Assembly: GCF_020382885.2 (NCBI RefSeq) | Contig: NC_058504.1 | Coordinates: 11,646,519 to 11,710,518 of the forward strand | From: Scatophagus argus | Lineage: Eukaryota; Chordata; Actinopteri; Scatophagidae | DNA length: 64,000 bases | Reading direction: 5' to 3' | Shown: positions 1-64,000 of the stretch, piece after piece | Numbering within the stretch: position 1 is the first letter of the stretch | How the letters are laid out: every line of letters starts with the position of its first letter | Program-made: the position numbers and the translations under genes | Notes under the pieces: generated by a model | Databases searched by the model: none | Told to the model about the DNA's origin: nothing | What the model saw: the letters and a program-made list of their open reading frames with translations, nothing else

Positions 1-3000
1 ATCCTCTGCAGCTCCTCTTCTTCTTCCTTCTGCTGCCTATGACACAAATAAGAAATATCAATTTTTATTTGTATTAAAACTTTTACCTTGAAGGAATTCA
101 TTACTGTTTTAATAATTAATTAATAATAATTATTTTAATTACAGATTCCTGACCATAACTGATGTTTCATTTCACAACAAAAAACTTAACATTCTTAACA
201 TTCTTGATGTCAGAGGATGGTTGATATTATTGTAATTAAGTCATCGTAATGCCTGACTTTAGTATTTAGGTACAGTAGTTGCGCGCAAACATCAACAAGG
301 TTTTGGAGAAGGTGTTTTCCTTTCAGTATATAAAACTGACTACAGTAAACACATAAACAGATGTGATAAAAATACATGTATTTGGTGTCTGTAGGTTTTT
401 CTGTCCAGGAAAGAAGAGTAGATTTGGGGCAGAGTTCCTTGTAAATACTGTAATCTCAATATTCCAGTATTCAGCTGGGAAGAAGCAGGCAGCGTGTGTG
501 TTTTCTCAAGCCCACACACCGCAGTCCACAGAAAACTTTCATCTAAGACACCGCAAAACACAAAAAGTCTTGGCACTAGACATGGTATGGTGTTAGCGTG
601 TGTGTGGGTCAGGTGAACTGGCAACAATAAACTGACCACAGGTGAGACTACGAGTGTGCACAATCACTGTGATAAGAGCTAGCCAAGATGACAGAAGCCA
701 TCTATGACCTATACTACTTCTGGCCACCAGGGGGCGTTCGAGATGTTCTGGCTTGGCTTCTGGGAGACTTTCATGACATCCGTGTTGTTTTCCTCCCACC
801 TCACCTGTCCATCTCCTCCTGCTCCCGGCACGACAGCTCCATGGCAATACGCAGCTGCTCGTCAAAATTCGACGCCACATCAAAGTGTCCTGACAACCGT
901 GGATCGGTCACTGCGCTGTAGGAGAGAGGGGAGTTGGCGGTGGGGTCCAAAGGGGAGATGGAGGACGGTTGGCTGGGGTCAGCCCTGTCCTCCCCCTCCC
1001 TGCTAGCCAATGAAATGGACAGGGACTCCTGGATTGCCCTGAGAAAGGAAAGAAATTAAGATATTAAGACTTAAATCAAACGATGTCTTAACGAGAAAGT
1101 TTCACTGCCGGGCTTCATTACAGGATGACTGTGATTTGCGGCTCCCAGGAGAAGGTGGAGAGTAAAAGCTAATCACTGAACTCTATTTAGAGACTTTTAA
1201 TTAAATTACTTCACAAGCCACAGTTGTCCCAGGATAAGAAAATATTATGAATTAAACCACATGATGGTTTACAGTCACAACCGCAAATGCTTCTATTTCT
1301 CATCTGGGACCCTTCCTTTTTCCCTTTTTCTAGTCAAAGCCACACAAAGATAAACTAATCCGCCCTGATGACAGCCTCAAGGCTCTACTAAATTCTACTA
1401 TATTCATTCATTCATTATTCTTTTGTTGTTATCTGCTCATGGCACACAACTTTTAGAAACCCTAATGAAATGACAGGAAAAAAATTATGAGAAATCAGAA
1501 AGCTGAAATCTGAAGGTCAGCTCACCTCTCCAGCTGAGAGTCTTCTTCGTACAGTGGGCTCTGGAGCACCGGGCGGCTGTTCGTCAAGGCCTCCCAGATG
1601 GTCACCTAAAAACCACACACTTGAGTGAAATTCATCAGGACTCCTGGTTTTAGTTAGAATTAGGGGTGCAGCTAATGATTATTTTGTTAAGTCTACAAAA
1701 TGTCCCAAAAAAATACAAAAACTGCTCATCAATATTTCCCAGGGTGCACATGATGTCTTCAAATTGCTTCTTTTGTACAACCAACAATCCAAAACCCAAA
1801 AACATTTCACAGCAAAACCTTACATCTAATGAATGAGCAATTGTTTAACTCCTTGCTTTAGAAATTACAGAAACAAATAATCTATTCTCAAAATAGTCAG
1901 CAACTAATCATCTTTCAGTCGACCAATCGATTAATCAATTATTGCGGAATACAATCAACCGGCCGATAAACTTCAAAGCTGTCACACTGTAAACGATGAC
2001 AAGATTAAAAAAAAAAATAAAGGGAAGAATCACGTAAATCTAACCTGGTCACTCTCAGTGCCCGCGTCCAGCAGGCTCTGCTGGATGGCGAACTGCAACA
2101 GGTTGTCATCCTCATCCCTCATTGGCTCGCTGCGGCCTGGACCAAGGGTGGTGTAGTCAGCCGGCGGTTCAAACACGGAGGGATCCACCTCACAGTGGAA
2201 CGAAGTGAGAGACTGACCTGGGTGACGATGGGTTACAACATTACTGTACCAGCAAGTAAAAGGTAATAAAGCTAAAAAGAATATATATTTTCAGACCTGT
2301 GTTCTGTTTGGAAACAACTAGACCCACATTACGTTTAGAGCAAACCTCAAAGTAAGAAACTAAATGAATATCACAGCAGTCACCAGCTTCCTCGGAGCCC
2401 TCTGGTTTGTGAACCGTCACAGAGCTGACCGGCTCGTCGCAGCCGCACAGGTTACTGAATGTCACTCTCGCGTTCAACACGTGAAACAGGGGAATCTCTG
2501 GAAGCAGACAAGACAGTTTTTGAAAAGATTATTTAAATGGCTGATCATTTCTGTAGCGCCAGTGGGCAAGTGGGAATGAAACAGACAGTGAGAATCATGA
2601 ATGCAAAGATGTGTGGTGGCGCAGAGGAGAACCGTGAACCACACAGAGAAAGTATTACAATAAAATAGCTTGTACTTCTCATTTTATTTATTGTATTTAA
2701 TTGATTTAGTTCTAACATGTCAATATAACAAGCTACAGCCACAGACCAACAGGCCGGGATCTGGTGGAGAATCAGTGTGTAGGAAATGAAACACACTGTG
2801 TGACTTCTGATACCCACCGATCTTAACGGGGAATCCCGGCGGCAGACGCAGAGTGATGAAGTCACGGAGCTTGGCAAAGTGGGCATTGGAGATGGCCATG
2901 AGGTCGATGATGGGTGTCACCTGCTCGGCCAGTGACAGAGGGTGACTCTCACTCAACCACAGTGTTGCTTTGAACCTGGAAGGAGGAGGCAGAGACGGCA

Positions 3001-6000
3001 AAGGAGACAAGATGCAGAAAACCATCGTTTTGAGCGAGCTTGTCCACAAAGAGAGCTTCAAGTGCTGAGCGTTAACGCCGTGCGTTTCCATGGCTGCAAC
3101 ATACTTCTGGACTTTGCTCGTAAGCTCGACGGGACGTCCAATGTCCCTGCCGTTCAGGTTGAACTCTGGGTTGAAGTATTCCTCAGCTGTGATGGCTGTG
3201 GGGTTGTGAGGACTGGCACACTGGGACACATTACTCTGAGAGAACCAAAGAGAGAGAGAGTTATGAGTGACGGCGCTCATCAAAGGAAGCTGCGGGTGGT
3301 GTGGGAGGATGTGAAGCTGTGGATGCTCTTACCCCATTGTGAGCTGTGTGCTGTTCAGCAATCCCCAAGAAGGACTGCAGAGGAGTCTTTGAGCCTGGGA
3401 ATAATGTATAGATATCATCAACATCATCAATCTGAAAACAATATAATATAAGAGACATACTATGAGTCAAAGTGATTCATTTTGTTTATCTCATTTTCTT
3501 AGAACTTAATCTTCTGCAGTTATTCTCTGCAATTATTTTCTCTGTGCATGTGTGTATTCACCTTTGCTTCTAGACTTATCCTGGTCTGACAGATGCTCCG
3601 TCCTTGACCGAGTCACCAGCTCCACATTGGTAGCACTGTAAACCTGAACAAGAAGACACACAAAGTAATCCCTCCGCTGCCGGAAGATCCACCTTTATGC
3701 ACTGCGTGTACATATTTGTTTGGGTTAAAAAATAAAAGCATTTATTTTGCGTAAACAGCAGTATTTGAGACTGTGGCCTCGTCTCAGGATTAAGAGTCTC
3801 TCTTGGCCTATCTTTGACAGAGAAAACATGTACAGCCTGTAACTTCTCACACCGTTTTCCCAGTTTTAAAAATAATTTTCAATCCCAACGACGACCACGA
3901 ATAAACTAAATGTTTGTGTTCAAAAACCCCCTCTCAAGGCAGTGAATTAGAGAAATACTATGTCATTTTCTGATTGTTTCACAGCTGCTAGGTTTTAAAG
4001 GACATTGTTTTTGTCCTTTAAATGCGAGAAGACGTTGTTTTGTTGGATTTTGTGTGAATTCAGCCAACTCAACAGTGTGTGTGTGACCAGTCCTGTGTCT
4101 GTGTGTAGTTCAAACAGACAGTCACAAAGGCACCAACAGACCAGGGGTTCATATGTATCAGGGTCGTCATCACAAACTTACGTCATGTCACATGGGGCTT
4201 GTTAAATAGAATTAGAATAGAATTCTAATGCTAAACATACATGCGTACTTGGACCAATATTTGAACACATAAGGAACTGGGTGGAACTGGTGCTTTTTCT
4301 GGAAAAAAAAAGGCATCTGAACCAGGTTGGCTCAGTGGCCACTGACCTTGGCTTCATACCCGCTGACCACTTCACTCTTCTCAGACCGCCAGCCCCAGAT
4401 TCCCGACTTGTTCCTGAACAAGCAAAGAGATAAAGCAAGGCAGCTCCAAAAAAGCACGATGAGGCAGATATCTGCAGCTGACCTGCAAACAAATCAAGTG
4501 CAACCTCAATGATCTCGGTTTTTACCGTTCAAAGGCAATGTTGCGCGTGTTGAGGTGCGTGGAGACGATGGGCGATGTGAGTCTCTGAGCTGTGTTCTCC
4601 TGCGATGGCTGCATAGCCGCCAGGAGGGAGGGCGCGTCGAGGGGAGACAACACGAGTGGCTCTGTATACACCACCTGCTTCTCATGGTCCACCTCCATCA
4701 CCACGGCCCCATCATCTAAGAAGTGGATGTCCAGCCGCAAGAAGAAAACGCTAGTATTACACAATGACTCAAAGCATGGCGTTTTTGCCACATATAAGGC
4801 TATAGTGGTCTTTCAGAGTGGGTCCATGTTAAGTTTTCATAATAAACCTTAGCTGTGTGTGAACATGTGATGCAGTTGTAGGAGCATACACACTATGGAT
4901 CAACTGCTATGGAAAAATGATGAATATGAAATCCCATAATCAATCTAACCGCAATACACACCTCCGCCCTTGAAGATATAGCTGCGTCGTCCTTTCAGCC
5001 AGGTCATGTGTTCGAAGCCCAGAAGGGTGGTGTCCACACGGAGACATGAGCCGCTCTTCCACACCCGGTAGACATCACTGGGACATACCTTCGACACCAG
5101 GGGTACTGAGAGGAAGGTTGAAGAAGAAGTGTTAAGGACAAAAGACAAAGAGGCAGAGACAATGAGGTAACCAAACAGGGAGTGTGTGAAGGACAGAGAA
5201 AAGAAAAGCTGATTAATACGGAAAGATGTGATGTTTCTCTGGAAAATTTATACATATAGCTTGTTACATTGTGCAGCAACTAATAATTCTTCTAGTTTTT
5301 TTCACTTTTCGTGTAGCTTATGGAAAAAAAGGCCAAAAGACAAACGACTGAGCACAATTTAGAAAATGCAATGGCTTAAAATTGCTGCTTGTGGGCTAAA
5401 AGCTAAGATACCTGCCAAGATACTATTAATAATGGTGCAAAAAAAGCTAAGAGAGCAAGAAAAATGCAACCAAACTGTATTTTTTAATCGTAACAAGCAC
5501 AGCTGAAATGATGTGCAACTTAACTGATTTGGGGTAGTACTTCAGCTTAACTGATGAAGTTTCATGTACGTGGTTGATCCTTGCAATCGTGTTTTATCCA
5601 CATGGTGCACTTATTGTCAGTTACTTTGGATAAAAGCCACAGTTAAATGAATGGAAGGTAATAAGTCAGCAGGAAATCAATAAATTTCAGTATTACAGGG
5701 ACTTGTACGGACCCGTAACAACGGCTGACTATTAGAAATTTCACGCATTGCTAATTCACTAGCCATCCTTAAGAATACACATTAAGAAACATTAACGGGG
5801 AAATTATATATGTTTACTGTAAATACTAGTTGATGTAAAATGTAATTAAATGTTTACGTGAGTGAGAAAAAAAAGCAACCACCATACATCACTGAGTGAA
5901 GTGCTATTTGAGTAAAGCGCAAATAACATTTTGGCCAGGATGCTGGTGATCTGTCACGGGTTACATTTTCAGATGAACCCGTCTTGTGTATGGGCCACTC

Positions 6001-6945
6001 TCTTATTGGGAGAAACAGTCATGCCCTTCAAAGTCTGCGGAGCGACAGCTGCTCCCAGGGGAGCTGTCCAACCAATGTGGAGCTGAAACTGACCTCTGAG
6101 AAAACCTGTTCTTGAATCACACTCACCCCAACTGGTGAACTCCCACTTCATCTCCACATAGAAGTCCCGCGCCTGAACACACCAAGGAAACTTTATTATA
6201 ACAAAGACGACAAAAGCCTTCCAGTGAGAATCCTCTCTGTTTTTTTGCATGTGTGGATCCTGATTCAATCAAGCTTGAAAGTTCTGAACATGTTGGGAAC
6301 ATACAGCGACCAACCTATAACTTTGCCCTCCAAATTCAAAAAATCTTGAGGGGTGGCCACCGCATCAGGTAAACCTGGAAGCTTATGTTTTATTTATTTA
6401 TTGATTTTACCTGTCTCAATTTGCTGAGCAGCTCAGGGATACCCGCAAGTCTCTCTGTGGCACGTTTGAAGTCTCTGTACTGAAGCACCAGCTGAACCAG
6501 CTCAGGGTCCCCGGTGCTCACCGCCTCCTGCAAGACTGAAACATGCATCTTCATTTAATGACAATGGGAGCTTCTTATTCCTGTATGAAAGAGGACGACA
6601 CGGCAGAGCACTCACTGGTCCAACCCTGTGCGTTACAGTGCGTGGGGTCTGAGGAGTGCCTGAGCAGCACCCGGGTTGACTCCAGGTGGCCCAGACACAC
6701 AGCCAGCTCCAGCGGGGTGCGCCCCCTCGGATCTAGGCGCTCCACATCCTGCTGCGGAACCAAACAAGGAAGCAGCATCAGCGCAATGCAGTGCGACCCA
6801 ACAAACGCATCTGTAAAAGAAACCATCATCTGCCAGCTGCAACATAAACCTCCGTACTTACCCCTTTCTTCTGTAGCTCTCGATCTAGCTCCAAATACTG
6901 ATTATTCCAGACCAGAAAATGCAGAGGAAACTCTTCTTGAGCCAT
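1..6945 (-). CDS. ankrd13d: Ankyrin repeat domain-containing protein 13D (3' end truncated by window)
   Basis: Membrane-associated adaptor of the ANKRD13 family, whose members bind Lys63-ubiquitinated receptors through C-terminal UIMs and affect their endocytosis. Coding exons, 5' to 3' on the minus strand: 6862-6945, 6616-6751, 6411-6535, 6127-6172, 4962-5105, 4526-4715, 4347-4413, 3562-3643, 3333-3394, 3105-3235, 2818-2975, 2384-2497, 2045-2217, 1526-1605, 805-1038 and 1-36. These 1862 nt give about 620 residues, and only about ten should be missing. The start [15 protein letters not shown] matches the family N-terminus. Residues about 29-110 are ankyrin repeats ([19 protein letters not shown]). 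The GPCR-chaperone-like domain follows ([27 protein letters not shown]). UIM-like segments are seen at [24 protein letters not shown] and [28 protein letters not shown] and NLCGCDEP favour ANKRD13D over A; B is the runner-up. Confidence 0.93.
724..736 (+). promoter_or_regulatory. CTCF-like motif
   Basis: The sequence CCACCAGGGGGCG is a close match to the vertebrate CTCF core. It lies in the last complete intron of ankrd13d. A second match in the same orientation is at 22401. Binding is inferred from the motif only. Confidence 0.5.
1660..1960 (+). mobile_element. Degenerate fish interspersed repeat (non-autonomous DNA-transposon-like)
   Basis: An intronic block begins GGGGTGCAGCTAATGATTATTTTG and ends near CGATTAATCAATTATTG. 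Between them are words such as AAAATGTC, TCAATATTTCCCAGGGTGCA and CCAAAACCCAAA. This layout (GATTAATCGATTA-rich ends, no coding capacity) resembles an abundant short repeat I know from teleost genomes. Two further diverged copies are at 42262-42600 and, inverted, at 49560-49835. The family name cannot be given without a repeat library. Confidence 0.6.
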
Positions 6946-7990
6946 GGTTGTCGTGCGCTTAACAGTTTAACAGTAGTAAAGCTATGTTTGCAATATGACT
7001 TCTGCAGCCAACAGATTGCAGTGACACCACAGCAGAGGCTGATCGGCACAGCTGGTTAGCTAGCTAGCTTAGTTAACAGCAGAAAAATGGTAAACGCTTA
7101 AAGTGCTTCGCTTAAAAAAATTAATCAGAAAAAAAAATAACAACCTGTCACTAAGCAAATATGCCCAAGTTAACGTTAGGCACAGACCGAGCGTGCCTAT
7201 TTAAATTAGGGGGCTGAGTTAGCCCGGCTAACTCAGCCCACTAATTTGGTGTGGATAACGTTAATTAACAGCTAGCTGAGCTAACGTCAGCTAACTGGCT
7301 AATAACAACATTGTTTCCTGCTCCACTCGACACCTGTTTTCCATTGGTCACAATGCAAGACAGCTAATTTAGCCGGCCAAAACTGCACCTCCCATGTTCG
7401 TTCACGTTGTCATATTGGCTGTGTTCTTGAGAAAAAAAATATATATGTATATTTCTCTCTCTCTATATATATATATGTATAGGCGAAATCGCTGGCTGAT
7501 AAAGTTAGCTAGCTACTCCCCTGCTACTGCAACCGTCCCGTCTGTATCGCAGGATTGTTATGGTCTGTCAAAATGAAATAAGATACGGCCTTTATTCCAG
7601 TTTCACATCCAGGTCAGCCGAGTTAAGGACGAGCCGATACAACGTTGGTGACAGCTGCTGCCGATAGCACGCAAGTCCTGCCAACGGCTGACGATCATTA
7701 CACCAGTCCACATCTGACAAAGTCCGCCGTGTTCCCGTGCGAAATGCAGCACAAGGACAATTGCAATGAGGTCTATTAACAGCTGCACCCTTATTTATTT
7801 ATTTAGGCGTCCCTTTCCATTTCCAGGTTATGGGGAGAAGCTGGGTGGAGCCAGGGAGGAGCAGATATTTGATCTGATCTTTGTGTTGTTATAGTAAATA
7901 AAGCAGGGAAATAGAGCAACACTAGTAGTGCAAACTGTGTGACATTTTCTTAATTTTCAGTGATATGACAGTTACCAGTCGTCTGTCATT
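6946..7990 (-). promoter_or_regulatory. ankrd13d 5' UTR/promoter region and spacer to kdm2a
   Basis: No gene is seen here. The block directly upstream of the ankrd13d start is rich in GTTAGC/GCTAGC/TTAACGTTAG words (7054-7077, 7169-7180, 7271-7300, 7500-7515). It also holds a near-perfect 45-bp palindrome at 7203-7247 and a short TA/CT microsatellite at 7438-7482. ATTG on the plus strand near 7340 gives a possible CCAAT box on the minus strand. The TSS cannot be placed. The left half is probably promoter, and the 3' end of kdm2a lies at about 7970-7990. Confidence 0.5.
7203..7247. repeat. Near-perfect inverted repeat (palindrome) upstream of ankrd13d
   Basis: The arms GGGCTGAGTTAGCC (7211-7224) and its exact complement (7226-7239) flank one central base. 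After one mismatch (7210/7240) seven more pairs continue outward (AAATTAG with CTAATTT). That makes 21 paired positions in 45 bp. Confidence 0.9.
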
Positions 7991-7993
7991 TTT

Positions 7994-9393
7994 TTTATTT
8001 TTCTTGAAAAATAACACAAATAACATAAAGTGAAAAAGGCTTCTGAAAATAATTACAATGCTACAAGATTCCCGTTTTTATACTCGAAAAGAGAGAACAC
8101 ATTTACACAAAAGTATATATTTATATACTTATATTCATTTGAAGGGATATGGCCCAGAAAGTAGACTGTGAGGGGACCGCTGAAACAGAACCACTACACT
8201 TTGAAGGGAACAAAGAAATGAGCAACACCCCGCCCACACAAAATCATACATCTCTACACTGAATTGGACAAGGTCATGAAATTCGGTGAAAATTAGATAG
8301 TCACATTTTTCATCCAGGAAAAGCAAAAAGTGTATCAAAGAGCGGTGGGGAGCAGTTTCATCTAGAATATTAACACATTTGCTCTAAATGTTGTCTCTGT
8401 ACAAAAACAAAGCCTAGAGGAGTTTGGAAATAATAGCACCTGAATTCTAACGGTTGTTTGAAGATGCACCATTCATCTGACACCTAATCCTTGGCTTAGC
8501 CCGTACACTTAATGCAACCTGCCCTCTGAGGGGGTGAGGTCTTGTTGCCATGTCGATTGCCTTCTCACACTGTCTATTTACCCTTTTATACCACAGTCAC
8601 TCAATGTCCATGTATGTTTGTCAAGTACACCACTGGACTACTGTTGCACTCAAGTGCCTTATTAAGCTGAACTGATGAACACTTGCTGTTCGAGCCACTC
8701 ACTTAAAAAAAAAAAATAACATAAAAATCCCAAAGCATAGATGTTGTGCATAAAGCGTAACTCATCAAACACTTCACACTTGCCCTCTTGAATCTGACAA
8801 AAAAAAAAAAAAAATTACCATCTATTTGGAGCACCAAAATGTAGCTGAAATCAAATGAGTTAAAATTAGGCAAATGATAAATAGACTTTACTTTATCAGC
8901 CAAACAGCAGCTCTAGCTCATAGATGGAACTTTTAAGTCTTTGCTTATCTCTCTCAAGGATGAGAGTCGAGACTGTCATCCGTCCAAAGAAGAGCTGAAT
9001 GCTTGGTTATCCAAAGGACGTGTAGGATGCAGCTAATTAATTGTCCATTTTCTCCCACTCCTGGCAATAAAAAAAAATTGCTTTTCCCCCAAACACCATC
9101 AGTTCCCAAAAGAACAGAAAAAAAGCTCCTGAGTCTTTTTTTTTTTTTTTAGGTACACTGGAAAATAAATGTATATAATGTTGAAACATTGATCCAGCTG
9201 TGACAACCCCGTCCACCAACACCAGTTAAGTGAGTAGACACTCGCAGTTTAGACCACGCCCTTCCCTTCACGTGTTACAGGTGCATGTGAATTTTGTCTG
9301 TGTCCTTTTTCTCCTCTCACACACATTCACATCGGATTCAGCTCTCTTGCCTTTGCACCTCAAATCACCTCCGCAGTCAGAGGAGGGAAGTGT
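7994..9393 (-). other. kdm2a: Probable kdm2a 3' UTR with poly(A) signal at 7994-7999
   Basis: This stretch follows the kdm2a stop codon and has no conserved reading frame. It is AT-rich with homopolymer A and T tracts (8705-8717, 8799-8814, 9137-9150). TTTATT on the plus strand at 7994-7999 reads AATAAA on the mRNA strand and is the best candidate cleavage signal. A second cluster of AATAAA lies at 7790-7804. The end point is inferred. Confidence 0.45.
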
Positions 9394-12300
9394 TTAGGAT
9401 ATCCTCTGGATCAGTTTTTCATCTGAGAGGCAGTAGAGCGTGTTGACGGACAGCTCGGAGATGAAGGCCTCACAGGCCTTACGGGAAACACCTTTACAGC
9501 CTCGCAGGTCGAGCAGTGAGATGCAAGAGAGGCGGCGGAGATACTTTAAACACGTGTCTGTCAATTTACTGCAGCCTGGGAAAGAGACGGATACACAGGC
9601 ACATTAATATAGTGGAAAAAAAAAATAGTCTAACATGTTCAGGCTCTCAAAAATTAATAGTTTTCTATGTTCCCTTTTAGCTCTTCCCATCAATCTCTCA
9701 CCTCCCAGGTTGAGTTCTGTGAGCGTGTTTCGGGTGGACGAGCCCACTGCAGTCAGCAGGTTGATGGAGTGATCGGTGAGGCTGTTACAATGGGAGAGGT
9801 CCAGTTTTGTTAAATGGGGCATGTGGCGGATCACCAGGCGCAGAGTGGAGTCGCTGATGTCTAGGCCTGCTAGTCGCAAAGAGTGCATGGTCCGCAACTG
9901 ACTGCGATTGTCACAGCCTGGAACAGAGATATAGGGGTTATGTGGGAAGAATGGAAGGAATATAAAGGAAGAAAAGGCTTTTCTTTCCTCACCTGGAGGG
10001 GTGATGAGATCCCTGATCTGAGAGTCCTTGACCCCGTCTGCATAACGCAGATCCAGAGAACGTAGGAGAGGGCATCCAGAAGAGCACAGAGCTGAAATAG
10101 ATGACCAGGAACAACCTGCCAGCATCAGATCCTTCAGCCCTGCAGAGTCAGGTTAAGATTTGAGTTCAATATGTGCTGGGGAACAAAACTTATTGGCACA
10201 AAGATCACTAATTCAGAATTCATTTGAAAAGCCTGGGATTTCTAAAACTATCAACTGAGTAAATATGACAATGTGATCATATAAGGATAGGTGAACTAAT
10301 AAATGAATCTTTCTTTTTTAAAGAAAAAAACAAAAAAACAAAATTAAATCTATGAATCTTTTGTTTGTGTTTACATACCAGGAAGGCGACCAACAAGCCA
10401 GTTCAGCTGCTTTTTAGAGATGTTGGTCCAAGAGAGATCGAGTGTGACCGGTTGCCTCTTTATGATGCCTGTTAGGGCCTGAGGAGTAACTGTGCGTTTG
10501 ATGCTCAGGTCAATCCGTGCCCAAAGACGCTTATCTAAGCACCTATAAGCAAGCACACATACTCATGAACAACACATCCTTTCACCTAGTTTACTACGTA
10601 CAAAGTGATATGGATCCACTGACACAATGCAAATATATGAAATGGACTTTGATAGGCTTTTATCAAATTCAGATCAAAAATCCTGTTCACAATCTGTGTC
10701 TACAACTTGAAAATGAGGCGAACAGCATAATATGAGAAATGTTAATTAAATGTATCTAAATGTACCTACATGTTTTCCATTTCTCTTTGCCAATAGCAGG
10801 TTTGGTAAGACACTGCTTTCGTTCATAAAGACATAAGAACTAAAACATCTTGTCTTACCATTTGTACCAGTTCTTGCAGACAGCCATGCACACGCAGAGA
10901 TCAGCTCGACTTAAGTAGCGGAAGACAGACACCCACACCTCTCTCTCACAGCCTGGCCCACTCCCACCGTTCTCTCTGTCTGCCTCACTCCCCCCTTCCT
11001 GCAGGGCAGACAGAGGGATGCGGACATGAGGGAGCTCAGAAGATGAAGAACAAGAGGCGCCATTGTTCAGTTTAGCCGGTCTGTTTGCCGTCGTTCTTTT
11101 CGAGGCTTCGAGTCTCTCTAGGTGGGAGGTACGAGTGACAGTGTGACCACTGCGAGTGTGTGGTGGTGTGTGCCTATTGGAGTGCAGATCAGGACAGGGT
11201 CCTCGATTTCTAATGGGAGGTCTGACAAGGGCTCTGGTCTGGTTGTGTATTGTGGAAGTGGCAGTTTGAGTGGCGACAGCCTCTAATTTGGGAACAATTG
11301 CTGATGGGTCCCGCTTGGCCCTGGTTGGTTTTTGGAGTGTCACTTTTAGATACGAGCCATCTTTCTCCCCTGTTTGACTGTTCTGCTCCATCTCCTCCTC
11401 GTCATCCTCCTCTGCACCATTTTGGTTGGCCACTTCACCCCCTACCTCTTCTCTCTCTTTGGCTGCCCGTTCTCCTCGCCTGGACTGTGGCTGGTTCTCT
11501 TTATCCAGTCCCCTCCCACTGTTATGCCCCCTCTCCTCTTCCTCGTCATCACTGCTGCTGCTGTTGGTGCTGCTGCTGCTGCTGCTGTCCTCACTCTCTT
11601 CATCCAACTCTTCATGGCTTCCACCACTTATGATTCCTCTTCCTGCTCCTCCTCCCCGCAGTCTCACCCCTCTTCCCCTCCCCCTGCGAGGTTCTCCCTT
11701 GGGCTCAAGTACCAAACCGAGGGAAGACTGCTGAAAGGACCCAGCCCCTCCTGGAGAGCTATGGTAAGGGGGGTCACTTGCCCAGGTGGAGCCCCGGCCT
11801 CTGCCCTGAGATAGGCTGCTGGCTGGGGACCGCATCCGGGACAGCACCCTGGAGCCCAGCAGCCTGTGAGAGCTATCTAAAGACGACTGTTTCTGTTGGG
11901 AGCGAAAGGGCAAAAAGAACGGCAAATAAAAACGAGATAATGCGCATTTCACACAATAAATTCAGTGTTACAAGAGACTGTCATCATGAATCATGATGTT
12001 TTACAACTGACTGCTGCATCACAATTACACTGGTGTTTAACTTCCCATGTGCTAACTGTATTAAAAAAAACAACAACAACAACAAAACATCATCATCGCC
12101 ATCATAATCACCATCATGGTTGAAATGCATCTTTAACAAACCAAGTTATTTGGATGAAACCACCTCCTAGAGTAATACTACATATTCACTGTAGTGTTAC
12201 TCAAACACAACACAGAAATAATTGACTTGCTTACTGTTAAGAGTTTGTTTCTCTCCAGTTTTATCTGCAATAGACAGAAAAAAGGTTTTGGAATGAGTTC

Positions 12301-15300
12301 ACGTCAAATAGTGAAAAAAAAAAACTTCACACACACAAAGTTTCTGCCCACTATTTTATGTCTAAGGAGTTTCAGGGTGACCCCCCCATCTTTAAACAGT
12401 TTAAAGATCTTGAGCTGAATTTTGAGTTGAGTTTGAACCTTGAGGCTTTATAAGGATTCTAAAACTAAAATTAAAACTTTAAGACAGAAACATCACTCAT
12501 GCAATACTTCCAAGTACTTTATAGAATATGCAAGACAGGATGAATGTCCAACTGTTTTAGAACAATCAATCAATGCTTTAAATCAATTTACCCCTTACGC
12601 AGAAGATTATTTATCCGTCCCCACTTGCTTTTGATCACGAAAACCTTGCAAAATTAAATTTAAAAAAGTAATTTACAAACAGTTAAACTCTCCAACCATA
12701 CCCTCTTCTTAAGTCTGAGCTCCAGTGCACTTGCTCTTTTGCGGCTCTGTTGATGCTGCAGCAGCAGTTTCTGAGAAGGTGGCGGTGCTGTGGGTAGGGA
12801 TGTGGGTCCACTGCGTCTCCCTCGTCTCACCCCTTCACCTACACCGATCCCTTCCCGATCAGCAAGTTTGGACGGCGGCAAGGAGGTTGAGCCCTCTGAC
12901 TCTTCGCTTCCCTCGTCGCTGGAAGACTGTTGTGGGGAGGTAGTAGGTGGGGTTGAAGATGAATGACTGACACTGTTAATTGAGTATCAACACACACCAT
13001 ATGGCAACTGATGGAAGTTATTGAAAAAAGAGAAAGGAAAAATGTTCTAGGACTGACTGAACTGTGACCACAAGGAGAGAGAAATAAAGGTGAAAAGTGT
13101 GTGTTTGCTACCTCTGATGCTGAGTCTTTGCCTTGGTAACATTTGGGACATTCCCAGCAGCTGGGCAAATCCTTATTGATCTTCCCCTCACCAGGTTCCT
13201 GAAACAGGGAACAGTTAAAAGTCTGAAACAGCAACTATTATATTTGAGCCACAGATGCAATTTTGTGGGCAGCAAAACAAACCCTGCAATCATTGGGAAA
13301 TGTGTTCATTTATAGACATCACTATGTCTGATTACCTTAATGCACTGACGATGGGCAATCTGCGAACAGACGGAGCACTCCATGAGTGAGTGAGTGCTCG
13401 GATTTGATTCATCTGATTCTCCTTCTCCACATATGGCACATCGCGCTGTGTTCGGCAATGCAGGCTGCAGGGAATAATAAATGTTCAGCATTTCTGGTGT
13501 TGTAAAAGAATATAAACAACATTATGTTTGACATCAGTAAGTCAAGTTTGGTGCTACTGGTCAGCACTTTTTCCCCCAATATACACAGTGCATACATGTA
13601 CAGATGGGGAGCACTATTTAGTTCCACACATAGCAAGAGAATGATTTTAGGGATAGATTGATTATTGGTTTGTCTGTTAATTAAATGTAATTTTCATCTT
13701 TCATCTTTTTCTGATTATCAGTGTGGGTTTTCTGGATGTTTTTGTTTGCTTGGCATACAATAAGTAAATTCAAAATAATTATCTATTATAGAAGTAATAT
13801 ATATAATACCAACTTATATTTTATATTAATAATCTGCATGTGCAAATTAACTATAAATTAAAGTTACCATATAAATGTGGTGGAGTATAACACACAATAT
13901 GTGCCTCTGAAATGTAGTGAAGTATAGCGAAGTAGAAAAAGGAAACGCTCAAGCAAAAATAAAAGTACCTAAAAATAGTACTTAAGCATTCAGTGGTTAT
14001 TCTAAACTTTGACACCACGATTTTTATTTTTAATGCAAATGAATACCGGTTCCAAATATCAAATATCTGTCTCCTGGAATACTATTAATACTGGCCAGAA
14101 AAAAAAAAACCTTAATGGATCCTTAATGGGTACAATGACTCACCGCTAGACACTGTCTCATGATACAACTCTTCTTCATACGTCCAGGCCCACCAAACTT
14201 CCTCATGTCGTGGCAGTAATGGCAGTTGCCGCACTCCTTCCTGCAGCAGGCGGCACAGCGCTTGCACCTGACCCGTCTGCGCCTCAGGGCCGAGATGGAG
14301 GAGCGTTTGGTGCGCTTCTGACCAAGAGATTTGTGGAGGGTGGGGCCTAAGCGAGGACGGTAAAGGACAGTGGGAGGAGGAGCTGGGGCCTGGTACCATG
14401 GTGGCTGAATAAGGGATATCAGCAGGAAACAAAAACAGGTTAAAATCGCCTCCTGTAAGCACATAACAGGCTTGCGCCATGTTTGATGAGCCAGAATAAA
14501 GTGCTTAACAATACACAACTATTTCTATAATAACATTAAAAAAAAAAGTGATTACCGTAAATAGCAGAAGTAAAAAAACAAACCTGCCCTGTATACTAAA
14601 TATACAGTAAGAAAAGGTTAAAACTAATTGAAGCACCAAAATTTCACTCTAAATTTCTGCTAACAAATCGCTACCTTCATCATCTCTACGGCGCAGTATG
14701 TTTCTATGTACAGCTAGATGCAGAGCGTGAACAATAGTTCTCTACCTACCCTTGCGGGCCACTTGACAATGGGCTCTCCGGTGTAGGCCAGACTGGGGTC
14801 ATCATTGGCGTGCTCCTTCAGAACAGCCTGGACAAGTGTAGAAGAAAGAAGGAGTAGTAGGACAAAGAAACTCAATTGATCTTTGAATATAGCATAGCCA
14901 GAATGAGTTTATTGTGAGATGAAATGCACAAGGAATTTAGGCGAAGCCCACCCTCATGTGGTTGAGCAGGGCTGTGGGGTTCCTGATGCCCGCAGGGACA
15001 CACTTTTTGTGGGACGGCAGCTCCTCCAGCTTCCCCAAGAGGTTACACAGTCCCTCCAGCTCAAAAGTCGTCAGCAAGTGCTTAGGTGCGGTAACTTGAG
15101 CCATCGGAGCCGTCTCTTCTTCTTTGACTTTTTCTTCCTCGAACTCGACCTTCTCGTTTTCAGTGTCACTGTCAACTCCATTCGAGGTGCCATTCCCAGC
15201 ATGATCATAGGTTTCAAGGTCAGTTGGGGTCAGTCCTGAAAAGACAGGGGACACAATAGTTGAAGTTCATTGATAAACTGTGTTTGTGTGGAAAACGGGG

Positions 15301-18300
15301 GAAAATGAGAACAGCCGTGTTTTCTTGTGTTTATCTGTCCTTACCTATGCCTAGGGAGTATTTCTGGAACTCAGGAGTGAGGTGGGAGATGTTGGTCAGA
15401 CAGTAAAGGTATCTCTCCAGGACATACCAGCACATCTCATAGTAGAATGGGTAGCGAAACTTTGATGGCACCTAAAGGAGGACAGAAACATCTTAGAACA
15501 GATGCATCTTCAAGACCCTGGTTAGTCAAATACCACTGCATTAGAGCACAAAACTTAAACATATTACTGCAAACGACAAAACCTATACTGTGTTGCTTTT
15601 TGGTTACGTTTTTGAAATATACATAAATACATTCTTTAATAAACTGCTCTCAGGCAGTTCTTCTTCATCACACCTTTACTGTGGTTTGTATTTCTGCTAG
15701 GAAGGTGCAGGAGGAAATGTGCTGTGGCTGCAGCTTACCCAGTTGATCTAAGCAGTGATATTGTTTAAAATGTGTGTTGTAGCTAAGTACAATCAAACTT
15801 GTGTCACAGCAAAATGCACAAAATATATTTGCTTCGTCTCCCAAGGATTGTTACGTTTTCTGGAGGTGACTCAATACTGTGTGACTTCACAAGTCTCACT
15901 CACACGTCCACTTGCTGCATCAAAGAAGTGGGAGGCACACTACTCATATTTGTCTAAGAACTGAGCAGCCTTACGTACAGAGGCACCGATCAACCATGAC
16001 ATGACAAGTCCACATGAGCTTCACTCTAAAATGAAGGGGTTTTTCAATGTCATTTAAATGAATTCAGTCCCCGCCAATCCCTGATCGCATGTTACCTTAA
16101 ATAAAAATTTAAGGTAAAGAGAGCACTGTTGTTGGACTGGATTGTTGAATTGGTAATGGGGGAGAAGTACATCCCTTCCTTTATGGAGTTTAAGAGTTTA
16201 AAAACTAAAATTAAAGTTTCTCACCAATTTTTCTACAGTGAGTTATTTGTCAGAATAAATCATACCGTGCATAATCACAAAACCTGAAACAATCGTCAAT
16301 GTGTTGCAAGAGGACAGTTTTATACACAAGAAGCAGCGAGAAGGCTATAGTGAATGTGAGGTTCTGCTTACTCGTGTGCGATCCTCAATGCTGTAGATGT
16401 TGAGCTGCATGGGGATGTTAAAGCTGTGGAGGAAATTCCCTCCAAACACCAACGTGTCCTCTGGGGTATACACAGCATGAATCCAACCTACAACGTAAAC
16501 GACACAGGATGCTTTAGGCATATTATGGTAGAGTCAGCATACAGAACTATATATACTCAACGTATATATGTGCCACTGGGATATTACACTAACAAACCTG
16601 AGGGGATTATGAAGGTATTTCCCTGCTTGAGCTCTATTCTCTGACAGTCGTGACACTTGTCCCCCAAGAAGATGTCTCCCTGTTTTCCTGACAAAACCCA
16701 GTTCTCATACATCTCCAGATTCTGTGGTGTGGGTGGAATCAGCCAGAATACCTGCAGGGTCACAAGTAAAATGTCATCTGCATTTACAAGAAGTTATGGT
16801 GAAGAAGCTTCTACTGGGTCATTAATGACAGCCAATAAATCAATCAATAAATAAATAAATAAGTAATAATAATAAAAAAATCCACTGTTCTTACATGGCA
16901 AAACACACAGACTGACCTTTTCTCCACGCAGGATGTGGTACCAGACTGAAGTGCCTCCAAAGTCAATGTGGAAATCTGTGAAGCAACCCTGCACACTCAT
17001 GAGACAGTACCTGAGAAGCAGAGTAGAACAGGAGAAACACAAACGGTATTTAAGACATAAACATGGAGGAGATGTGATCAGCGTGGTATCTTAGCTATAG
17101 CATGGCAAATGTTATATGTTTGTAGCTTACTCACTTTTGTACTTTGGGATAATGCATGTCTATGATGGCATTAGTGGAATCTCTCTGTCTCTCCTTGAGA
17201 TGGCGGGGCCACATGTTGTCCACCCAGTCAATGAGATCCACCTGATAATAAGGAGAAGAAAATTGAAGAAATCACACATTTGAACTGTGTCTATCAAACT
17301 CAAGAAAGTTCCTGATAACTGACAGCACTTTCTGTATGTGGACACCATGTCAGTAGCACAACCAAGCAAAGATTTATAACCACTGAGGCAGGAACTGTTT
17401 TAAAACCAAGAGGAGTGAAAACAGCAAAATTCTCACAGAGGCTGGTCGTTTGACTAGATTCTCCAGTCTCGTGTGGCTGAACTCCAGGCTGATGACATTG
17501 TAGAGTTTTTCTCTTTCTGATGGCGGTGTCTCATAGTAGCGTCGCCACTGAGCCATTGACATCTCAATTCCCTTCTGGGTGTTCACATCCATCACGTCTA
17601 CAATGCGTCGACTACCTGCAACAGAATTAAAAAAGGGTTCAACAAGTGATAATAATCATAATCATATTGCTTAGATGTCCAGGAAACATAGGCTGTCTTA
17701 CAGTGGACTTTTTACATACAGATACAAATATTGATATTTGGGGGTTTAATAAGTGTAATAACAATACATTGGCTGATGGTAACTATTTAAAACATAAAAA
17801 CTTTAAACTTGTCCATGTTCTCTGTTAAGTAAGCCATGTGATAGTGACACTGTTTCTGAATGAAATCAGATCTAGCTTAACATTTCACTCTAGCAAGTTC
17901 TTGTGACTACTCGGCCAGCATATTCACCAACACATCTGCCTTAACTTAATATCAACCAATATATTGGCCTGGCTGATTTACCTGGCTCAACCAGCTAGGG
18001 GTATTAGGTGTGTTAAATTTTGTGGACAAAAAGTAAAGCTATTTACTCTTGAAAGGGTATAAAACAGGAACTCACCAACAAACAATTTGACATCACTCAC
18101 ACTAAAATCAGGGTCTGGCATTCTGTAAGAGAGAGGCAAAGTCCTGTAATTTTTGAAAAGGAAAATCTTTCCTTCATTTACCCATACAAATACATTTATG
18201 GGCACTGATTTTGAACTCATTTAAAACTACTGAAGTACTGCTGCTAAACTACAATATCTCCACATAACAAACAAAAAAAATGGTATGTGTTAAGGAAAAA

Positions 18301-20227
18301 ATGTAAGCTGTGATTAAAAAGTGAGAGATTGTGACTCACTGTATGCCAAGGCCCTCCACGGTATCAAAGACAATTGGGTCCCTGAGTCCTTCTCTCTGGA
18401 TGTACTCAAATGTAAAATCTAAAAAGGAGACACAGAAAGAGTCATTAGAGTCATGGAGTCATTATCTCATCTGTTCAGGTGTGGTTTCACTGAAATTACA
18501 TTCCAAACATGTCTTTCAACTTGCTTATTAAAACCTCTCACCTTTACCCTCCATGTGTTTGATCAAGTCAGAGCTAAACCTGACGCACTGCAACTTTTCG
18601 TCCAGGTCAAACGTTCGTTTCCCTTCGATTTCGTCATCCGAGATTCCATCGTCCTGATATCGGCGCCGCGTACCAGTACGCTGAGGACAAGAGAAGGATT
18701 ATGTTAAGCTCTTCATCAGAGATGAATAGTATGGTTTATAGTAAGCAACAGAACAAGAACAGGTGAGAGCTGGAATAACTGGCAGCAAAAATTATGGAAC
18801 CTTTTATTGCGCTGAAGACATTTCAGTGGCATAACAAAGCATAACAGCGTCACATAAGCCGACAAAAGCTGAAGGATCCAACCATTTACTTATTATTTTT
18901 GGTGGTCTGATTTCAACAGTTGAAAGATTACTTGATTTTTCCTTTTATTTGATTCATTTGTTCTTTGCTTTGTCTTTTTTTCAAATTAGTCAAGCAACTC
19001 TGTAATTCCTCCATGCACCCCCGAGCCACTTACGTTCTGTATGAAAACTCAGGTACAGAACAACTGATTCTAATACATATCCAAAAGCAAACTCATTTGA
19101 ATCTAACTTTGATGCAAAAATACAAAACTGCTTGCTGTATTTTTAAAATGTTCTTACTGGAGTCTAATTGCAAAGATATTAGGTGACACCCATGGGAGCT
19201 GTCCCTTAAACCTCAGTGGTAAAAAAGGAATGAAAATTGCCATTTGCGACAATCTCTTGCTTTCAACCATGACAAGGATAAAATTACAATAAATCAATAC
19301 AAGTTGATCAGTCAGCCAGCTACCAAATCAGCTCATATGGCAACCAAACAATACAGCACCACAATGGCAAGGGTTAATCTTCCACACACCACCCCCCTTT
19401 TACCCCCCCTTCTGCCATTCATCCTATGCAGAACTGCTTGGCTAGACAGATGGATCAAGCACAACGCCCCCACTCTCAAATCTCCCCACCCCCAACCTTT
19501 CACCACAAATGTGGTTTACTGAACTCTGATTCTCCTCACTTTCATAACTGTACAGCACGTACTTACTGCAACTGAAAACAATTCAATATCAAAAGAGCAA
19601 CTCATTGTTGTTTTTATATAAAGTGACAAAAAAGACATGAGGTATCAAAGCATTATTAGTTAGCATCAATGTATTGGGTGCTTTTATTGAGTTTTCAGTG
19701 TGTTCAACAAATAGGCCTGGCCTGCATTTCCCAAACCTATCAACAATGGCAGGGAAAAACCTTTTCACATATATACTTAGTTATCAATTTTACTGATACC
19801 GCGAGCCATCAATATTTACCTCCGAAAACACTGGGTACATAACTTGACAACAAGGGGATAAGGTGATAAGGAGGTAAACAAAGACGTCAGCGAAAATGCT
19901 GTCAGCTTAGACGGTGAACTTGACTTTCTCGTGAACCCGACGTCTTCAGACAAGTTCATTGCCCTCATTATGGTGGCACACAAAACTGAGAGGACCACTG
20001 ACACGGAGCGATGTGCCACAGTAAAGTGGGCCATTCATGTCACATAAGACGATATGATACACACGGCTTAGTGTGTCTTAAAAGGCGAACATGACACGCA
20101 AACATCTTCGATAAATGAAAACACCCAACAACTGCATAGTAAACATAAAACAAGCGTTCTGGGGAGATAGCAGTTTGGTTAAGTTACTCACCAGGCGTTT
20201 GCTGTAGCGTGTATGAGGATCGTCCAT
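9394..20227 (-). CDS. kdm2a: Lysine-specific demethylase 2A (JmjC, CXXC, PHD, F-box, LRR)
   Basis: Fe(II)/2-oxoglutarate H3K36me1/2 demethylase recruited to unmethylated CpG islands. Twenty-one coding exons: 20192-20227, 18542-18680, 18340-18418, 18076-18122, 17437-17615, 17135-17241, 16917-17010, 16598-16751, 16372-16487, 15345-15471, 14952-15235, 14750-14827, 14144-14404, 13336-13464, 13112-13198, 12702-12926, 10859-11892, 10379-10542, 9993-10139, 9702-9917 and 9394-9575. They total 3885 nt, 1294 residues; human KDM2A has about 1162. JmjC iron ligands are H210 and D212 ([12 protein letters not shown]) and H282 (GWIHAVYT). The CXXC finger is about 521-567 ([23 protein letters not shown]). 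The PHD starts at C576 and ends CWECPKC. Exon 17 holds a Ser/acidic expansion and ends in the F-box; the LRRs run to [10 protein letters not shown]. The N-terminus [17 protein letters not shown] and this C-terminus identify KDM2A, not KDM2B. Confidence 0.97.
11552..11587 (-). repeat. Coding CTG/CAG triplet run (serine tract in kdm2a)
   Basis: CTG triplets on the plus strand are read as AGC serine codons on the kdm2a strand. They give a Ser-rich run broken by Thr-Asn, followed by an acidic stretch. The plus-strand frames opposite are only leucine-rich shadows. The tract accounts for part of the extra length of exon 17. Confidence 0.85.
13860..14000 (+). mobile_element. Fragment of another common fish repeat
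   Basis: The intronic words GTGGTGGAGTATAA, GAAATGTAGTGAAGTATA, GGAAACGCTCAAG, AAAAGTACCT and AATAGTACTTAAG occur in order. They resemble a very common teleost repeat with AAAAGTACCTCAAAATTGTACTTAAGTA. No coding capacity. This is from memory of the family, not a database match. Confidence 0.5.
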
Positions 20228-21190
20228 AATATCTAGAAGAAAAACAAAGTTCCGGGAGCAGCGTTAAATTACACAGATTAAACTGCCAATATGGGGTGAA
20301 ACGTTTCGGTGTGTTTTTACATTTTGTTGGACACAAACACACACCTCTCCTTGACTTGAGCCTAGCTACATATCCCTGCTAACGTTAGCCAACAGTGTTG
20401 CATTAGCCAGAGAGCTAAGGTTAGCAACACAAAACATTTACGCTGAACTTGCGTCACACTGTGAAGACAAGAGCCGCCGAGAGAAACTGCGTTTTAAAAG
20501 GAGCATGCCGAAACAATGTGTCTATTTTCTGACGATGTTTACCTGGCGTTATCGGCTAACGTACACTAGCTCAGTTGACAATCCCTTTCTTGAGTCGTCG
20601 GCTACCGTTGACGCTAACTAGCTAGCTGACATTAGCCTCTATACAGCAGTTGTAAGCTTCTTTATCATTACCTCTGCGTTTTAACTCCTTTTAGCCGTAC
20701 TGGTCAAAGCTCTCTCCCAACTAGAGCATCTGAGGCTTCTCAGAAAAGTTTCTCCCCATGTTATGTGATAACAGCTGTGTATATTGTTATGTTTATTATT
20801 GTGCGATAAAGTTAAGACGATTCGACGCTTCGAGCCGCCATTTTCAGCTGGTCAAAAAACACACACATACACGCACGAAAAAAAAAAAAGAAAACCTCAT
20901 GACCCACCCCCCTATTTACTCCACTGCTCCGAAGTATTAGCATAGCGCTACTCTCATTGGATACAGAATGTGCTATTTAAACAAGATTAGAATATGTTAA
21001 TATACAGGTCTCCTTGGTTTGCCTACCCAGGTTTGACGGTGGAAGGGAGAGTTTCATCTATGTCAGAGCTAATTTCACTCGTGGGGACAAAAAAAATCAG
21101 AGCATTTAGGTAGTAAAAAGTGTAGGCTAATTACCTAATCACTACCTGTTTTACGATAGCCTAAGGGAAGCGTTAGCTAGGCCGATAAGC
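20228..21190 (-). promoter_or_regulatory. kdm2a: kdm2a 5' UTR exon and promoter
   Basis: The ATG at 20225-20227 is preceded by a splice acceptor (CTTCTAG, plus-strand CTAGAAG at 20232-20238), so the 5' UTR is split. A good donor (GAG|GTAATG) is at 20670-20671, which implies a non-coding exon from 20672 to about 20850; a second possible donor is near 20550. Inside that exon GCCGCCATTTT (20834-20844) reads AAAATGGCGGC on the mRNA strand. This is a YY1-type element of the kind often found just after a TSS. A CCAAT box on the minus strand is at 20956-20960. GCTAACGTTAGC (20378-20389) and related words are dense here. Confidence 0.6.
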
Positions 21191-22204
21191 AGCGTTTTAA
21201 TGGTGGAAGTAACATAAAATGGAAACAGTCGTGTAAAGTAGGATTACCTCAGAACTGTACATTGTACACGTACACTACATGAGTGAATTTAATTAGTTCA
21301 TTTCCACGACTTCTCACACATGGCAGCAAAATGTATTATCATAAGATATTATATAGATCTTCTCTTACTGTGTAACAGTGAATAATATTGTTTTCCTCTA
21401 ATGCTAATCTAACTACTTACTTTCTATACATACAGGCGACATATATAATAATACACATACGCTCAATTTATAAGAATACGTCAGATTACTATTAGGTCTG
21501 TAGATACAGATATGAGTTCATATTACACTCATATTACCATCTCCATATTATTCTTAAAAATTTTTTTTCGCAAATATACACTTATATACACAAATATACA
21601 CTTTTATTCCTCACGTCCTTCCCAACATGTCTCTTCTTAAGCTCCCATAACGCTAAATTTTTCTCCGGGGTTATCAGTTGTTTTACCTCTGATGCACAAT
21701 CCTGCTTATCCTCCAAACACGGAGCAGAAAAACGAACGCACCCCTGTGTAGACCCCGCCCCACGGGATGCTGACGGGCCGAAGAGGCGAGATGGGGGGAT
21801 GAAATGAGGTCACGGAAGCCCTTCAGAGACGGACGTCATGTCGTGCATCGCTATACATTTGCCGTAGCTTTAACGCAAAGTAAATCAGAGACAAATAAAA
21901 TGGACGATGCCTGCAAAGTGAAAGATGTTGGGTTGTATATAATCAGGCAGAACGGCTCTCTCTATGCAAACAGGCGATCAGCTGAGCCTTGTTGAGCCCC
22001 CCCCCCCCAGCCGGAGACAAGAAGGGAAGCATACAACACTTGCAACAACGCACAGAAATCTTTTATTACATAACAGGCTTTACCGGGTTGACACACAGCC
22101 AGTGAGCGAGTGACGGCCACTGTTACAGAAAAGATCATCAGTAAAAGCATTGCAGCAGCACAGACGCATACAGACATGGTCACACACAACAAAATCACAC
22201 ACAG
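21191..22204. other. Spacer between kdm2a and stx3, with GC box and poly-C tract
   Basis: No gene is recognised. A GC-rich patch at about 21720-21800 contains CCCCGCCC (GC box) and several CpGs, and could be a distal kdm2a promoter or an enhancer. A C10 run follows near 22000. The rest is AT-rich with no structure I can interpret. Confidence 0.3.
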
Positions 22205-22210
22205 TTTATT
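22205..22210 (-). terminator. stx3: Candidate stx3 poly(A) signal
   Basis: TTTATT on the plus strand reads AATAAA on the stx3 strand, about 580 nt beyond the stop codon of the most distal terminal exon. Another copy is near 22062-22067. Confidence 0.4.
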
Positions 22211-22400
22211 AAAATTATCACATTTAACAAGTCAGAAAAGACTACTTGATTGGTATATTTTTGACCACAGAACATAATTATATGTGTAATGTGATTAAAT
22301 GGACTTAGACAGCACAAAAATCAATTTATGCACTTAAGAGTCTTAATAATAATTTGCCGATAATTATAATTTCTATAAATATGATAGTCGCCTCTATGCA

Positions 22401-22417
22401 CCACCAGGGGGCGGCAG
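22401..22417 (+). promoter_or_regulatory. CTCF-like motif
   Basis: CCACCAGGGGGCGGCAG is a strong match to the CTCF consensus. It lies in the stx3 distal 3' UTR, upstream of kdm2a on the transcribed strand. It has the same orientation as the site at 724. Confidence 0.55.
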
Positions 22418-22790
22418 ACTACAGCAGACCAGAACAGGCCACAATGATGAAAAGTGACATGTTGAGCCAACTGGTTCTGAACAGACTGAGAAAAATCTAC
22501 ACATTTATAACATTTTTAACAAAAATTAAATTAAGATGACTGATAAAAGGGTAAGTGCACAGGACTGATATGGTTCAATTTATACAGCTTTAATACTTTG
22601 TTAGAAACAGATTCAAATAATGTTCAAGGTGAGAACGGGGGAGCAACTCGGGAATCTTTTTAAACCCTCTTTCCTAGAAACACTACACAAAGACATAAAA
22701 AAAAATATATCATATTTATTTACCATGTAGTGTGAAAGAAGAAAATTCAGAGTTAAAGGCTGATGCAGGTGTTTACCTGTGTAAAACCTT

Positions 22791-22868
22791 TTACGAGAAG
22801 AAGCTGTAGAGATAGGAGAACCCAACAATTCCAATGATGGCACAGCACAATGTAATCATCATCTTTTT
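22791..22868 (-). CDS. stx3: stx3 alternative terminal exon 3 (membrane anchor, syntaxin-3B/1-like)
   Basis: This 78-nt last exon has an acceptor (CCACAG) and a TAA stop. It encodes KKMMITLCCAIIGIVGFSYL plus five residues (YSFFS). The basic KK followed by a hydrophobic segment with CC resembles the syntaxin-1/3B anchor type (KKIMIIICCVILG). It is phase 0, so it can follow either SNARE exon. It lies about 3.2 kb beyond the canonical anchor exon, so its use requires skipping the first two. Confidence 0.75.
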   Translation of the reverse strand, partial: KKMMITLCCAIIGIVGFSYLYSFFS

Positions 22869-25550
22869 CTGTGGATTTAATTAAAAATAAAAAAGACAAT
22901 AGTCAGATAACAGCATTCACTGGATTTAGGCTGTAATTGACGGGTTGCAGGTGAACACAATACATTTGTTCACATTTATGGAAACACTGGTTTGAGGAAA
23001 TGATGGCACAAAAGGAGAACAAAGGGTCACAGAGGTTTGGGTGTTTGTATATGTGCGTAAAGAAAGAGGAAAGATGAAAAAATGAACGTCCTTACCTCCT
23101 CTTTGGCACAAATCTTTAAAAGATGCACTTTGTAACACAGTGGTTAACACACTGCATCAACAGTCTGCTGACAACAGCTACTGCCATCCCATAAAAACAT
23201 TCACACAGTTCTTCCACAACAGGCAGTCATCAAAAAGTGAAAAAATTCAGTTACATATTTACATGTTGACACTCACAAAGTACAGCAGAGGCACAAATTC
23301 ACAAGATTAACACTATTCATCTAAGCCATTTTTCCTCCTTCTCATACCGCAGCCCACGTTACTGGCTAAAGTGGTGCGAAGAAGGTTTGAATAGAAGCAT
23401 TCGGACTGAACCGTCGAGGACAGAAGCCAAAAGAGCACACTGTGTACTCAAAAGACCAAGCTGGGGAGCCTCTCACATTCAAGTGCTCCCTGCACAACCA
23501 AAACTAAAGGCACCATTCAGCTTCTGGTCTGACAAAAACAGAGGCTTCTCTCAAGAGATGGCAGCCTTCATAATGCGCTACAACGCCTGTGCATCTGGTC
23601 AGTGACTGTTGATTAAAATTGATCATCAAATTGATCAGTTTGTGTATGTACAGCAGAAGTCACCGTCTTTAATTAACTAATTGACTTATTAAGGCCACTG
23701 AGTGACAACACGTGCATGCGCTCTTCTTAACAAGAAGAAAAAGCCCATTGAAATGACACTGACCAAGCAGAATTAAACTCATCTTATTAGATACACATAC
23801 CTAAAACTAATGCAGTCTTAATCTTAATATGGTTTGGTTTATTAACATACATTCATATAATGCAAGATATCAGACATGTAACATATCAGGAAGAGATAAA
23901 GTTTATGCTCAGATTCTTCATTCTTCTTCTTCATTGCATTTATTGGAAAAAAACGGGGCTAAAACTAGAGAAATTAAATGAAACTGTCCAAGATACCCAC
24001 TGTTTCAACAGTAGTCTTTTTGGAGGTTGTACTCAGTGTTTATGTTGTACTGTTAATAGTACCAGAAAATACTTCCAATATTTTGTTTGAGGTCAAAAAT
24101 CCCTGAAATATAACGCAAGACCATTCAAAATACTAGAAACTACAGTCTCCAAAATCCATTAAGTTTAACCAACATGTCTCTGATGCTGGCAAACAAAACC
24201 GAACATTATAACCTTCAAGAGAAAAGGATTTATTGTAAGGCTGCTGTATTAGAACACATTAGTGTCAGACAGCTGCTAATAAAGTTAACTAAGATGTATG
24301 TTTACAGTAGAAATAATGAGAGACTTAGAATATGTCAAGAAAAGCATCTCACATTAGTAAAAAGCCACCAGTCAGGGAGACTCTACTCTATGTTAGATTG
24401 TCAAATTTCCACCACATCCTGTATGTGTGACTTTATTAGCGACGCGTCATGAAAAAAATACAATAAATACAAAGATTATTCTGGCACTTACAGGGAAAAA
24501 GGTAGTGTTACTACCGATATCTCTTTACACCCCCTTGGCATTTAAAATGTTTTGACAGCATTTTAATATGGGAAACAATCATGTCCATATACGTATAAAT
24601 TTGCATTGCAACATTGTAAAAGGTTAGCAAAGACATAGAACAAATTATCAGGCATTTCTTCCGGATGTTAAAATGTTCAGATAAATCTCCAAGCAAGGAA
24701 TGCGTCTTTATCCCCACAGCCTGTCTCTTCTATCTTTTTGCTTGTTTTCTTGTCTTAGCTCGACCTGTCCATGAGTTTCACCATCCTTAACATTTAAAAC
24801 CACTGGGCTCTCTAAACTGAAAAATCATAAGTGAGAGCACCAGCCCTCTTCAAGTTAAAGAACTGAGCCATATTCATGGCTAGACATCAATAACAAACAG
24901 AATAATAATTCTGCTATTTACACGATTGTCTAAACTTAATTACAGACATAAGACATTGTAACACACTGAAATGTGAAAGTGCAGGACTCCCAAAAGAACA
25001 ACATAATTTCGATACAGTGAACATACAGTAGCTAGCTTTTCAATTGCAAAGTGTGTCAAGGCTCATTAAGGCAAGAAACAATGATACGAGAAGTGAGGTG
25101 CTTCTACGAGGCTTCACAAGTCAGACTTACTGGACATCAGAATAAATTTCAGAAGACAAACTCTTCCAGGTTGATTCTTTGGCACCAAGTGTTGAACAGC
25201 GAAATGTTTTGTGACCTGGAGCGACATCACGATCAGGTATTTTTCAATTCCCTTTTCTTCTCCGCAGAGATACTACTGGTATTGTACGTCATGTCAGCTT
25301 CAGTCTCATTTCCTCTTTTGCAGCAGAGAATCCTCAAACTGAGGGAGTCAAACAGACTAATTATCAGAAGTCTCATAGGGCTTCCTTTTCCAAAAGGTCA
25401 AAAGTAGTAGAGCTTTGTGGGTTAAATATTATTATATCCATATGGAGTGATTATCGTTTTATTTTTTTTCTTTCTGGCAGGCCAGCTGATGAAGGATAGG
25501 TCGGAGGGGATGATGAATAAACTGACGATGGCAACAAGGCAGTCGTCCTG

Positions 25551-25628
25551 TTATAGTGTCTGTGTGAGGATGATGATGAGGATGATGAGAGCAACCACAG
25601 CACAGACCACTCCAATAATGATCATCTT
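25551..25628 (-). CDS. stx3: stx3 alternative terminal exon 2 (membrane anchor)
   Basis: This 78-nt exon has a strong pyrimidine tract with C9, then TTCTGTAG. It encodes KMIIIGVVCAVVALIILIII followed by LTQTL and TAA. It is phase 0. The reading frame is open, hydrophobic and the right length for a tail anchor. I do not match it to a described syntaxin-3 isoform. TTTATT at 25457-25462 gives a possible AATAAA for its transcript. Confidence 0.65.
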   Translation of the reverse strand, partial: KMIIIGVVCAVVALIILIIILTQTL

Positions 25629-26019
25629 CTACAGAAGGGGGGGGGGATGGAGAGAGAAAAGTGGAGAACAGCGTTAATGATAGGGAATCAGCACGAAATA
25701 AACCCACAGACCAAACACCCGCTGAAACGGTTTGCGACTAAGTCACTACTAGCACTGCCTTGTTTGTTCAGCAGTAACCACAGGCAAGCGCTGCAGAAAC
25801 ACATGAAACACACACACACACACCCAAAGACTTCAAATATACACATACACACCTCAAGTAATCCCTCTGGATAGACAGACAACACGCACACAAAGCCTGT
25901 GGAAGAGCGTCAAAACCCTTTTCCAAAGCACGCTTCATACCCACACCCATTGTGGCACAACTGAGGTTATTTGCTCCAGAGTTACTCACCACTAGCTCTC
26001 CTCTTACTCAAATAGTTCA

Positions 26020-26538
26020 TCAGCTTCGCTTCAATCCCACTGACAACCCGATAATGAGAGCTAGTATGGCCAGCAAGATCAGCACAACCACCACTATTAT
26101 CACCATTTTCTGTTGGGAACAACCAAGGGCAGAGTGTAAAATCAGCTGGAAACAAGAATAAGCAACAAATACCTAATCTACCACTGAACAAGGTTTTATA
26201 CTAGTTTTGTATGAGAAAACATGTACAGTATATGGCAACAATGGCTGTATCATGTATCCTGGATTCTCTTTGTAGCTAAGTAACCACACAAACTCAGTGC
26301 ATCAGTCTTGCTAAAGTATGATAAACCAGTTTTCGCTTGACAAGAGTGTTGATTTTATGTTAATCCGTCAATACAAGCATTATTTTCACATGCATGATGT
26401 AACAGTCCAAAGTTAATGAGCAAGATCTTTCAAACACACAAAACCACAGGATACTGACGACAGACATGAGCCAACTGTAAAAAAAGATTTGGTTAAAGCT
26501 AAAGAGAAAAGAGAGAGAGAGACGAGTGTGGAAGCTGT

Positions 26539-26577
<39 letters not shown>

Positions 26578-29500
26578 TGTGAGTAAGTAGGGGGTCTGGG
26601 TCTTGGTGCTGGGCAGGTCAGTGGGTTGCAAGGGTCCACAGGTCACAGGGTGGTGGAGGCTCAGGAACAGAGTACACAGGATGGTTGGGGGGTGTCATCA
26701 AAAGTACGGATCAAGTTCTTGACGGTGGGGATGGTCTTCATTTTATCAGGCAGGTTTCCCAAAATCAACTTTGTATTAAAGATGAATTCCACGTCTGACA
26801 CTATGAAATGCAATCTGGAACAGCAGTTTGAGTGGCAGATCCGTAAGGCTGAAATCCCATCAGATACTAAAGCGAACAACAGAACAAAATTTTACCATTT
26901 TTCATCAACAATAACTAATTTGTCTTTCACTGTGATGACTGCAAGGTAAACTGCAGAAATATGGCACATATGGTCCAAAGTAATTTTACAAGAATGTGGG
27001 CTTGCATGTATTTCACTGACACTGCACTTTGCAGAATCACCTCACATTGCAAAACTTAAGCCACATGGATTTTAGTAATTAGCCATATTTTACTACAAGG
27101 CCAGGCTTGTGAACTCTGACTCAATCTTTGTCCTGTGGCATGCAATTTCAATTCCTTTCTTCTCTTCTTTGTACTGCTTGTACGACAAAATTCCACTGAT
27201 CTGAAAGCCATCGCTGCTCTTTAATGAATGACTATTTCCGTTGCTTTTGGGAAACCGGGCTGCCCTTCATGACGGGAGTCACTCACACGTCGAGCCTCTT
27301 GCTGAAACTTTGCCGCTTTCTTTGTGTCTGCTACAGCGCGCTCCACAAAGCCTACTGACTGGTCCATGTTGCTCTCAATCCTGTCAATCATTCCACCCTA
27401 ACATTGGACACGGTGTCAAAGGTGACGAAAAGCGAAAAGAGAAAATGAAAAAAAAAAAACAACAGAGAGAGTGAAGGACACAACGATTGTGTGTCATTGG
27501 CAATGCATCTGCAGGGCGAGGGACTGTGATCATGGACACACTGGGTGGTTCAAATGTGCCAACCAGTGGACAAAAAAAAAAGATGTAATGTGTCTAAGAA
27601 ATAAGCAGAAAAAAACAGGAAGAGAGCAACAGCAGAGTGGTGTGGCAGTTGACTAAATTACATTACCTTGCGTGCTTTGGTCTGGTACCTTACAGCTTTT
27701 TTGGTCTGTTCCTGGGCCACAGTTATGTGGTCCACTGACTTGGATACATTCTGCTCTATGTTGTCTACTATGTCACCCTGAAAAAAACAACAACAAAACA
27801 ATCAGTGAGAGCAATACTTAATGAGCTGAAGTATCATTGATTTAAATATATAAAGTAACATATCCGGTTTCAGATTTGTAAGTTTATGATGACCTTCACT
27901 CAAGTGAAGGTCTTGAGACAGCTTCAAGAATGACATCATGAGGAGTTTTGTTTGTAATTTCATGGGAAAAACATTCATATTATGTCAATGCTGAGTTTCC
28001 TTTGGAACAAACCTCTGCTGCAAATAAAATGGTTACAAAAGAGTTTAAAGGGGGGAAAAAAAAAATCAAAAAAAAAAATCACACAGCACAGAAAGTAGGA
28101 GCGGGGCCCTTACCTCAAACAAGGCTTCCCCTCAGAAAGCACGACGCAAGTAGCAAGAAATATATGGTTAGACCTATGCATGCATATGCATACAGTGACT
28201 CACTGATCAATATGTGTGTGTGTGTTTATTCTAGAGTGAAGTCTGCTCTGATGTCTACAATGATGCTTTATTCATTCATCTTAACAAATGCATTCATGAT
28301 GGTTCCATCAGTGTTGAGTGATGACATGGAGGTGGCAGTGGCAGAAAAGCAGCAAAGAGATGGTTAAGAGAGGCATGGAGCTGGAAAAGAGAGAATAGAT
28401 ACAGATGCAGATTGATCGTCAGATCACAGAGGAGACAGGAAAAGAAATGAACAGGGGAACAAGACTTTGATTCGGTCAGGACACACATGCCATGGGGAAA
28501 GCTTTAGAATAAATGGAAAAAGTGAATGAAAGAATTAAGTATCTGATGGATGGACGGTGGTCGGCAGGTGGATACTGTACCTGGCTCTCCACCAGCATGG
28601 CAATGTCTACAAACATGTCATGCAGCTCCTTGATGCTACTTTCCAGACGGACAATGTCTTTGTGTCTGGCTTCAATCTCACTCAGGGCTTGTTTAGAGAT
28701 CCCAGAGTCCACAATCTGTTCACAGACAGACATGCACAAAAATAAAATCTCATCATATCAGAGTCTTAATGAAGAGCAGCTGTCCCTGGGTCCCATTTAA
28801 TATTTCCTTTAGATTGGCTGTGATCTGGTTTACAATGCATCTTACAATGCACAACATGCACAAAATGTTCAGGTTTGGACGGCTTTTAAAGACACGTGAG
28901 ACACTAAGTTGTTATCAAATCTATGAATGCCAAATTGAGTCATGTATCCTTGAGCAAGGAACTCTTCCCAGGCCGTCACCCTCTCGGCAAAGTAGGCACA
29001 CAGAGGTTTTCTCACCAGTTGAAATGCATTGTGCACATACGGTTGTCTGATCGGTTGAGACACACAGGTGCTTCTTTTACGATACAATACAGTACAGCAC
29101 TCTCTGTCTGTCTTTAAGGACTGCTCGTTGGCTGTTGTCAGCATGTCAAATGAGGTTTTGGGCACTCAAGAAGGCTAAAGAGAGCAAACTGACTTTGAGA
29201 CCAAATCACAAGGCACAGCTAATCTTTAACTACTTGATAAGTTTTACTGAGCAACTGACAACTTGACTTTCTCTCGCCTTAACCACGTGATCAGCGTCAA
29301 GACAAAGTGAACGTTAAGGAACTGTTAAAAATAACGCAAATGTATGCAAGTGTGCACATGCACAGACACACACACTCTCCTACCCCTGCAGTAAACACCG
29401 CAGCATTGCCACTCTCCAACATCTCCTCCAGTTCGTCATCTGTTGTTGCTTTTCCAGCTGGAAAGGAAAGAAAAGGTTAATGATAAAGAAGACCACAGGA

Positions 29501-32500
29501 CCATCACATGACTTTATGGCCATGCATCTGGGTATCACTCACTGATCTCTAGCTGTCGTTGAATACGCCCTTTACTCCTCTCCCTGAAGTCCACCTGGGC
29601 TTCATTATACTTTGTCATTACCTCCACAAACTTCCTAGACAGCACTGCATGCTGGGAGACAACAGAGATAATACTAATTAGCACAAAAGTTAATTTGCAT
29701 GTATGGACAATCTGTCAAGGATAAATGTCAATGTAAACTCACATTTATAATGAGAGAAGGAAAATGTTGCAAATATTTTATAACATATAAAATAATAAAA
29801 ATAAGAATAAGGATGTAAAAAGAAGACCAGAGGAGGAATTTAAGAATGCAATATCAAAAGTCTTTCAGTCTATGAAACCAGCTTTAAATGGTGGCCACCT
29901 GAGAAATCATTTACCTGTGATTTACGTATCCGCATGTCAGCCGATACCCTTTCCTGCTCTTCTGACTCCAGATTCCTCTCAATGGCTGGCAAGCAAACCA
30001 AATCACTGATTTATTACTCAACAAACACGCCACATCATTTTTCTTAAGTATTCTTAAGTATCATTTCACTGCAAATCAATTGAATAGATCCAATCTCACT
30101 GATAAGTTGTCTGTGTGTGTGCGTGTGCATGTGCTAGGCTAACTCACTCTTGAGTTTGTTTCTTGCATTGTTGGCCATCTTCTTAATGTCATTGGTGATT
30201 GCCTCCAAGTCATCCTGTGTTTCTGGGAAGGAAGAGATATGCAGCAATGAACAGCTAAGAATGTTAGCAACAGGGCGAGGGAACCACACTTACTGCAAAC
30301 AAACTCGTACTGTTCTCAAGTTAAATGTTTTGTATGACTGGCAACGACAACATGCAGCATATCGATTTCACTTTAAAACCACCTGTGGTTTCTTTTGTGT
30401 GTGTGTGTGTGTTATTTGCAAAAGTCTGATATCACACAAAAATACAGCTTGTAAAGCAAGAACACCCTTAACATGGTCCTGAGTGAGTAAGGTAAGATGA
30501 ATATATTTGCAGAAGAGAAACGATTGTGGTGGTAAGGTATCTTACTCTGATCTGACGTGGGAGCAGACAGGATCACAGAGTAAAGCTTTTTGACTTCAGC
30601 CACATTCTCATCAATTTTATCAATGCTGTTCCTGATGTCCTCAATCTGAAACAAACATGAATCTCAAATGTATGGCACCGACAAAAATTAAGATATTCAC
30701 GAACATTCACCCACGTATAAAATAAAATGCAAGTGAAGAAGTATAAGCACCATGCCCGGATGCAAACACACTGACCTGACAGAAGAACTCGTCCATGAAG
30801 GCTGCGTTGTCCACAGCAATCTCCACCTCGTCGTCATCTTGATCACATGTCTGGCATAATAAAAGAAAAAGCTGTATCAGAGAGGTACTAGTAGTTCCAA
30901 GTGTCCAGAGAGAACGTGTGAAGGGTATTACATGTTTTTCTGAGGCTTACAGTATAAAGCATGTCATGAACACCTTGAGATCAAAAAGTTCATTCAGATG
31001 TTCACTGTAGTTAAATCACATCTGTGTGTGTCTGTAAGTCCACTCTTTATTATAATACTCTATAAATAAAGTTATTTTTATTATTGTTAATATTATCATT
31101 ATTCATCTTCATCACCATTCTACTTTATGCAACTCTTCTTAAATCCTATTTAAGTGTCTTTATGTCTTGCTTTAATGCCTTTTTAGGTTTTAGGTAAAAC
31201 TCTTGCATCGCCTGTACATAGAAAGTCGCTCCACAAACATGCTTTGTGAACAGTCCATTTCCTATATAAAGCTACGTGTCAGTTAAAGTTTTGATACTGA
31301 TGTGATATGTCGTGCTATTTTTTCAATATGTTGTTTTAAGGGATACATATTGTGTTTTTCAGTGAAAGCATTTTTTGTATATATGCTTAACACAATAAGC
31401 TAAACTTCTCAAATGCATCACGACTATATCCTGGAGTCATTCCGGCGAGGTTACCAGGCAGAGCAAAAACACCAGGAAGTCACTGCTCACAGCCAGCAAA
31501 TAGCCTGGCACGTGACTATCAGTAAGACGCGTCGTTATCACTCTTTGTTTTTTGTATAGTTTAAACAAATGAGATATAAAGGCATTAATTATAGAGCCTT
31601 AGAGGTGCTGGCTCTGATGGTGTTACTTATGGACAGAATCAGGTCAGCTGTTTCCTCTTGTTTCCAGGCTTTATGCTCAGCTAAGGTAACCGGCTGTTGG
31701 CTGTGGCTTCATAAAGTGTACAAGAAAGTAGTATTCATCTTGTCATATCACTATTACAAGAAATCAAATAATCGCATTTGTCAAAATAAACTATAGATTC
31801 AAATCTGATTAAACACTAAGCACCTAAGAACTTTGTCCATATGAAATAAAGTCAAAAATTATGATCACTTTATAATGCATTAAATGAAGACTTTCAATAC
31901 TTCAGCACCAGTTCACAGCCCAATACTGATGTCTGTCTGTGAATTCTGAAGTAAATAATATTGTTCTAATTTCATGCCAAAAATAGCAAGTGATTCTCTA
32001 GATACACATTTCTTATCAGAATACAAAACCCACTGAACAGCATTTTGACTCTGAACAAACACTGACTAATGAAAATTGTTTCCTGGTTAGCATCTCAACG
32101 TGATACATCAACCAGAAATATTGAACTGACCCTGATCAGCCTACACCCAATAAATTCTGTCAGAAAGCTTCACTCTGCTGAAGTCATAAATGTGTCACAA
32201 GGAAAAGTCAGCAAACACAGGGCAGCGCCACAGGTTGGCCACAAAGCCCTCAGCACTGCTGTGAATATTTACACGGTGAGGGACTAGGGCAGGGCTCCAG
32301 GAACTCAACCTGTTTTCAGCTAGCTGTAAGAAACCACCGCTGAAGTACAATGTAAACAGACATCACAGGGCCATGCTGTGACGGAGTTAGGAGGAGAAGA
32401 AACCAGGTGAAACAATGAATTAAAAAGGGACATTGGGCTGACTTTGTTCCCTCCCTTTCTATTACTTCTGCATTTTCCAGGCAAATGTGTTCACATTGAA

Positions 32501-33159
32501 CAGCTAAAGAGCGTTGCTGGCAGACTAAACTCTTAATACATAGAAGTTTGTGTTTATGTCTTGCAATGGGTGACTGGGAATTTGAACTCTGAACAGCTGA
32601 CTTTCCTGGAGAAAGTCTGCCTGGATCAAAGTCAAGGTGTGGAAAAAGTCAGTCAACACACCACTCGACAACCGTGCTCGCTCTCATATCACCTGGCTCA
32701 ATCTATTTACTAGTTGTCTCAAATATAAAACATTTTGGTCATAACTGATGGTCAGTTGATTTTGTTTGTCATTTGTCAGCGTGTTCAAATGCTGAGTTTT
32801 AGACAAGTCTTCAAACTTACACTTCGCAGTTGAAATTTGAATTGCAAATGTAACCAAGCCTATCTGGTTCAGGCTGCTGTAACTGACAACAGTTGCGAAC
32901 ACAAAGATCCCTGGGCGCACACACAGACACACACACATGCTCACACATTGCCTGCTTTTAGAGTCCTCATCGAGTTATTCACCGAAAATATAGCTGTGGC
33001 ACTCTGGTCCAAACATTATGCTCCCTCACGTAGCATTTCTGCAGTGGCGAGATAAGAGCAAGTAAACCCACTTCCTTCCAGTGTCTCTCATTCAACAAAA
33101 ATAAGCGGAAACAGGCTAACTTGTGCAACAGATGCTTTAACAATTCAAACAGACAAAGG

Positions 33160-33193
<34 letters not shown>

Positions 33194-35208
33194 TTAATTC
33201 CATGTAACAACAGTTGGATACCGACAGGAACAGCCAGAGGGAATTCCTTCATATAAGTCATGAAGAAAACCTTCACAACATTCCTCGATATATTAACCTG
33301 TCATTGTGTCTGACCACTACTTGGAGGTTGGAAAGTGTTTAATGCAAAATGCAAGCCACCATGATTAACAATGTGACTGTACTGTGTGTACTACAGATTC
33401 ACGTTAACCGGTGATTTACTGAATATTCTGCTTGTCTATTGTCTATTATTATCTACTAAGGGAAAATCATAACAATCCAGCCACCTTCTAATCATTCATT
33501 TTTGAATAATAAATTGAAAATAAACAAGATGTTATGCCACTGACTGACAGAGCGAACCATGAAGCAGCAGATTTTATTAGATTTTCTCTTTTTTGACCAA
33601 AATCAACAAAATCCCCTTCAAACACGTTTTCAGTTGTATATGAAAATAATGTGTCAAAGTTCTATTATTGTTCAAATCCCTAACATTTCATCTACTCCTT
33701 TGCCTTCATGAAAAATGCATGCAAATATATGTAGTTACAAAAGTTTAACTACTTCACAGGAGACCTCTCCATTTTCAGCTGATGAATGTTAAAACATCCT
33801 TCTTGCGTCAATCTCTGCAAGATTTGTGTACAGTGAACACTGAACTTTCAACTCTAAGAACAAGAACAACAATAGATTTTGAGTGGAGGCGGAAATTAAA
33901 AACGCACTGGATACCATTTGAACAACCCAAAACATGTAATACCCTTCATATTTGAATCATTTAGATGCACTTGAACTGCACATAAAGCACAAGATGTCAC
34001 GTTATCACGTTATAACGTGTTGATAAAGTAAAGACCTACCTACACTACCATGCTGCATGTGTTCAAACAACTACCTGTATAACTGTGACCTGTATGACTC
34101 ATTATCATGTACATACTATGTAAACACAACCCAGAAAGTCTGATTCCAATAAGGGGCAAACACTGAATGTCCAACCCTCTTCTTCATTATCTTTCCTGTA
34201 ACTCCGTCATCCTGAAGAAACCCGGAGCTGATTGACTGTCAGACTTTGTCTCTGAGGATCGTAAATGACATCACAGTATTGGACAATAAAATTTATTAGA
34301 AGGTTGAGATAGAAGACAGTTGAGAAAGAAGGCGAACAAAGTCATGTCGAGTAAAAGCAGCGTCACTCAATTACTTGTTCAGCAGAATAACCAGCAAATA
34401 TCCTCTAACACTTTCAGACAAAAATGTCAAAGTTTTCAGAGTTTCAGCCAGTTGCTTTTCTTTATTTTAGTTTCACTATACTGAATGTCTTTGGCAGAGC
34501 TGGTTGAAGAAAACATTTTATTGACATCATCCCAGACTTGAGGAAATTATGACAGCGATATTCCACTGATTTCTTAACAGATTTATTAATAACAAAAATA
34601 ACTGTTAGCTACAGCCCTATGGCACTAGATTTTCCCACAGGAGGATTTAGAAAATGAGCCACTAGTTATGACAACAGCAGGACAGGGACCTGGGGTCAGA
34701 TTTACAGAAACATGGTGACAGAAGCCAAATAGTCCAATCAGGACTTGTGTTAATGCAAAGCTAAAATCTGACATGGGATTTGAAAACTCCATGTGCCACA
34801 GAAAAAACCATGACAGCTCTGTTATAACTGATATCTGAGCAAGGGCAGTAAGCAAGGAACAATGACGGGCCACTAGGCCTGTTTTACAGCATATGAAAAC
34901 ACTGTAAGACGGAACTGAAGAGAATAGTGCTTTGAACTGAATTTGGAAATACCCAAAAGGACATGGAACAGGGATCTAGAGAGCTGCTGTTAAGTACACC
35001 TTCAGACTGGGTCATGGTGATGAAATGTGGCAACCATATCAACTTATGTTTGTGGTATTTTTAAAACTGTCTGAAGGAGCAACAGTATCCAAAGCTTTCT
35101 CCACAGCATGCTAAATAAGCTATCACATGTGATCATAGCTACAGGTTAAACCACAAGTCAATTTCTCCTCCTTCCCAAAATCTACAGTATATCAGGTGAT
35201 TGTGCCAG

Positions 35209-35256
<48 letters not shown>

Positions 35257-36727
35257 TATACAATAACAAGTACCATTTAAAGATCACATTAATGGAAGTA
35301 TTCAGTTGCATAAAATGCCACCACCACCACTGCTCCTCCTCATCCAAATGATTTTTTAAGCATTTCTAAAGTGTTCAAATTGATCAGCTCAAATACACTA
35401 GGCTCAGCTTCACTCTACAGGCTGCATGGGCTACAGCTGCTGACGTATTTTCCCCCCAAACATGCCTTGCACTAAACTGAAGAACACTTGCAGTGATTGG
35501 CTGAAAGCAAAATCATACAGATAGTCATTTTCTTCTAGATTTGGATGTAAAATGAACAAAATGCAGAAATATTTAACTGAAAAAGTTTCAGTGCTACTCC
35601 ATACTGGCTTATTGGTTGATGCTCTCAAACTATCAAGTACTGATACCCAGCCCGACACCAATAACAAACCAATAGACAACCTAGATCACAACGAGCAAGT
35701 TAAACATTAGAGAAGAAACTCAATGAGGCAAACAAAGACGCTCGGTTAATGTGGATGTAGAAGAAAAATAAAGAGTGAGATAGTAAATGGTGATGGGACA
35801 AAATCAAACATGCTGTATACGCTGACAGCTTCACAACACATGACTGACGCGCTTCACTTGCCATCTGTACTTCCTTGCTGTGAAAAGAAGGCAGCTGTGT
35901 GAGACACAGGCGCCTGAGGGGATACAGCAGTCCAGCAACTTTAAACACAACAAATATTTGGCCAGCAGTTTCACGTATCTATGGCAACACATCCCGACAT
36001 GGCTTCCAGTTGGATTAGGGCCTCTGTCCCATGAGCAGCTGATACATTCACTGTCATTAGTGCAACTTTGCACGGGAAAAAAGATTAACACTGTGAATGT
36101 TTCTGTTGCTAATGATTTCTCCGTTGCTGCTGAACAAGATTTGCAATCTTACTGTGACGGATAAATACAAAAAGGTATCGAGGACTTTGGTTCAATACAT
36201 CCCAACGATAGATCATGTGTTCATTTTTACAACTCTACACTTTGACCTTTACTATTTTCATCTGAGGCTGCCAAGTGCTAAGGCTGAGTAAATTTATCGT
36301 TATTTTTTGGAGAAAAAAAAATACATCTGGTCACAGAGTTCTACTTATAACAATTACGCTACTCTATTAATTGCACTACCTTAGAAAACTGATGTATGAA
36401 CGACTGAAATGATTTAACCATCCCAACATCACCATTTCAAAGAGCTTTCCAAAGTGCAACGTTACTACAGCACATCCTCAAGTACGAGTTATGTCATCAC
36501 ATGGTACACCAACGTACGAAAATGATTAGGATTTTATGCATGAAGCATTTAAGTTTGAGGCTTAGGTAAAAATGGAAACCTCGCAAATTTCTTATCTTAA
36601 CCTCTTAACCTTCCTCAGAGAAACATGTTTCAAAAGGCCAACAAAAATGTACAGACAACACTGGGAGGAAATGTAACCTTTCCTGGACACTACTTACCGC
36701 TTTAAGTTGCTCCAATCGGTCCTTCAT
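26020..36727 (-). CDS. stx3: Syntaxin-3 (main isoform, A-type C-terminus)
   Basis: Qa-SNARE of the plasma membrane for apical and secretory vesicle fusion. Exons: 36698-36727, 30776-30850, 30546-30645, 30148-30222, 29915-29985, 29543-29651, 29384-29457, 28581-28715, 27667-27777 and 26020-26109. The total is 870 nt, 289 residues, the same length as human STX3. The first exon [10 protein letters not shown] equals human STX3. The Habc region includes [17 protein letters not shown]. The SNARE motif starts about [20 protein letters not shown]. Residue Q223, the zero-layer glutamine, is the last codon of exon 28581-28715. The tail anchor is [20 protein letters not shown] and the protein ends LKRS. 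STX2 and STX1 were considered; exon 1 and the A-type tail favour STX3. Intron 1 is 5.8 kb. Alternative C-terminal exons are listed separately. Confidence 0.95.
26541..26580. repeat. (TG)n microsatellite in stx3
   Basis: Twenty GT units with one A interruption at 26571. It lies 430 nt upstream of the canonical anchor exon. On the transcript strand it reads CA. Confidence 0.95.
27139..27144 (-). promoter_or_regulatory. UGCAUG (RBFOX-type) motif downstream of stx3 SNARE exon B
   Basis: CATGCA on the plus strand reads UGCAUG in the transcript, 142 nt downstream of the exon B donor at 27286. Other transcript-strand UGCAUG copies in stx3 are at 26389-26394, 28179-28184, 28731-28736, 28855-28860, 29357-29362 and 29521-29526. 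Function is inferred from motif and position. Confidence 0.45.
27287..27397 (-). CDS. stx3: stx3 alternative SNARE exon B
   Basis: This 111-nt, phase-0 exon has an acceptor (TGTTAG) and a strong donor (CGT|GTGAGT). It encodes SNARE layers +1 to +8 and the juxtamembrane region: [20 protein letters not shown], then [34 protein letters not shown] is the signature of the syntaxin-3B form found at retinal ribbon synapses. It has the same length and phase as exon A at 27667-27777, and about 15 of 37 residues are identical. Joining both exons would keep frame but give a double half-helix, so mutually exclusive use is likely. Confidence 0.88.
27667..27777 (-). CDS. stx3: stx3 alternative SNARE exon A
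   Basis: This 111-nt, phase-0 exon encodes [20 protein letters not shown] and then [17 protein letters not shown]. It resembles the second SNARE half of epithelial syntaxin-3A (NIELNVMHTVDHVEKA). The acceptor follows a T-rich tract; the donor is AAG|GTAATG. It is included in the 289-residue main isoform. Confidence 0.92.
33162..33190. repeat. (AC)n microsatellite
   Basis: Uninterrupted AC dinucleotides, about 14 units, in stx3 intron 1. Confidence 0.95.
35209..35260. repeat. Compound (TA)n(GA)n microsatellite
   Basis: A TA run passes into GAGAGAGA and then back to ATATA, in stx3 intron 1. Confidence 0.95.
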
Positions 36728-37140
36728 CTTGTAGAGAGTAAATTTCACACCTCTGAATCAAAGAGATAACCACAATATTGTGTAAAATGGCTCAAAATTA
36801 GTCCAAATCTCTAAGTTCCTCGGCCAGCTGTCAAGCTAGCTGACCGACAAAATCCCACCGCCAGTTAGAAAGAAAATTAAACTCCCCAGAAGTCTTGACA
36901 GAGGTGTCTGCGAAAACGACTTTTTCACAAAAGAGTCTTTCCGTCGCTTTTCCATACAATATGGCTGCTGGTGGGTTTAAAACCAGTGCTTTTTCTTTGC
37001 TAAATCTCCCCGCTCAGGGGATTAAAACAACAGTTGTGTCGAGCTGTATAATCTGTCTCTCCGCTGGCCACCAGTAATCATTCTAAAACGCACTTTTCTG
37101 GCTCACGCATGCGCAGATAAATCCCTGTGCATCGAGATGA
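36728..37140 (-). promoter_or_regulatory. stx3: stx3 5' UTR and promoter with NRF1-like site
   Basis: This is upstream of the stx3 ATG. ACGCATGCGCA at 37105-37115 matches the NRF1 consensus (GCGCATGCGC), about 380 bp from the start codon. An AGCTAGCTG word is near 36833. The TSS is not resolved. Confidence 0.5.
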
Positions 37141-39236
37141 AGCCACGCCCTGAGCCACCTGCAGCAATGATGCATTCAGGAGATGTAGGAATACTATCTT
37201 CTTAGACTACTTTTCTGATTTGGCATTGACCTGCAAATGGAAGGCAAATGAAAAGGGCACGTTGACATGCTGTCAGTTAATACAGTATATGCTATGCCCA
37301 GTCTCTCATAGCGAGACCTTCACAGCACCAGGTCAGTTTAAATCCTGACTTGAACAGTAGATCTAAATACACTGAAGTCCATTTCTTTCTTGTCTTTAGT
37401 TTTGTGTCTTTCACGTACGATAAAAGAGCCACGCTGTTGAACAAAATCATGAAAGCAGGTTTACAACAACCTGACCACAAGGTCCACTCTTTAACTGCCC
37501 TGGATATTGATAATGTCACAATAAAAACCTGGATTTGGTGCCAGGCCGTTTAGGTTTGTGCATGTGAAATTTACTCAGATTGACCAGTAAATGAATTATG
37601 TTGTTAAGTTATGAAACCAGAAAATGCTACATTCTGTCAAATACACCTGAACATTACCCAATGTCTCCTCTTGATGTCTGCCTTTCAGCAAGCTCACTTG
37701 TGGTGAAAGTTGTTATGTTACTGGCATTTAGCAAGAGCTCAAAATAACAGCAAAGCATTGTGTTCAAATTTAATAGCCTCATCATACCCCACAAGTGGAT
37801 GTGTCGTCATGACAAGCTCAGTTCCTGAGGATGAAAACACAACAATGAGAAGAGCACACAAGGGTTAGGTGCTTGCAGCATTAAAAATTCAAAATTGCCC
37901 AGAATTGCTTTTCTTCAAAGGGCCAGTCACTGAATATTTTGTAAGTTGTATCTTCTAATCACTTTTTTTGTGTAGTAACAGCTAACGAACTAAGTAGATT
38001 TTAATTTGTAATTAAAGGCACAATATAGATAGATAGATAGATAGACAGATACACAATATTAACGAGACCATGGGCCTATCGCTTTAAAGTCAGCCAATCG
38101 GATGTAAGCAACTACCTGTATTATAAAGTTGGGCAAACTAATCAGGTCAGATAAGAGAAATAATTAACAAATGTTATTTTAATGTATGTGGGTTTTTTTC
38201 CCCCCCAGTAAGACCTGCAGTGTGGTCACTGAGGCGTTTCAACCTATGCCAAATTAACATCAGGGCTAACAGGTGGAAAAAAGTGCAGGCCTCAATTTGT
38301 GGAATATTTGGTGAAATCTGGAAGACCTATGTAGCCGTTGGCAGAAGGCACATGACGTAATGACCGTGTAAAACTATGGCGTAATCCTGGTGAGAACATC
38401 CACTGTGCTCAAGAAAAAAGGAACACGAGTGACACCTGGTGGCCACCAGTGTTTAAAACGTTCAAATAATAGTTCCCTTTCTCATTGCAAAATACTTCTT
38501 TGCTCCTCAAAGACCCTTGTGCTCTAGCCCATGGCCACCTGCCTACTGTGTTATATTTGTACCTGGTCTCTTCCAATCTCCTTTCAAGTACAGCAGCACA
38601 CTGCAGACACTCCAACCACTGCAGCTGTACTAGATCTGCAGCTAGTACAGCTCAGAAACCCAAAGGTTTCTGCCTGTCCCTTAGTGATGAGCGAACTAAT
38701 TTTAATGAGGAACAAGCAGTATGTGAACATGACAAAGCTCTTCAAAATTAATTTTTACTACTCCAGCCAATAATGCAGGACATCTTCTGACATTGTATTT
38801 CAACAAAACCCATTGCCAGACCCCAAACATGGGACATGTGGGGTCTCAGAATAGTTTCATGCCATGCTATACCCATAACTCACTCAGGTTTTGAAAACGT
38901 AAACCATGTTTGGCCAGAAAACAATGGATGACTAGGTTAAATGAGGGTCGGGCAATGAGAGGCATACCCTTTGTATTGGGGGCCCACTGTAAGCAATGTT
39001 GTACAGAGTTTTGAATACCAATTGCATGGAACCTATACTTTTTTCCATGGAAGACATTGACATGTCACTGTCACATGTATGACTAACATTTATTGATTGT
39101 ATTGAGCTGCCATCACTTTCACATTTCCTCCTATGAAAAGTCAAATATTTTCAATGACAAGGTCCACTGGATCAACTTCATAATAGATGCTATTTAAAAA
39201 AATAGGCTGAAAAAAGACATTTATACTGAGAATGTT
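37141..39236. other. Intergenic region between stx3 and ran
   Basis: About 2 kb with no recognised gene. It holds a TAGA tetranucleotide repeat (38025-38050) and a perfect 11-bp inverted repeat with an 8-base loop (38623-38652, arms AGCTGTACTAG and CTAGTACAGCT). A CCTGGTGGCCACCAG palindrome is near 38438. Short open frames here lack codon bias or splice context. Confidence 0.6.
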
Positions 39237-39548
39237 TTTATTCAAAGTTTACTCCCCATAGTGCTTCCAATACACCATACAACAGCATTATGTGAGCTGG
39301 GTAAGTGCAGTGGAGGGTGCTTGACAATGAAGAGTAGCACGTTGCCATGCCAATGACAACACTAGGGTGGGTGTGTCTTAAACAGTGACATTAGAACCAC
39401 AACTTTTTCACCAACTTTTTTTTTAGTTTTAAAACAAACAAAAAAATTCAAAAATAAAAAATCTGAAAAGGGATTTTACAGTAAAGGGGGGGGGGGGGTA
39501 CTCCAACATCTTCCTGTCCACATTTAGGGGTTTCAGGGAACAAACAGG
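39237..39548 (-). other. ran: ran 3' UTR with poly(A) signal
   Basis: TTTATT at 39237-39242 reads AATAAA on the mRNA strand, about 310 nt after the stop codon. The UTR contains a G13 run (39486-39498; C13 in the mRNA) close to the stop codon and an A/T-rich middle. Confidence 0.65.
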
Positions 39549-41159
<1,611 letters not shown>

Positions 41160-42100
41160 TGAGTCCGCCGTGATTGCGAGTTTTCTAAGTGAAACAAGAC
41201 AAGGCGGGATGGTTAGCACGTTCACCGTCATCCTCCCGTCTAAGTTAGGAAATCATCAGCGCCGCTAAGCTAACGTTAATGCTATTAGCAATTTCACGTT
41301 GGGACCGTTAATTGTAAATCAGTTATTTTGTGGTCGTCACATTAGCGTGTGAACATATTGAAATGATCTTGTATGTCAAAGAAACGCGTGTAATGCAACA
41401 CAGAATCTGAATGGAAACAAGACAACCTCGAGACTGAACCCGCATTTCAACGCAAGCGGCGGCTAGCTAGCTAACAAGCTAATAACGTTATAGAGTGCGC
41501 CATACGACGCGCGACCGCACTTTTTCTTGTTCGACTGGAACAATCGGACTGTTAAGACCATCTAATGTGTTCCATGTTGCAGTTTACGACCAACTTAAAC
41601 AAAATACGAACTTTCACAAAAACGCCGACTCCAGGAATCCGACATGTTTTTTTATCTATATAAAACCATGCGCGAGAAATATAAACGTGTCCTAAGAACA
41701 AAGCAGTAAAATAAGAGAGAGGTGTGCTTGCTAACCTGTTAGCTAACATGGCATGGAAGCCATTCTTTCCATCCAGCTAACGGCTAACTTAGCACAAGAA
41801 AATCAATGGCCTAATATAGTTGCTCAACGCTCACATAGTTTAGCTTGCAACGCCACATGTTCCTAATGTATACCTTCAAGTTTTTTCGTTGTTTTAAACG
41901 ACTTTCCCGCTAACACAAACTTAAAATACAGGATGGCCTGCAATGAGAGGAGAATATAGACTCACCAGTGTCGCCACTCAGAGAGAAAAGAGGTAAATGG
42001 CTGCGTTCGCGGGAGATTCAGCGTGGACTATGAGTCAGTTTCCGCCCTTATCACGTGACCTCCGCAGTGGTTTAAAAAAAAGGAAAGCAAGTTTTATCTT
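41160..42100 (-). promoter_or_regulatory. ran: ran 5' UTR, intron and promoter
   Basis: The 5' UTR part of the start-codon exon spans 41160-41184. A non-coding first exon is implied by the donor at 41964-41965 (CACTG|GTGAGT), and its TSS is near 42000. CACGTG (E-box) at 42052-42057 lies in TCACGTGACC, with TGAGTCA (AP-1-like) near 42030. The intron is dense in TAACGTTA, GCTAGCTAGC and TTAGCTAAC words (41264-41289, 41461-41490, 41727-41793). Confidence 0.6.
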
Positions 42101-42261
42101 CGTGGATGCGACACGGTATTCAGACTATGATTCAGCATGTCTTTTAACCTCAATACTGTTCTTTCTAGAAAAAGTACACAAACCTCGCCTCTGTGCACCC
42201 AGATATTAAAGCTAATAAAGTATCGTTTCACACCACAGTATATTCCTTCGACAACTGAGAA

Positions 42262-42600
42262 TTATTACTATTAGCAATGCAACTGATTATTGTTATTACT
42301 GATTAAGCTACAAATTATTTTCTCGACAAATCAATCGTTTGATCTAGAGATCAGAAAATAGTTTCAGAGCCCAACATCTAAACTCTTTAAGACATATAAG
42401 ACAAAGCAATAAAGTTAAATAAATTGCTTGCTTTTGTCAGTCAACGCCAAAATACTTATCATGATGTAAAACAGAGAAAATGGGTAAATCCTTATATTGT
42501 ATAACTTGATTCAGATATTTTTAATGCATTTTTTGCTTGATAAATAAATAAATTAATTAATTGCTCTTTCTACTATTATTGACTGAACAATTAACAGGCT
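42262..42600 (+). mobile_element. Degenerate copy of the 1660-1960 repeat family
   Basis: Shared words in order are GCAACTGATTATTG, ATTATTTTCTCGACAAATCAATCG, CAGAAAATAGTTTC, AGAGCCCAACATCTAAA, TAAAACAGAGAAAATG, GCATTTTTTGCTTGATAAAT and ATTGACTGAACAATTAAC. It is non-coding, in the ran-ndufs8 spacer. Confidence 0.6.
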
Positions 42601-42986
42601 ATATTTCAGAATCGGCTTTAATGCAACAGACTAATAAAGTGATGATTAATTTATTGTCAGTTGGTTTATTTCAGTATCTCGAATAGTTTCAACTTTAGCA
42701 TTAGCAGCATTACATAAACATACTCTTTCAGGCTGTTACATCAGATAAAACATGCTTTTTAAATGCAGCAGAACATAATATATCACAGACTGCATAGAAT
42801 ACATGGGTTAGAGATTATACAGTCAACATCATCAAAGTGCAATATCATCCAACTTTTCAACACAAGATATATGATTTGTGCGTTTGTTATGTTTTTTCTA
42901 ACCACAAAAAAACAGAATCTAAGGCTGCAAGGTCTCACTGCGCATATGAAACTCACTGGAATGCATGTAAAGCTACAAATAATCTC

Positions 42987-42992
42987 TTTATT
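42987..42992 (-). terminator. ndufs8: ndufs8 poly(A) signal
   Basis: TTTATT on the plus strand reads AATAAA on the mRNA strand, 76 nt beyond the stop codon. This gives a short 3' UTR. Confidence 0.6.
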
Positions 42993-43067
42993 GCACCGGA
43001 GGATAATAACATATCATGTATGACACATCTTAGCAAGCAGTGTACGGATGCTGTCAGAACAGTGAGT

Positions 43068-45608
<2,541 letters not shown>

Positions 45609-46746
45609 CTGAGCAGAGGACAGTGGAAAACATAATGAAAAAGTTGAGGCTTATTAGACGACCTGAAATGAACACAGCTGACACAGAAAACCTCATGAGC
45701 TGCAACCCAGAAAAAAAGCGCGGGGTGGGGGGGTGGGGGGTAAACAACTAACACAGGCGTCCTGTAATCTCCCGCCCCAAATCCCTTCTGTTGCGTCAGC
45801 AGTTGCCACATTCACTGCATGCCGGTAGAATAGGAAAAAACCTATACATGTCCGGTTTATACGATTTTGTGGCATTAAGGATTAATTCAAGATTGCGACT
45901 CTTATTGCGAGAAATGTGGACAAAGTGTCTCACATATAACTTATTTTAATTGTACTGACGATGACAGTGTTACTTACACAATTTTACAACCAGTTTGTAG
46001 GCATGTGGGCAACCATTCTTCGCCATTTAGAAATCATAATGCCTGTACGATATACCTTGAACGCTTCATTACTAATAAATTAGCCGTGCTTAAAATGTGG
46101 CTCCGAGTATGTAACAGTTGGCTACTGCGACATGGACACGCATTTTCCTTCAAACAGTTTACTTGGTTGTTTTTTATTTTATCAGACAGATAGATGTTTG
46201 CAATACTAAATACCGAGTGCTGACTTGAGAAACTTATTGTCATCATAGGTAGTTAATTTAGACGCATATAGCAGCATTACGTATTACGTAATTACTATTC
46301 ACGAAGGCTAAAATAATCGTCAACATTAGCCAGTTCCGCTTTAAAATAACCTCCTCCTAGACTTACCTCTGTCACAAGTTTTGGATGAGCAACAACCAAC
46401 ACGCAAACAGTTGTCCCTGAACTGCGCATTCGTAGTTATGTTGCATTCAGTTACTGCTCGTTATCCCCCCTTTCTCAGTTTAAATCACTTTCAGGTACGT
46501 GTAATTATAGTATTTCCCACAGCAAGCAAAAGCAGCATAAGCACTGTCCAGACAAACTGAACCAATTTTCACACAAATAAAGCACATTATACATCACACT
46601 GATGTCAGGTCTGATGAATCACAGATGAGCAAGCTTTCACTTCCATAACAGCTAACAAAGAATATATTCCGTAAATAGCAATTTTTACTACTATAAGGGA
46701 AGTTAAGGGGCATGATAGGGAGAGAGAGAGAGGGAGGCAGAGAGGG

Positions 46747-46789
<43 letters not shown>

Positions 46790-47339
46790 GACAAACTTCC
46801 TTTCTCATCAGTAGTAGATCTCACTCTTCAGCTCTTGAACAACCGAGTGTTCAAACAAGACGGAAATGTAAAAGGTAAATACATTTAAAATAATATTTTA
46901 AAAGATTAACAAATATCCTCTTGTTGTAGTTGTGCTTACGACTGTGGGGGGAGGGGGAAGGGCGAGGGCAAAGTTGAGGTTAAGTTACTTTATAGTAAAA
47001 AACAAAAAGAAATATGAGAGAGGAAAAAAAGAGAGTCAGCAGATGTCCTAATGTCGGCTTGAATCACAGACGTGTAGTAAGTGCTTTTATAATACTGAAA
47101 TATAGCATGACACTATGGTACTTTGCTCATTGCTGCTATAGTACCAGTACTAATAACCTCAACATACACCTGTCAGAAGATTGTTTTAGGATGGGGTTAA
47201 TGTACTGAACGTTGATAGAACCACAGGTAGTGGCAGTGTAGAGGTCACAAGTCTCTGATGCTTCAGCTTTTACAGAATCGTGATCACACAGCGTACTCAT
47301 TCACATAATGAATAAGGAGGAGCCTTCTCTGTCTTTAAG
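45609..47339. promoter_or_regulatory. Shared upstream region of ndufs8 (minus) and tbc1d10c (plus)
   Basis: The two genes are head to head. A non-coding ndufs8 exon is implied from 46367 rightward by a donor (CAGAG|GTAAGT); its promoter is near 46400-46450 and includes a TGCGCA word. A GA-rich microsatellite is at 46720-46786. The tbc1d10c TSS is not resolved and should lie within a few hundred bases left of 47340. No other gene is seen. Confidence 0.5.
46720..46786. repeat. GA-rich microsatellite
   Basis: (AG)n interrupted twice by GGAGGCAG, about 550 bp upstream of the tbc1d10c start. Confidence 0.95.
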
Positions 47340-50300
47340 ATGTTGAGTCCATCGAGTCCAACCCAGAAGAACCTCGTTGAAGAGGACAGCTCTGGATCTG
47401 ATGCAGGGTCAGAGGTTGCCCTGGAACCTGAGACAGACCGCTTTGGCTTCATTGTGACCAATGGATCCACAGCTGGGTGAGCAGTTCCACATTTATATTT
47501 GTGTACTGTTGCTGTTCTGTCATTTAGCCTGGCACTGAACCAGGTCTACTGCTTCTCTGTTTCCATTCTCTCTTCAAAGAGACATTTTTACTCAGGTAGA
47601 TCAAATGGAAGAAAGGCAAATGAAGTTCGAGGTGACAATTGAGATTATTTGCAGGACTTCACAAGGCAAAAGCAAAAAGCAATACACAATGTTTTGTGTC
47701 ACGAAAATATCGGCTGAAAGTTTCTAAGGAGCTGTACAGTACACCCTGTCATTTTCTTCCAAAACAAGACCACATATTTCTAAAGAGACCATGTATCAGA
47801 AGACCAGTATTTTAATCCAACGCTTTTATGAGAATGAAAAGCATCTGTATCCAAGACACAGAGCCAACAGGCAAATAACAGACAATTAAAATTAGTAAAA
47901 TGCAGTCAGGAGACAATTAGTAAGCAGCTGCAGCTTCCAAACCATTTATTTCATAATAAAAGTGCACATTATAAATGGAAAGGGTGGGCCAAACAATAGA
48001 AAACGTTTCTGCTCAAGAGTGAAAGAGAGCCTTGTTGACACACAAAGTGGAATTTGAACTTTAAGAGAATTTAAATGAGGAGACACAAACACGAGCCACC
48101 AGTGCATAAACCCTACAGTTAAACATGTTGCCAGAAATATTTATAAGTGGTAATTTTTATTTTTTTTCCATCAACAAAAGCGCTGCTCTGTTTTGCAGAG
48201 GCATGCCCCTCTTATGTTGTGAGAAAAAGACTCATTTTGAAGCAGGACAGAGCCCCCCTGCTTTAATGTGGATTTTATAATGTTGGTGAAAAGTGCAAAA
48301 TTCTTGCCGGATCGAGATGAATTAAGAAAGTGTGCCCGCAGAATACAGAGCATTTTCTACTTTCAGATAATGTTAGCAGACTTTTCAGGATCAGTTGACT
48401 ATATGTTTACAATGTATTTAATCACCAGTGAAACAAAACATCCTGGACTGAATGGTGCAGTGTAAATCCAGGATAACACCAATTGAATAAACCTGTTGCC
48501 TTCACGCTTTCCCCATTGATAACATCCTGACTTGTTACCATGGAGACTTAAAACTGCTACCGTGTGGTTTTCCTGTTTCCTGTCTTGATTTTCAGAGCGC
48601 TGTCTATCTAGAATGACAGCACACAATAGTGCAAGCAGAAACTGTTCACAGTAACATAAGGTCTTTCTCTCAGGGTCTCTGAGGTCTCGCACTCTTGTAT
48701 TGAACATGGCTGTTTAATGCTTAAAAAACTTACCTGGCGTTTGGTGTGCTGTTTTGTGTCAGGAGTGTGGGTCCACCCCCTGAGTTGGTCAGGCAGAGGG
48801 AGGCCAAATGGATTAACATCATTGGCCAATGGGATCGCATCTTGTTGAAGAAAAGCAGTAAGGTGTGTCCCATCTTGGATACCTAAAGTCATTACATATA
48901 GTGTAAATAAACTGCTAAAGTGAAGAGTGATAGATCTTTTCCATGAAAGACATTTTGACATGTCATAGTAGGGAAAGCACAGTAAATATTAAAATAAATG
49001 ATGGCTCAATTCTATTTAGTTTCTTCAGTTTCAGGGTCCTTTCAAAGTTTTGTGCATGTTGGCTCACTGTCACACTGTCGAGGCCACCTGGGACAAATAG
49101 AACAGGGGAATTGTTACTGCTAGTTGTAACGTCTACGGTTTCTTGTTGATTCATATTGAAACCTCACACTCGGTACCTATCCTGTGTCCCTTCAGATCAA
49201 AGTGCAGTGTCAGAAAGGCATCCCAGCCTCCCTCAGAGCTAAGTGCTGGCCTCTGCTGTGTGGGGCTACTGACAGGATGAAAAGAAACGAAAATCTCTAC
49301 AAGGCAAGAAAACTTAACTGTGTGGAAAAGGCTTTTAAATCATCAGCAACAACCACAGACCACAGGGTTCAGTATACTCTTTACTGAATGTGCAATAACC
49401 ACATGGGGAAGGAGAAAGGGTGACCAGGGGGAAAAGTTGAAAGTCGATTTAGTGAATAGAAAAATGAATGACAATTTTCACAATCAATTCATTGTTAATT
49501 TCCCACTACTTTCAGTATTATATCACTTTAAATCCAATATCTATTTAAACACATCACCTTGGGCTCTGTAAACTGTTTTCTGATTCGCTAACATGAGAAG
49601 TTGATTAATTGATTAGCCACTCAACAGAAAATTAACTGATTAAGTTTATTTAAGTTGCTTTTCTCTATTTTATATCATATATCATTTGGGTTTTGGACTG
49701 TTTGACCAGAATATCTTGAGCTGTAGGTTCTTATAATGTCAGATTATCAATATTTACTGACTTTTTATGCTAAATTTTCTATTCACTAACAACAACAGAT
49801 TATTTAAAATGCTTGTTAGTTGAAGTACTCCATGTGAATCAGACTCATTTTAGTGCAGTATATTAAGTTTTACTGCTTGATACTGCAGGTAATGGAATTT
49901 AGCAAAGTTCATTTTTAATCTCGAAGGTGAATAGAGTTTGTAGATGGCTGACTAAAACTATGTTTTGCCTGTGAATTAGTCTCTGGACTCGCAGTCCGCT
50001 CTGCAGAGCTGGGTGGACGTGATTGAGAGAGACCTGGACCGGCAGTTCCCTTTCCATGAAATGTTTCTTTCCAAGGATGGACATGGGTAGGAACCATTTT
50101 TTCCTCTCTTTGTGTGTTAACAAGCTGATGGCTACAGAATAATCCCACAGTTTCTCTAATCTTTAGTGTGCCTCAGCTGCTGTTACTCCACCTATATATT
50201 CATGCTTTCTCTTTGTCTCTGTTGCAAAGCTGATTTATTTCTAAATAAGGTTTAAACTTGTGGTTCACCTGTGAATGACTGCGGTGTGTGTCTGTGTGTG

Positions 50301-53300
50301 TGTGTGTGTGTAGACAGCGTGGTTTGTTCCGGGTGTTAAAAGCTTACACTCAGTACCAACCAGATGAGGGTTACTGCCAGGCACAGGGGCCTGTGGCTGC
50401 CGTGCTGCTGATGAACATGCCTGCTGAGGTAGTGACACATATCAGGGCTCTTATCCTTGCATTCAATAACAAATTTGCAAAGTTGCAAAGTTGTCCCATG
50501 ACACAAACACAGCTTCAGAGGCTAAGAGAAAAGAGACTTTTGTACACCTGTCAACAATTCGACTGGCTATTGTTGCATCTGATTCATCGGCTTATTGTCA
50601 CTTTATGCATCACCTAAACTCGTGTGACTGACTTCGGCAGGAGGCATTCTGGTGCCTGGTGCAGATAAGTGAGCAGTACCTGCCTGGATACTACAGCCCT
50701 CTGCTGGTGAGGACCTACATAATGTACCTGACACAGTACTTATTTTTACCTGTTTACCGTGTGATACACAGAAAATTTACATTTTGGCCAGTAAATTGAA
50801 TTTGAAAGCTGTTTTTTTGTTTATCTGTGTTAATCACAAATTAGCCCACACCTAGATAGTCATTCAGGCAATGATGAATCACTTGCTTGCATATTGAAAG
50901 CAAAATTTAGACAACAAATTATGAAAAATAAACTCTTACTCAGACCTCTGCTTTACTGAAACGCCTATGCATGCGCACTCCTGTAGGAGGGAGTCCTGTT
51001 CGACGCGGCCATGCTGACCTGGGTCTTGAAAAGGACGTGTCCGGCTGCACACAAACACCTGCAGCATCACGGAGTGGAGCCCCTCATGTTCGCCACTGAC
51101 TGGCTGATGTGTCTCTTCACGCGTCACCTGCCCTTCAACACACTGCTGCGAGTCTGGGACCTATTTTTCTGTTACGGTAGGTCCTACGCACAAGCTGCTG
51201 TGGGTCATACACTGCACTTCTTTATTACATCACCTCTCCCCTCCACCGTGCAGGGGTGCGGGTGCTGCTTCAGGTGGCGGTGGTGCTGGTGCGCCGAGTG
51301 CTGGGCCGGGCTGAGCAGAGGAAGCAGTGTCAGGGTCAGGTGGAGACTCTGGAGAGACTGAGGGGTGTCAGGGAAGAGATTCAAGAGGAAGACGACTCCT
51401 TCATAGCGGAGGTAAGAATGAAACATGTGGCTGGTGTTGAGGAGAGCAGCCACTGTGAAAAACCTGGTTTACTAGCTACCAGCTACATCAAGGCAAAAAA
51501 GTCTTCTTTACAATAAAGCAAAAATGTGACAGATGTTTTTCTTCCTTTCTCAGGTGTGCTCGGTGCCGCTGTCAGCCCGAGATCTGGAGAAGCAGACGGA
51601 GAAAGAGTTACAAAAGTGGAGGAAAGATAGGCCATCGTCCACCTTTGACCCCAGAGATCGCTGCCGGGGATACCGGACGGTGTGGGAGAGGGCTCGGCAG
51701 AACGAGGAGGAACAGGACAGGAAAGAGAGAGAGAAAGGCAACCTGTCCATCCCTCTTGCTCGCTCGGCTTCTACACTCTCGCTGTCTCCTTCCATCCTTC
51801 ACAAGAGATGGAAAAAAGGGGGGAAAGTTAACGCAGGTGAAAGCGATGGCGGTGCTGGCAGCGGCAGCAGAATTGTAAGGCATCTCTCAATTGGAGCACA
51901 GGAAGACTGGAGGAGCTGGACCGAGTTAAATTTGAAGAAAGTGGCAGCCTTTCAGGAGGAGAAGGACATAGTTTCAGAGGAACATAACGAAGAGAGTGAC
52001 CCGAAAATAACAGCACAAACTGAGCAGAAGGAACCTACACAGAAGGATAGCATCCAGAGCATACCGACAGAGCAAGAAGCGGTCACAGTAAAAGAACAGA
52101 TCGAACAAACGGAAGAAAGAATCACTGAAAATGAGGAAAGCCAACCCAAGGAGATAGAGCAAAGTCACATGGTTTCAGAACTGACAGAAGAAACAAATGT
52201 GGAGGCAGAACCAACCGAAGGAGAAAATATTCTTCAGTCCACTGAACATGCCACTCACCACAAACAGGAAGAGGAGTCGGACTCAGACAGCTTATCACAA
52301 GTCCTGGAACAAGAGAGTCCCAAAAGCAGTGAACAGGAAATTGAGATCAAAGAGATCACAGTGAAAGAAACAGCAGAAACTGAACATGTGGAGGAAAATC
52401 AGACTGAGGTACAGAAAGATGCTGATGCAGATACAGACACAGAGGTGGAGATGAAGGAAAACGTGCAACAGATGCAGGCGGACACAGTCATAGAAGCCTC
52501 AGAAACAACTGACACAAGTCCAAGCTCAGACACAAACAGCGAAGTCACAGCTCCAACAGACCCTATAGTAAAGACAGAGACACAACAGGAACAGCAGGAG
52601 GTGATCACAGAGACAGAAAAGGGCTCACAGGGAGATGCATATGAAGGAAAACACCACAGCACTGAGTCATTAGCAGAAACAGACACGGAAAAAGAGTCCC
52701 ACACCCAAACAGTGACAGATGCTGATGTGCTGGCTCAGACTCAAGAAAGAGTAGAGGAAAATGAAGCCACGTGGGACAAATCAAAGGATGAAATAGTACA
52801 AACAGAATCAGAACAACATATAGATTCAAAGACAGAAGCAGAGACATTAACGCTGTGTTCTCCTGAATGCACCCAACCAGAGGAAGGCACCGACTGCACA
52901 GCTGATACAGAGACGGAAGCAGAAATACTCGTTTCAGACAACATAGTAAGTGAGTCAAGTGAAGCTCATTGTTCAGAGGAAGTGTGTGACGCAGGAGCAT
53001 CTGAACCAACACAGGAAATGGAAGAGAGATTTTGGACTGCACACTCACAGGTCGACAACGATCAAACACAAGCAGAGTTAATACTCACGGAAACTCAGAT
53101 GAATGAGGAGACTACTCACTCCATATCACCACCTTCAGCACAGAGTGAAGAAGTGAATCTCCTTGCCGAACCTGATGGGAAGATGAGTTCAGTAGAAATG
53201 AACACCACTGAGGTACCTGAACCTGAACCTGAACCTGAACCTGAACCTGGACCTGGACCTGGACCTGAACCTGAACCTGGACCTGGACCTGAACCTGAAG

Positions 53301-54229
53301 CTGAACCTGGACCTGAAGCTGAACCTGAACCTGAATCTGAACCTGAACCTGAGCAACCAAACAACCAGTCCATTACGGGTGCTGAGGAGGAGGAGGAAGA
53401 AGGCACAGAAAATGTTCATGAAAACATCACAGGAGAGGATGATGTCTTCATTCCTACTGAACCAAAAGACTGTAATATTGACACTAAACCACAAGTCCAA
53501 GACAAAGAGCCCCACCTTGTGAAGGACCAGGCTGAGCTGAGTAACAGCAGCTTAGCCTCTGGGCATCGCAGCAGCAGCCGGTCTTCTGGGGATTTCTGCA
53601 TCCGCAGGTCATCCACCTCCCGTGGCTCCAGGTTAGGACGTAGGCTCTCTGAAGATCTCTTTACTATGCCACAGAAAACTAGCCAAACACAAACAATCCC
53701 TAACCAGCCAGAAGTTAAACACACCGAACCTCTGTCCAATCCTGTAGCGGTAAACCCATCCCAAACTCCTCCTGATATGACTAAGAGTACAGAGGTACAG
53801 CAAGAGCAGGAGCCATCCGAGCCCCCAAAACGTTTTGGTCTCTTCCGCAGAATGAGAGGAGAGCAGCCCAAAAAGACCAAGGCAAAGGGAACGCCCCAAA
53901 TGCAAATCCCCAAAATCCTGATTCAGGACTTCAGTGATAAAACAGAGACGAAGAAACCAGTTGAGGAGGGGGAGGGGGAGGAGAAACTGAGCTCCAGGGA
54001 AAGAAGGAGGCGACGGCGGGAGCGAGAGAGAAGGGAGAAAGAGGAGGAGAAGCTGAGAAAGAAGAGAGAGAAAGAGCAGGACAAGGAGCCAGAAAGGAGG
54101 AAACCGCAAACGAGGGGGAAAAGTTTCCAGGCACCAAAAGAGAAACGGAGCAGTGATGAGCCTCCACCTGCAAAGACTGGATCACAGACGTTAAGATATT
54201 CCGCTTCTTATGCAGAACATTACTTCTGA
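47340..54229 (+). CDS. tbc1d10c: TBC1 domain family member 10C (carabin-like) with a very long acidic C-terminal exon
   Basis: Rab-GAP of the EPI64 group; mammalian carabin also inhibits calcineurin and Ras in lymphocytes. Nine exons: 47340-47476, 48763-48862, 49196-49303, 49980-50086, 50314-50428, 50641-50706, 50987-51176, 51254-51411 and 51554-54229. They total 3657 nt, 1218 residues; human TBC1D10C is about 446. The TBC dual fingers are I130-D133-R136 ([10 protein letters not shown]) and Y171-C172-Q173 ([10 protein letters not shown]). After the conserved [18 protein letters not shown] the last exon codes a Glu/Thr/Gln-rich acidic stretch, a Pro-Glu/Pro-Gly repeat and a basic [12 protein letters not shown] coil. 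The tail [11 protein letters not shown]...[11 protein letters not shown] aligns with carabin VPRIVVQ...[11 protein letters not shown]. Intron 3 has a GC donor (AAG|GCAAGA), supported by exact spacing to the human protein. TBC1D10A/B were considered; tail and synteny favour C. Confidence 0.92.
49560..49835 (-). mobile_element. Degenerate inverted copy of the 1660-1960 repeat family
   Basis: Read on the minus strand it gives CTTCAACTAAC...ATTTTAAATAATCTG, AGTCCAAAACCCAAATGATA, AAAATAGAGAAAAGCA and GTGGCTAATCAATTAATCAAC. These occur in the same order as the other copies. It sits in intron 3 of tbc1d10c. Confidence 0.55.
50284..50311 (+). repeat. (GT)n tract abutting the tbc1d10c exon 5 acceptor
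   Basis: The repeat runs directly into TAG|ACAGCG. It replaces the usual polypyrimidine tract at this splice acceptor. Confidence 0.9.
53216..53353 (+). repeat. tbc1d10c: In-frame hexanucleotide repeat (Pro-Glu / Pro-Gly) in tbc1d10c
   Basis: About 23 units of CCTGAA or CCTGGA, with a few Ala and Ser variants, give a [10 protein letters not shown]-type tract at residues about 882-927. The unit length keeps frame. It probably varies in copy number by slippage. Confidence 0.95.
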
Positions 54230-54391
54230 CAAAACAAATATTTGTATTTGGATCTGGACGGATGACGAGGTATTAACTGAGTATTTCTGAACTCAACCAG
54301 ATCCATCCGGCTGGGGCACTGGTTTGAGCTTCACATTGTTTGATGTGTGGAGCTCCTAAATCTTTGTCATACTTGAATCTTTTGATGTGTA

Positions 54392-54397
54392 AATAAA
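54392..54397 (+). terminator. tbc1d10c: tbc1d10c poly(A) signal
   Basis: AATAAA lies 163 nt after the stop codon. It is 40 bp from the opposing rad9a signal. Confidence 0.75.
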
Positions 54398-54437
54398 TCA
54401 TGAATATTATTTACATACTTTTGAAAACCATGTTTCT

Positions 54438-54443
54438 TTTATT
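54438..54443 (-). terminator. rad9a: rad9a poly(A) signal
   Basis: TTTATT on the plus strand reads AATAAA on the rad9a strand, about 400 nt beyond its stop codon. Cleavage would fall at about 54410-54428, where tbc1d10c transcripts should also end. Confidence 0.65.
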
Positions 54444-54839
54444 TAGAGGAGATTTTTTTTTTTTTTTGCTAAACCATGATCGCAAACAAAATCTGAACGG
54501 GAAAAAACAAAAAAATACAGCAGGAACTTCTCGACCAGTTTTCCATAATCCCACTTCTTTTCACGTCCATCATTCACATTATGATACTCCAATAAAGGTT
54601 GGAAGACACTACCAGTGGCAATCCTGTTCTGTGCACACACTGTCTCTGCATTTCCAAAAAAAAAATCCATCCCTGTACAGCACTTGTACAGGCCAGTGAA
54701 GATGGGAATATAAGGATTCCCGGTGTCCATCTTTTTTTGTTTAGTTATTCAGGTGGCATGTGTGTAAAAGTAAAACAAAACACACACACACACACTTTCA
54801 GCTCAGTCCACGCCTCTCCTCTCCATCAGTCCACTGTCA

Positions 54840-57800
54840 CTATACTTCACTGTCATCCTCACTGTCACTGGCCAACACTTCCTGACTTGTCACTGGTTGA
54901 GTGGTCATCTGAGAAGATGGAGGAAGCACCGATCCAAAGAACAGGGAACAGAACTGTGGCAGAAAAACAAAATTAAATAATATTAAAAGAACAGGTTTTA
55001 TTTTAAACGCAAAAGAAGTTATTTCTGCCAGTTATTACCAATCAGGTGTTACCCAAAGCCTAGTCGTGATGTGATTTGTCAGTATAAGACACAGTTTTTG
55101 TGATCTGACACAAAAATCCTCGACTTGACGCAAAACTACACCGTCATACAGGTTTGTTCAATTAGAGCAGTTATGTGAAGTGTCTCAATGAATACTGCTA
55201 ACATTCACTACAGTCACAGCTCTCTCTGTGGAACAATGTAATCAGTACACTTATTAAAATAAACCATACCTTCTTATTAGGTGGTCCTTCCAGATCAGCC
55301 ATTTCATCTTCCTCCTCCTCACTGTATAGTCCTGTCCTGTGATTGGCTGCAGGAGGCTGTTTTGAACATGTGGCATCTGCTAATGGGGGTGTGGGTGGAC
55401 CTGTAGCTGAGGAACCTGGTGCCATACTGGTATCCATGGAGATGAGGTAGGAGTCTATGTCATCATTCATGAAGTCATCAGGAGGGGGTGGAGGCGTGTG
55501 TGCTCTGAGAAAAGAGATGGTTGAAAGGGAAATATGACATCCCACGCACATATTAAATACAAAAACAGCCGTTTTTTCAAGCTTCAGGGACCAATTAAGT
55601 GCTTCATTACACTACAATAGTCTCTCTTTTAGCTTTTGACCTTTTAGACATGTTCCCTTCTCCATGCACCTTGGAAGTTAGTGAATTTGAAACAGGACAC
55701 ATTTCAGGAAATCACATTCAACTTCTGTTCATAGAGAGGCAGACTGGAAAATTCATCTCTGCCCATGTCTGTTACCTAATGTGATGCATTTATGACAACT
55801 GTATTAAAAAAAAAGTATTAAAAAGTATTAAAAATGAACTACAGGTGGACAGACGGGCTTGCTAGAACACCAACGGGCAATAAGTTGATTCAGAATTCAG
55901 AAAATGTTCAAAGTAACGCATTCTCTGAAACACACTTGTCCATCAGGTAGCATCACTGCAGAGAATAACTGATGATGTCCTGGCAAAACAGTTTTTTTTC
56001 TCAGTTTGTTCTGCCAGCGGCCTTTTCTAGGATGTTCTGACAAGAAAGACTGCAGCTCATAACAATGTTTTCCCAGTATTTACACACTCGGTCTCATTTC
56101 AGTGTTACCGTTTACTGTTGTTTTTACGGCGACTGATGTCATCAGAAAGTGTGGCCAGCACAAAGTTCCCCTCCAGGACACTGTCTGTTACTGAAAACAC
56201 TGCAGGGCTGATACACGCACACACACACACAAGATGCAAATGTCAGTACACTGTGATAACAAAAGGGATCAACTAACACCTGTATGTGAGTATGCTTACC
56301 TGCCCGGTTCATCAAAGTACATAGAAATAGGGAGACCAGTAGACTCTGCAAACACTAATAAACCCTGAAGAAGAGATGACAAATTGCCCACTTAACAAAC
56401 TTCCTAAAGGAGTAAATTAATGTTAAAAATGCCTATTAAAAAATAAATACAACAACAGCATTTAACTGTCTATAAAGACCTCTCTCAATTTCTCTTTTCT
56501 TCCTTCTGGCTAATCCTGCTATTTGTCTGCTGTGTGATCCCCCCCTCCTCCTCCTCGGGCCTCTGACTCACCCTTAACTCCTTCAGACAAAATGTGATGC
56601 TGTTGGCACTTTGGACAGCAAAATGGTCAAACTCATCTGAAGCCAGACACAGCTCTGTCAACATGGCCTTTGACTGGTCTGAGAAGGCACAGGAAGCGAG
56701 AGAAATAGAAAAGGAAAGAAAAGTGAAGAGTGATTAGAGGATAAAAGCACAGTTGAGTTTCATATAACAATAAACTTTTTATTCTAATATTTCATTGCTG
56801 TTAACTTGCAGAGCTGGAAGAAATACCACTTTTGGCTAATGAGAACAAAGACTCCACCATGCAATTCTGCCTTTTACCACACGAGGGCACCACTGAGCTC
56901 ATCTCAATTGTCTTTGTTTTGTAGTGTGCTTTAGCTTTGACTTTGTAATGAAAAGCTACTTTGAAAACACAATGACTTGTTAGGGCTGTGGGATTAGTAA
57001 ATATCATTCAATACATTCAAATTGTTTATTGTTTATTTTTCTATTTAGTTTTTTTCTTAGAAAGTGACTGCTATATGGACTGAATACTCCGTCTGAAAGT
57101 TCTGTGTACTTGTCAGAAAGTGACCCTGACTATAACTGAATTCTGTCGCACCAAAATGTTGATTCTAAATTACTCTAATATTTAATGTAAGATTAGTGAG
57201 AGTTGTGAAATAAAACTATGACTTGGTAAAATGCAGTTCACATGTGTTACAAATAAGTACGTCTGTAGCTGCTGGGTGGAAAAAAAAAAACAAAAAACTG
57301 TTATCAATCACCTTCTTCCTCCACATGGTTCCTGACCCACATCTTATCACCACTCACTGCCACAGTCACTTCTTCCAGAGAAGGAGGAAAGTGTACAACT
57401 GTGTCCACCAGCAGCCTGAGAGTGAGGGAAAACAAAACAAAAGAGTTGTGAGTGAGGAAGGACTGAAAAAAATTACCACTTCTGACGAATTTGCACCAGT
57501 GTTACAGTTCACTGATCTTGTTGTTGACTTTGTCCTCAATGCAGATTCCAATCTGACAACACCTACATAATTTCCATTGATTTGGAAATTGTATTTTTTC
57601 ATTTAAGCAAACACATGTAGTCTGCAGCCTTAAAAATCCCCTATTTTTTTTAAATTACAAGACAAAAAGCAAACCAGATGCAAATTTATACAGAGAAGGA
57701 AATACTATTTTACAGACCTGGGCTGGGATCTGAATACATTGGTACAGCTGTCTTTATCAAACACTGCCTGTAAGCTTTCACTGTCCTGGAAAGAAAGATT

Positions 57801-59343
57801 ATGCGTCTTCAGGAGGCCTGCAGAGAAAAAAACCAAACACTCTGAACACACAAGCACATAGGCCACAATGCAATGCATGTTCTGTGCTACAATTAATAAA
57901 AAGTGTCTTGCATCAGTGCAAGAGAGATGTAATCCTTCTGAATTAATCCATGTAAAGAATTGTGAACCACCTGAGAAGGCAGTGAAGCATTTGTTACCGT
58001 GTTTGCAGTGTAAGGTGAAAGTGAGGCGGTTCTTCTGCTCATGCAGCTTGATATGACACTTTTCCACCGTCTTCTCCAGTGTTGCTAGAGACCTAAATAC
58101 AGCCTGTACACTCTGAGTCACAACATAAGAGGAACATAAGAGGAATTAAAACTAAATGTTAAATACAAAAGAACAGGACCATAACTAAGTTAATAGCCTC
58201 TGAAATATTCCGGTATTGGCCTAATTAGTTAATACTAATAGCAACCATGAAAACACTGTTTTAGCAACATCTGAGGGCATTTTATGTTAATTAAACTATT
58301 AGTTTCCACAAACATGTTTTACATGCGACAATTCTCTTACAATCTACCCTCATGTACAATTATTAAAACAAGGAAGCACAGCGGTTTTGCACAATTTGCA
58401 CGAGATAACACCATGGCTTTACCACAATAGCAATATTACAGGAAAGAGAGAGCAGAAGAGAGAAAGAAAAAGTTTAGTACAGAAAAGAAACCATAATGTT
58501 CATTCATTAATTAGACTCTGTTCTTAATCATGCCCTTGGAATCAGTGATTCTGAGGAAAAAACTATCCATATCTTGTGTAAACAAACAACTGTAGTGCTA
58601 TCAAAAGACAGATGATGTTGATGAAGGAGCATCTGAATTAATTTAATGGGGCTTTAGAGATGTATGCTTTACAAAGGAAAGTTAGGATACATAGAAGATG
58701 GCAGTCTACGTATTGAATATGAGACATAAATGTATGAAGCATCTCTTTCACTCAGCACACCTTTATTGCCATCTTGCAGCGGAATGTGTGCCCACTGGGA
58801 ATGGTGTACCTGCACAAGAAATGGGAGGGGAAGTTGAATTAAAGCTCCTACATGTGACACACAAAAATGTGATGTTCACACACACTATCACTCTCTCTCA
58901 CACACATACACACATTACAGTGCTGTTTATACACACGCACAAGATCTGCACCTGCTAAAGAAGAGCGGTGCGAACAGGAAGCAAGCATATGCCGACCGAG
59001 AGGAGTTCACAGACCGCAGGGCCAGCTACAACAGAAAAAAAAAACCCAAATCATTTTGCACCAACAGGAAGCAACAAGTCTATATGTATGGCAGACGGAA
59101 GTGTTAGAGTACATGACAGTATCAGACGAGCTCACCCCATCTTCTTGAGGCTCCACATAGAGTTCATCACCGATCCTGGACAGAGAATGGATAGCTTTGG
59201 CCAACACTGGAAGGTAAGTACAGACACAAATGTAATTACGATTAATTATTATTATTTGTCGATGCACTAGTTAAACATAGGGCTGAAAAAAGCAGGAAGC
59301 GTTTGCTACCTTTCACGTTTCCTCCAGTGACGACGCAGTCCAT
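54840..59343 (-). CDS. rad9a: Cell cycle checkpoint control protein RAD9A
   Basis: PCNA-like subunit of the RAD9-RAD1-HUS1 clamp, loaded at DNA damage to activate ATR through TOPBP1. Twelve exons: 59310-59343, 59136-59206, 58952-59025, 58761-58809, 57998-58112, 57718-57817, 57312-57415, 56572-56678, 56300-56364, 56109-56207, 55270-55504 and 54840-54953. They total 1167 nt, 388 residues; human has 391. The start [20 protein letters not shown] and the segments [23 protein letters not shown] and [15 protein letters not shown] are characteristic. The PCNA-like fold is about residues 1-270. The tail is Pro-rich and acidic, then [12 protein letters not shown], ending in [10 protein letters not shown]. 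That end keeps an acidic Ser context like the CK2/TOPBP1-binding site of human RAD9A. RAD9B is less likely given the tail and synteny. Confidence 0.96.
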
Positions 59344-59700
59344 TTCTACAAATTAAACTTACCAAAAGTTAGATATTTGTTATTTTTCCGTTAAGTTAGC
59401 AAAATTAGCTAAACGTTATCCGAAACTAGCAGCTAAACACCACCAAGAAGTGAACCAGTGAGGATTCAATAGTTTGCGCACCGAACCGCAGTCCTCCTAG
59501 CGCTGAAAACATACTCCGTTTAGTTGTACCTTAATTTTTACGTTTTATTTTCTATAGCGGCTCAGCTAAGCAGTGCCTCGCACCAACTTTTAGATTGTTT
59601 ACGCTGCCATTGCCCGCTTCCGTGCTGTTGACCAATCAGAGGGGCTAGAAGTGAAAGGGCCGTTGTCTAGACTACGCGCATGCGCAATGTGTTTGACAGC
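59344..59700 (-). promoter_or_regulatory. rad9a: rad9a promoter with NRF1 and CCAAT sites
   Basis: GCGCATGCGC at 59676-59685 is a perfect palindromic NRF1 site, and CCAAT at 59632-59636 is 40 bp away. GTTAGC/TTAGCTAAACGTTA words occupy 59393-59420. The spacing from the ATG (about 290-340 bp) suits a TATA-less housekeeping promoter. Confidence 0.65.
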
Positions 59701-61238
59701 TGCCTTTCTCCATAAAATGTGGGTTAGGTAAGGTAGATAGATAAAAAGAAAGATAAACCTTTGTTGGTAGTGGGGAAGTTCTCATCCACTTCTTTATAAA
59801 TACATGAAGGTGGAATGTTTGATATGATTATGATTATTTCAAATATATAAAATTACTTTTGATATGAATTAATATTTTATAGTTTAGTTTATAAGAATAC
59901 ATCAAACTCCCCAGCAGAATATAATTTGACTTCACACCACCTCAACTAGCAAGATTAAACATGCGATATATCACATAATAATAACGTGATACTTAATAGT
60001 ATGGTATTTAGAATGACCAAATACATTGTATAACAAACATTATACTTAACAAAAAAGTTTTGTTTTGTTTTTCAAAAAAGTGAGAAATAAATGAAATTTG
60101 GTAATTAATATAAGATATATTGACTCTACCTGGTGGGTAGTAATATTAACAGCTAAAACTTTCATTAGTCTCTTGTCTCTTCAGTGTCATGTTAGGGGAT
60201 TCTGCTAAAACTAAAATTCTATTTTATTCCTACAACAACAATAAAGACCTGTTTATACATTGTTAGTTTTTTTTTGGTTTGTTTTTTTTTTTTTAAAAAA
60301 AAAAAAAAAAGACACATTTTCTATCAAATAGGTTATTCCAAAGGTCAGTGCTGGCATTTTCATATTTATTTAATTCTGAAGATATATAAATAGCAGCTGC
60401 TCACTAAAAATGCCCTGTAATTACCACTCAAGGGTCAGGGTGGTGAGGAAAAGGGTGTGTGTGTGCACATGTGTGAGCTAGGGAGCCAGAGAGAGAAATA
60501 GGAAGGAAGGGAGGGCAAATAGGAAGATGGGCAGAGAGACAGACAGGGAGAGTCACTGTCAATGCACAATTATCTCACCTCACTGGTCTTTCTTGTTGGT
60601 CTGCTATAGTGTGTAAGATCTGAGGAACGCTGCTGTTCACCATCTGTCTTCCCTTCAACGCTGATATAAATGGCTGTTGCCGAAAAGGTGTGACTAAAAC
60701 AACCTTCATGCACTGAAACCAGGACATTTGGCGAAAGAGAGAGAGACTTTGAAAAGACACAAGAGGACAAAAGTCTGGAACTTGTTTATGTTTGACTCAG
60801 CTTTGTGACAAAGCAACACAGAAAGAGAGAGAGACTACCGCTGAAACTTCTGAGGATTATGGAGGAGTGGATAGTGAAACATGCATGAGGAGGAGCAGCC
60901 TACACTGAGAAAAAGAATTTGTTTTCTAGCTGAGGAAACCTTAAGATGGTGAGAAACTACTGAGAAGACAATGGAAAAACACTGGAATATCAAAAAAGAG
61001 GGAAACAACCTTCAAAGGAATCTTCACAACGAAAGCCGGACAAAGGGGTGACGTGATTCCCACACAGCTCATTACTCTTGTCACAGAGCAGACTCTTTTA
61101 AAAAAAACAAACACATTTCATAAAATTGTGTGGGATTCATCCCTGCATAGCGACCTATATTATCATATTTACATGCGCTCCTTGTCGTCATTCTTGTCTA
61201 TGACTTCAGGATTTGATAAACAACCTTTCTGTTCCTAA
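59701..61238. other. Spacer between rad9a and the plus-strand gene at 61239
   Basis: This is AT-rich to about 60400, with a T13A16 junction at 60282-60310. It then becomes GA-rich (60488-60555). The 3' half (about 60780-61238) probably holds the promoter and 5' UTR of the next gene, but no TATA or TSS element is convincing. Confidence 0.4.
60282..60310. repeat. T13A16 homopolymer junction
   Basis: An oligo-T run is followed at once by oligo-A, a perfect AT palindrome of 26 bp. It could be an expanded slippage site or the tail of an inserted retroelement; no target-site duplication is visible. Confidence 0.9.
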
Positions 61239-64000
61239 ATGTCTCAGTCACGTAATCCAACAGACACTCAGGGCTTGCTGCAGTCCATGCTGCAGAGACT
61301 GAAGATCCACTCAGGAAGAGAGGGTCAGGAATACGTGCATACACCTGTTCCCATTACAACTTCTTCCACATGGGGGCAAGATGGAGTGAGAGGAGCCTCC
61401 TGTCTTGACAGTCCTGTAAATGGTTTGGGGTTTGATACAAACGGTATCCCCTCCAAAGAGTTTGGGATCCCTGCTGTGGACAATAACTTTGGCCTCAAAG
61501 GAGAGAAAATACAACAACCAGGTCTTAGCTATGAAGTGAACAGGGGCTTCACTTCCTTCCCCACGCAGAAAGGCAACGCTGTTGGCGACACAGGTGAAAA
61601 CAGGTTGTTGGGTCAAGCCACATTGCCTGGAATCACACCACCTTCAACAAAGGATGCTGAAATCACTTCCTTTGAGAGGACCAAAGGAGAAATGGTGGCT
61701 TTTGGCAGTTCTGCAATTACAAGGCACACCCCTAGTAATAAAGATGCTGTAACAAGCATGGGACAAAATAAAGACGAGGACCAGGAGTTTAAACCCAAAG
61801 TCTATATGTGGTCTGTGAAGCCCCCAGATTTTGACATGGGAAATCAGAAGGATAAAATGTTGAACATGAGAAATGGAGTATTTGGAGCTTTGGCACAAAG
61901 TAAAGACATGCACGCTGACCAAAAAACAACAAATAGCATCTCTAGAAGAAAACAGCAATCACCGGAGCATAAAACGAGAAGATGGACTCAGAAGATCAAG
62001 GAGAGATGGAAGGACAGGCCGGGGAGTTTTGGCAAAAAGAGAAAAGAAGAAGAACAGAAAGAAGAGCAGAAGAATGAGCAAGGAACTGAAGTGAGTGGTG
62101 AATTTGATGATACTTATATTCTGCTATCAAAATTCGAACGTCTTGAAGTGAAACTCCTACTTGTGTACTTGACAGATTTCGCCTGAGAACCAACTATTGA
62201 CAAGAGAAACTCCCGTCAGTGCATCAGATAAGAAGGAAGAAAGAGCCCTCCCTTCACTAGACAGCAGAGGCCCCAGCAAAAACCCTCTGACACACACAGA
62301 AGTGAAAACTAATGAAGGATATACAAGGTAATCAAACAACAAACTGTCCTAAAATGAAAAAAAAAACAGTCAAACTGGTAGTGATGTTTAAAATTTCAAA
62401 AAGTTCTCAGCCCTGAACGACAACGGGTGAGCTATGTGAGGTATTTCTGAAATGTTTCTAGCTGTAATATATATATTTTTAGGGCTTAAATTTATTCCCT
62501 CTAATGTGCCTCTCAAACTCTGAGGTGCCAAACACACCCCAGTCACTGCCAAAGTCTCTAGAAATGAATTATCATTAAGGAGGCCATTCATGGAAGAAGT
62601 ATACTGTGCAAATACTGTATTGCAAGTAACCATCTGCAAGATATACTTATAGAAATTACTCATTTTGTATGCAGATGGTATATAATTATATATTATTAAA
62701 TATTAATTATCACTGCATATTAATGTTGGTGCTGGTCGTGGTTGAGCTAAAAATACATATTACTGAGTGGTTTAATTTACTGTTGGACTGCATCTTGTTT
62801 TTTACGTGTATTATGGCATTTTTAAAGCATTTTAAATGCAAAGTAACTGGTAACTGCAGTTGTGACATAAATATAGTGGTGTAAAAAGGGCAATATTTAA
62901 GTAAAAGTAAACAAGTAACATGAAATGGAAACGCACACACAAATCTTTGAAAGTGACAAAAATAGTTTCATTTCACTTTTCATAAATACTTCATACTTTC
63001 CTAAAACAGCAGAGCGCTGTGTGCTCTGTAAGACCTATGACACAGAGAAATAAGATCATATCAGGCTTTATCGACACGGACAACACTTCTTAGCAGAATT
63101 AATCCATTTTAATAGTTGATTGATTTATTCTCACCTGAATCAGAAGGCAAAACATAGTAGACTTTGTATGTTGCACAGATTTTGAAGACTTCTGACATAA
63201 ATCTGGGTGATATAAACAAAACTGAGCCCCTGATTAGGTGATTACATGAAGACACTGTGCTGAACTTACAGAGTCTCTTCTCTTGTGGCAGGTCTGCTGG
63301 TGACTTTGAGATTGGCCTCGGCTCGTTTAGCTTGCTGGAAGAGATTGTCACGGGTCAAGAGTGGGCCAAGTTCCTAAAACCCAAACAATCAGCTGCCTCG
63401 ACTATTCAGAAACCATCAGGAGAACTCCAAATCCCACTGAATTCTTGTGGCAGCAGTCAATCATGTCAGATTTTGAACCATGAAGGAGGTGTGAACAGCA
63501 AGTGGAGCTTCAGGGGTGCTGAGGCATCACAAGTTTCAGGTTTCAGCATGGCACAGATATTGCCTGGTGGTTTTGTACCAGCTAGGATGGATGTTTCAGA
63601 AGAAAAACAGCAGCAGCATGTTCACAGAGAGGCTGACCTATCAGAACCAATGGAGCATGGACACGCTCAATCAAATGTGCAATCTGGAGACAGTGGACTG
63701 GGACAGCCACTTAGACCTCCATCCTTTCCACAGGTTAGATATCAATCATAACACATAACCATCTTATTTCTGACAGAAATTCTCTGATTACATCATCAAC
63801 GTGAAGACCTGAAAACACCCACAAGCACTTGCCACTGGTGACAGTGTTATCTGTCTTCATCCACAGCCTGCAGATATTCTGAACAACCCAGTGCTGAGGC
63901 ACAGAGCACAGCTCAACAGAAAGAGACACCATCACTCAACTGAGAATAGAGACGAGAGGCTTCAAACAGAGAAAATAAGTGATACAAAAGAGGCAGACAG
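61239..64000 (+). CDS. Unrecognised protein, disordered N-terminus with basic cluster (3' end off the window)
   Basis: I do not recognise this gene. Four exons join in frame: 61239-62090, 62176-62327, 63292-63733 and 63867-64000 or beyond. They give 526 residues so far. It starts MSQSRNPTDTQGLLQSMLQR, a short amphipathic helix candidate. A Ser/Gly/Pro-rich stretch follows, then KPKVYMWSVKPPDFDMG and a basic segment RRWTQKIKERWKDRPGSFGK next to a Glu/Lys run. Exon 3 opens with the only compact hydrophobic piece, GDFEIGLGSFSLLEEIVTGQ and then EWAKFLKP. Exon 4 begins ADILNNPVLRHRAQLNRKRH. There is no signal peptide or membrane segment. Donors GAA|GTGAGT and AAG|GTAATC and acceptors TTGACAG and TGTGGCAG support splicing. 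Reading through the first donor would stop at 62186. It is divergent from rad9a. Confidence 0.75.

Follow-up and report, generated by a model that had tools for sequence, protein, structure and literature searches.

The syntaxin-3 (stx3) locus of Scatophagus argus was analysed in a window of 64,000 nucleotides (contig NC_058504.1; coordinates are those of the window, and features lie on its minus strand unless stated). Besides counterparts of the two membrane-anchor exons of mammalian STX3, it carries an exon, T2 (coding part 25551-25628), whose hydrophobic frame is far beyond chance. Judged from sequence, the probability that T2 encodes a strong transmembrane segment and gives a third anchored isoform when the preceding exon, T1, is skipped is about two in three. 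The C-terminus of the protein would combine one of two exons, A or B, which encode the SNARE half-helix beyond layer 0, with an anchor from T1, T2 or T3. As in mammals, A with T1 would give STX3A and B with T3 would give STX3B; T2 would have a dual role, as 3' UTR in transcripts that include T1 and as a third transmembrane anchor in those that skip it. Most of this design is the known mammalian layout, and the interesting part is an anchor in the slot of human exon 11A. The use of T2, its regulation and the functional effects considered below are what we infer from these features.

T2 (KMIIIGVVCAVVALIILIIILTQTL, followed by a stop) is the next exon after T1, and its frame, which continues that of A and B, holds an uncharged stretch of 21 residues with a 19-residue Kyte-Doolittle mean (KD19) of 3.68. 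A scan of both strands of the window with a pyrimidine filter of 65% gave 744 acceptor-like AGs, six of which reach a KD19 of at least 2.0 in a closed frame of 20-45 amino acids. Four of the six are T1 (3.82) and T2 (3.68) with alternative AGs, and the remaining two score 2.06 and 2.03; T3 (2.02) lies outside this set because its acceptor is 63% pyrimidine. When the filter is removed, 8,265 AGs have a frame closed within 100 codons. Dinucleotide shuffling of T2 (20,000 permutations) never produced 3.0 in a stop-free frame and produced 2.0 in 70 cases; these shuffles, together with the other five frames, rule out that the hydrophobicity is an accident of an ATC-rich stretch. The T2 acceptor is preceded by an AG-free tract of 91 nt (25631-25721), the 100 nt upstream being 71% pyrimidine. 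No good donor was found within 400 nt of the T2 stop (best score -1.09), and the putative 3' UTR would extend over 23838-25550, with AATAAA at 25463, 24437, 24234, 23944 and 23843.

Gene identity and shared upstream exons

The sequence supports the assignment of the locus to stx3. The protein is STX3-like in sequence, with a Syntaxin (Habc) domain followed by a SNARE domain, and Pfam returned the two families (Syntaxin 135 bits, SNARE 46-54 bits) for all three isoforms submitted out of the six. In tblastn with human STX3A, exon 6 is 95% and exon 8 is 89% identical. The same search and exon assembly place exon 2 (30776-30850), exon 4 (30148-30222), exon 5 (29915-29985), exon 6 (29543-29651), exon 7 (29384-29457) and exon 8 (28581-28715). 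The coding part of exon 1 (36698-36727, donor GTAAGT) matches at 10/10 residues with an E-value of only 0.49, because the match is short. Exon 3 (30546-30645) measures 100 nt, like its human counterpart, whose skipping is recorded as r.115_214del; the mouse 3C and 3D forms differ in exon 3, according to the excerpted report (PMC11119284). Joined, the eight upstream coding exons give 669 nt, or 223 codons, ending in AMLVESQ. The earlier note was right that the common exon stops at the zero-layer Gln, Q223, the last residue of exon 8, and that the C-terminal swap begins directly after it. In PDB matches to STX1A, the B+T3 product scores 68.5 bits, with the match running through the anchor, and A+T1 scores 46.8 bits. 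Pattern searches yielded no relatives among 29 matches in viral contigs or 60 in prokaryote genomes, and no match in plasmids, as expected for an animal gene.

Half-SNARE exons, the T1 and T3 anchors and their combination

The exon anatomy, the frames, the splice-site-like signals and the correspondence of T1 and T3 with mammalian exons are observed in the window itself. Exon A (27667-27777), which encodes SNARE layers +1 to +8, begins GDIVDN and ends QTKARK; exon B (27287-27397) begins GGMIDR and ends QQEARR. Both are 111 nt long and in phase 0, as had been claimed, with AG before and GT after each. The A/B forms are indeed those known from mammals, A corresponding to human 9A, B to 9B, T1 to 10A and T3 to 10B; B is identical to the 3' part of human 9B at 17/20 residues and to STX1A at 24/37. 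The C-terminus is thus of the STX3A/STX3B type, with two 111-nt half-SNARE exons after the zero-layer Gln. A 111-nt Stx3 exon is also listed in mouse, not labelled 9A or 9B and predicted by a model to be PTBP1-repressed at 0.84 (PMC3907290).

Like mutually exclusive exons, A and B are homologous neighbours of equal length (15/37 residues and 57/111 nt shared, codon-shuffle p 0.001). Neither the frame nor a tight intron forces their exclusion, because double inclusion and double skipping are in frame and the intron between them measures 269 nt. The acceptor of B is preceded by an AG-free tract of 109 nt (27400-27508), the 100 nt before B being 73% pyrimidine. Such tracts span 109 nt at B, 91 nt at T2 and 120 nt at a putative 11B-like acceptor, versus 15-52 nt in the ten other acceptors compared, and at least 91 nt is reached by 0.49% of 4,055 minus-strand AGs. 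These long, pyrimidine-rich acceptors at B and T2 suggest distant branch points and PTB-type repression. CTCTCT occurs three times in the 269 nt of the A-B intron against 1.42 per kb, which is compatible with a PTB-type tract, but the copies are few. Musashi-type TAG density showed no increase around exon B, and the RBFOX motif TGCATG showed no enrichment across the whole window (50 observed, 54.3 expected).

The positions given earlier for the coding parts of T1 (26020-26109), T2 and T3 (22791-22868) are correct, all on the minus strand in phase 0, and each has AG before it, Lys first, one hydrophobic stretch and a stop. T1 shares 19/27 residues with human 10A (shuffle p 0.0002, with seven residues at the human C-terminal end provisional), and T3 matches human 10B at 9/20 and STX1A at 11/25 (p 0.0002 for each). 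T3 (KKMMITLCCAIIGIVGFSYLYSFFS, followed by a stop) has the Cys-Cys expected of a 10B-type anchor, so that one 10A-type and one 10B-type anchor are present. The description of all three as terminal exons suits T2 and is not supported for the other two, which carry donor-like sites shortly past their stops: in T1 (25990-26109) the anchor is followed by 30 nt and GTG/GTGAGT, and in T3 (22777-22868) by 14 nt and CAG/GTAAAC (cut at the slash). These donors score 5.37 (top 0.41% of GTs) and 3.55 (top 1.6%) on a matrix that is not sharply discriminating, since the undoubted donors of exons 3, 6, 7 and 8 score below that of T3. T1 and T3 are therefore probably cassette exons, with a stop and then a donor, and their mRNAs would run on into an exon of the 3' UTR. 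A short distance from stop to junction should spare an mRNA from nonsense-mediated decay, and the T1 and T3 mRNAs should escape it because their stops lie only 30 and 14 nt before the junction. A putative 3' UTR exon after T3, comparable to human 11B, would lie at 22062-22119, behind the 120-nt AG-free acceptor tract and with AATAAA at 22067. The donor-like sites and this putative acceptor would allow splicing onward. Like mammalian STX3, the gene swaps after layer 0 and has anchors of the 10A and 10B kinds, and its stop-bearing anchor exons may likewise splice on.

T1 lies between a CA repeat (26541-26570) and a TG repeat (25808-25823) that are paired with each other in the predicted fold; overall, that fold is unremarkable (z -0.94, 3/20 shuffles as good), and the repeat pairing is a lead only.

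All six A/B by anchor combinations are frame-compatible, as proposed, each product being open with one stop. Products with A and B together, or with neither, are also open, which makes 12 frame-compatible products and not six. Free combination would thus be permitted, with the reservation that frame compatibility is no proof of use. It is only slightly short of an even chance that the two choices are locked, with A+T1, B+T3 and perhaps A+T2 as the only forms and no free combinatorial code. Human STX3, in the excerpted account, has exons 9A/10A/11A and 9B/10B/11B, and mammals pair 9A with 10A and 9B with 10B (PMC8263458); as far as the excerpts go, such like-with-like pairing is the pattern described in both human and mouse. 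Cross forms would moreover carry predicted faults, A+T3 uniting a juxtamembrane Lys with a Cys-Cys anchor, and an engineered STX3A with the STX1A linker and transmembrane domain, which resembles A+T3, is described in an excerpted study as releasing spontaneously without clamp (PMC9183232). Locking is opposed by the open frame of every combination and by the acceptor features common to B and T2, which would fit a B+T2 form. The choice of A or B would be expected to decide whether the clamp position (that of STX1A R232) holds N or R and whether the juxtamembrane residue is K or E, and the anchor would set the number of Cys residues (none in T1, one in T2, two in T3) and the uncharged length (25, 21 and 23 residues, respectively).

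T2 compared with other anchors

T2 was placed in the 11A slot from the human splicing pattern, not from chromosomal exon order, and sequence gives the shared slot no support, because T2 is unlike 11A in residues or DNA. A homology between T2 and human 11A was rejected, since across the 60 printed nt of that exon no similarity exceeds shuffles (3/15 residues, p 0.41; DNA p 0.93; 16/48 nt ungapped). The earlier statement that the middle anchor matches no known isoform stands for human 10A, 10B and 11A within the printed probes, and gives way in that T2 weakly resembles an STX2 anchor of presumed sequence. The excerpted open-access papers (PMC11119284, PMC8263458, PMC1794582) contained nothing about an stx3 anchor in fish, a scope in which absence says little, and automatic predictions in annotated animal genomes may already include T2. 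The excerpted part of a zebrafish study relies on an antibody and names no stx3 isoform there (PMC5760100).

It is doubtful that T2 arose as a lineage-specific copy from another stx3 anchor exon, most likely T1, rather than an old anchor lost in mammals. The two exons both begin with KM and are similar in DNA (5/1,000 codon shuffles as good, p 0.006) and in residues (p 0.049), within the limits that hydrophobic bias sets on all tests of anchor against anchor. The second anchor of STX2, in its presumed sequence, nevertheless matches T2 at least as well (10/24 residues; p 0.0022, uncorrected for the 18 reference comparisons), and T1 too aligns with it (p 0.0006). Other weak matches of T2 exist, with T3 (residues p 0.033, DNA p 0.063), human 10B (residues p 0.039, DNA p 0.036) and the presumed first STX2 anchor (p 0.013). 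The alternative anchors of STX2, in the sequences presumed here, comprise one that resembles T1 (15/25 residues, p 0.0004) and another that resembles both T1 and T2; syntaxin-2 is described with two alternative anchors against three here. Tentatively, and with hardly more confidence, an ancestor with three anchors may be envisaged; mammalian STX3 would have retained two of them, with the remaining slot converted into the STX3S exon, and STX2 would have retained another pair. T1 skipping would then yield a third anchored SNARE here and a soluble form in human.

Predicted consequences of T1 skipping

T1 to T2 splicing is expected because the T1 donor, 30 nt past the stop, is strong and neither AATAAA nor ATTAAA was found between T1 and T2. 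The splice signals of T2 are therefore no proof of translation, since STX3A mRNAs would carry T2 as 3' UTR anyway. That T2 is nothing but this 3' UTR exon, its frame a relic or accident and no such anchored protein being made, fits these signals and the excerpted report that 11A is the exon joined upon human 10A skipping (PMC8263458), from which a 3' UTR role of 11A in STX3A would follow, and is nonetheless quite unlikely, given the in-phase uncharged stretch with a KD19 above the 3.0 that no shuffle reached, the fact that among the 8,265 AGs the six rows of at least 3.0 comprise five from T1 or T2 and one plus-strand site (3.04), and the need for a relic to have stayed intact.

The third-anchor reading sets the locus beside human STX3S, in which 9A is joined to 11A (PMC8263458, excerpted). 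An STX3S-like event would occur here in the same way, the 10A/T1 exon being skipped and the next exon used. In human, the 11A slot adds 15 residues after 9A (KLISLQTGVATLVFR and a stop, translated from the probe in PMC8263458) with a mean hydropathy of 0.96, versus 2.67 for T2. A transmembrane segment would follow the skip here, and because skipping of human 10A gives the soluble STX3S, the matching skip would keep the predicted protein membrane-bound. One and the same splicing choice may thus yield an anchored protein in one species and a soluble one in another. Should T2 prove to be used and conserved, it would hint at a source for the soluble human form, whose importance could then be tested by simple comparison.

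In mouse neurons, the excerpted studies (PMC9183232, PMC10957171) tie spontaneous release, clamping and palmitoylation to the anchor and to the latter half of the SNARE helix, and a gene that swaps such parts with three anchors would offer native versions of hand-built chimeras. A related swap is described in C. elegans unc-64 (UNC-64A/B), where exons 8a and 8b exchange the C-terminal anchor under the control of the CELF protein UNC-75. There, two anchors of 25 residues differ only in their last 14, and the excerpted text (PMC4946901) describes no exchange of SNARE halves like that of A and B here.

Layout of stx3 and its mammalian counterparts

The five alternative exons of the syntaxin-3 gene, stx3, all lie on the minus strand, exactly where and as the earlier note placed them: the half-SNARE exons A (27667-27777) and B (27287-27397), and the coding parts of the membrane-anchor exons T1 (26020-26109), T2 (25551-25628) and T3 (22791-22868). 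The upstream region, rebuilt from its homology with human STX3A, comprises eight coding exons between 36727 and 28581 that total 669 nt (223 codons, the last of them reading ...DIAMLVESQ) and whose internal junctions carry AG and GT. The six products combining A or B with each anchor are, as had been proposed, frame-compatible: each is open with one stop and has 285 or 289 residues, and Pfam detects the Syntaxin and SNARE domains in all three of the six that were submitted (A+T1, B+T2 and B+T3). The frame is also kept when A and B are both included or both left out, so that it does not police the choice between them.

Junction probes for human STX3 have been printed in PMC8263458, which names the exons 9A, 10A, 11A, 9B, 10B and 11B. 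Exon B matches the 3' part of human 9B at 17/20 residues versus 11/20 for 9A. The counts for exon A, 11/20 against 9A and 10/20 against 9B, do not discriminate, and A is taken as 9A because its whole-exon identity to human STX3A is higher (58% versus 46% for B) and because it precedes B. T1 agrees with human 10A at 19 of 27 residues (seven residues on the human side are assumed), and T3 with 10B at 9/20 and with STX1A at 11/25, each at the lowest p possible with 5,000 shuffles. Against the STX1A of PDB 2m8r, B+T3 aligned through the anchor at 68.5 bits, and A+T1 scored 46.8 bits. The layout here is mostly the known mammalian design, the T2 anchor in the 11A slot being the new part.

T2 as a probable coding anchor

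Judged from sequence, T2 probably contributes to a used, membrane-anchored isoform, with a likelihood that we put at about two in three. Its hydrophobic frame is more than an accident. Among the 744 acceptor-like AGs of the window, T1 and T2 alone exceeded a Kyte-Doolittle mean of 2.1 in a closed frame of 20-45 residues, the next best reaching 2.06 and 2.03; T3 (2.02) was missing from this set, the 65% pyrimidine filter having excluded its acceptor (63%). In an unfiltered scan of 8,265 AGs with a frame closed within 100 codons, six rows scored at least 3.0: five belong to T1 or T2, and the sixth (3.04) lies on the plus strand. When T2 was shuffled 20,000 times with its dinucleotides kept, no shuffle reached 3.0 and 70 reached 2.0. 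The five other reading frames of T2 are not hydrophobic, and thus the ATC-rich stretch gives Ile/Leu solely in the coding frame. The T2 acceptor (25626-25631, minus strand) reads TAGAAG, a NAGNAG in which use of the second AG would lose the Lys and begin the anchor at Met. At T1, within 26110-26151 (minus strand), use of an in-frame upstream acceptor, TTCCAG, would lengthen the link from the SNARE half to the anchor by 12 residues.

By position, T2 appears to occupy the slot of human 11A, to which it has no similarity in residues (p 0.41) or DNA (p 0.93). Its best match among six references is a presumed second anchor of STX2 (10/24, raw p 0.0022, or about 0.04 after correction for 18 reference comparisons), followed by weak residue matches to a presumed first anchor of STX2 (p 0.013), T3 (p 0.033), human 10B (p 0.039) and T1 (p 0.049). 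Its DNA is closest to T1 (equalled by 5 of 1,000 codon shuffles, p 0.006), with human 10B at p 0.036 and T3 at p 0.063. Since hydrophobic segments align easily, none of these comparisons establishes an origin. Searches of virus, plasmid and prokaryote sequence collections returned no relatives, and no third stx3 anchor was described in the accessible text of the fish-directed open-access literature. According to PMC4946901, Syntaxin2 and the worm syntaxin unc-64 each have two isoforms with different anchors, in unc-64 under CELF control. In human, joining 9A to 11A yields the soluble form STX3S (PMC8263458). That one event, skipping of T1/10A, would give a third anchored form here versus a soluble one in human, from an ancestral gene with three anchors, is a tentative reading with the odds leaning against it.

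Terminal exons and acceptor signals

Of the proposal that all three anchor exons are terminal, the part concerning T2 probably stands; T1 and T3, with donor-like sites after their stops, are better read as stop-bearing cassettes and are probably not terminal. Donors were scored with a matrix that is a blunt instrument, by which four undoubted stx3 donors score only 0.28-1.34. T1 has GTG|GTGAGT 30 nt past its stop (5.37, within the top 0.41% of window GTs) and T3 has CAG|GTAAAC 14 nt past its stop (3.55, top 1.6%); by the same matrix no good donor lies within 400 nt of T2 (best score -1.09). On the minus strand, AATAAA follows T2 at 25463, 24437, 24234, 23944 and 23843, and T3 at 22720, 22210 and 22067, AATAAA and ATTAAA both being absent between T1 and T2. 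A candidate 3' UTR exon after T3, a putative 11B, starts at 22119 (minus strand) behind a 120-nt AG-free stretch. In the way the exons would be joined, this resembles human STX3, where 11A is joined once 10A is skipped and 11B is part of STX3B.

T2 also shows features expected of an acceptor under regulation. The AG-free tract spans 15-52 nt before the seven shared exons 2-8, A, T1 and T3, and 109 nt before B, 91 nt before T2 and 120 nt before the putative 11B; tracts of 91 nt or more precede 0.49% of 4,055 minus-strand AGs. Pyrimidine content over the preceding 100 nt is highest at B (73%) and T2 (71%) among 13 acceptors compared, 73% being reached in 1.1% of all minus-strand 100-nt stretches; near its AG, exon B has a weak tract (58% over 19 nt). 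Distant branch points and PTB-repressed exons typically come with long stretches that are rich in pyrimidine and free of AG. In PMC3907290, an exon of mouse Stx3 that measures exactly 111 nt, not named as 9A or 9B, is predicted to be PTBP1-repressed (probability 0.84). Either side of T1 lie a CA repeat (26541-26570) and a TG repeat (25808-25823), paired in the predicted RNA fold. The CELF2 motif is UGUGUGUG in PMC4946901; its occurrence next to T1 may be chance, with 15 such runs in the window.

Predicted effects and neighbouring genes

All functional effects considered here are extrapolated from mouse STX1/STX3 work. In the clamp region, numbered on our assumption that Q226 is the zero layer of STX1A, exon B reads GGMIDR, keeping D and R, and exon A GDIVDN, keeping D with N replacing R. 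The exons end in KARK (A) and EARR (B). T1 has no anchor cysteine, T2 one and T3 Cys-Cys, and the uncharged stretch is shortest in T2 (21), followed by T3 (23) and T1 (25). In PMC9183232, palmitoylation of STX1A is governed by juxtamembrane K260 and two TMD cysteines, STX3B has Glu at the K260 position, STX3A given the STX1A linker plus cysteines or TMD shows greatly increased spontaneous release, and TMD length is cited as a basis for syntaxin distribution. By analogy, the quiet, STX3B-like ribbon form would be B+T3. A+T3 would be close to the chimera that releases too much, and this gives grounds for expecting the A/B and anchor choices to be coupled.

Elsewhere in the window, a 315-residue open frame beginning MSQSRNPTDTQG (61239-62186, plus strand) had no Pfam match at E 0.01. 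RabGAP-TBC exons, followed by a Glu-rich 899-residue open frame with repeats, occupy 50279-54229 (plus strand). Downstream of stx3, open frames at 9604-14518 (minus strand) carry leucine-rich repeats, an F-box and a CXXC zinc finger, a make-up resembling that of KDM2/FBXL19; an exon with the ANKRD13 C-terminal domain lies at 2720-3328 (minus strand). Together, the ANKRD13, TBC and CXXC/F-box genes recall what we take to be the human 11q13 neighbours ANKRD13D, KDM2A and TBC1D10C.
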